Part shown: one piece after another, positions 1 through 30,028 of the stretch
Layout of the letters: every line of letters starts with the position of its first letter
How positions within the stretch are numbered: position 1 is the first letter of the stretch
IMG/VR virus record: IMGVR_UViG_3300005613_000300
Span: 1 to 30,028 of that record
Source of the DNA: a virus
Strand: one strand, 5' to 3'
DNA length: 30,028 bases
Notes under the pieces: generated by a model
Told to the model about the DNA's origin: nothing
Database searches by the model: none
What the model saw: only the letters and a program-made list of their open reading frames with translations
Made by a program: the position numbers and the translations under genes

Positions 1-123
1 ACAAGTCAAACTGACTTCTATGCCCCATTTGGATTAAATCAAATATCTAATAGTTCTTATGTGGATATTACTAATACCTTTTCATCTTATTCTGGTAATG
101 TGAATACTTATGTTATGTATGGT
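1..123. repeat. Terminal direct repeat (circular contig overlap), left copy
   Basis: The first 123 bases are identical to 29906-30028. The reading frame of the tail gene starting at 28568 runs through the right copy and continues in the same frame after position 123, so the repeat is the overlap of a circular sequence. A physical terminal repeat is less likely because it would cut through an essential structural gene. Confidence 0.97.
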
Positions 124-609
124 TATGACGCACCATTTGGAACACCAAGTCAAAGAACACAAGACAGATGTTTTAAGTTGAATGATGATTGTTCTATGTA
201 TGAAATATGGCACTTAATGTGGAAAGACCAATATGGTTCATTTGCTTCATACCCCTTCATTTATTATTCAAGGGAGTTTATTGAAGCAGATAGAAAGTCA
301 TACTACCAACAAGACGGAACTTGGGAATATGATACATTTGGTTATGATGATTATGGAAGGGGTGAAAGAACATTTTATTCAAGGAGTAGAAAAACATATA
401 CCCTTAATTCAGGGTGGTTAAAACAATTTGAGGTTCCACTAATGGAAGACCTGATCCAATCAACAAGTGTTTATCTTCAAAGTCCCGATAATCGTTTATA
501 TGGGGCACAATTATTAGACAATAAAATAGAATTATATAAAGACAAACAAGAACAAATATATTCTTATACATTTAATGTTTCTGTTTCAACTAATGAGTTT
601 AGATTTTAA
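1..609 (+). CDS. Tail tip/distal tail structural protein, 3' part (begins at 28568)
   Basis: This is the C-terminal 203 residues of the 648-aa protein that begins at 28568. The frame is open from base 1 (TSQTDFYAPFGLNQ) to TAA at 607-609; the GTG at 61 is only an internal Val codon and should not be taken as a start. The segment contains many aromatic residues (for example a WHLMWKDQYGSFASYPFIYYS stretch shortened here to its Trp/Tyr-rich core near residues 500-520) and ends EQIYSYTFNVSVSTNEFRF. The next gene begins four bases after the stop, so the two are translated as a coupled pair. The role as tail tip component is inferred from position. Confidence 0.8.
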   Translation, partial: TSQTDFYAPFGLNQISNSSYVDITNTFSSYSGNVNTYVMYGYDAPFGTPSQRTQDRCFKLNDDCSMYEIWHLMWKDQYGSFASYPFIYYSREFIEADRKSYYQQDGTWEYDTFGYDDYGRGERTFYSRSRKTYTLNSGWLKQFEVPLMEDLIQSTSVYLQSPDNRLYGAQLLDNKIELYKDKQEQIYSYTFNVSVSTNEFRF

Positions 610-612
610 TAT

Positions 613-3600
613 ATGGCATCAATCAATCAATTTCAAATTGTTTCTAATGATGTATTGTTAGATAGTTATGATGATTTAGATTTTTCATTCACATATCAAA
701 TTGGGGATATTGAGGATATTACATCAAAAAAGTCATCGTTCTCTAAAACAATACTTCTACCAGGAACCAAGACCAACCAAGATTATTTCAAACAAATACA
801 GGATATAAATATAGATATATCCAACACAAGTTATAATCCCAAAAAATCATTACCTGTTGAGGTTAAAATCAACGATGAATCCATTTTTAAGGGTAATATT
901 CAGTTGTTAAACATTATCACCAATCAAAAACAAGTTGATTTTGAGGTGGTAATTACTGGTGTGTTTAAAAACATAATGATTGCGTTAAGTGATTATTACT
1001 TAAACCAATTAGATTTAAGTGAATACGACCACATTAGAAATGTTCAAAACATTATAGATTCATATGATAATGTAATATTTGTAAATGGGGTTCAAACATC
1101 AGCACAAGTGGGGGAAGGATATACATACCCTATGATTATTAACGGACAATCACAAGTCCAATTATCAAATCTTGGTGTTGGTATAAACGCAATTGACTTG
1201 AACCCCGCAATATATGTTAAGACCTTAATGGATAAGTTATTCCAATTCGCAGGTTTTACATATTCATCAAACTTTTTTAACTCCCCATATTTCAAGTCGT
1301 TAATCATGCCACTTGAATCACCACAATATACTTCAACACAAGTTGAAAATAGAATTGTTAGAGTGGGGATTAACTCAACACAGCCTTATTCATATCCCGC
1401 AACAGGTATATTTCCTCAACCCAATTCAGGTTATTTTTCATCAGCAGCTCTAACATTAGGTGGATTACCAGGTGTTATTCCAATATCCCCCGCTATGCAA
1501 AAGAGTAATAGTTGGTGGTCTAATACATCTAACGGAAAATGGTGGATGAACTTTAATAGAGAAACTGGCTCACAAGGAAATATTGTATTTCAAGACAACG
1601 ACAACCAATGGAGCACAAACTCATTTCTACAAAATATTTGTTCTTACCAAAATCAAGTTTCAGGGTTTTACTCTATTGACTTGAACTTGGCATTTAACCC
1701 ATTTTTCGTTCATAAGTTCGGTAGTCAATTTAGGTGGTTGTCGGGACAATTACAATATATTTGTAGAATCTATAAAGTTTCTACTACGGGTCAATTTTCA
1801 ATTATTGCACAGACGGGAACACAACCATTTACCCCATCTTCAACAGCATTATTATCCTCACCTTATTTAGACCCACAGACAAGGTCTATGGACTTAAATG
1901 CCGTGAATGTATGGTTAAACGCAGGGGAACAAGTTAGAGTTTATTTGGCATTTAAATACCCAACGAATGTTTCTTGGCAATCTGTTAGTGATAATGTCTT
2001 ATTTCAGGCGGTAGTGAATTGTTGTAATCCACAAGCAAACTATTTAGAAATCAAACCATCAACTACAATTAACTATTCGGTCAATACCCCACTTCCAATT
2101 ACAGAAATGTTGCCTTCTATGAAAATGAAGGACTTATTTTTAGATGTGGTTAAGATGTTTAACCTTATGGTTTATGATGACCCGAATACACCAAACAATT
2201 TAATTATTGAACCGAGAGACGAATTCTTTGAATCTAAACCAAGAGTTAAGGACTGGACTTATAAATTGGATTACAATAGTGATATAATACAGACCCCTAT
2301 GAGTGAATTAGATGTTAAGTCATACTATTTCACATATAAGGGGGATAAAGATTATTACAACACACAATACAACGAATTAACGGGTAAAGTTTATGGGCAA
2401 TATGAGATTGATTTTCTAAATGACTTTTCAACAGAAGAAAAGAAACTTGAATTATCATTATCACCAACTTTGAATACAGATAATTTTATTGGTAATTCTA
2501 ATTTGGTGGCACCTTTCTTTTGTGATATAGACACCAACCAACAATTATCCCCGATCAAAGTAAATCCTCGTATATTGTTCTCTAAAAAATTATCTAATTC
2601 ACCAAGACCATATTTTTTAAGAAACGCACCAGGACAACCAAATACAAATATGACTACTTATATGTATTGTGGTATGTATGATGACCCATATAATCCCAAC
2701 CATACATTAGAGTTTCAAAACAGCGGTATTCTATATTACAATACTCCTCTGTGTTGTCCTAATAACACCCTGATTAACGAGTTCTACCTTTCAACCTTAA
2801 ATGACCTCACAGATGTTAATTCTAAACTATTAGAAGGATATTTTCATTTAACTCCAAGTGATATAAATGACTTTGATTTTAGAGATACAATTTTAATTGA
2901 TAATTCTTATTGGAGGGTGAATAGAATTGTTGATTACAACCCAAATGCCATAGACAAACTAACAAAAGTAATTTTGTATAAGTTGAACTATTTGGATATA
3001 TTCTTTAACGACAATAAAGAAGTTAGTGAAAGTGAGGTAGATTGTCCTGATGATATTGTGGCAAAACCACAAAAGGGAGGTGGCTATATCTATGTTTCAT
3101 TATCCAATCAACCTTTAACGGAAGCATGTTGTGATAATGTTGGGGGTATTTGGTCTAATGGAAAATGTTTGGCAAATATAACACCAGGAACCCCAATACC
3201 TGCGACGGGCGGATCAACAAGTCCCGGCTCAAACACAACAACAGGTAAAGTTATTCCAAAGACCCAAGTAAAATCAGGCTCAATTTATAATGAACGACCA
3301 CAACAATTATTAAAAAATCAAAATGTTAATAATTCAAATACCGTAATAATCGCAGGGTCAAATAACTTTGTTGATTTTGGTGTGAATAATGGTATTATAG
3401 TAGGGGAAAACAACTCATTACCAAGTGATACAACGAACTCAATAGTGGTTGGTGATGGTATTACTTATGTTCCATCAAATTCTATTGTTGTGGGGGATAT
3501 TTTAATAACCACAGATGGTATTAGATATTTGAACCCTTACATAATTGAAGGTGGATATGAAGAAGTAATGGATGTTTCCAAAACTAATTTGATTGATGTT

Positions 3601-3690
3601 GTTGATGCAGGGAATGAAAGTGTTAGACCTTTTGGTGGTGATTCTAAACTTCGTCCAATTATAGATGGTAGTGAGCCACCGATAGAGTAA
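613..3690 (+). CDS. Tail hub/tip protein (1025 aa) with YadA-head-like C-terminal repeats
   Basis: Large structural protein. The N-terminus carries SSFSKTILLPGTKTNQ (residues 41-56), a signature I associate with tail proteins of Bacteroidota siphophages; the rest of the first ~150 residues alternates beta strands as in a hub domain. Around residues 837-852 there is a small Cys-rich segment, EACCDNVGGIWSNGKC. After a Gly/Thr/Pro linker, residues ~905-965 contain repeated NSIVVGD/NNGIIVGEN-type units that resemble the left-handed beta-roll of YadA heads. It sits four bases after the preceding tail gene and before a fibre gene. Role as baseplate hub or tail-tip lysin-less adhesin is inference; no peptidase or lysozyme motif is visible. 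Confidence 0.7.
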   Translation: MASINQFQIVSNDVLLDSYDDLDFSFTYQIGDIEDITSKKSSFSKTILLPGTKTNQDYFKQIQDINIDISNTSYNPKKSLPVEVKINDESIFKGNIQLLNIITNQKQVDFEVVITGVFKNIMIALSDYYLNQLDLSEYDHIRNVQNIIDSYDNVIFVNGVQTSAQVGEGYTYPMIINGQSQVQLSNLGVGINAIDLNPAIYVKTLMDKLFQFAGFTYSSNFFNSPYFKSLIMPLESPQYTSTQVENRIVRVGINSTQPYSYPATGIFPQPNSGYFSSAALTLGGLPGVIPISPAMQKSNSWWSNTSNGKWWMNFNRETGSQGNIVFQDNDNQWSTNSFLQNICSYQNQVSGFYSIDLNLAFNPFFVHKFGSQFRWLSGQLQYICRIYKVSTTGQFSIIAQTGTQPFTPSSTALLSSPYLDPQTRSMDLNAVNVWLNAGEQVRVYLAFKYPTNVSWQSVSDNVLFQAVVNCCNPQANYLEIKPSTTINYSVNTPLPITEMLPSMKMKDLFLDVVKMFNLMVYDDPNTPNNLIIEPRDEFFESKPRVKDWTYKLDYNSDIIQTPMSELDVKSYYFTYKGDKDYYNTQYNELTGKVYGQYEIDFLNDFSTEEKKLELSLSPTLNTDNFIGNSNLVAPFFCDIDTNQQLSPIKVNPRILFSKKLSNSPRPYFLRNAPGQPNTNMTTYMYCGMYDDPYNPNHTLEFQNSGILYYNTPLCCPNNTLINEFYLSTLNDLTDVNSKLLEGYFHLTPSDINDFDFRDTILIDNSYWRVNRIVDYNPNAIDKLTKVILYKLNYLDIFFNDNKEVSESEVDCPDDIVAKPQKGGGYIYVSLSNQPLTEACCDNVGGIWSNGKCLANITPGTPIPATGGSTSPGSNTTTGKVIPKTQVKSGSIYNERPQQLLKNQNVNNSNTVIIAGSNNFVDFGVNNGIIVGENNSLPSDTTNSIVVGDGITYVPSNSIVVGDILITTDGIRYLNPYIIEGGYEEVMDVSKTNLIDVVDAGNESVRPFGGDSKLRPIIDGSEPPIE

Positions 3691-3724
3691 AAACAAATAA
3701 AAATTATAGATATTTAATTTTAAG

Positions 3725-5056
3725 ATGAGTGATAAAACAGAATATAGTAGATTATTATTAAAGAGGACTGGAATTTCAGGTGAAGTTCCAACAATCCCCC
3801 CAATAACAGCAACCACATTAAATGAGTTTAACGCAACCGACTTATTTGTTGGAGAGATGTATGTGAATACCGCAGATGACTTATTATGGGTTAGAACCGA
3901 TAGTGGAATACTTCCAATATCATTATCAGGTTCAACAGGGACAACAATACCCGACTTACTAACAGTATTAAGTCAAGACAACATTACAGGGGCGTTCCCG
4001 ATCGTAGTATCAAGTGGTTCAACAATTCAGTATTTAGGATTAAATAGTGGAACGACAACTACTATATTGGGACTTGACGCAAGTGGGAATACCATAACCA
4101 CAACTGGTGGAGGTGGAAGTCAAAACTTATCCCAAGTATTAGTTATAGGAAATGAAACAAATGGTAGTGATATTATTATTACATCAGGTGATACAATTAA
4201 TTCTCAAAATGGGGAAAATATAATTGACCTTCAAGACAACGGGTATTTATCATTAAATTCAACCTATTCATTAGGAGGGTTTAATTTCTACGATGAAATC
4301 AAAATGAACGCTGATGCCCCAAGTGATGCCAATATTGAAATATCATCTTTTAATCTAACCAACACAACAAATACAAATACAACATATAGACCTGATAGAA
4401 TTGATAATTATTCATTTGATAGTTTAGGAAATTTTACACAAACAACATTAGATAATACTGGTTTTACAATAGATTTATCTTTTGTTTCAGCAGGGTATTT
4501 AACAATCAACGGATTACTCCCTGGAACTGCCACAGATTTATTGGGGATTGACGCAAACAATCGTGTTGTCCCTTACACAATATCAGCATCAACTGACTAT
4601 TATGTTACTGGTGGGACATTTTCAACATCAGGTGGAACTCTAACATTAGAAAGAAACGATGGTAATGATGTTAGTATTACAGGATTTACGGCTAATGTGG
4701 GTTGTTTTGGAATTACAATAGATGGTGCAGGGTCAGCCATTACCACAGGAATTGCAGGAAGTTTATTAGTCCCTTATGATTGTGTTATTGATTGTTGGGG
4801 AGTGGTTGCCGACCAATCGGGTAGTATTGTCGTTGATGTGTGGAAAGGTTCATCCCCTTTAACAATTCCAACATCGGCAAGTGATAGTATCGCAGGAACT
4901 GAAAAACCAACCCTTTCATCACAACAAATCAATACAGATTTAAACCTTACAACTTGGACTACCAATTTGGTATTCGGTGATGTCTTGGTATTTAATGTTG
5001 ATAGTGCTTCAACAGTAGAAAGAATTACATTACAAATAAAAGTTATTAAATTATAG
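3725..5056 (+). CDS. Tail fibre / receptor-binding protein (443 aa)
   Basis: The first ~70 residues have the VGEMYVNTADDLLWVRT pattern seen at the base of many tail fibres. The middle is a long Ser/Thr/Gly/Asn-rich beta region. The last ~115 residues form a compact module (CFGITIDGAGSAITTG ... VPYDCVIDCWGVVADQSGS ... FNVDSASTVERITLQIKV) that I recognise as a recurring C-terminal domain of phage fibre proteins from unrelated hosts, suggesting horizontal spread of the tip. The leader holds TATTTAA at 3711-3717, seven bases before the ATG. It is followed after two bases by a 71-aa gene. Binding to a cell-surface receptor is inferred from the domain and location. Confidence 0.72.
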   Translation: MSDKTEYSRLLLKRTGISGEVPTIPPITATTLNEFNATDLFVGEMYVNTADDLLWVRTDSGILPISLSGSTGTTIPDLLTVLSQDNITGAFPIVVSSGSTIQYLGLNSGTTTTILGLDASGNTITTTGGGGSQNLSQVLVIGNETNGSDIIITSGDTINSQNGENIIDLQDNGYLSLNSTYSLGGFNFYDEIKMNADAPSDANIEISSFNLTNTTNTNTTYRPDRIDNYSFDSLGNFTQTTLDNTGFTIDLSFVSAGYLTINGLLPGTATDLLGIDANNRVVPYTISASTDYYVTGGTFSTSGGTLTLERNDGNDVSITGFTANVGCFGITIDGAGSAITTGIAGSLLVPYDCVIDCWGVVADQSGSIVVDVWKGSSPLTIPTSASDSIAGTEKPTLSSQQINTDLNLTTWTTNLVFGDVLVFNVDSASTVERITLQIKVIKL

Positions 5057-5058
5057 AT

Positions 5059-5274
5059 ATGATTACAGAACACATTATAGACGAGAAGTTTAAGTATGTT
5101 AGATTTTACATAGACCATCTACCTTTTGAGATTAAAACCGAAATTGAAAATGACCCCAATACAATTGTGGCTCTACGAAGGTTAGAACTTGAAAGGGATT
5201 TTAAAGAATATGGGGATTACTTACATTCCAATCTTTATACAGAAAATATTAAACCTGAAAATATAGAAGAATAA
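5059..5274 (+). CDS. Small hypothetical protein in fibre cluster (71 aa)
   Basis: Short charged protein (MITEHIIDEKFKYVRFYIDHL...) rich in Glu and Lys, with no membrane segment, signal peptide or known motif. It is packed between two fibre-like genes: two bases after the previous stop and one base before the next start, so it is very probably translated. Fibre chaperones are often small and sit next to fibre genes, but nothing in this sequence proves that role. Confidence 0.65.
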   Translation: MITEHIIDEKFKYVRFYIDHLPFEIKTEIENDPNTIVALRRLELERDFKEYGDYLHSNLYTENIKPENIEE

Positions 5275-5275
5275 T

Positions 5276-6541
5276 ATGGCAATTAGAACAATTAGTGCGG
5301 CAGGTGGAGATTGGAATAATACGGCAACTTGGGTAGGTGGTGTAATTCCAACGACAAGTGATAGTGTTTTAGGTGATGCCACATCAGGACAACTTACAGT
5401 AAATGTGAGTGCAACAGTTCGGTTTGTAGATTTTACAAATTATACACAAACTTTAACAATAAACGCAGGAATTACCTTTAGTTTAAGTTTCGCAGCATCT
5501 ACTAATACATTTGGTGCCAGTATGAATTTTGGAGGAACGGGGACATTACAATTGAACTCTGTTGCTTCTACTTGGGTTCAAAATACAACTAATAGAATAC
5601 CCAATTTAAGAACTACTGGTTCAGTAACCAGAACTTTATCAACAGATATGTATGTTGTTAATTTCCAATATAGTAATAGCCCCATCTTTAACGGAAATAC
5701 TATGTATATTGGTGGGGATTTTAAAACTCTATCAACAATCAACAACACAGTATATGGAGGAACTACAAACTTTGTTTTAGATGGAAGTGGAATAATTAGC
5801 GCACAAGTTAGAAGCACAATAACAATTACTGGAGATTACAATACATTTGGGTCATCTTTACAATTATTTAATGGCTCAACATTAAATTATACAACAGGAG
5901 CAACTCCAACATTATTTAATATAATACCATTAAAACAAAATACAAATACTGACTCAATAACTCTTAATTGTTCTCAACCAGTTAATTTATTATTACATAA
6001 TAAAGCAGTAAATAGCACCTCTAATTATCCAAACTTTACAATCAATTTAACATCTGTGTTTATGCCAAATATGATAGGTGTATATAATGAAAGTAGGTCA
6101 TATACAACAGATAATGCTGTTCCTATTTATACATTCACAGGTAATTCAGTTAGTGCTACAACATTAAGTCTGGGTCCGGCAACAAGGACAACTTCATCTC
6201 AAACTAATCCACCTCCATCAGGTTCTTTTACTTACTCCGCATTAAACTTATCATTTGACCCCAACTATACTCATTACATAGGAAATATGGAATTAACTGG
6301 TGGTGGTATTCCATCAAATCCTGTTATTAGGTCATCACAATCGGGAGTTCAAGTTCCAATAGTTTTAGGGTCTAAAATTACAACACAAATATCTAAATAT
6401 GATTTTACCGATGTTGATGCATCAGGTGGTGAGGAAATTGTCGCAATTAACGGGACTTTAACAAATACATCAAACATTACTAATGTCTATCCAACAGGCG
6501 GTGGTGGTGGAGGTCAAACCTCATACACATTTTTTAGTTAA
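5276..6541 (+). CDS. Beta-helix tail fibre/adhesin-like protein (421 aa)
   Basis: The N-terminus GGDWNNTATWVGGVIPTTSD is the opening of a G8/beta-helix-like module common in Bacteroidota surface and phage proteins: Trp-containing start, GG.(I/V)PT..D turn, then repeated short strands. The whole protein is Thr/Ser/Asn-rich, with few charged residues and no Cys-rich or catalytic motif, consistent with a beta-solenoid. It ends in a Gly5 run then QTSYTFFS. It lies directly after the 71-aa gene and before the 64-aa gene. A role as second fibre or tail-side adhesin is inferred. Confidence 0.65.
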   Translation: MAIRTISAAGGDWNNTATWVGGVIPTTSDSVLGDATSGQLTVNVSATVRFVDFTNYTQTLTINAGITFSLSFAASTNTFGASMNFGGTGTLQLNSVASTWVQNTTNRIPNLRTTGSVTRTLSTDMYVVNFQYSNSPIFNGNTMYIGGDFKTLSTINNTVYGGTTNFVLDGSGIISAQVRSTITITGDYNTFGSSLQLFNGSTLNYTTGATPTLFNIIPLKQNTNTDSITLNCSQPVNLLLHNKAVNSTSNYPNFTINLTSVFMPNMIGVYNESRSYTTDNAVPIYTFTGNSVSATTLSLGPATRTTSSQTNPPPSGSFTYSALNLSFDPNYTHYIGNMELTGGGIPSNPVIRSSQSGVQVPIVLGSKITTQISKYDFTDVDASGGEEIVAINGTLTNTSNITNVYPTGGGGGGQTSYTFFS

Positions 6542-6545
6542 GAAT

Positions 6546-6740
6546 ATGCCAGTAAAGAATTGTGAAGATAATAAAAAACCAGGTTTTAAATGGGGTGATG
6601 AAGGTAAATGTTATACCTATGACCCCAAGAATGAAACAGCTAAAAAAACAGCTAAAAAATCAGCAATACTTCAAGGATTAGCTATTGGTGAATTTGCCAA
6701 AGTAGGAGAACGAGGTGGAATTAAAAAGTCAAATAAATAA
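6546..6740 (+). CDS. Small conserved phage protein with WGDEGKCYTY motif (64 aa)
   Basis: The start at 6546 (MPVKNCEDNKKPGFKWG) is chosen because it follows the previous stop by four bases and has the same AAGAAT leader as the next gene; the earlier in-frame start at 6483 would overlap the fibre gene by 59 bases. The pattern C-x8-GFKWGDEGKCYTYDP...AKK..AILQGLAIG resembles small proteins of unknown function found near virion genes in many phages. The two cysteines might bind metal. It is basic at the C-terminus. It lies five bases before the tape measure gene. Confidence 0.72.
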   Translation: MPVKNCEDNKKPGFKWGDEGKCYTYDPKNETAKKTAKKSAILQGLAIGEFAKVGERGGIKKSNK

Positions 6741-6745
6741 AGAAT

Positions 6746-9745
6746 ATGCAAGAGGCTACAATAAAGATTAATATTGATTCTAAAAACGCAACTAATAATG
6801 TAGGTAAATTACAAGATGATTTACAAGCCACAAGACAAGAATTAGATAGGTTGATAAAGACCTATGGTGAAAACTCCAAACAAGCCGACAATATGAGAAA
6901 AAGTTTGGCAGGTTTAGAAATTGAAATGGGTAAGTTGGGTGTTGCAACAGATGAAGCGGTAGGTTCAACTCAATCATTAAAAACTGAATTACGAAAACTA
7001 ACTGATGAATTAGCAACACTTGAACCTGGATCAGCAAGGTTCAAAGAATTATCAATTAGAGCGAGTGAATTAAAAGACCAAATAGAAGATACGGATGGTG
7101 TTGTAAGACAATTAGCAGGTAATTTTACTGAAAGATTAACAAGAGGTATTAGTTCTGCTGTTGGTATTGGTGTTGCTGGCTTTCAAGCGATGACGGCAGC
7201 ACAAGCCTTATTTGGTGTTGAAAGTGAGGAACTACAAGAAACTATGGTTAAATTACAGGCGTTATTAAACCTGTCCCAAGCCATAGAAACATTTGGGGGA
7301 TTGGATCAAAAGATAGTTGAGATAAAATCTTTATTTAGTTCTTTAACAACCGCAACACAAGCCCAAGCCGTAGCACAAACAGAAACCGCAACAGCAACAG
7401 CCGCCACAACATTAGCGATGGAGGGTGAGGCTGTCGCAGCAGGTGGGGCAGCAGCCTCAACATCAGTATTAGGGGTCGCCTTAAACGCATTACCATTAGT
7501 GGCGATTGTATCAGCAATAGGACTACTTGTCGCAGGTTTAATTAGTTATGCTTCTAAATCAGGTGATGCCGCAAAAGAAGAAGAAAAAAGAATTAAGAAC
7601 CTTGAAGAATTAAAGAAAAGACAAGAAGAAGAAAAAAAGTTTGTTGGTGAAAGTTCAGCCCAATATCTTAATTTAGTTTTTCGTCTAAAAGAAACAAATA
7701 AGAACTCCAAAGAAAGAAGTGATTTAATTAAAGAAATCAATACAACTTACGGAACTACTTTAAAAAATATCCAAGATGAAACCGCTTTTCAAGACCAATT
7801 AAACTTATCTGTTAAGGAATATATCGCCCTACAATTAGCAAAATTCAAACAATCTGCTAATGAAGAAAAATTAAAGAAATTATATGGTGAATTAGCCGCA
7901 GCAGAGAAAGAACAAACAAAGGCGATGAACGCAAGAAAAAAGGCGGCAGAAGCTTTAATTGGTATTACAGACCAATATGAAGGTAAAATTAGAAATGAAG
8001 ATGACGCATTAAGAGTTTTAGCCAGAACCTCCGCTGGATATAACGCAGATATAGCAAAAACAAATTCAACATATCGGGCATTAGAAGAAAGAATATCAAA
8101 TTTAACAATCACAAATAGGGATTTAGAAAAAACTATTGATGGTTTAACTGTATCAGGTAAAAAATATGAAGTTCAAACTAAAACTACAACAGGTAGTGTT
8201 GGTGATGTTAATGAAGAAACTGAAAAATATGCTGGTTTATTAGAAGAAGTCAAAAATAAGATTGATAGAGAAATTGCCGCTCAACAAACATTAGATAGAA
8301 TTACAAGTGAAAGGGTTGATAATACCCTTAAAAAAGAAGAAGACGCAATCAATAAACAATATGGGGACGAAAGACAAAATGTTATTGATAGGGCAATTGA
8401 AAGGGAGATACAAGCAACCGAAGAAAAGTTTAAAGTAGAAGGTAAAACCGAAGAAGAATATAGAACCCAAGTTCAAGCAATCAGGGATAATTACCAAACT
8501 TATTTACTTGAAAGTGAGAAAAACTTATTAACCCAATTAGAAACATTTAGACAAGAGGATTTAACCAATCTTCAAAATAGTTATACCCTACAAGAACAAA
8601 TTGTTTTAAACAATACCCAACAGATTTTAGAAAATACAAGGTTATTAGAATTAGAATATCAAAAACAAGCTGAAATTGATGCTGTTGATGCGACAACCCA
8701 AACCGAAGAAGTAAAAAATCAAAAGAAAATAGAGGTTAGAAAAAAGTATGCCGATCAGGAAATACAACTAATCAAATCATTAGGTCAAAAAGAACAACAG
8801 GCATTAGATTTACAACTTCAACAGACACTAACAAAAGAAGGGATTACAATACAAGAAAAAGAACAAGCCCAAGCCAAGTATAGTCAAGACACAATTAAAC
8901 TCGCACAGGACACGGCAGACAAAATAAATGATATAAATGAAGGTATTAAATCCCCAATACCTGAAACTCCACAAGCAAAAATTGATGAAGGTGTGGCGAT
9001 GGCTTCTAAATATGTAGATGCCATAGCGTCCCTTTATAATCAATTATCTAATGTAATCCAATTAGCAACTGAAAATCAATTTGGGGTTAGACAAGATAAA
9101 ATTGATGAAGCATATAGATTAGAAAAGGAATCATTAGAAGGGGCGTTAGAAGAAGAAAGAGTTAGTAGAGAACAATATGACGCTGATATAGAAAGGTTGG
9201 ATCAAAAACGATTTGAAGAGGAAAAACAATTAAGAAAAGAACAATTTGAAATCAGTAAGAAATTACAAATATCAAACGCAATCATTCAAGGAGCCCAAGC
9301 GGTATTAGCGGCATTTTCATCAGGGGCTGCCGTTCCAATTGCGGGTATTACTCTGGGGCCGATAAACGCGGCAATCGCAGGAGGTATAGCGGCAGCTCAA
9401 TTAGCGGTAATCGCCAACCAACAATTTACGGCAGCAGAAGGTGGGGTTGTTCCTGGTAATGGGTCTGGTAATATTGATTCAGTCCCTTCGTTATTGGCAC
9501 CAGGAGAGGCTGTAATCAATTCACAATCAGCACAGATGTTCCCCAATCTATTATCACAGATTAACGAAGCTGGTGGTGGTAAATCATTAGTTCCTGACCT
9601 TCCACCAAGAAGCGCGTCTCAACAGACACCAAATGTATTCGTTCAAAAAGAAATGAACCAACCAATAAAGGCCTTTGTTGTGGAAACTGATATAAGTGAT
9701 TCACAACGAAGAATTAACCGCATTAAACAATCGGTAGAGTTTTAA
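6746..9745 (+). CDS. Tail tape measure protein (999 aa)
   Basis: Longest tail-side helical protein: coiled coil in residues ~1-120, an Ala-rich segment and a hydrophobic stretch at ~241-269 (VLGVALNALPLVAIVSAIGL followed by LVAGLISYA), then several hundred residues of Glu/Gln/Lys coiled coil. The C-terminus has the hallmark GG.VPG.GSGNIDSVPSLLAPGE pattern (about residues 898-925) typical of tape measures. These proteins set tail length at roughly 1.5 angstrom per residue, so a tail near 150 nm would be expected. Unusually, the frameshifted chaperone that normally precedes the tape measure lies far away at 24259. No lytic transglycosylase or peptidase motif is visible. Confidence 0.93.
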   Translation: MQEATIKINIDSKNATNNVGKLQDDLQATRQELDRLIKTYGENSKQADNMRKSLAGLEIEMGKLGVATDEAVGSTQSLKTELRKLTDELATLEPGSARFKELSIRASELKDQIEDTDGVVRQLAGNFTERLTRGISSAVGIGVAGFQAMTAAQALFGVESEELQETMVKLQALLNLSQAIETFGGLDQKIVEIKSLFSSLTTATQAQAVAQTETATATAATTLAMEGEAVAAGGAAASTSVLGVALNALPLVAIVSAIGLLVAGLISYASKSGDAAKEEEKRIKNLEELKKRQEEEKKFVGESSAQYLNLVFRLKETNKNSKERSDLIKEINTTYGTTLKNIQDETAFQDQLNLSVKEYIALQLAKFKQSANEEKLKKLYGELAAAEKEQTKAMNARKKAAEALIGITDQYEGKIRNEDDALRVLARTSAGYNADIAKTNSTYRALEERISNLTITNRDLEKTIDGLTVSGKKYEVQTKTTTGSVGDVNEETEKYAGLLEEVKNKIDREIAAQQTLDRITSERVDNTLKKEEDAINKQYGDERQNVIDRAIEREIQATEEKFKVEGKTEEEYRTQVQAIRDNYQTYLLESEKNLLTQLETFRQEDLTNLQNSYTLQEQIVLNNTQQILENTRLLELEYQKQAEIDAVDATTQTEEVKNQKKIEVRKKYADQEIQLIKSLGQKEQQALDLQLQQTLTKEGITIQEKEQAQAKYSQDTIKLAQDTADKINDINEGIKSPIPETPQAKIDEGVAMASKYVDAIASLYNQLSNVIQLATENQFGVRQDKIDEAYRLEKESLEGALEEERVSREQYDADIERLDQKRFEEEKQLRKEQFEISKKLQISNAIIQGAQAVLAAFSSGAAVPIAGITLGPINAAIAGGIAAAQLAVIANQQFTAAEGGVVPGNGSGNIDSVPSLLAPGEAVINSQSAQMFPNLLSQINEAGGGKSLVPDLPPRSASQQTPNVFVQKEMNQPIKAFVVETDISDSQRRINRIKQSVEF

Positions 9746-9752
9746 TATTTAT
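9746..9752 (+). promoter_or_regulatory. TATTTAT motif before the capsid maturation operon
   Basis: TATTTAT overlaps the end of the tape measure gene leader region and lies five bases before ATG 9758, which opens the protease-holin-scaffold-capsid block. The same motif and spacing recur before other first genes. It may be a -7 promoter element giving leaderless mRNA, or an AU-rich translation signal. Confidence 0.4.
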
Positions 9753-9757
9753 ATCGT

Positions 9758-10720
9758 ATGAAATACTTTTTTAACGAAGATAAATTACCCGTTCTATTAT
9801 TAGATTTTGAGGAAGAAGTAATGAACTCTGGTATGGACGCAATTTCGTTTGTTGATAATCCTGCCACCAAAATCAAATGGGAGATTTTCCAAGACATAGA
9901 TGAAAGTTATAATGATTATCCAATATCAGCTCAAAACAACGCATGTAGAGCGTTAAAATACAAAGAAAAACACCCAAATAACGATTGTGGAACAAGAACA
10001 GGTTGGGCAAGAGCCAATCAGTTATGCGGTAGAAGAAATATCACAGTAGAAACAATCGCCCGCATGGCATCATTCAAAAGACACCAACAAAATAAAGATG
10101 TCCCTTATGATAAAGGTTGTGGAGGTCTTATGTGGGATTGTTGGGGAGGTGATGAAGGAATTGATTGGGCGATTAGAAAAATGGAGTATATCAATAATAG
10201 ATTAAAGGCATCATCATTTAATAAGTTTGAAACCATAGATGAGGAAAAAAGATTGGTTAGTTCCCCTGTTATGTTGGCAGACACTAACATTCTACGATAC
10301 AACCCTGATTTAGGAAAATACTATGTTAAGTTCAAACCTGAAACCATAGAGAAAATGATGAAAAAATACTTCAAGGAAAACAAAATCCATAAAGTAAATC
10401 TAAATCACGACCCCCGATCAAAACAGGACAATATCTATATGGTAGAAAGTTATATTGTTGGGGACAGGAACAGGTCAAACTTATTTACTGATTTACCTGA
10501 TGGAACTTGGGTTGCCACTTTTCTTGTTGAAAACGATGAAGTTTGGGAAAAAATTAAAAACGGGGACTACAACGGATTTAGTTTAGAAGGATTTTTTATT
10601 GAAAAATACGAAGACGAGATAATTTCAAAGTTGGAAGAAAAAATCAACGAGATTTTAGAAGGAAAAGAAAGTGATGAAGACAAAGAATTAAAAATAAAAA
10701 ATCTATTAAATATCAAATGA
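9758..10720 (+). CDS. XkdF-like prohead maturation protease with inserted Cys-rich domain (320 aa)
   Basis: The N-terminal GMDAISFVDNPA (residues 25-36) is the typical opening of XkdF-type phage proteases. Residues ~165-285 carry the core: VSSPVML ... YYVKFKPETIEKM ... NLNHD (214-218) ... GFSLEG (273-278). His217 and Ser275 are the likely catalytic pair. Between them and the N-terminus, residues ~55-150 hold a separate module (NNACRALKYKEKH ... GTRTGWARANQLC ... MASFKRH ... WGGDEGIDWA), known as an insertion in some phage head proteins. The protease would cut scaffold and capsid N-termini inside the prohead. It is the first gene of the head block and overlaps the holin-like gene by ATGA. Confidence 0.82.
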   Translation: MKYFFNEDKLPVLLLDFEEEVMNSGMDAISFVDNPATKIKWEIFQDIDESYNDYPISAQNNACRALKYKEKHPNNDCGTRTGWARANQLCGRRNITVETIARMASFKRHQQNKDVPYDKGCGGLMWDCWGGDEGIDWAIRKMEYINNRLKASSFNKFETIDEEKRLVSSPVMLADTNILRYNPDLGKYYVKFKPETIEKMMKKYFKENKIHKVNLNHDPRSKQDNIYMVESYIVGDRNRSNLFTDLPDGTWVATFLVENDEVWEKIKNGDYNGFSLEGFFIEKYEDEIISKLEEKINEILEGKESDEDKELKIKNLLNIK

Positions 10721-11142
10721 AAAATATATTAAACGCAATTGGTTTATTCTTATCCCCTGTTATACCTATGATGGCAGTTTGTTTCTTTATCATAATGGTT
10801 GATACAATCACAGGACGAAAGGCGGCAAAAAAAAGAGGTGAAGTGGTTAATTCCCGTAGAACAAGGTTAGGTTTAGTATCTAAATTACTAACATACTTCG
10901 CAGTTATTCTAATGGCATACTTTACTGACTACTTTATTCTAAATGAAATCACAACTCGTTATGTATGGTTTGATTACTTATTTACTCGTTCTTGGACTGG
11001 TATATTGATATGGATTGAATGGACGAGTATAAACGAAAATATTAAAACTTTGAGGGGTATTTCCCTTAATGAGAAGGCTATTACCTTTATAGAAGGTGTA
11101 AAAAAAATCGTTAGAGAACTAATGACTATTAAACAACAATAA
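10717..11142 (+). CDS. Holin-like membrane protein (141 aa)
   Basis: Small protein with hydrophobic segments at about residues 9-29 (SPVIPMMAVCFFIIMVDT), 55-76 (LLTYFAVILMAYFTDYF) and a weaker one near 88-103, separated by a basic loop (GRKAAKKRGEVVNSRRTR). Topology and size fit the phage holin family 4-like group, which permeabilise the inner membrane at lysis. Its start overlaps the protease stop (ATGA), an odd place for a lysis gene, as it is embedded in the head-assembly operon and no endolysin follows. A membrane-anchored structural or superinfection role cannot be excluded. Confidence 0.6.
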   Translation: MKNILNAIGLFLSPVIPMMAVCFFIIMVDTITGRKAAKKRGEVVNSRRTRLGLVSKLLTYFAVILMAYFTDYFILNEITTRYVWFDYLFTRSWTGILIWIEWTSINENIKTLRGISLNEKAITFIEGVKKIVRELMTIKQQ

Positions 11143-11157
11143 ACAAATAATAATTTA

Positions 11158-11913
11158 ATGTGTATTATGAACGGAAAATCAAACATTATAGCAAAAATAA
11201 AAGAACTTTTTGCTGAACAGAAAATGACGGCTGATTACACATCAACTACAAACGACATCATTAGAGTATTCGGTGATTTTGCTGTTGGTAGTGATGTTAA
11301 GGCAGTAGCACAAGGGGAGGAAACAACTTTACCTGATGGAACTTATCCTTTGGATAATGGAAAATCAATCGTTGTTGAGGCTGAAAAAATAAAAGAAATT
11401 AACGACTTCCCAAATATTGAAAATATGGAGGAGGATAAAAAAGAAGAAGTAAAAATGGAAGATTACAAAAACGAGATTATATCAAAACTGATTGACGGGA
11501 CAGAAGTAAAAGTTATGTCTAAGGGTGAGGCTTTATCAGTAGGTGATAAAGTTATGGTAAAATCAGGTGAAGAGTTTGTTAAGGCACCAGAAGGAAAACA
11601 CGAATTAGAAGGAGGACTTGTAATTTATGTTGATGCTGATGGTTATATCAACGAACTTGAAACAAAAGAAACAGAAGAAAAAGAAGAAGAAACTGAAATG
11701 AAAACTATGTTTGAAGCAGTATCATCTTTGAAAGAAATGATTGAATCGTTAAAAGGAACGATTACTGACTTGAAGAATGAAAATACTGATTTGAAAAACA
11801 GATTTGAGAAGTTCAGTAAATCCCCTTCAACTGAATCAATCACTACAAAACAAGAGACCACCTCTATAACTGCGTCTAAATGGGAAAAAGCAAAACAATT
11901 GCGAATTAAATAA
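11158..11913 (+). CDS. Scaffold-like protein preceding the capsid gene (251 aa)
   Basis: Acidic, helical protein between protease and major capsid genes, where scaffolds normally lie. It contains two related modules with the pattern DGT.....GE.L..GD.V.V..G.E.V.APEG.H.L..G..I.VD..G.I.EL (second copy about residues 118-177; a degenerate first copy about 55-85), then an E-rich linker and a predicted coiled coil (MKTMFEAVSSLKEMIESLKG onward). The C-terminus TASKWEKAKQLRIK is basic, as in scaffolds that contact capsid protein. ATG 11167 is an equally good start (MNGKSNII). Scaffold role is inferred from place and composition. Confidence 0.65.
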   Translation: MCIMNGKSNIIAKIKELFAEQKMTADYTSTTNDIIRVFGDFAVGSDVKAVAQGEETTLPDGTYPLDNGKSIVVEAEKIKEINDFPNIENMEEDKKEEVKMEDYKNEIISKLIDGTEVKVMSKGEALSVGDKVMVKSGEEFVKAPEGKHELEGGLVIYVDADGYINELETKETEEKEEETEMKTMFEAVSSLKEMIESLKGTITDLKNENTDLKNRFEKFSKSPSTESITTKQETTSITASKWEKAKQLRIK

Positions 11914-11944
11914 ATAAAAATAAACCTTAAAAAAAAAACAAAAA
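11914..11944 (+). promoter_or_regulatory. A-rich leader of the major capsid gene
   Basis: The 31 bases before ATG 11945 are almost entirely A and T, with an A-run of about ten directly upstream, and no Shine-Dalgarno sequence. In Bacteroidota, A-rich leaders promote strong initiation, fitting the most abundant virion protein. Confidence 0.5.
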
Positions 11945-12871
11945 ATGAGTTTAAATATTTCAAACTTAACGTCCTATGTTGATGAGCAGAGAATGGCGTT
12001 GATTAGAAAAATGGTATTGGGTGGAAGAAGTATCAATTTCTTTACAGTTCAACCAGACATCAAATCAGCCGCGTCAATCAACACTTTATCATCTAACCTT
12101 GTGGCACAAGCCGGAGCATGTGGATTTACCGATGCTGGAACAACTGACTTGAACCAAAACACTTTAACTGTATGTCCTTTGAAAGTGAATGAATCAATCT
12201 GTATCAACGATGTAGAATCTGTATATCTACAATACTTGGTTCAACCTGGTTCATACGCAGAGAACTTCGGTTTTGAAGAACTTTACGCAGAAGACAAAGT
12301 TGCGAACATTTCATCTTTAATTGATACTTTGGTATGGGTTGGTGATACAGGATTAACAGGTCAAACTTCATTATGTGATGGTCTAATCACATTAGGAGAA
12401 GGGACTTACTCAGCTTCAACAGTAGCGGGTAATATCTCATCAGCAACAGCGATTACAGCAAACAACATTATCGGTTTAGTTGATGATATGGTGTCTGTAA
12501 TTCCAGCAAACATAATTGATAGAGATGACTTGTATTTATTTATGGGTTATGATACTTACAGATTATACGCATTAGCGTTGAGAAACGCAAACTTGTTCCA
12601 CTACACAGGAGCGGAAGACCAAGGAGAACAATTCTCTCAAATGATTCCTGGAACTAATGTTAGAGCAATCGCTGTTAAAGGATTGAATGGTTCTAACAAA
12701 ATGTTCTTATCTGCAAAAGCAAACATCATCTACGGATGTGATTTGTTGAACGACTACGAAAACCTACAAATTTTCTGGTCTAACGACAACCAAGAAGTAA
12801 GAGTAGTTGCTAAATGGAAATCAGGTGTGAATTGCGCATTTTGGGATTATGTAGTATTATTCTCTCTATAA
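11945..12871 (+). CDS. Major capsid protein, HK97-fold type (308 aa)
   Basis: Placed directly after the scaffold-like gene and followed by a terminator. The sequence (MSLNISNLTSYVDEQRMALI ... NLVAQAGACGFTDAGTTDLNQ ... ICINDVESVYLQYLVQPGSY) has the style of Bacteroidota phage capsid proteins: a short N-terminal helix, long beta-rich middle, and a C-terminal NDNQEVRVVAKWKSGVNCAFWDYVVLFSL strand. Length near 300 residues is normal for this fold. Codon use differs visibly from neighbours, with more C-ending Asn, Ile, Phe and Tyr codons, as expected for a very highly expressed gene. Identification rests on context and family style rather than a diagnostic active site. Confidence 0.82.
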   Translation: MSLNISNLTSYVDEQRMALIRKMVLGGRSINFFTVQPDIKSAASINTLSSNLVAQAGACGFTDAGTTDLNQNTLTVCPLKVNESICINDVESVYLQYLVQPGSYAENFGFEELYAEDKVANISSLIDTLVWVGDTGLTGQTSLCDGLITLGEGTYSASTVAGNISSATAITANNIIGLVDDMVSVIPANIIDRDDLYLFMGYDTYRLYALALRNANLFHYTGAEDQGEQFSQMIPGTNVRAIAVKGLNGSNKMFLSAKANIIYGCDLLNDYENLQIFWSNDNQEVRVVAKWKSGVNCAFWDYVVLFSL

Positions 12872-12887
12872 TCTATATTGAAAAACA

Positions 12888-12908
12888 AAGGGGGTGAAAG
12901 TCCCCCTT
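12888..12908 (+). terminator. Intrinsic terminator after the capsid gene
   Basis: A 7-bp perfect stem (AAGGGGG with CCCCCTT) closes a TGAAAGT loop and is followed by TATTAAAAAATAAA. It lies 16 bases after the capsid stop and would limit read-through into the next gene. Confidence 0.75.
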
Positions 12909-12944
12909 ATTAAAAAATAAACAAAATTAAAAAAACAAAATATT

Positions 12945-13466
12945 ATGGCTTTTACTTGTAATTTAAATGATGGCTATGTTTTGGGTTGTTCAACTATTGG
13001 AGGTCTGGAGAAAGTATGGATCGGGGAGTTTGTTGATGGTGTAGTAGTATCACAAGATTCTTGTGGTATTATCACAGGTATTACAACAACTGGTCTTACT
13101 GTATATTCTTTTGAACAGGATATAGAACACGGTGGATTAACTCAAACAGGTCAATTCTCAAGAGAAAACGGAACTGTATTCTATGAATCAAACTTATCAA
13201 TCAAAATGATTGAATTAACTTGTGATGTAAGAAACAGATTGGTTGAGTTAGGAAGAGCTGCGGTTTTCGCAGTAGTGAAATCAAACGCAGGTGATTACTA
13301 CTATTGTGGTTTAGAAACCGCTGGTAGAGCATCTGCCGGTGAAGCATCTTTGGGTGTTGCACTTGGTGATATGAATGGTGTATCTTTAACTCTCCAATGG
13401 AAATCAGCAAATGGTGTATTCCTTATTGACGGAGCGTTAATAGGTTCTACAATCACAGTATTATAA
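12945..13466 (+). CDS. Major tail tube or capsid decoration protein (173 aa)
   Basis: Gly-, Val- and Thr-rich beta protein. Features include GGLEKVWIGEFVDGVV near the N-terminus, a central FSRENGTVFYESNLSIKM strand pair, and VVKSNAGDYYYCGLETAGRA followed by GDMNGVSLTLQW, a layout I associate with the protein placed just after the capsid gene in Bacteroidota phages. It is the only gene between two terminators (12888-12908 and 13503-13526), and has its own A-rich leader, so it can be expressed at a level independent of its neighbours. No other gene here is a better tail tube candidate; a head decoration protein is the alternative. Confidence 0.5.
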   Translation: MAFTCNLNDGYVLGCSTIGGLEKVWIGEFVDGVVVSQDSCGIITGITTTGLTVYSFEQDIEHGGLTQTGQFSRENGTVFYESNLSIKMIELTCDVRNRLVELGRAAVFAVVKSNAGDYYYCGLETAGRASAGEASLGVALGDMNGVSLTLQWKSANGVFLIDGALIGSTITVL

Positions 13467-13467
13467 T

Positions 13468-13480
13468 CAGGTTTAACCTG
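13468..13480. repeat. 13-bp palindrome after the tail-tube-like gene
   Basis: CAGGTTTAACCTG is a perfect inverted repeat centred on one T, one base after the stop codon. It lies upstream of the stronger terminator hairpin. It may be a protein-binding site or a mere stem; nothing else identifies it. Confidence 0.35.
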
Positions 13481-13502
13481 TCTATTTATATGTGGAAGAA
13501 AG

Positions 13503-13526
13503 CCCCCTGTAATAAGGGGGTTTTTT
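13503..13526. terminator. Bidirectional terminator between convergent genes
   Basis: CCCCCT pairs with AGGGGG around a GTAATA loop, followed by six T on the + strand. It separates the + strand tail-tube-like gene from the - strand 72-aa gene, whose stop is at 13525. Confidence 0.78.
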
Positions 13527-13743
13527 ATATCCACTCATCTTCAAATGGGTCATCGTTATAGATTGTCTCCATTACATTACCGAATACCTCATCAAATTCG
13601 TCGTAGAAACCATTATTTACTTGTGATTGGGTATAACCTATTGGAATAGGTTTTTCGTCCTCCACAGACCAAGTTTCGTAGTTAAACAATACTGCCACAT
13701 AACCCCTTCGGTTAAGTTCTTTAATCATTTCATTTGTCGTCAT
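13525..13743 (-). CDS. Antisense small acidic protein (72 aa)
   Basis: Acidic protein (MTTNEMIKELNRRGYVAVLF ... DPFEDEWI) with 15 or more Asp/Glu residues, no membrane segment and no motif that I recognise. The N-terminal half suggests a helix-strand unit. It is encoded against the surrounding late genes, with a convincing Bacteroidota-type promoter upstream and a shared terminator downstream, so it is probably expressed by the host polymerase independently of the late operon. Small, acidic, independently expressed phage proteins are often host-takeover or anti-defence factors, but that is only a guess here. Confidence 0.7.
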   Translation of the reverse strand: MTTNEMIKELNRRGYVAVLFNYETWSVEDEKPIPIGYTQSQVNNGFYDEFDEVFGNVMETIYNDDPFEDEWI

Positions 13744-13770
13744 TGTATATTCTTTAAGTGATTTGTCTTA

Positions 13771-13801
13771 CAAATATAAATACTTTGGTTGATATAAACA
13801 A
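13771..13801 (-). promoter_or_regulatory. Bacteroidota-type promoter for the antisense gene
   Basis: On the - strand there is TTG (13801-13799), a 20-base spacer, and TATATTTG (13778-13771). This matches the TTG / TAnnTTTG consensus of the primary Bacteroidota sigma factor and lies 27 bases before the start codon at 13743. Confidence 0.6.
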
Positions 13802-13815
13802 ATAATTCATTAAAA

Positions 13816-13822
13816 TATTTAT
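13816..13822 (+). promoter_or_regulatory. TATTTAT motif before the portal block
   Basis: TATTTAT lies four bases before ATG 13827, the first gene of the portal-connector block, with no ribosome binding site between. Same spacing as at 9746, 22117, 24247 and, on the other strand, 28525. Confidence 0.45.
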
Positions 13823-13826
13823 AGAT

Positions 13827-14201
13827 ATGATTACAATTCCTAACTATACCACAGGTTTAACACCATTTACATTAGTTGAAATGACTACTCTAACTGGAAA
13901 TACCAATTACATTTTGGATTTGTTTGGAAAACAAAAAGACGATACTACCCTTTTATTTTTGACTGGGGACACTTCACAGAACACTATGAGGTATAACTAT
14001 TATCCAATAGATTTAACCCCTTACAATCTAATAGAAGGACAATATAATTACAGAGTATGGCAAACATCAGGTAATACTTTATCAGTTTCAGGTCTAACAA
14101 CCAACGATATTGTTGAAGATGGTTTGTGTTTTATTTATAATAGCGGATCAACACAATTCCAAACATACTCTCAACAACAAACTAAATATGTTTTTGAATA
14201 A
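13827..14201 (+). CDS. Hypothetical virion-block protein upstream of portal (124 aa)
   Basis: Short protein rich in Thr, Tyr and Asn (MITIPNYTTGLTPFTLVEMTT ... GNTLSVSGLTTNDIV), predicted mostly beta, without charged clusters, signal peptide or enzyme motifs. The portal gene starts three bases after its stop, so it belongs to the head-assembly transcription unit. A minor capsid, decoration or head-completion role is plausible from position only. Confidence 0.6.
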   Translation: MITIPNYTTGLTPFTLVEMTTLTGNTNYILDLFGKQKDDTTLLFLTGDTSQNTMRYNYYPIDLTPYNLIEGQYNYRVWQTSGNTLSVSGLTTNDIVEDGLCFIYNSGSTQFQTYSQQQTKYVFE

Positions 14202-14204
14202 AAT

Positions 14205-15362
14205 ATGAAAATAGAAAAAGAAATTAAACCAGAAGAAAAACAACAAGTAAAAATATTCTCATTTAATGAGGCATATATGCCACCTGTTTATAACTTTGTT
14301 AAAAAAGGTGATGTTCATTACCTTTCATTTGGACGAGATAATTTATATCCATATTACTTATTGGATGTTTATAACAACAGGGGTTCATCTTTACATAGAG
14401 CAATCATCAACAAGAAGTCCCGTTTGACGACAGGATTTGGTATTAAACCTATTATTGACCCCAACTTATTAAAGTGGGTTGATGATAATAAAATAGACCA
14501 GTTATATAAGTATATTGGAAAGGACTTTGAAATCTATAACGGGTTCTGTATTGAGGTTATTTGGTCTAATGATGGTTCTACTTGTAAATTAAATTATCTT
14601 CCATTACACGCAGTTAGAATTGGTTTGAAGGATAATGAAACTGACCCTGATTATTTTTGGTATTCTACCGATTGGGCTAATTTCAAAAAGGACGAACACA
14701 AACCCGAATATATTAAAAAGTATGACCCAAGTGATAGAACAGGTCGTCAATTACTTTATTACGCCGAACCGAACCCTTCTTATTCACATTTATATCCAAT
14801 TCCAAATTATTCAACGGCTATGAACTGGGTTGAGTTAGATTATGAAATAAGTGTATTTCACTTAAATCAAATCAAACAATCATATACCCCTTCTATGTTA
14901 ATCAATTTTTCAACAGGTATTCCAACACCTGATGAAATGAATACCACTTGGAGAGAGTTTGAAAGGAACTTTAAAGGGACATCTAATTCAGGTAAGGTAA
15001 TTTTAACTTATAGTGATGGAAAAGAACAAGCACCCGAAATACTACCAATCAATTTGAACGATAGTGATGAAAGGTTTATTATGTTGGCCGATCAGGTTAG
15101 AGACCAAATTACCCAAGCCCACGAAATGCCACAACAATTAGTTTCATTTGTTCCTGGTAAATTGGGTGGGACTGACGAAAGAAAAGAATTAAGTGCTGAA
15201 TTTCAGGTATTTTATACGACAACTCGTCAAGAACAATTAGAATATGTAATCAATAGTATTGCTTATGATTTGGGTTATAGAGAAGAAATCAAATTGAGAC
15301 AATATAACGATGCTGATGAAACAGGACTTTTAACCGAAAATAAACCAACAAATACATTATAA
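14205..15362 (+). CDS. Portal protein (385 aa)
   Basis: Forms the dodecameric DNA channel at the capsid vertex and docks the terminase. The N-terminal part (YNFVKKGDVHYLSFGRDNLYP) with HRAIINKKSRLTTGFG resembles the start of phage portals; the middle has the beta-rich wing (YLPLHAVRIGLKDNETDP, residues ~127-144); and the C-terminal helical stem region includes ITQAHEMPQQLVSFVPGKLG with RQEQLEYVINSI. It is somewhat short for a portal. It precedes the connector gene by one base. Its place after the capsid gene, far from the terminase, is unusual. Confidence 0.82.
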   Translation: MKIEKEIKPEEKQQVKIFSFNEAYMPPVYNFVKKGDVHYLSFGRDNLYPYYLLDVYNNRGSSLHRAIINKKSRLTTGFGIKPIIDPNLLKWVDDNKIDQLYKYIGKDFEIYNGFCIEVIWSNDGSTCKLNYLPLHAVRIGLKDNETDPDYFWYSTDWANFKKDEHKPEYIKKYDPSDRTGRQLLYYAEPNPSYSHLYPIPNYSTAMNWVELDYEISVFHLNQIKQSYTPSMLINFSTGIPTPDEMNTTWREFERNFKGTSNSGKVILTYSDGKEQAPEILPINLNDSDERFIMLADQVRDQITQAHEMPQQLVSFVPGKLGGTDERKELSAEFQVFYTTTRQEQLEYVINSIAYDLGYREEIKLRQYNDADETGLLTENKPTNTL

Positions 15363-15363
15363 G

Positions 15364-15972
15364 ATGTCTTATACCCCAATAGTTCAATTTATATCAACAG
15401 AATATTTAAGACAAGCAGTTCCAATAGAACAAAATGTGGATGATGATAAGTTAATTCCATTTATCATACAAGCCCAAGATACATACCTTCAACAATCAAT
15501 CGGGGAAACTGGTTATAACGCACTTAAAAGTGGTATAACAACAAACACCCTAACTAATGATGAAACGAGTTTAATGAGAAACTACATTCAACCATTAGTA
15601 GCACAATACACATTTTATTTAGCATTACCATTTATCACATACAAGGCAACAAATAAATCATTATCAAAAGAATCAAGTGAGTATTCTACACCAGTTGATT
15701 TGGAGGAATTAAAATATATTAGAAATAATGTTAAAGATGTTGCCGAGTTTTACCAAAGACGATTGGTTCAATATCTTTTAGATTACCCTTCAACTTTTAC
15801 TTGGTATGCTAATCCTGACGCAAAAGACAATTTATACAAAACCACACAGGCGTATTTTAACGGCGTTTATACACCTTATCCATCTACTAACTTGGGTTAT
15901 AGAGTTTGGAGTGAGCCATACGGAACAAATGACCCGTGTTCAGGTTGTGGTGGATGGACGAGAGGTTATTAA
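15364..15972 (+). CDS. Head-tail connector/adaptor, DUF6712-like (202 aa)
   Basis: The N-terminal YTPIVQFISTEYLRQAVPIEQNV followed by DDKLIPFIIQAQDTYLQQSIG is typical of the helical adaptor proteins that sit below the portal in Bacteroidota phages (I recall the DUF6712 label). The middle is helical and the C-terminus ends with a CSGCGGWTRGY tail containing two close cysteines. It begins one base after the portal stop. Function in closing the head and joining the tail is inferred from homology of style and context. Confidence 0.7.
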   Translation: MSYTPIVQFISTEYLRQAVPIEQNVDDDKLIPFIIQAQDTYLQQSIGETGYNALKSGITTNTLTNDETSLMRNYIQPLVAQYTFYLALPFITYKATNKSLSKESSEYSTPVDLEELKYIRNNVKDVAEFYQRRLVQYLLDYPSTFTWYANPDAKDNLYKTTQAYFNGVYTPYPSTNLGYRVWSEPYGTNDPCSGCGGWTRGY

Positions 15973-15990
15973 AAATTAAAAATATTATTT

Positions 15991-16605
15991 ATGTGTGATT
16001 TATCAAAAGATTATACTTTGGAGGAAGTTATATTACACCCAAAATTAACGGATGAATATAAGTTTGAGTATGTTAAAGAATTATTATGGGAAGAAGAATT
16101 TGTTGAATGGTTTGATACATTAAATAATCTTGGAATATCCATAGATAGTTTGGGTCTAACAACCGAAATAATTGATAATGTAGATTATATTTGGCAAATA
16201 GACGATAGTGATTTAGTCCCATCACAAACATTTAGTGAGGAGAAGTTCGCAGTTATGAACTTATATCGTTATATCTCAACACAATATGGCCCCAGTAATA
16301 TTGGCCCCAGAACAAGACCATTTTGTAAAACCCTTGTTAGTAGAACAAATCTTTCTTTAATGAGAAAACAAGATATAGATATGTTGAATAGTTCTAACCC
16401 TGGCTTCGGTAAGGGCGGATCAAATACCTATTCGGTATTCAATTGGAGGGGTGGTGTTAATTGTAAGCACATTTGGGTTAAGTATAAGTTTGATACAACT
16501 ACAAATAATTTGATTAAGGCTCCTAAACAAGACCAACCACGAAATGTTGTGGTGAATGGTAGAGTTCCATATGCCAACGGAACAAACTTCCCTGATAAGA
16601 AATAA
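15991..16605 (+). CDS. MuF-like minor head protein C-terminal-type domain (204 aa)
   Basis: The second half contains GPRTRPFCKTLVSRTNLSLM ... NPGFGKGGSNTYSVFNWRGG followed by VNCKHIW, the conserved Cys/Cys/His pattern of the C-terminal domain found in MuF/SPP1 gp7-like minor head proteins. The N-terminal half is acidic and helical, and the protein lacks the larger N-terminal MuF region, so it may be a free-standing version. It is the last gene of the long + strand late cluster, just before a terminator and a convergent operon. An enzymatic role is possible, because MuF domains are often fused to toxins, but none is visible. Confidence 0.6.
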   Translation: MCDLSKDYTLEEVILHPKLTDEYKFEYVKELLWEEEFVEWFDTLNNLGISIDSLGLTTEIIDNVDYIWQIDDSDLVPSQTFSEEKFAVMNLYRYISTQYGPSNIGPRTRPFCKTLVSRTNLSLMRKQDIDMLNSSNPGFGKGGSNTYSVFNWRGGVNCKHIWVKYKFDTTTNNLIKAPKQDQPRNVVVNGRVPYANGTNFPDKK

Positions 16606-16607
16606 AA

Positions 16608-16639
16608 AACCCCTTCAAGGAATCAGTCTTAAAGGGGTT
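16608..16639. terminator. Bidirectional terminator at the end of the late cluster
   Basis: AACCCCTT pairs with AAGGGGTT, and AAG/CTT extends the stem after one mismatch, around a GAATCAGT loop. It begins three bases after the stop at 16605 and faces the - strand nuclease gene ending at 16686. Confidence 0.75.
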
Positions 16640-16685
16640 CAAAGTTTGGGAACTTATTAATACTAATCTACATACACATATTCAT

Positions 16686-17150
16686 TTAATAAATACTTGA
16701 TAAGTCAATTTTTTTAACTTTGAAGTATTTTTTTATTTCTTTTTCATTTCTTGGAATCAAATAACCTCTGGTGTTTGATCCGTCGTCCCCACTTTGATAA
16801 GTTGTTAAAAAGGTATATTCTTCAATTAAGTTTCTTAAATCCTCAGTTGTAATATACCATACTTCTTTTAGATTATAAAAGTAATTTACCCACCAGTCGG
16901 CTTCTGTTGTTGAAATACCTGATGGTCTATTTTTATATTCGTATTCAACAAATATATTTTCATCTTTATCACTTTTAACATAGAAGTCCGTTTTAACCTC
17001 AAAAGACTTCATTATATCGTCTTTTTGAAGTAATAGGTCATATTTACCATCATCTCTTTTTTCAACTCGTGTATAACCATTATTTTCATATAGAAATGAT
17101 ATTTTAATTTCAGTTTCATTTCCTTTTCTTAAATCACTCCAAAAACTCAT
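16686..17150 (-). CDS. PD-(D/E)XK-type nuclease (154 aa)
   Basis: The core reads G-K-Y-D38-L-L-L ... S-F-E51-V-K53-T-D, the D-(X)n-E-X-K signature of PD-(D/E)XK nucleases, preceded by helical residues with Glu at 13. After it come FVEYEYKNRPSGISTTEADWW and a Trp/Tyr-rich strand, a pattern I associate with phage resolvase-like nucleases. Possible roles are Holliday junction resolution, removal of branches before packaging, or host DNA attack. It is the second gene of a two-gene - strand operon, with its start overlapping the stop of the sigma-like gene (ATGA). Substrate is unknown. Confidence 0.65.
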   Translation of the reverse strand: MSFWSDLRKGNETEIKISFLYENNGYTRVEKRDDGKYDLLLQKDDIMKSFEVKTDFYVKSDKDENIFVEYEYKNRPSGISTTEADWWVNYFYNLKEVWYITTEDLRNLIEEYTFLTTYQSGDDGSNTRGYLIPRNEKEIKKYFKVKKIDLSSIY

Positions 17151-17800
17151 AACAATTTAATTTCGTAATGTTTATGTTTCAATTTACCCATCAGTAAATA
17201 ATTATTTAATGTTTCTTGGCATATCCCCATCTTTTTACTTAATTCTTTTTTTGATTTGAAGGGTAATGTTTTTCCATTCTCATATATTAATAAATACTTC
17301 GGTTTTGTGGAAACTTTCGTTTTTAATTTATTTTTTAAGTTTCCATAGATTTTATATATCTCTTCTTTTTCTAAATTAAGTTCTTTTGTTAGTGATGAAG
17401 GTTCTTTTCCTGTTAGAATATGAAATAGTAATTCTTTTTCAATAAAGTTAAAATCCTTTGATTTAAAGACACTTTGAAGTTGTTTATATCTTATCCCCTT
17501 ATCTATGTCTCGTTCTATTGTAGGAAAGGTTAAAATCATATTCTCATCAAACTCTGGTGAGTAATCTACTAAATTCTTTTTAACAAATAATCTATAATGA
17601 ATTTCATTTTTAATACTTATGAAAATATAATTCTTATTCTTTTCTATGATTGGGGATAATATACCTTCTTGTTCCTTCTTAAATAATTTAATTAAAATAT
17701 CTTGGATTAAATCTTCTTTATCTTCTAGTCTCATTCTGTATTTGTTAAAATACTGATTAAATAAAGAATTAATATATTTATAAAGTTCTATATAATTCAT
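17147..17800 (-). CDS. Sigma-70-like protein with NUMOD-like C-terminal DNA-binding domain (217 aa)
   Basis: Residues ~9-80 resemble sigma-70 region 2 (LEDKEDLIQDILIKLFKKEQ, then NYIFISIKNEIHYRLFVKKN). Residues ~118-160 resemble region 4 (FIEKELLFHILTGKEPSSLT and LEKEEIYKIYGNLKNKLK). The last ~50 residues (YLLIYENGKTLPFKSKKELS then MGICQETLNNYL) look like a NUMOD-type helix-turn-helix, normally found in homing endonucleases. It could direct host RNA polymerase to phage promoters. It is the first gene of the - strand operon, with TAAATATA (TATATTTA in its own direction) at 17816-17823 and a duplicated element upstream. The match is weak enough that a general DNA-binding regulator is a fair alternative. 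Confidence 0.55.
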   Translation of the reverse strand: MNYIELYKYINSLFNQYFNKYRMRLEDKEDLIQDILIKLFKKEQEGILSPIIEKNKNYIFISIKNEIHYRLFVKKNLVDYSPEFDENMILTFPTIERDIDKGIRYKQLQSVFKSKDFNFIEKELLFHILTGKEPSSLTKELNLEKEEIYKIYGNLKNKLKTKVSTKPKYLLIYENGKTLPFKSKKELSKKMGICQETLNNYLLMGKLKHKHYEIKLL

Positions 17801-17814
17801 ACTGGATACTGGTT

Positions 17815-17823
17815 ATAAATATA
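17815..17823 (-). promoter_or_regulatory. TATATTTAT motif upstream of the leftward sigma-like gene
   Basis: On the - strand the sequence reads TATATTTAT, ending 14 bases before the start codon at 17800. It is the leftward arm of the divergent control region. Confidence 0.4.
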
Positions 17824-17855
17824 TCTATTTTTAGGTCTTAATAAATAAGTCCCTG
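17823..17855. repeat. Duplicated intergenic element, copy 1
   Basis: Starts ATCTATTTTT and ends AAATAAGTCCCTG. Its right part (17834-17855) is an imperfect inverted repeat, GGTCTTA...TAAGTCC, with a five-base centre. Copy 2 is at 17880-17919. Confidence 0.65.
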
Positions 17856-17879
17856 CTAGTGCTAGTAGCTTTAAGAACC

Positions 17880-17919
17880 ATCTATTTTTGAGGCTGATAA
17901 TGGCTTAAATAAGTCCCTG
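17880..17919. repeat. Duplicated intergenic element, copy 2
   Basis: Shares ATCTATTTTT at its left end and AAATAAGTCCCTG at its right end with copy 1, with about seven extra bases between. The right part (17902-17919) again forms GGCTTA..TAAGTCC. Confidence 0.65.
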
Positions 17920-18015
17920 AGAAACACCAATTATCATTTAACTTACTAATAAATACATCAATTATTTTAAAAGTTCAACTATATTTAAAAAAAAAACTAA
18001 TTTTTTTTATCTAAA

Positions 18016-18027
18016 CGACATATTTAT
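18016..18027 (+). promoter_or_regulatory. CGACATATTTAT motif before the rightward operon
   Basis: Extended copy of the recurrent motif, ending six bases before ATG 18034 and followed by TAAA. It is identical over twelve bases to the copy at 24242-24253. Confidence 0.55.
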
Positions 18028-18033
18028 TAAAAG

Positions 18034-18267
18034 ATGAACGAAAAGTTAAACTTCATTTTAGATTCAATTAAGAACAATCCAAACGATAGTGATTTAGGTG
18101 CAGAGATAAGAGCTATGAAACTTACTCTATTCCAAGAAGCTATAACCTCACAAGACCCCTTATTTGAACTTTTATTTGCCCTTGTGGATATATTCCCCAA
18201 CGATAGTGAGTTAGGGTCTAAGATGAGAGGAATACAACATAAAATCAAAGAATACATTGATGCTTGA
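18034..18267 (+). CDS. Small protein with an internal duplication (77 aa)
   Basis: The protein contains two similar segments, NNPNDSDLGAEIRAM (residues ~14-28) and IFPNDSELGSKMRGI (~53-67), each followed by a short helix, suggesting an internal tandem duplication of a helical hairpin. It has no cysteine or enzyme motif. It is the first gene rightward from the divergent control region, overlapping the second sigma-like gene by eight bases, so the two are probably co-translated. A partner or anti-sigma role is an untested guess from that coupling. Confidence 0.68.
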   Translation: MNEKLNFILDSIKNNPNDSDLGAEIRAMKLTLFQEAITSQDPLFELLFALVDIFPNDSELGSKMRGIQHKIKEYIDA

Positions 18268-18790
18268 TAATATACTAAAAGAAATTAGTTCAAAGGGGAC
18301 TATATATGATGAAATTATAAATAACATTATCCAACCTAATTTCCACTTAAAACCAGAACTGATCAGCGAAATAGCCTTATCATTTTTAGAAAATAGAGAA
18401 AAAATAGAAATGGTAATAGAACAGAATTATTTTCTATATTATTTTATTAGAACCGTAAAGAACCAAATACATTCCAAAACAAGTGGTTTTTATAAGAATA
18501 CACGAATTAAAGAACACATACCCATAGATAATATCCACTTCATAGATGAAAGTGATTTAGAACAAAAAAAACAAATAGAAGAACTATACCAGTTAATAGA
18601 CAAATCATACATCAAAATACCAAAAACATATTTCCAAGAATACTTATGGCATGAGTATTACACTTTAAATAAAACCCATAGACAGATTGGAATGGAAAAT
18701 GATATAAGCCATTGTTTATCCTTCCACGAAATTAAAAAAATCAAAGAAAAATTAATAGAAGAAATTAAAAAACAATTTGATTCTTTTTAG
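18260..18790 (+). CDS. Sigma-70-like regulator (176 aa)
   Basis: ATG 18260 is chosen; a TTG three bases earlier is the only alternative upstream. Residues ~20-85 resemble sigma region 2 of small Bacteroidota phage sigma factors, with FHLKPELISEIALSFLE and the distinctive YYFIRTVKNQIHSKTSGFYK. Residues ~120-170 (YFQEYLWHEYYTLNKTHRQI ... SFHEIKKIKEKL) have the helix-turn-helix character of region 4. It would recruit host RNA polymerase to phage promoters, presumably those carrying the CG(A)NATATTTAT motif. It is transcribed away from the other sigma-like gene. The region 2 resemblance is better than for the leftward protein. Confidence 0.62.
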   Translation: MLDNILKEISSKGTIYDEIINNIIQPNFHLKPELISEIALSFLENREKIEMVIEQNYFLYYFIRTVKNQIHSKTSGFYKNTRIKEHIPIDNIHFIDESDLEQKKQIEELYQLIDKSYIKIPKTYFQEYLWHEYYTLNKTHRQIGMENDISHCLSFHEIKKIKEKLIEEIKKQFDSF

Positions 18791-18808
18791 AAATACTCGT
18801 ATATTTAT
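18777..18808 (+). promoter_or_regulatory. Promoter-like TTG-N20-TATATTTA before the 60-aa gene
   Basis: TTG at 18777-18779, then 20 bases, then TATATTTA at 18800-18807 (within CGTATATTTATTAAAC). It resembles the TTG/TAnnTTTG consensus except for the last base, and lies 18 bases before ATG 18826. Confidence 0.5.
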
Positions 18809-18825
18809 TAAACAAACAATAGATT

Positions 18826-19008
18826 ATGACCAAAGACGATTTATACGAGCAATTATTAAGTGATGATGATTTTTTAGCATTCTTATATCATCAAAAACAA
18901 TTAAGAATGAAATTAATGGATGAGGAACTACAATCAACAATTACAGATGGGGAAGTAATTGAGGTTGAACCGGCAATAGAAACAGAATTAAATAACAATA
19001 ACAAATAA
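18826..19008 (+). CDS. Small acidic protein (60 aa)
   Basis: Acidic peptide (MTKDDLYEQLLSDDDFLAFL ... ETELNNNNK) with a helical N-terminal half and a low-complexity Asn tail. No known motif. It has its own promoter-like sequence, an A-rich leader and lies 15 bases before the 73-aa gene, with which it probably forms a short operon ending at the 19285 terminator. Confidence 0.6.
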   Translation: MTKDDLYEQLLSDDDFLAFLYHQKQLRMKLMDEELQSTITDGEVIEVEPAIETELNNNNK

Positions 19009-19023
19009 AATAAAAAACAAAGT

Positions 19024-19245
19024 ATGGGAGCACAAAACACAGGTCGTCAAATTGCGACACAAAGTTCATTAAAATTAGTATTAGACTGGTCTATCAGTTG
19101 TGAAAAATGTTTAACATTAAAAGAATTGGTAGGAATAACAAATGTAATCGTTGATTATGTTGAAGGTGGATACACAAAAGAAATTGGTGAAAGATTAGAA
19201 AAAATCCAAGACCACATAGATAATAAAGGATTCCCCAAAAAATAG
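19024..19245 (+). CDS. Small conserved-looking phage protein (73 aa)
   Basis: Starts MGAQNTGRQIATQSSLKLVL and contains SCEKCLTLKELVGITNVIVDYV. The C-x2-C pair may be structural. The pattern MGAQNT is familiar from small phage proteins of unknown function, but I cannot name a family. It is the last gene before a strong terminator, and its leader is A-rich (AAATAAAAAACAAAGT). Confidence 0.62.
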   Translation: MGAQNTGRQIATQSSLKLVLDWSISCEKCLTLKELVGITNVIVDYVEGGYTKEIGERLEKIQDHIDNKGFPKK

Positions 19246-19284
19246 TTTATTTTCCATTTATTAGAATTTTTGGGTTATGTAAGG

Positions 19285-19317
19285 AAAAAAGGGGGTAGTG
19301 CCATACCTCCTTTTTTT
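19285..19317. terminator. Terminator after the 73-aa gene
   Basis: AAAAAAGGGGGTA pairs with TACCTCCTTTTTTT with one G-T wobble around a GTGCCA loop, ending in seven T. The symmetrical A and T tracts mean that it could act in both directions. It lies 39 bases after the stop at 19245. Confidence 0.78.
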
Positions 19318-19326
19318 GTTGTATAA

Positions 19327-19356
19327 TTGATTTTTTATCAACAACGATATATTTAT
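19327..19356 (+). promoter_or_regulatory. Promoter-like TTG-N18-TATATTTA before the methyltransferase operon
   Basis: TTG 19327-19329, 18-base spacer, TATATTTA 19348-19355, within CGATATATTTATTAAA. It begins 10 bases after the T-tract of the terminator and lies 21 bases before ATG 19377. Confidence 0.55.
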
Positions 19357-19376
19357 TAAATAAACACATATAAAAA

Positions 19377-19748
19377 ATGATAAAAAAAGAATATTACGAC
19401 AGGGTATTATATCTCACCCAACTCAAACGAGTAAGTAAAGATGAGGTTAAAGAGATGGAATCAATCATTAGAACCTTCAACGAAAGATTTAGTTTATGTA
19501 GTAAGTGTGGAGCACAGATTAGACACGCTCAACGAATACTAACAAATTGGTTAAACCAACAAGAAGTAATTGAAGATGTAATAGCATCTATTGAACCAAA
19601 CGATGAACCAGTATTGGTTAAAGAATCCAATTTTGATATTGATGTTGATGATGTTGAGGCAGAAAAAGTTGGTTGTTTGAAATGCCGATCAAAGAAAAAA
19701 ACAACAACCACAACCACTAAAACCACAAGAAAACCAAAAATTAAGTAA
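19377..19748 (+). CDS. Zinc-ribbon-like small protein (123 aa)
   Basis: Contains two separated Cys pairs, CSKCGAQIRHAQ (residues ~41-52) and CLKC (~100-103), which could bind one zinc ion, and an N-terminal helix (YYDRVLYLTQLKRVSKDEVK). The tail is a Lys/Thr-rich low-complexity stretch, KKKTTTTTTKTTRKPKIK, probably disordered and DNA-attracting. Its stop overlaps the start of the large methyltransferase gene by one base, so the two are coupled. A recruitment role for the methyltransferase is possible but not shown. Confidence 0.62.
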   Translation: MIKKEYYDRVLYLTQLKRVSKDEVKEMESIIRTFNERFSLCSKCGAQIRHAQRILTNWLNQQEVIEDVIASIEPNDEPVLVKESNFDIDVDDVEAEKVGCLKCRSKKKTTTTTTKTTRKPKIK

Positions 19749-21199
19749 TGGAACAAGTAAGATTATTAAAAGGTAATAACCTTGACCTGTTAAAAACATT
19801 AGAAGACAATTCAATAGATAGTATTGTAAGCGACCCGCCATACGGATTATCATTTATGAATAAGAAATGGGATTACGATGTTCCATCTGTGGAGTTATGG
19901 AAAGAGGTTTTAAGGGTGTTAAAACCAGGTGGGCATGTCTTATCATTCGGGGGGACAAGAACATATCACAGAATGGTTGTAAATATGGAAGATGCGGGTT
20001 TTGAGATTAGAGATAGTATTTCATATATGTATGGTTCAGGGTTTCCAAAGTCCCATAACATCGGTAAGGCTGTTGATAAGTTAAGTGGTAATGAAAGAAC
20101 ACAAACAGAATATATCGCCCCTGATGGTAAAAAAAGAACTGGTGTTTTAACTGGTGATGAATACTATAAAACAGAAGGGGACACATATAATAATGATGTA
20201 AGGTATAAAACCAAAGGTAATAGTGAATGGGAAGGTTGGGGAACGGCTCTTAAACCTTCTATGGAGTTAATCTGTTTGGCAAGAAAACCTTTAACTGAAA
20301 AGTCAATTGCCGAGAATGTATTAAAACACGGAACAGGTGGAATTAATATAGATGATTGTAGAGTAGGTAGTGAAACAAGAAACAATGGTAATAGTTTAAG
20401 AGATATTAGGGGTGGTTCATTAGACGCACAAATATCATCAACAAGAGAAAGATTAGAAAGAGAAGATAGTATTGTAGAAGGTAGGTTCCCAGCCAATACC
20501 ATATTGGAATGTATATGTGATGAGGTAATACCTGGTGAGAATAAAGGATTAAAGAAAGAAACTTTTGAAAATTATGGTAATGGTGAATTGGGGAAAAAAG
20601 ATGGAAGAAAAACACAACCAACACCAAAAGAAATAGAAGGGACTTGGTATAAAGACAAAGGAGACATTCACACCAACCCTGAATGTCCTTGTTATATTTT
20701 AGACAAACAGAGTGGGGTTAAACAATCTACAAGAAGAAGGGCAGAAATAATGCCATTACCTAAAACTCCATTTAACGGAGAAAAAACTGATAAAGGAACT
20801 GATAGAGGTTTTGATGATAAAGGGGGAGCATCAAGGTTCTTTTACACAGCCAAAGTATCAAAGAAGGAACGAAATATGGGGTTAGATGATTTTGAGGAAA
20901 AATCCACTAGAAAATGGAAAGGTGGTATGAAACTGACTGGTAGTGGTAATGAAAGAGTTGAGGTTGGGAGAAATATTCATCCTACGGTGAAACCAATAAA
21001 CCTAATGACTTACTTATGTCGTCTAATAACACCAAAAGGAGGTGTAGTCCTTGATATGTATATGGGTTCAGGTTCTACTGGTATATCAGCACTACTTGAA
21101 GGATTTAAGTTTGTGGGGATGGAGATGGACGAGGACTACTTCAACATAGCAGAAGCAAGAATAAAAAACTACGAACAATATAGACAATTTAAGAAATGA
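19748..21199 (+). CDS. DNA methyltransferase, DPPY type, beta class (483 aa)
   Basis: Motif IV is SDPPYG (residues 28-33) near the N-terminus and the SAM-binding motif I is LDMYMGSGSTG at about 435-445 near the C-terminus. That order is the beta class, and DPPY points to N6-adenine methylation. HPTVKP precedes motif I, as usual. Between the motifs lie about 330 residues of mostly charged sequence likely to hold the target-recognition region. The gene overlaps both neighbours by one to four bases. It could protect phage DNA from host restriction or from the phage's own nuclease. The target site cannot be read from the sequence. Confidence 0.85.
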   Translation: MEQVRLLKGNNLDLLKTLEDNSIDSIVSDPPYGLSFMNKKWDYDVPSVELWKEVLRVLKPGGHVLSFGGTRTYHRMVVNMEDAGFEIRDSISYMYGSGFPKSHNIGKAVDKLSGNERTQTEYIAPDGKKRTGVLTGDEYYKTEGDTYNNDVRYKTKGNSEWEGWGTALKPSMELICLARKPLTEKSIAENVLKHGTGGINIDDCRVGSETRNNGNSLRDIRGGSLDAQISSTRERLEREDSIVEGRFPANTILECICDEVIPGENKGLKKETFENYGNGELGKKDGRKTQPTPKEIEGTWYKDKGDIHTNPECPCYILDKQSGVKQSTRRRAEIMPLPKTPFNGEKTDKGTDRGFDDKGGASRFFYTAKVSKKERNMGLDDFEEKSTRKWKGGMKLTGSGNERVEVGRNIHPTVKPINLMTYLCRLITPKGGVVLDMYMGSGSTGISALLEGFKFVGMEMDEDYFNIAEARIKNYEQYRQFKK

Positions 21200-21375
21200 T
21201 TAAAAACTTATTTACAAGAAAACCAATATATCAAATTACATTAACATCCCTTCCAACCAAAGATGAGTTTGAAAAAATTAAAAAAGATTTGAAAGACGAA
21301 CTTGGGGATGAATACAAAGTTGTTATTGTGGTAGATACATATAAAGTTCATACTGAAACAAAAATATTAAAATGA
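21196..21375 (+). CDS. Small protein between two methyltransferases (59 aa)
   Basis: Open frame from ATG 21196 to TGA 21373-21375. It overlaps the upstream methyltransferase stop and the downstream methyltransferase start by ATGA on both sides, the strongest evidence that it is translated. The sequence MIKNLFTRKPIYQITLTSLP continues with a Lys/Asp-rich helix (DEFEKIKKDLKDELGDEYK) and ends in a beta strand (VVIVVDTYKVHTETKILK). The alpha/beta pattern suggests a small folded domain. No family recognised. Confidence 0.7.
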   Translation: MIKNLFTRKPIYQITLTSLPTKDEFEKIKKDLKDELGDEYKVVIVVDTYKVHTETKILK

Positions 21376-22100
21376 TTATACACGGAGATTGTATTGAAGA
21401 ATTATCAAAGATGGATAATGAAAGTGTTGATTGTATAATCACATCTCCTCCATATTGGAAGGGATTTGCTTATGAAGCATATTTTAATTCTTACGCTCAA
21501 TATATTAGATGGAGTGTTAAGTGGTTAAAAGAATGTAAAAGAGTATTAAAACCAACAGGAACATTATGGTTAAATGTTATTAATGATAGTGAGGTCTCAA
21601 CAAGAGCATTTGAATTATTAAATATAGCAACAGAAGAATTGATGTATAAATTACACGATACGATTATATGGTATAGATTTAATCAACAACCCTGTAATTC
21701 AAATAGACAACTAACCAATCAGGTAGAATATGTATTTATGTTAAGGCATACATCAGCAGGGGTTGAATTAAATAAAGAAGCAGCATATAACCAAAATCCA
21801 AATATATTTAAAACAAAGAATGTTGGTAATGTATGGGAAATACCTTTTAATCAGGGGGATAAAGTATCCAAAAATGATTTTGGTAGAAAAGAAACTAAAT
21901 CACAATACGGACATTCTGGCTTTCCAACAGCATTAGTTGAGACCTGTATGTTATTATCAACCAAAGAAGATGATATAGTATTAGATTGTTTTGCTGGATC
22001 AGGGACGACAGGTTTAGTAGCAAAAAAACATAATAGAAAATATGTTATGATAGAAAAAGACAAATCATATTATAACTTAATAAATGAAAGATTAAAATAA
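21372..22100 (+). CDS. DNA methyltransferase, SPPY type (242 aa)
   Basis: Motif IV is TSPPYW (residues 24-29) and motif I is LDCFAGSGTTG (about 204-214), giving a beta-class layout; SPPY is typical of N4-cytosine methyltransferases but also occurs in some N6-adenine enzymes. LKPTGTLWLNV and the HNRKYVMIEKDKSYYNLI motif-II/III region are intact. At 242 residues it is compact, with a small target-recognition region. It begins inside the stop of the 59-aa gene. Role in DNA protection is inferred. Confidence 0.83.
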   Translation: MIIHGDCIEELSKMDNESVDCIITSPPYWKGFAYEAYFNSYAQYIRWSVKWLKECKRVLKPTGTLWLNVINDSEVSTRAFELLNIATEELMYKLHDTIIWYRFNQQPCNSNRQLTNQVEYVFMLRHTSAGVELNKEAAYNQNPNIFKTKNVGNVWEIPFNQGDKVSKNDFGRKETKSQYGHSGFPTALVETCMLLSTKEDDIVLDCFAGSGTTGLVAKKHNRKYVMIEKDKSYYNLINERLK

Positions 22101-22116
22101 CAAATATAAAGAATAA

Positions 22117-22127
22117 TATTTATTTAT
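22117..22127 (+). promoter_or_regulatory. TATTTATTTAT motif directly before TerS
   Basis: Two overlapping TATTTAT units abut ATG 22128; the first (22117-22123) has the common four-base gap to the start. It marks the head of the terminase block. Confidence 0.4.
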
Positions 22128-22502
22128 ATGAGTAATTTAAATGAAAGACATAAAGCATTTTGTGATGAATACCTGGCTAATGGTATGAACGCAACCCAAG
22201 CGTATAAAAAGGTTTATAAGGTGAATGATAAAGTGGCGGGAGCAAGTGGGGGTAGGTTGCTGGAAAATGTTAAAATAAAAGAATACCTTAAACAAGAGGG
22301 AGAAAAGACAGCAGAACGACTACAAATAACCAAAGAACAACTCCTATTAGATTTGGAGGATATTAAAAATCGTAATATGGGTGTTAGGGATTCATTATCA
22401 ATTAAAGCAATTGAGGTGATGAGTAAGATGAGTGGTTTTGATGCCCCGATCAAACAGGACATCAATATAACAGAACAACCATTATTACCTGACGATGAAT
22501 AA
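22128..22502 (+). CDS. Terminase small subunit (124 aa)
   Basis: The opening LNERHKAFCDEYLANGMNAT followed by QAYKKVYKV and SGGRLLENVKIKEYL is the classic helix-turn-helix start of the terminase_2 small subunit family. The rest is a helix-rich oligomerisation region (ITKEQLLLDLEDIKNRN), ending in an acidic tail (LLPDDE). It binds the packaging site and feeds DNA to the large subunit. Length is normal for a short family member. It heads a block in which a methyltransferase-like gene separates it from TerL. Confidence 0.88.
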   Translation: MSNLNERHKAFCDEYLANGMNATQAYKKVYKVNDKVAGASGGRLLENVKIKEYLKQEGEKTAERLQITKEQLLLDLEDIKNRNMGVRDSLSIKAIEVMSKMSGFDAPIKQDINITEQPLLPDDE

Positions 22503-23043
22503 AAATATGAGTAATTGGTTAAAGACTGGTAATCAATTTAATATTAAAGATGAGTATTATACTCCACCCATTTTAGTAGAACCAATTATACAATATGCGA
22601 AAGGAATTATATGGTGTCCTTTTGATACAGAAGATAGTGAGTTTGTAATTCAATTAAAAAAGAATGGTAATGAAGTAATACATAGTCATATATGGGAGGG
22701 TAAAGATTTTTTTGAATATGAACCAGAACAATATGATATGATTATATCCAACCCACCTTTTAGTAGAAAGTTAGAAGTATTAAAAAGATTATACGAATTG
22801 AATAAACCATTTGCTATGGTTTTGGGATTACCAATATTAAATTACCAAGAAGTAGGTAGTTTTTTTTTAGATAAAGAATTACAACTTTTAATTGTTGATA
22901 AAAAAGTTTCTTTTGATGGGAATACAGCATCATTTAACAATTCTTATTTTTGTTATAGAATGTTGCCAAAAGATTTAATGTTCGTTCATTTAGAACATAA
23001 TAATAGTAAGAAATACTATAAAGGTTCAAATATGAGTAAATGA
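22495..23043 (+). CDS. NPPF-type methyltransferase-like protein between TerS and TerL (182 aa)
   Basis: Motif IV is SNPPFS (residues 85-90), as in N6-adenine methyltransferases. Motif I is not the usual FxGxG but IIWCPFDTEDSEF (38-50), which I recall from small phage proteins labelled adenine methyltransferase that also sit near terminase genes in other phages. The LNKPFAMVLGLPILNYQEVG segment follows as expected. It overlaps TerS by eight bases and TerL by four. ATG 22507 is a possible alternative start (MSNWLKTGNQF), with an AATAAAAAT leader. Activity is uncertain because motif I is weak. Confidence 0.7.
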   Translation: MNKNMSNWLKTGNQFNIKDEYYTPPILVEPIIQYAKGIIWCPFDTEDSEFVIQLKKNGNEVIHSHIWEGKDFFEYEPEQYDMIISNPPFSRKLEVLKRLYELNKPFAMVLGLPILNYQEVGSFFLDKELQLLIVDKKVSFDGNTASFNNSYFCYRMLPKDLMFVHLEHNNSKKYYKGSNMSK

Positions 23044-24221
23044 ATTATAAACAGACCACATCACTAAAAAGAATAAGACAATTAAAGAACCGAATTAAAG
23101 TAATACAAGGGGGTTCATCAGCAGGTAAGACAATTGCCATTCTTATTTTACTAATAGACAAATGTATTAAGACCCCCAAGTTAGAAGTAAGTGTTGTTAG
23201 TGAATCAATCCCCCATTTAAGAAGGGGAGCCTTAAAGGACTTTCTAAAAATAATGAAAGACACAGGTAGATTCATTCCACAGAACTACAACAAGTCCCTT
23301 CTACGATATGAATTCACAAATGGGTCTTATATGGAATTTTTTAGTGCAGATAGTGAGGAAAAACTAAGGGGTGGTCGTAGAACAATTCTATATGTGAATG
23401 AGTGTAATTCTATTGATTACGAATCATACCTACAATTAGCCATTAGAACAAGTGGGGAAATATTTTTAGATTATAACCCATCACAAAAGTTTTGGGTCAA
23501 TACAGAACTGATCGGGCAACCCAATACAGATTTTATTGTTCTAACTTATAAAGACAACGAGGCATTACCAAATGAGGTTGTAATGATGTTGGAACACAAT
23601 AGAGAAAAAGCCAAGACATCTTCATATTGGGATAATTGGTGTAAGGTTTATTTGGATGGTCTAACAGGACAAATTGAAGGGACAATATTTACTGACTATG
23701 AGGTGATTGATAAAATCCCCGATGAAGCCAGACTACTTGGATACGGAATGGACTTTGGATATTCAACTGACCCATTAGCTCTTATAGCCTTATACAAATA
23801 CAACGATTCAATCATAGCCGATGAAATACTATATCAAAAGGGATTACTCAATAGTGAGTGTTCTAAAATGATGAAGGATATGAAAGTAATGGGGGAAATA
23901 TACGCTGATTCAGCAGAACCCAAGTCAATTGCCGAAATCAAAAAGTATGGGTTTAATATTAAACCAGTAGAGAAAGGTAGTGATAGTGTAAATTATGGTA
24001 TTCAAGTTCTTCAACAACAACATATTTATATTACAAAACGAAGCACTAATCTTTTAGAAGAATTACAAAAGTATATGTGGAAGAAGAGTAAAGATGGGGG
24101 ATATGAGAACACCCCAATAGACGCATACAACCACGCCATAGACGCCTTACGATATATTGCGATGATGAAGTTGGGTCAAAGAAAAGAAGGAAGTAGAGCT
24201 CCTGTAATGAGATTTATGTAA
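23040..24221 (+). CDS. Terminase large subunit, PBSX-like (393 aa)
   Basis: ATP-driven packaging motor and headful nuclease. Walker A is GGSSAGKT (residues 24-31), Walker B is ILYVNECN (116-123) with Glu121, and the coupling motif is LDYNPS (143-148). The RNase H-like nuclease has GYGMDFGYSTDP with Asp238, EIYADSAEPKSI with Asp290, and HAIDALRY with Asp368, a complete acidic triad. The start overlaps the methyltransferase-like gene by ATGA. Length is typical for PBSX-type members, which are associated with headful packaging. Confidence 0.94.
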   Translation: MNYKQTTSLKRIRQLKNRIKVIQGGSSAGKTIAILILLIDKCIKTPKLEVSVVSESIPHLRRGALKDFLKIMKDTGRFIPQNYNKSLLRYEFTNGSYMEFFSADSEEKLRGGRRTILYVNECNSIDYESYLQLAIRTSGEIFLDYNPSQKFWVNTELIGQPNTDFIVLTYKDNEALPNEVVMMLEHNREKAKTSSYWDNWCKVYLDGLTGQIEGTIFTDYEVIDKIPDEARLLGYGMDFGYSTDPLALIALYKYNDSIIADEILYQKGLLNSECSKMMKDMKVMGEIYADSAEPKSIAEIKKYGFNIKPVEKGSDSVNYGIQVLQQQHIYITKRSTNLLEELQKYMWKKSKDGGYENTPIDAYNHAIDALRYIAMMKLGQRKEGSRAPVMRFM

Positions 24222-24241
24222 TAAAAAACAAAACAAATAAA

Positions 24242-24253
24242 CGACATATTTAT
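24242..24253 (+). promoter_or_regulatory. CGACATATTTAT motif before the tail chaperone gene
   Basis: Identical over twelve bases to 18016-18027 and preceded by the same AA. It ends five bases before ATG 24259, with no TTG at the usual distance upstream, so it may depend on a phage sigma factor. Confidence 0.55.
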
Positions 24254-24258
24254 AGTAG

Positions 24259-24873
24259 ATGATTAAAGTAGAAATAGAAATTGATGGTGAATTAACAACT
24301 TACTCGTTCCCGACATCTTGGGACGACATAACAATATCCCAATATCAAAGGTTATATGAAATACCAAAAAGGGAGAGTAATGATTTATTTTATTATTTTG
24401 ATGTATTACACGCCTTATCCAACATAGAACATAAGGTTCTTCAACAAATGAGTTTTAGTGATTTTAAACAACTAACAGAACAACTACAATTCATTTATAC
24501 CCCCGTTGAAAATAAGAAACTAACGGCAATAGAATTGGAAGGGGATATGTATTATATTCACACAGATTTTAATAAATACACAGCAGGAGAGATTATCACC
24601 ATAGACACAATACTTCGTCAATACAACCACGAGTATATTAAGTGTATGACTGATTTACTATGTGTGTTTTTAAGAAAGAAAGAGAATGATAAGGTAGAAA
24701 TATTTACAACTGACTTACTAAATAGAAAAGAGTTATTTTCCAAGATTAAAATTGGGGATATAAATAGTGTGTTCGGTTTTTTTTTGTCTGGAAAAAATTC
24801 GTTAGAGACCAATATAAAGGACTCTATAAACGAGAACTCCCCCAAAAAGAAAGTAAGTTTAAAAGAAAATTAG
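24259..24873 (+). CDS. Tail assembly chaperone, short form (204 aa)
   Basis: The protein opens MIKVEIEIDGELTTYSFPTS followed by WDDITISQYQRLYEI, a pattern seen in Bacteroidota phage tail chaperone-like proteins, and is helical with a central beta pair (LEGDMYYIHTDFNKYTAGEI). Near its end the message contains a T9 run, so a minority of ribosomes are expected to shift into the frame of the 87-residue extension. The short form then has a charged C-terminus (SPKKKVSLKEN). Such chaperones coat the tape measure while the tail tube polymerises. It follows TerL and its own CGACATATTTAT motif, far from the tape measure gene, which is not the usual arrangement. Confidence 0.68.
   Translation: MIKVEIEIDGELTTYSFPTSWDDITISQYQRLYEIPKRESNDLFYYFDVLHALSNIEHKVLQQMSFSDFKQLTEQLQFIYTPVENKKLTAIELEGDMYYIHTDFNKYTAGEIITIDTILRQYNHEYIKCMTDLLCVFLRKKENDKVEIFTTDLLNRKELFSKIKIGDINSVFGFFLSGKNSLETNIKDSINENSPKKKVSLKEN
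24777..24783 (+). other. Slippery heptamer T TTT TTT for -1 frameshifting
   Basis: The nine T at 24777-24785 contain X_XXY_YYZ in register with the 24259 frame: T, then codons 24778-24780 and 24781-24783. A one-base slip back enters the frame open from 24768 to 25046. A second, weaker A_AAA_AAT site lies at 24792-24798. Confidence 0.6.
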
Positions 24874-25046
24874 GTGATGATAAAAAGTTAGATGAAAGAT
24901 ATACTTGGTTAGATTTTGTGTATAAGTTGATGATGGACTTGAAACTAAAAGAAAGTGAGGTATATGAAATGAATTACATTCATTGTCTAAACTGGTTAAG
25001 TTATTTTAAGAACCTTGAAGATATAAAAGATAAAAACAAATTATAA
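24783..25046 (+). CDS. Tail assembly chaperone, frameshift extension (long form 262 aa)
   Basis: This frame is open from 24768 to TAA 25044-25046, but has no ATG until deep inside, so independent start is unlikely. It encodes FVWKKFVRDQYKGLYKREL, a Lys/Asp-rich stretch and the helical YTWLDFVYKLMMDLKLKES then EVYEMNYIHCLNWLSYF, which resembles the second part of lambda gpG-T-type chaperones. Its coding character is clear and its end overlaps the next gene's ATG. Reading through from 24259 by a -1 slip gives 262 residues. The alternative is a missing base in the T run of the assembly, which would make one ordinary gene. Confidence 0.65.
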   Translation, partial: FVWKKFVRDQYKGLYKRELPQKESKFKRKLGDDKKLDERYTWLDFVYKLMMDLKLKESEVYEMNYIHCLNWLSYFKNLEDIKDKNKL

Positions 25047-25552
25047 TGGCTATTACAAACATAATCACATTAAATCAATTAATAAGTTGGTTTAACGACT
25101 TCCAACAACGACACTACTTTTTGAAGGACTTTGGATTTGGGGAAACATATGATATTGGGACATCAAGACAAATGAACTTTCCTTATATGTGGGTGTCTAT
25201 GAACGACAACTCAATTATTCAAGTTGGATCAAACAACAGGTCAGCAATCCCCCAATTTAGTTTTTCTGTAATGTTTATGGATAAGATAAATATTCAATCA
25301 AACTACTTTGATACAAATGGATTTAATAGTGATAATTCACAAGAGATATTAAGTGATACGACCCAATACTTACAGGATTTAATTGTTGAGGTTCAACAAG
25401 ACTGGCAACAATACGGGGTGTTGTTTGCTAGTGATGTATCATTTTTTCCAGTAATAGATGAAACCCCCGATAAATCAACAGGAGTTGTAGCAAACATCAC
25501 ATTCAAATTAAAACAAGTGAATTGTATTATCCCTGTTTCACCAATACAATAG
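25046..25552 (+). CDS. Tail terminator/completion-like protein (168 aa)
   Basis: Alpha/beta protein (MAITNIITLNQLISWFNDFQ ... FSFSVMFMDKINIQ ... DTTQYLQDLIVEVQQDWQQY ... VVANITFKLKQVNCI) whose helix-sheet-helix-sheet order fits the small proteins that cap the tail tube and join it to the head. It overlaps the frameshift extension by one base (TAATG) and precedes a 46-aa coiled-coil gene by three bases. Identification is by fold pattern and context only. Confidence 0.58.
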   Translation: MAITNIITLNQLISWFNDFQQRHYFLKDFGFGETYDIGTSRQMNFPYMWVSMNDNSIIQVGSNNRSAIPQFSFSVMFMDKINIQSNYFDTNGFNSDNSQEILSDTTQYLQDLIVEVQQDWQQYGVLFASDVSFFPVIDETPDKSTGVVANITFKLKQVNCIIPVSPIQ

Positions 25553-25555
25553 ATT

Positions 25556-25696
25556 ATGGGTATTAGAATAGTTAGAGACGGACAAGTAGTCCAAGAAGTT
25601 CCCAAAACTCAATTAGAACTAAAATTAGAGGAATTGGAAAGAAGAATTGAAGAATTAGAAAATAAGAATAAAACAAAAAAGAAAAAAAATATTTAA
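25556..25696 (+). CDS. Tiny coiled-coil protein (46 aa)
   Basis: Open frame from ATG 25556 to TAA 25694-25696, three bases after the terminator-like gene and four bases before the next fibre gene. It starts MGIRIVRDGQVVQEVPKTQL, a short beta hairpin, then forms one heptad coiled coil (LELKLEELERRIEELENKNK) and ends in a Lys run. The tight packing and regular heptads support real translation. A role as trimerising or tethering peptide for tail parts is speculative. Confidence 0.6.
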   Translation: MGIRIVRDGQVVQEVPKTQLELKLEELERRIEELENKNKTKKKKNI

Positions 25697-25700
25697 TAAT

Positions 25701-26612
25701 ATGATTAACTTATCAACCTTCTTTTCAGGTTTAGGTATAACAGGTGGGAACACCAAAGCCACAAACTTCTATGAATTTTGGAAGGGTATTGTTATGAATG
25801 GTGATACAGAAATAAACAACATCACGGAGTTTATGTCTTATTTGGGAACTAATCGTTATGAGTTCTTCAAGTCATTAAATAGTGATTACCCCGAAGTAAT
25901 TGATGAAACAAGTTTTTATTCCAACATAGATGATGTTAGAATATATGACTTTAAAACCTTTTATACTTATGCTGGTGAATATTTTGGGGGAACACCAGTA
26001 ACCCCTACACCAACACCAACTAATACTCCTACACCAACACCTACAAATACACCGACACCAAGTCCATCACCGGCAGTTGGTGATTATTTATTGGCAGAAA
26101 ATGGGGATAGATTATTAACCGAAAATGATGATACAATTGAGTATGACCCAATACCATCACCTACTCCCACACCAACTAATACACCAACACCAACCCCTAC
26201 TTATACACCATATTTAAGTTATTTCCCACCATATACAAATCAAACAGAGTTTATTTTAGCAGCAACAGGAGCAACAATACCGGCATCAGGGGAAATAGTT
26301 TTTAATAATGCTAATGCTTGTTATGACCCAAAAACGACAGTAATGAGAATATCTTATACAGATAGATTAGGTAATGATGTTGAAACAAAAGTTAAATCAT
26401 ATACAGGAGCAACAGGCACAAAAGAATTATTAACTTGGCAATTTAGCGATATGGGAAGTCTTAATGGCCCCAGTTTTTTATACCAAACAACTTCATTCAC
26501 AGATTATGGAACTTATTTACAATTAGTCCATACAGAAGGGAATGGAACTTGTGCTAGTGGTCTTTGGGATATTGGTGAAATAATACAATTGGCAATATAT
26601 CAACAACCTTAA
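25701..26612 (+). CDS. Fibre-like protein with PTPTPTNT linkers (303 aa)
   Basis: Residues ~1-98 form a helical module (MINLSTFFSGLGITGGNTKA ... FYTYAGEYFGG) that probably anchors to the virion. Two Pro/Thr linkers built from PTPTPTNT units (~102-125 and ~154-170) flank a small LLAENGDRLLTENDDTIEYD module. A ~130-residue beta domain follows (ATIPASGEIVFNNANACYDP ... GEIIQLAIYQQP) with two Cys. Pro/Thr linkers of this kind are extended and protease-resistant, so the C-terminal domain is displayed away from the particle. Likely adhesin or head/tail fibre; the linker length can change by slippage. Confidence 0.65.
   Translation: MINLSTFFSGLGITGGNTKATNFYEFWKGIVMNGDTEINNITEFMSYLGTNRYEFFKSLNSDYPEVIDETSFYSNIDDVRIYDFKTFYTYAGEYFGGTPVTPTPTPTNTPTPTPTNTPTPSPSPAVGDYLLAENGDRLLTENDDTIEYDPIPSPTPTPTNTPTPTPTYTPYLSYFPPYTNQTEFILAATGATIPASGEIVFNNANACYDPKTTVMRISYTDRLGNDVETKVKSYTGATGTKELLTWQFSDMGSLNGPSFLYQTTSFTDYGTYLQLVHTEGNGTCASGLWDIGEIIQLAIYQQP
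26004..26051 (+). repeat. Two 24-bp tandem repeats coding PTPTPTNT
   Basis: Copies at 26004-26027 and 26028-26051, each eight codons, with a few silent differences, followed by a degenerate third. They are a contractible linker in the fibre-like gene. Confidence 0.75.
26160..26207 (+). repeat. Second PTPTPTNT/TYT repeat pair
   Basis: Copies at 26160-26183 (PTPTPTNT) and 26184-26207 (PTPTPTYT), related to those at 26004-26051 and separated from them by the LLAENGDRLLTENDD module. Confidence 0.7.
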
Positions 26613-26640
26613 AAATAAAATAAAAAAATAATATAAAATT

Positions 26641-27405
26641 ATGGCAGATGTTAGAATAAGTGATTTACCAACATATACAGCAGACACCACAGGTGCGTAT
26701 TTGGTAATGAATGATAGTGGTAATACAACCACTTACAAAGTATTAAAAGAAGATATTGTTAGTGGTGGTGGTGGTTTAACCTATAATGAACTAACAAGAA
26801 TACCACAAGATATGGTGTGGGATGCTAAATATGGTGCTGGTGGTGGAGAAAAAGTGGCAGGAGGTTTAATGTATAATTATGCGAATACGCCAGTAGCAAT
26901 CTCAACAGGAACTTCATATGGTAATACAATCATAATGGAACCAGGTGATACATTAGATACTATTGAATTTCCAATACCAGGTTTTACATCAACAGGAACT
27001 ATAAATATTGGTTTATACTCAATAAGGCAGCGTTCAACAACCACAGGAACAAAGGCATATTCAGTTGGGGATTTATTACATACAATCACAACAGGATATA
27101 CAATTTCATCAAGTGGTGATAAAGTTATTACATCTATAAACTACACCGCTCAACAAGCAGAAACAAAAAATAATGTATATTTTATTATATTTCAAATTGT
27201 AGAAGCAGGATTTACATTATCCAGATTAGGAACAAATAACTTAATATCTCATATTGGGGGGGGTGGTAATATTGGTGGAATATATTACAGAACTTATTTT
27301 AATAGAATTGAAGGTAGTGGTAGTGAATTACCAGCTGATTTATCATTATATACTATAAGCACCGATACAAACCCTGGAATGTATTTTTCATATAAATTAA
27401 CTTAA
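26641..27405 (+). CDS. Short tail fibre-like protein (254 aa)
   Basis: The start MADVRISDLPTYTADTTGAY followed by LVMNDSGNTTTYKVLKEDI is the typical fibre N-terminal module (ISDLP...G.....V...G.T.KV....). After a Gly-rich hinge, the C-terminal ~180 residues are beta-rich (GDTLDTIEFPIPGFTSTGTI, NIGLYSIRQRS, then SGDKVITSINYTAQQAETKN), resembling a carbohydrate-binding jelly roll. It lies in a separate A-rich-leader unit between two tiny coiled-coil genes. A receptor-binding role is inferred. Confidence 0.68.
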   Translation: MADVRISDLPTYTADTTGAYLVMNDSGNTTTYKVLKEDIVSGGGGLTYNELTRIPQDMVWDAKYGAGGGEKVAGGLMYNYANTPVAISTGTSYGNTIIMEPGDTLDTIEFPIPGFTSTGTINIGLYSIRQRSTTTGTKAYSVGDLLHTITTGYTISSSGDKVITSINYTAQQAETKNNVYFIIFQIVEAGFTLSRLGTNNLISHIGGGGNIGGIYYRTYFNRIEGSGSELPADLSLYTISTDTNPGMYFSYKLT

Positions 27406-27415
27406 TAAATAAATT

Positions 27416-27577
27416 ATGGCAACAAAAGAAATATACCAAAGACAAGAAGACGCATCAGTAGTATTGATTGAAACTATTGAAATAGAAACCCCTTCTATTG
27501 AAGACCAAATTAAATCAAAAGAAGAACAACTATTGGAAATCTATAATGAAATCCAACAATTAAAGGAACAACAATAA
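27416..27577 (+). CDS. Tiny coiled-coil protein (53 aa)
   Basis: Open frame from ATG 27416 to TAA 27575-27577, ten bases after the fibre gene and three bases before the gp10-like gene. It has an N-terminal strand (ASVVLIETIEIETPSIED) and a C-terminal coiled coil (IKSKEEQLLEIYNEIQQLKE). This strand-plus-coil design matches the 46-aa protein at 25556, and both sit directly next to fibre genes. No known family. Confidence 0.6.
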   Translation: MATKEIYQRQEDASVVLIETIEIETPSIEDQIKSKEEQLLEIYNEIQQLKEQQ

Positions 27578-27580
27578 TAG

Positions 27581-28072
27581 ATGTCTAAAAAACTAATTAA
27601 AAGAAGGGCGCTTGATGAGTTTGCCCTTCTTTTTGTTAAGACACTTAAAGAACAACTCATCAACAACAAACCCTTTTCTAAAAGGGCATCAGGTCGTCTT
27701 GTTGAATCAATCAATATTAAAATTGATGAAAAGGAAGGTGGGGAAACAATCACCATATTAGCAGAGGATTACTTAAAGTTTGTTGATCGGGGGGTTAGTG
27801 GAACAATTAGAAAATACAATACCCCATATTCTTATAAGAGTAAAAAACCCCCCATTAATGTAATACTTCAATGGACGAGATTAAAGGGTATTCCACAAGA
27901 GGCAGCATATCCAATTCAAAACAAAATATTTAGATTTGGTCTTAAACCAACTAATGTTATTGATAAGACATTTAGAGAAATACAATACAGGTCTAAATGG
28001 ATTAACAGGTTTGAGGAAGAAATCACAAGTGAAATTATAGATACATTCAAAAAAACACTTGAATCTAAATAA
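27581..28072 (+). CDS. HK97 gp10-like head-tail/tail completion protein (163 aa)
   Basis: The core reads AEDYLKFVDRGVSGTIRKYN, then YSYKSKKPPINVILQWTRLKG and a PIQNKIFRFGLKPTNVIDKT helix, the layout of HK97 gp10-type proteins (Y...v..G......P...w...kg.......l......G..p..fi). These lie at the head-tail joint or start tail tube assembly. The first 18 codons contain a strong hairpin (27599-27633). Its 3' end overlaps the antisense HNH gene by eight bases. Confidence 0.75.
   Translation: MSKKLIKRRALDEFALLFVKTLKEQLINNKPFSKRASGRLVESINIKIDEKEGGETITILAEDYLKFVDRGVSGTIRKYNTPYSYKSKKPPINVILQWTRLKGIPQEAAYPIQNKIFRFGLKPTNVIDKTFREIQYRSKWINRFEEEITSEIIDTFKKTLESK
27599..27633. terminator. Terminator-like hairpin inside the start of the gp10-like gene
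   Basis: AAAAGAAGGGC pairs perfectly with GCCCTTCTTTT over 11 bp, with a 13-base loop, and the right arm ends in T's. It lies 18 bases after ATG 27581, inside codons 7-18. It could attenuate transcription of the downstream tail genes or lower translation of this one. Confidence 0.45.
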
Positions 28073-28514
28073 TGTGGTATTTTTGTTTGGCGATTAAATA
28101 TGATTGTCGGGCATCTTCTTCATTATCATATCTTCCAAGATAAATGGTTTTGTCGTTAATATGTATTTGAGCTTTCCACTTATTTCTTGTTTTATCCCAA
28201 GTATAACCCTTGTAATTGTTATTGAAACAATTTTGTTGATGATTAACCATTCGTAGATTAGAAATCCTATTATCACTTTTATCTCTATTGATGTGGTCTA
28301 ACATTTCAAACTCAACATTACCATAAGTCATATACCAAGCGAAGTGATGCCCATATACAGAATGTTTCCAATTACGACAATTACCAAATTGAATATATCC
28401 TTGTTTATTATTTCTAATAATTTCATTTCCTTTAATACCATATATTTTACCAGTTTCAGCATTATAGGTATATCCTTTTTGTTTTAAGATTTTACATTTT
28501 TCTAATCTATCCAT
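28065..28514 (-). CDS. HNH homing endonuclease with AP2 domain (149 aa)
   Basis: Starts at MDRLEKCKILKQK; the upstream in-frame ATG at 28583 would add 23 residues through the promoter-like AT-rich segment. The HNH core is H56-H57-F-A-W, then D73-H74-I-N-R-D and SDNRISNLRMV with Asn81. Residues ~100-145 (YKGYTWDKTRNKWKAQIHIN ... GRYDNEEDARQSY) are an AP2 DNA-binding domain, a common partner. The gene is a mobile unit inserted antisense between two tail genes. It has TATATTTATTATT five bases before its start and TTG 20 bases further, so it carries its own promoter. Its stop overlaps the gp10-like stop. Confidence 0.88.
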   Translation of the reverse strand: MDRLEKCKILKQKGYTYNAETGKIYGIKGNEIIRNNKQGYIQFGNCRNWKHSVYGHHFAWYMTYGNVEFEMLDHINRDKSDNRISNLRMVNHQQNCFNNNYKGYTWDKTRNKWKAQIHINDKTIYLGRYDNEEDARQSYLIAKQKYHII

Positions 28515-28518
28515 AATA

Positions 28519-28550
28519 ATAAATATATCAAAAACAGATAATAATTTCAA
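28519..28550 (-). promoter_or_regulatory. Promoter of the HNH gene, with near-leaderless spacing
   Basis: On the - strand: TTG at 28550-28548, 20 bases, TATATTTA at 28527-28520. It matches the TTG/TAnnTTT(G) pattern, and with a normal 7-base distance the transcript would begin at or within a base or two of ATG 28514. Confidence 0.5.
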
Positions 28551-28567
28551 ATATTTAATAATAAAAA

Positions 28568-30028
28568 ATGAGTTATTCCGCAATTACACTTCCGCACGAT
28601 TATATGGCAGGTTATAGTAGTATTCCATTAAAGGTATTTGATACAAACTACGACCAACTAAATCAATATAAGTATGTGGTAAATGCTGTGTATGATGATG
28701 TATTCATTACAACAGCAATCACATATTCATATCAAGGTCAATTACAAACCAAACTAACATCAGCAACCCCACATACATTTAAAAAGGGGGATTCCATTTT
28801 ATTAGATGATTATAACAATAATATCTACACAGGGTATTATAATATTTTATCAGTTGTTTCATCTACGGAGTTTGTAATCAATTTGTTTCTACAATCACCA
28901 ATACCATCTTATCCATTAAGGGCATCAAAGTTTTATAAATGGAAGTTGTCCCCCGATCAAGACGGGTATGGTAAATTGGATATGAGTAATGTGATGAAGG
29001 ACTTGGTGTCCCAAAATCTAACGGGAACACCTGTGAATTATGGTTTAATTTATGACGCACCTGATACTAAAAAGTGTTTTGGGTTATTAGCAGGTTATGA
29101 AGCTCAATATAAGTTTGAGTTTGAAGATAATGCCTTTTTAACAGGGGGTTTTGTTGGGTTTTATAATTCATCAATCACATCGTTAAATGGTATTCCATTT
29201 CAAATAGGACAAGTTATTCAAATTCAACAAAACGAAGTGGCTTGGAACTATACAGGTATAACTCAAAATGGGGCTTATGCTCAATACAATTCTTCTTCAC
29301 CTCACGGATTTTCAGCAGGACAACCAATACAAGTTCAAGGACAGACAACTTTAACGCAATACAACGGAAATACAACAGTATTATCAGTCCAATCAACAAC
29401 ATCTCTAACCACTTGGCAATCATATTGGGGTAGTTCAACAGTAGCAGGAACAATATGGGGACAACCAAGACCTGAATATAACACAACTGCTGTAATCACA
29501 GACATATATGTTGATGGTGTATTGGGAGTTGTTATTGAAACCAACTTGGCATTTGCTGGTTCATCACCTGTTATATCAGGGTCAATAACTTATCCTGGTA
29601 ATCAAACCCCCGAAATACTAACGGAATATAGTGATTACAACGCATTTTGTATCTATAACGCCCATATCAATAGAAAAGATTATTCTATTACGGCATTTGA
29701 CCCTTATGTAATTCAAAATAGGGCTTTTTCAGGTAATTCTATACCCACAATATTTCAACCTGAAACTTGTTATAGAATTGAAACAAACACAATAGGGTTC
29801 TTATTATTTCACACCTCATCGGCATCACTTATAGATGGGGTTATTTATGAATTCTTTGATTCAAACTATTCATTAATAGGTAAAATCAAATTAGATAAGA
29901 ATACAACAAGTCAAACTGACTTCTATGCCCCATTTGGATTAAATCAAATATCTAATAGTTCTTATGTGGATATTACTAATACCTTTTCATCTTATTCTGG
30001 TAATGTGAATACTTATGTTATGTATGGT
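28568..30028 (+). CDS. Tail tip/distal tail structural protein, 5' part (continues at 1-609)
   Basis: This frame starts at ATG 28568 (MSYSAITLPHDY) and is still open at the window edge. Joined through the 123-base overlap it ends at the TAA at 607-609, giving a 648-residue protein. It is rich in Ser, Thr, Asn, Tyr and Gln and looks mainly beta-structured, with no catalytic motif that I recognise. It lies just upstream of the 1025-aa hub-like protein and upstream of the fibre genes and tape measure, so a distal tail or baseplate role is inferred from context. The leader is A/T-rich, with TATTTAA at 28552-28558 and an A-run before the ATG. The antisense HNH gene ends its 5' side 53 bases upstream. 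The specific function is not certain. Confidence 0.75.
   Translation, partial: MSYSAITLPHDYMAGYSSIPLKVFDTNYDQLNQYKYVVNAVYDDVFITTAITYSYQGQLQTKLTSATPHTFKKGDSILLDDYNNNIYTGYYNILSVVSSTEFVINLFLQSPIPSYPLRASKFYKWKLSPDQDGYGKLDMSNVMKDLVSQNLTGTPVNYGLIYDAPDTKKCFGLLAGYEAQYKFEFEDNAFLTGGFVGFYNSSITSLNGIPFQIGQVIQIQQNEVAWNYTGITQNGAYAQYNSSSPHGFSAGQPIQVQGQTTLTQYNGNTTVLSVQSTTSLTTWQSYWGSSTVAGTIWGQPRPEYNTTAVITDIYVDGVLGVVIETNLAFAGSSPVISGSITYPGNQTPEILTEYSDYNAFCIYNAHINRKDYSITAFDPYVIQNRAFSGNSIPTIFQPETCYRIETNTIGFLLFHTSSASLIDGVIYEFFDSNYSLIGKIKLDKNTTSQTDFYAPFGLNQISNSSYVDITNTFSSYSGNVNTYVMYG
29906..30028. repeat. Terminal direct repeat (circular contig overlap), right copy
   Basis: Exact repeat of bases 1-123. Position 29906 equals position 1, giving a circular unit of 29,905 bp. 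It is most likely an assembler overlap on a circular or circularly permuted genome, which also fits headful packaging. Confidence 0.97.

Follow-up and report, generated by a model that had tools for sequence, protein, structure and literature searches.

Two adjacent sigma-like factors and two putative promoter classes in a small Bacteroidota-type phage

Cascades of phage-encoded sigma factors are textbook knowledge for the large phages of Bacillus. Late promoters of phage T4 are read by the sigma factor gp55 with its co-activator gp33; these promoters are dominated by a TA-rich -10 box, gp55 itself is without a typical region 4, and transcription of the late genes is coupled to replication. 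Two sigma factors of phage SPO1, gp28 for the middle and gp34 for the late genes, are both indispensable (PMC9429907). For phiEco32 and 7-11, long (late) and short (middle) phage promoters have been read from the genome sequence (PMC4331800). Here, we describe a locus in which two adjacent sigma-like genes, designated L (leftward) and R (rightward), occur together with two putative promoter classes. The analysis covers the whole stretch of 30,028 nt of viral DNA, hereafter the window, and relatives of its sigma genes; features are collected in Table 1.

The genome and its two sigma-like proteins

An exact repeat of 123 bp at the two contig ends indicates that the genome is complete, with a length of about 29.9 kb, and the gene starting at 28568 continues over the contig junction into 61-609. 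The large terminase is 52% identical to its counterparts in Flavobacterium phages, which suggests a Bacteroidota bacterium as host. The original prediction had assumed a phage without its own polymerase, and none was recognised among the proteins of the complete genome scanned with Pfam and PHROGs. A tblastn search of 50,697 annotated phage genomes gave no match to either L or R.

The two genes lie exactly where the original prediction had placed them, and region-2-like and region-4-like stretches had been claimed for both products. For L, Pfam gives only a weak hit to Sigma70_r2 with the single sequence (E=0.078) and a better one to NUMOD1 (E=6e-4), the latter domain covering approximately residues 173-202. 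The L family is more informative: 21 of its 31 members match PHROG 1740, 'RNA polymerase sigma factor' (best 9.5e-12), and weak single-sequence Pfam matches are found to Sigma70_r2 in 10 of the 31 relatives (best 3.7e-5) and to r4_2 in three. When the AlphaFold2 model of L (pLDDT 76) was compared with the PDB using Foldseek, ECF sigma factors ranked first (prob 0.93-0.98), and the C-terminal tail matched the homing endonuclease I-HmuI (1u3e, prob 0.98). Only the DNA-binding NUMOD1 part is found in the window protein, without an HNH or GIY-YIG nuclease domain. Searches of the PDB by sequence were less telling, as phmmer with L alone returned chance matches only and the L profile retrieved mostly HTH/LuxR-type proteins, aligned in region 4. 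One PDB entry named 'CAP REPEAT', retrieved by the same profile at 6e-7, was set aside as unrelated; it covers 35 residues of the same region 4 stretch. As judged from the predicted fold and the family matches, L has both region 2 and region 4, as required of the ECF-type sigma-70 layout.

The start codon of R is the ATG at 18260. Its single sequence has no sigma match in Pfam, and 14 of the 45 R family members match PHROG 1740 (best 1.4e-5). The AlphaFold2 model (pLDDT 86) again brings sigma factors, ECF factors first, to the top of the Foldseek ranking against the PDB, with a TMt of 0.71 to region 4 of Escherichia coli RpoE (2h27); among viral models (BFVD), R matches phage 'sigma24 homologues'. 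Single-sequence phmmer against the PDB gave chance matches only, and the R profile none. In its modelled fold, R fits the ECF layout, i.e. regions 2 and 4 joined by a linker within approximately 160-200 aa, without region 1.1 or region 3. No Pfam sigma model reaches its gathering score with R, so that R is not assigned to a curated sigma family; for this reason, and because PHROG 1740 is matched in 14 of the 45 members only, we call it sigma-like.

For both proteins, the Foldseek PDB lists are headed by the ECF factors SigL, SigH, RpoE, AlgU and SigW, and neither model gave a confident fold unrelated to sigma factors, an outcome that would have refuted the original prediction. The probabilities reach 0.98, yet with modest E-values of 0.02-0.03 and low global TM-scores of 0.2-0.5, both plausibly explained by two domains that are flexibly linked in the models; the pTM of the models is 0.39-0.47. 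With hhalign, the L and R families are colinear from region 2 across the linker into region 4 (P=2e-4). A first L profile had iterated into the R family and was not trusted; after rebuilding it with R members left out, R members still match it at 5e-6 to 4e-3. Thus, weak as Pfam is on the single proteins, the PHROG 1740 families and the Foldseek matches agree with the regions originally claimed. Models and sequence comparison mark both L and R as sigma-like proteins with an ECF-type layout; their sigma function is inferred, without expression or binding data. Binding to core RNA polymerase and promoter-specific initiation are likewise inferences, for which the promoter evidence is indirect.

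The two genes were originally described as diverging from a single 233-bp gap. This gap exists (17801-18033), but it separates L from the 77-aa open reading frame sm and not L from R. The last 8 nt of sm (18260-18267) are also the first of R, which makes R the second gene of an sm-R operon under this control region. Homologues of sm lie directly ahead of R in many relatives, and elsewhere among them short genes of other families occupy this position; no family match to sm was found in Pfam or PHROGs. Neither the 77-aa gene ahead of R nor the NUMOD1 tail of L had been mentioned in the original prediction.

Table 1. Positions, in window coordinates, of the sigma-like genes, their neighbours and the putative promoters
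Feature	Position	Strand	Basis or remark
Class B site, AAACA-N15-TATTTAA, ahead of gene 3725	3691..3717	+	motif match
Class B site, AAACA-N16-TATTTAT, ahead of prohead protease gene 9758	9725..9752	+	motif match
Class B site, AAACA-N15-TATTTAT, ahead of gene 13827 and portal gene	13796..13822	+	motif match
PD-(D/E)XK-nuclease-like gene behind L, 154 aa	16686..17150	-	PHROG 13596 (unknown function), E=8.7e-14
L, 217 aa, ECF-like sigma factor (regions 2 and 4) with C-terminal NUMOD1	17147..17800	-	Foldseek, PHROG, Pfam
Structured leader element, about 140 nt	17809..17945	-	nhmmer E=6.9e-22 in window
Second ATATTTAT, directly ahead of L, no recognisable -35 box	17815..17822	-	also in relative L002
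Class A promoter of L leader, TTGAACTTTT-N13-TATTTAT	17949..17978	-	score 15.1; same place in relatives
Class A promoter of sm-R, CTAATTTTTT-N14-TATTTAT	17997..18027	+	score 11.2, model trained without window
sm, 77 aa, unknown function, first gene of sm-R operon	18034..18267	+	position, homologues
R, 176 aa, compact ECF-like sigma factor, conserved member of pair	18260..18790	+	AlphaFold2, Foldseek, BFVD, PHROG, hhalign
Class A-like promoter of gene 18826, TGATTCTTTT-N14-TATTTAT	18778..18808	+	motif match
Class A promoter of gene 19377, ATTGATTTTT-N14-TATTTAT	19326..19356	+	score 15.3
Class B-like site, AACA-N14-TATTTAT, ahead of small terminase gene 22128	22099..22123	+	motif match
Class B site, AAACA-N16-TATTTAT, ahead of gene 24259, just after large terminase gene	24226..24253	+	homologue in relative L099 with exact class B site
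Class B-like site, AACA-N14-TATTTAA, ahead of gene 25701	25672..25696	+	motif match
Class B site, AAACA-N15-TATTTAA, ahead of gene 28568 (spans contig end)	28532..28558	+	motif match

The second sigma slot and its leader RNA

Sequence 5' of R extends for 2.5 kb or more in 26 distinct relatives, and in 25 of these a further sigma-like gene adjoins R. This gene is L-type in 20 of the 25. It encodes a sigma factor with a Pfam region 2 match in L020, L025 (1.9e-10) and L072, a region 2 plus 4 protein in L026, and an ECF-like protein with a NUMOD1-like tail, recognised by eye, in L099, a contig binned as Sulfurovum. The sole exception, L036, has what appears by eye to be an HNH-like endonuclease gene in that place. 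In the phages with an L-type gene, the pair is divergent in 28 of 34 cases. An HNH-like N-terminus is found on the L-type proteins of L023 and L024. The 154-aa gene behind L in the window, whose PD-(D/E)XK assignment rests on a D..ExK pattern seen by eye, lies instead ahead of the R operon in L005, L020, L022 and L025. Mean column identity is 55% for R versus 32% for L. As far as can be judged from these comparisons, R is highly conserved and retained, whereas L evolves fast and its slot has been swapped between unrelated sigma types.

A structured element lies between the leftward class A promoter and L. The element recurs in more than 15 distinct relatives, where it shares the orientation of the second sigma gene and lies on its 5' side; L-type, S-type and HNH-fused versions of this gene are all accompanied by it. 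On this strand, the element is predicted to fold into two hairpins, the second of which has a G-rich loop in most relatives. The first three pairs of stem P1 are kept in all 17 sequences compared, while the bases change: G-C, C-G, A-U and G-U are found at pair 2 and A-U, G-C, U-A and U-G at pair 3. By this comparison, in which sequences were folded singly and the stem arms paired by position, stem P1 covaries. For two rows (L020 and L072) the pattern ended too soon, so that their pairing is understated. Folding energy gives a mixed picture, since the copy in the window folds no better than its shuffles (z 0.47) and several relatives do (z down to -2.9). RNAalifold found no pairs in a MAFFT alignment of the leaders, probably because length variation misaligns the arms. 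There was no match to Rfam at the gathering threshold, and a loose E-value gave chance-level matches only. Probably, the leader tunes the amount of L that is made.

Two -35 words with a common -10 box

The original prediction had noted one promoter-like motif facing both ways in the gap. This motif is TATTTAT, present on both strands at 18021-18027 (+), 17955-17949 (-) and 17821-17815 (-). Of the 37 gene starts in the window, 8 have ATATTTAT in the 45 nt ahead of them (0.33 expected) and none has its reverse complement there. Across the phage group, ATATTTAT is present in 77 of 603 unique upstream regions, against 13 for the reverse complement. As controls, we used four Bacteroidota phages (FPSV-S2, 11b, FCL-2 and phi10:1) with a G+C content similar to that of the sigma phages, in which ATATTTAT precedes a gene in 1 of 277 upstream regions. 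In the controls, TAnnTTTG, known as the -7 box of Flavobacterium (PMC6847099), takes its place, with 25 sense and 10 antisense occurrences; the sigma phages show no comparable excess (in the window, 1 sense and 4 antisense among 37 upstream regions). A conserved CCTCAAAAATAG, considered as a host promoter on the opposite strand (TATTTTTG at 17883), was dropped since it is not conserved as TAnnTTTG in the relatives.

The boxes might merely be promoters of the host primary sigma factor, or a bias of AT-rich gene starts, with L and R as ordinary HTH regulators. ATATTTA indeed partly resembles the host -7 box TAHHTTTG, start-proximal sequence is AT-rich in these phages, and Pfam is weak on the single window proteins. 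Nevertheless, TATTTA(T/A) has an A where the host box has a nearly invariant G (PMC6847099), the words are strand-specific, exactly spaced and, the one control occurrence of ATATTTAT apart, absent upstream of genes in the four control phages, and the proteins have sigma factors as their fold matches. We consider this explanation highly improbable.

Two different words precede the common box at fixed distances. In class A, a (T)GACTTTT-like -35 box stands 13-14 nt from TATTTA(T/A); in class B, AAACA stands 15 nt from it. The spacing peaks are sharp: 55 sites at exactly 15 nt for AAACA, against a mean of 3.3 per position, and 34 sites at 13-14 nt for ACTTTT, against a mean of 1.3; neither peak appears in the control phages. 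Class B is dominated by the 15-nt spacing, with 64 sites versus 14 at 16 nt. Conversely, fixing a -35 word alone recovers the -10 box as the following 7-mer, as ATATTTA (60 occurrences versus 1.4 expected) or TATTTAT (20 versus 0.4).

The two classes are divided by gene function. Class A sites stand upstream of the sigma genes and of regulatory genes in their vicinity, and a site equivalent to that of sm-R lies ahead of sm in most relatives; class B sites precede head, packaging and tail genes. Seven transcription units of the window have a class B or B-like site 5-10 nt ahead of them. Counted by location, the ratio of A to B is 33:1 in the sigma module and 0:33 at late genes (Fisher P 2.5e-18). 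This P value is overstated, because the words and zones were picked after part of the data had been inspected and because orthologous promoters of relatives, sharing ancestry, are not independent. Safer evidence for two classes comes from the spacing peaks and from L099, which had not been used in defining class B. Two sites there, at 5319 and 8068, fit class B exactly, and the one at 8068 precedes what appears to be the homologue of gene 24259, located just after the large terminase gene in the window. We interpret the sites as two promoter classes for genes of different stages, the stage being inferred from gene function and not from expression. One -10 box with two -35 words, separating the sigma module from the late genes, lends support to the two-stage switch originally envisaged.

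Two classes do not necessarily imply two readers. R alone could recognise both, with the -35 word setting strength or timing and L acting as an accessory, such as a DNA-binding co-regulator, a competitor or an anti-sigma-like partner. The -10 box is identical in both classes, R is the highly conserved protein and L the fast-evolving and replaceable one, and phages 7-11 and phiEco32 have been reported to manage with one sigma factor, the long motifs serving late genes and the short ones middle genes (PMC4331800). We nonetheless hold this to be unlikely, if still a real possibility. The -35 words are unrelated, have slightly different fixed spacings and are split by gene class, as expected of two different region 4 domains; moreover, L retains regions 2 and 4, and the genes that replace it in L020, L025, L072 and L026 are themselves sigma-like. 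Replacement of L does not settle which factor reads which class, because both classes persist where L is replaced: the class A word shows no informative co-variation with the type of second sigma, being about the same in L-type and S-type phages, and it is roughly kept even in the divergent L026 and L099.

A possible middle-to-late programme and its relation to known systems

Our preferred reading, to which we give a probability of roughly 0.57, is that the locus is a two-sigma module in which L would read class A and R class B promoters on the host RNA polymerase. The link between factor and class is inferred, from the observation that class B and R are both strict and class A and L both looser. 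In the proposed sequence, host RNA polymerase would transcribe L first. L would then load the host core onto class A promoters, those of its own leader and of the sm-R operon, giving a middle stage with positive feedback; R would next guide the core to class B promoters, switching on every late operon, with no need for a phage polymerase. For the first round of L transcription, no host-type promoter was found upstream of L, and the gap has no host-type TAnnTTTG on the L strand. It had been suggested that each factor might control the other. As both the L leader and sm-R are under class A, a single factor could control both, and this factor, most simply L, could do so in place of mutual control.

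The same sites may also be read in the reverse order, with R recognising class A, ahead of itself and of L, and L directing late transcription from class B. R could then autoregulate and switch on L, given that class A is found at both sm-R and the L leader. A rigid class B, on the other hand, suits the conserved R better than the replaceable L; this is an argument of plausibility and not a test, and it leaves the reverse order, in our judgement, quite unlikely.

The locus may exemplify a wider pattern, about which we are evenly divided: a widespread and hitherto undescribed group of small Bacteroidota-type phages with a full middle-to-late programme based on two adjacent ECF-type sigmas, which have the -10 box in common and are set apart by the -35 box. 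R would be fixed and the other slot replaceable, its sigmas being of different origin, often fused to DNA-binding domains of homing endonucleases, and placed under one structured leader that survives the swaps. The complete genome of about 30 kb appears to contain a full regulatory code, in that both factors and both sets of promoters can be read off its sequence. It raises the testable question of how the -35 box alone would separate two sigmas that use the same -10 box, and it presents a case of a replaceable sigma slot beneath a conserved RNA leader. It could also supply transferable pairs of promoter and sigma factor for use in Bacteroidota, where promoters are strongly unlike those of E. 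coli. In the literature, as far as open-licence papers are concerned, we found nothing relevant on NUMOD1 sigma factors or sigma-controlled Bacteroidota phages.

Among cellular proteins, L and R most resemble the ECF factors RpoE, SigL, SigH, SigW and AlgU, their best fold matches, with which they share the compact combination of regions 2 and 4. The class A -35 box GAACTTTT resembles the GAAC core of ECF -35 boxes. Unlike these factors, L and R do not exceed Pfam cut-offs, and the NUMOD1 of L is foreign to them; this C-terminal domain is like that of NUMOD1/HNH homing endonucleases such as I-HmuI, but is joined here to a sigma-like protein. In contrast to T4 gp55, R has a region 4, and the promoters described here have a -35 box. 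The phages phiEco32 and 7-11 combine one sigma with an anti-sigma factor, whereas we find two sigma-like factors, two -35 words and one -10 box. In its inferred function, the module is like SPO1 and SP10, where two phage sigmas, middle and late, act on the host core RNA polymerase (PMC9429907). However, SPO1 and SP10 are much larger Bacillus phages, whereas the present one is a 30-kb phage of Bacteroidota type, in which the factors are ECF-like, adjacent and mostly divergent, the second is replaceable, and the promoters and the second gene are marked by a common -10 box and a conserved leader RNA, respectively.

Genome ends and gene content

The genome is complete, and is either circular or terminally redundant, since the two termini carry an exact 123-bp direct repeat (1-123 and 29906-30028) and an open reading frame beginning at 28568 runs on across the contig end into 61-609. 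The stretch from the sigma module to the large terminase gene contains three closely spaced DNA methyltransferase genes (see table).

Coordinates of nuclease-type and other genes in the window
Feature	Position	Strand	Remarks
HNH endonuclease with AP2 domain	28065-28583	-	HNH_3, E=3e-12
Small gene, ExK nuclease-like pattern, PHROG 13596	16686-17150	-	Behind L
72-aa protein gene	13525-13743	-	Between structural genes; divergent from a class B (late) promoter
DNA methyltransferase	19748-21199	+	
DNA methyltransferase	21372-22100	+	
DNA methyltransferase	22495-23043	+	

Promoter elements and transcription

The gene for the 72-aa protein is the only one in the window preceded by a host-type -7 box (TATATTTG), and it could be an early gene transcribed by the host. 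In several cases the -10 box ends just 5-7 nt upstream of the start codon (18020-18034, 13815-13827 and 24246-24259), so that messages starting there might be nearly leaderless.

Nuclease genes and the sigma slot in related phages

The HNH/AP2 gene is likely to encode a homing endonuclease; its strand is opposite to that of the adjoining late genes. The PHROG 13596 gene recurs in four related loci (L005, L020, L022 and L025), where it is located 5′ of the operon encoding the sigma-like protein R and on the same strand. The replaceable slot occupied here by L, the second sigma-like gene, is a recurrent partner of homing endonuclease pieces: the sigma-like proteins of relatives L024 (715-1554) and L023 (175-804) bear an HNH-like part at their N terminus, and in several relatives L is immediately preceded by HNH genes. 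In a further relative, L099, three sigma-like genes follow one another (2154-5302), one with a NUMOD1-like tail. This contig was binned with Sulfurovum (Campylobacterota), reflecting either a broader host range of the phage group or a binning error.

Follow-up and report, generated by a model that had tools for sequence, protein, structure and literature searches.

A gene lying directly downstream of the terminase large subunit gene (TerL) ends in two overlapping reading frames, the second of which is open over a protein-like stretch, and the locus therefore raises the question of whether the two frames are read as one protein, and if so, by which mechanism. The stretch of DNA analyzed here, hereafter the window, comprises 30,028 nucleotides; a 123-bp identical direct repeat at both ends (1-123 = 29906-30028) suggests a circular phage genome that is complete at 29,905 bases. 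An earlier note on this DNA had read the locus as a tail assembly chaperone gene with a -1 programmed frameshift of the lambda gpG/gpGT type. Our analysis leads to a closely similar reading: the locus very probably encodes a siphophage-type tail assembly chaperone made as two products by -1 ribosomal frameshifting. The features on which the argument turns are collected in Table 1.

Table 1. Features of the window that bear on the two-frame gene and its surroundings
Feature	Position	Strand	Basis or remark
TerL (terminase large subunit)	23040..24221	+	PHROG E 2e-36; Pfam Terminase_3C E 1.2e-19; directly upstream of chaperone-like gene
Zero-frame ORF, 204 aa, probable 'G'-like tail assembly chaperone product	24259..24873	+	translation, homologues, predicted fold
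-1 frame ORF, putative 'GT'-like extension, stop TAA 25044-25046	24768..25046	+	open frame; codon-position pattern
T9 run; T_TTT_TTT at 24777-24783 is the slippery heptamer, in register with the zero frame	24777..24785	+	sequence
Weak predicted RNA hairpin, 14 nt past heptamer	24798..24834	+	z -1.70; 12/200 shuffles as good
TAATG, -1 frame stop overlapping ATG (25046) of next gene	25044..25048	+	sequence
Next gene, 168 aa	25046..25552	+	syntenic in relatives
Tape measure candidate	6746-9745		only weak PHROG matches

The anatomy that the earlier note had described, with an in-register heptamer, a -1 frame open throughout but lacking a usable start, and products of 204 and 262 aa, agrees with the window in each respect. 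The run contains exactly nine T's, read as GGT TTT TTT TTG in the frame of the 24259 start, and the earliest ATG, GTG or TTG of the -1 frame is a GTG at 24918. The zero frame gives the 204-aa product, and a slip at the heptamer would join 175 residues to 87 from the -1 frame, yielding a predicted fusion of 262 aa. For slippery motif classes we consulted the PRFect paper (PMC10885494). Across the 31 plus-strand genes of the window surveyed, we counted 57 in-register X_XXY_YYZ heptamers. In only two of these 31 genes does such a heptamer lead into a -1 frame that outlasts the zero-frame stop by over 30 nt, namely the present one and the protease-like gene 9758-10720. Near the end of the latter lies an in-register AAAAAAT (10696-10702), where the -1 frame corresponds to the overlapping neighbor 10717-11142, and this is probably merely a gene overlap. 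A second plus-strand T9, at 22860-22868 (AGT TTT TTT TTA) within ORF 22495-23043, stands in the same slippery register, yet its -1 frame closes after four codons; consequently, the argument for frameshifting rests on conservation and not on the motif.

Relatives were recovered from IMG/VR with four queries (TerL, each half of the gene, and a profile built on its second half), with loci taken from the best 80 of 300 TerL matches and the best 80 of 111 second-half matches. The clade containing the window (clade 1) is represented by 67 distinct strings including the window itself, some of them partial or near-duplicate; 66 clade-1 sequences group into 29 clusters at 80% nucleotide identity, which are not fully independent of one another. 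Among the matches listed, the two halves stand in a -1 relation in 66 of the 67 distinct sequences, window counted. The sole exception, L034, carries T9 at the slip and the first piece of the second half in the -1 frame, followed by a further frame change downstream that is absent from its near twins L032 and L033. The 43 loci L014-L056 were chosen by TerL (from the best 80 of 300 matches) and not for having a second half; seven of them (L020, L028, L042, L048, L053, L055, and L056) stop short of the site, and 35 of the 36 long enough retain the -1 relation. Six loci with the second half only, found alongside clade 1, belong to the more distant clade described below.

The slip site was located independently of its T's, by aligning the proteins of the first halves, and by this placement NNT TTT TTT (T_TTT_TTT) is present in 64 of 67 sequences among the matches listed. 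For comparison, ahead of the site in these genes 74% of NNY codons end in T (3715/5025), and TTT makes up 61% of Phe codons (469/769); the first T of the heptamer is silent in the zero frame. The remaining three sequences (L009, L013, and L164) have NNT TTT only, with one Phe codon fewer, but retain the T_TTT core; there the run has shrunk to T5 (T_TTT_TCA), the second half still lies in the -1 frame, and in L009 and L164 the frames overlap by just 37 nt. Over 66 clade-1 sequences, the run is nine T's long in 55, eight in four, ten in three, five in three, and seven in one, in a count that located the site via in-register T's, so that its 66/66 first-base figures are partly built in. The window was compared with 10 of 65 relatives, and in each of the 10 comparisons the majority of differences past the zero-frame stop sat at the third position of a -1 codon.

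A second, more distant clade (clade 2), whose TerL is 56-58% identical to that of the window, carries a diverged version of the pair. Its 37 TerL-set loci (L057-L093) include 31 with both halves, 29 of them distinct; five (L066, L068, L074, L078, and L090) do not reach the site, and in L073 the gene pair is absent from the neighborhood of TerL. All 29 distinct clade-2 sequences among the matches listed show the -1 relation and exactly T9. Their frames overlap by 277-376 nt, and most of the second half in this clade is thereby dual coding (for example, L057 5733-6075). The same arrangement occurs in two cultured Nonlabens phages, P12024S and P12024L, in which CTT TTT TTT TAT (T9) is followed by an open -1 frame and TerL lies directly upstream of the pair; these genes (38/39 in P12024S, phrog_32199 and phrog_38404; 40/41 in P12024L) are annotated as two hypothetical proteins. 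The Nonlabens phages thus share TerL adjacency, T9, and a -1 second half with the window, whereas their first half measures 175 aa against 204 aa. Profile comparison of clade 1 with clade 2 plus Nonlabens linked the first halves at hhalign E 3.9e-6 (probability 87%) and the second halves at E 1e-6 (probability 91%), these being pairwise values from shallow alignments; gene order and place agree with this linkage. Alignment A5 comprises all 29 clade-2 sequences, while A7, A8, and A9 comprise 8, 5, and 6 chosen sequences, respectively. The earlier note had proposed looking for a conserved slippery site in relatives; both halves, their -1 relation, and the T_TTT core recur in 66/67 sequences of clade 1, 29/29 of clade 2, P12024S, and P12024L.

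Under the proposed mechanism, most ribosomes would read the zero frame through and produce the 204-aa 'G'-like protein. At GGT TTT TTT, in a minority of passages, two Phe-tRNAs would shift backward in tandem by one base and pair anew with UUU UUU, after which the shifted ribosomes would continue in the -1 frame to 25044 and complete the 262-aa 'GT'-like fusion. By analogy with lambda, for whose gpG/gpGT roles we follow Atkins et al. 2016 (PMC5009743), the shared N-terminal part may bind the tape measure protein, and the -1 extension may recruit the tail tube subunit. Binding to tape measure and tail tube, together with absence from the virion, characterizes chaperones of the lambda G/GT type. 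Slippage itself, its ribosomal nature, its rate, and the chaperone function are inferred.

A stimulatory structure 4-10 nt downstream is a common, though not obligatory, companion of -1 programmed ribosomal frameshifting. A section of Sharma et al. 2014 (PMC4066793) describes hairpins sought at 4-10 nt past the motif. In the window, no stem starting 4-8 nt past the heptamer was significant (p 0.75), and the weak hairpin listed in Table 1 is a possible stimulator by its predicted fold. Across the 29 cluster representatives of the 66 clade-1 sequences, on which the stem shuffles were run, the mean best-helix energy is lowest 5 nt past the slip motif (-9.4), followed by -8.2 at 6 nt, against -2.7 to -6.2 at the remaining offsets from 0 to 30. 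Stems starting at 4-8 nt beat shuffles at p<0.05 in 11 of the 29 clusters and at p<0.01 in seven, with a Fisher sum of 139 over the 29 clusters (58 degrees of freedom, p values floored at 0.0025); nine of the 11 significant stems start at 5 nt, and the distance to the 3' arm varies between lineages. In clade 2, a helix of 6-7 bp starts 4-5 nt downstream in 23 of 29 sequences, as a plain count of helices. Among 15 sequences folded, L007 (z 0.45), L015 (0.92), L057 (0.26), and P12024S (0.99) folded no better than shuffles, RNAalifold found no consensus in alignment A4 (28 of 66 sequences), and the clade-2 consensus fold yielded nothing beyond a helix of near-zero energy in which the T run itself takes part.

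Ribosomal slippage is the best-supported mechanism, being consistent with the T_TTT core, with the stems downstream of it, and with variants whose runs are five to eight T's long. Counting against it, the window is without a stem near +5, and 18 of the 29 clusters show no significant stem at 4-8 nt. The T5 runs of L009, L013, and L164 are short for transcriptional slippage and fall within the U_UUY tetramer class, which a passage of Sharma et al. (PMC4066793) ranks among the tetramers shift-prone in Escherichia coli. The same work, in the part concerned, holds that tetramer motifs definitely need a strong stimulator, and yet of the T5 lineages L164 alone shows a significant stem (p 0.035), L009 standing at p 0.78.

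The rival that survives best places the slip in the polymerase: RNA polymerase would add one U on the T9 template, and the resulting T10 mRNA would be translated conventionally into the fusion. This is the mechanism of Thermus dnaX. It would account for a run kept at exactly nine T's in 29/29 clade-2 and 55/66 clade-1 sequences, which exceeds what the heptamer needs, and in a large share of bacterial genomes counter-selection becomes visible for runs of nine A's or T's, as stated in a portion of Baranov et al. 2005 (PMC1088944). Part of the run, however, is fixed by coding in both frames, and in 8 of 66 clade-1 sequences it is only eight, seven, or five T's long with the -1 relation retained. 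The excess of stems, moreover, sits downstream of the T run and favors the ribosomal route, because such a stem is still untranscribed when the polymerase meets the run. We therefore judge transcriptional slippage unlikely for the family, while treating it as a live rival for the T9 members.

If the second frame were a separate gene, with its own start codon or translated by coupling, no fusion would be made, and annotators of P12024S and P12024L did call the downstream half as an ORF of its own. The earlier note had named two outcomes that would speak against its reading, reads with T10 that give one continuous frame and relatives that begin the second frame at its own ATG. No relative examined shows one continuous frame through its T run, and only 1 of 66 clade-1 sequences (L150) has an ATG, GTG, or TTG in its -1 frame no further along than the slip, the first in the window lying, as noted, well past the run. 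Furthermore, the FF.W residues at the slip itself belong to the best-conserved positions of the second half, all of which makes a separate gene highly improbable. A miscounted homopolymer, by which sequencing or assembly error would have broken one continuous ORF, can be set aside as very unlikely and practically negligible, even though homopolymers are error-prone and the Duneviridae homologues are single ORFs, because the -1 relation recurs in clade-1 and clade-2 contigs drawn from many metagenomes and in the genomes of the two cultured Nonlabens phages, with the zero-frame stop falling 18-96 nt past the heptamer position in clade 1.

Homologues of the first half also occur in unsplit form. 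A continuous ORF of 259-301 aa is encoded by Duneviridae (FPSV-F7, 2A, laban6-1, and Ingeline_1), Polaribacter phage Leef_1, and a Microcystis phage; the Duneviridae proteins (phrog_25418) span 293-301 aa in one continuous frame and, unlike the window gene, need no frameshift. Their first domain matches the window family at hhalign E 1.5e-7 (probability 94%), and the first domain of the unsplit proteins matches clade 2 at E 5.7e-7 (probability 92%). The match of the unsplit C-terminus to the clade-2 second half is weak (E 0.0061, probability 6%), though at the expected place, and the Duneviridae C-terminus is perhaps homologous to it. At the level of sequence, the unsplit homologues fit a reading of both halves as one protein; since the Duneviridae protein is unsplit, two products are not needed everywhere. 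In Cellulophaga phage Ingeline_1, the first-half homologue sits upstream of the gene annotated as tape measure, three genes away. Flavobacterium phage 6H was considered as a counter-example and rejected: its -1 frame runs straight into a stop and its near-identical relatives are single ORFs, so that it says nothing for the frameshift mechanism. In 6H (L170, 10352-10927, minus strand), a short stretch differing from these relatives, either a real change or a sequence error, ends an otherwise continuous 293-aa protein at 191 aa.

The identity of the gene product was approached through structure and profile searches. The model of the zero-frame product (pLDDT 82) found no match in the PDB with Foldseek at E<=0.001; among 238 realigned PDB chains, the best was 2OB9, the HK97 gp13 tail assembly chaperone, with a weak match (Z 3.1, rmsd 4.4, 72 residues) that covers model residues 89-174 and leaves the N-terminal part of the model uncovered. 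In BFVD, 40 viral folds matched at E<=0.001; a single one carries the name tail assembly chaperone, and the set includes a 175-aa P12024S protein, which has the length of gene 38. For the model of the -1 domain (pLDDT 74.7), the fold search gave no convincing relative. In sequence searches, neither half of the window matched a PHROG at E<=0.001 or came near a Pfam cutoff, and tblastn in phages with the window halves and the first half of L040 found nothing. Alignments A2 and A3 comprise 29 of 38 rows; the members of A2 gave weak matches only (phrog_166 'tail protein' in 18/29, best E 0.00029), those of A3 gave nothing below E 0.004 against family libraries, and profile searches of solved-structure sequences returned one match at E 0.91 for one profile and none for the other.

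The slip site of lambda is G_GGA_AAG, and that of the window is a T_TTT_TTT within T9. A passage of Atkins et al. 2016 (PMC5009743) describes gpGT as the longer of the two products, arising by a -1 slip. The window gene resembles this system in having one start and two products, the longer predicted to come from slippage into -1 close to where the first frame ends; no sequence match linked it to lambda gpG/gpGT in the searches made. Thus, of the lambda-type reading in the earlier note, the two-frame anatomy and its conservation are well supported, whereas the chaperone identity is less firm, depending as it does on the weak match to the HK97 protein, the one fold match named as a chaperone, and the place of the Ingeline_1 homologue, and we regard the chaperone function as probable.

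The genomic position also differs from that in lambda, the gene following TerL and lying about 11.6 kb downstream of the tape measure gene round the circle, if 6746-9745 is taken as such. The usual siphophage order, with the gene just upstream of the tape measure gene, does not hold in the window; that order is a habit of siphophages and not a defining feature. The earlier note had found the location odd on both counts, and while the distance from the tape measure stands, the position after TerL is not unusual among relatives: TerL lies 24-1194 nt upstream of the gene in 57 of 66 clade-1 relatives among the matches listed, a figure biased by the many loci chosen through TerL. Of the remainder, six (L007, L151, L161, L165, L167, and L168) have 960-2479 nt of upstream sequence but no TerL match, and three have no upstream sequence. 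Because many loci were picked by TerL, this neighborhood is better described as common than as proven general. On the other side, the next gene matches no PHROG at E<=0.001 and no Pfam family at E<=1, and by position its product may be tail terminator-like. Its overlap with the -1 stop in TAATG recurs in 42 of 66 clade-1 sequences, window counted, among the matches listed, which hints at translational coupling, with shifted ribosomes possibly feeding the next gene.

These proteins would constitute a new, unannotated family of frameshifted tail chaperones, of probable chaperone function and belonging to a kind of system already known from lambda. A literature search for tail assembly with frameshifting in Flavobacterium or Cellulophaga phages found no paper, in a scope that left out most subscription journals. 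More tentatively, and with the odds against it, the family, in phages related to those of Bacteroidota, may have moved between decoding modes, namely a tandem slip of two tRNAs at U9, a slip of one tRNA at U5 (T_TTT_TCA), possibly slipping by the polymerase at T9, and, in Duneviridae, full fusion with no second product, in which case the ratio of two products thought essential in lambda would be dispensable in part of the family. With T-run length varying naturally from 5 to 10 and the first domain found elsewhere in an unsplit ORF, the family offers a natural series for asking what sets the proportion of the two products, and whether that proportion matters, in phages whose probable hosts make little use of Shine-Dalgarno signals. 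For annotation, the gene pair of the two cultured phages, now two hypothetical proteins, would join a tail chaperone family. T9 and the -1 relation also appear in a bacterial bin, on a contig (L171) of a Sulfurovum MAG that stands outside all counts and is perhaps a phage contig binned with that genome.
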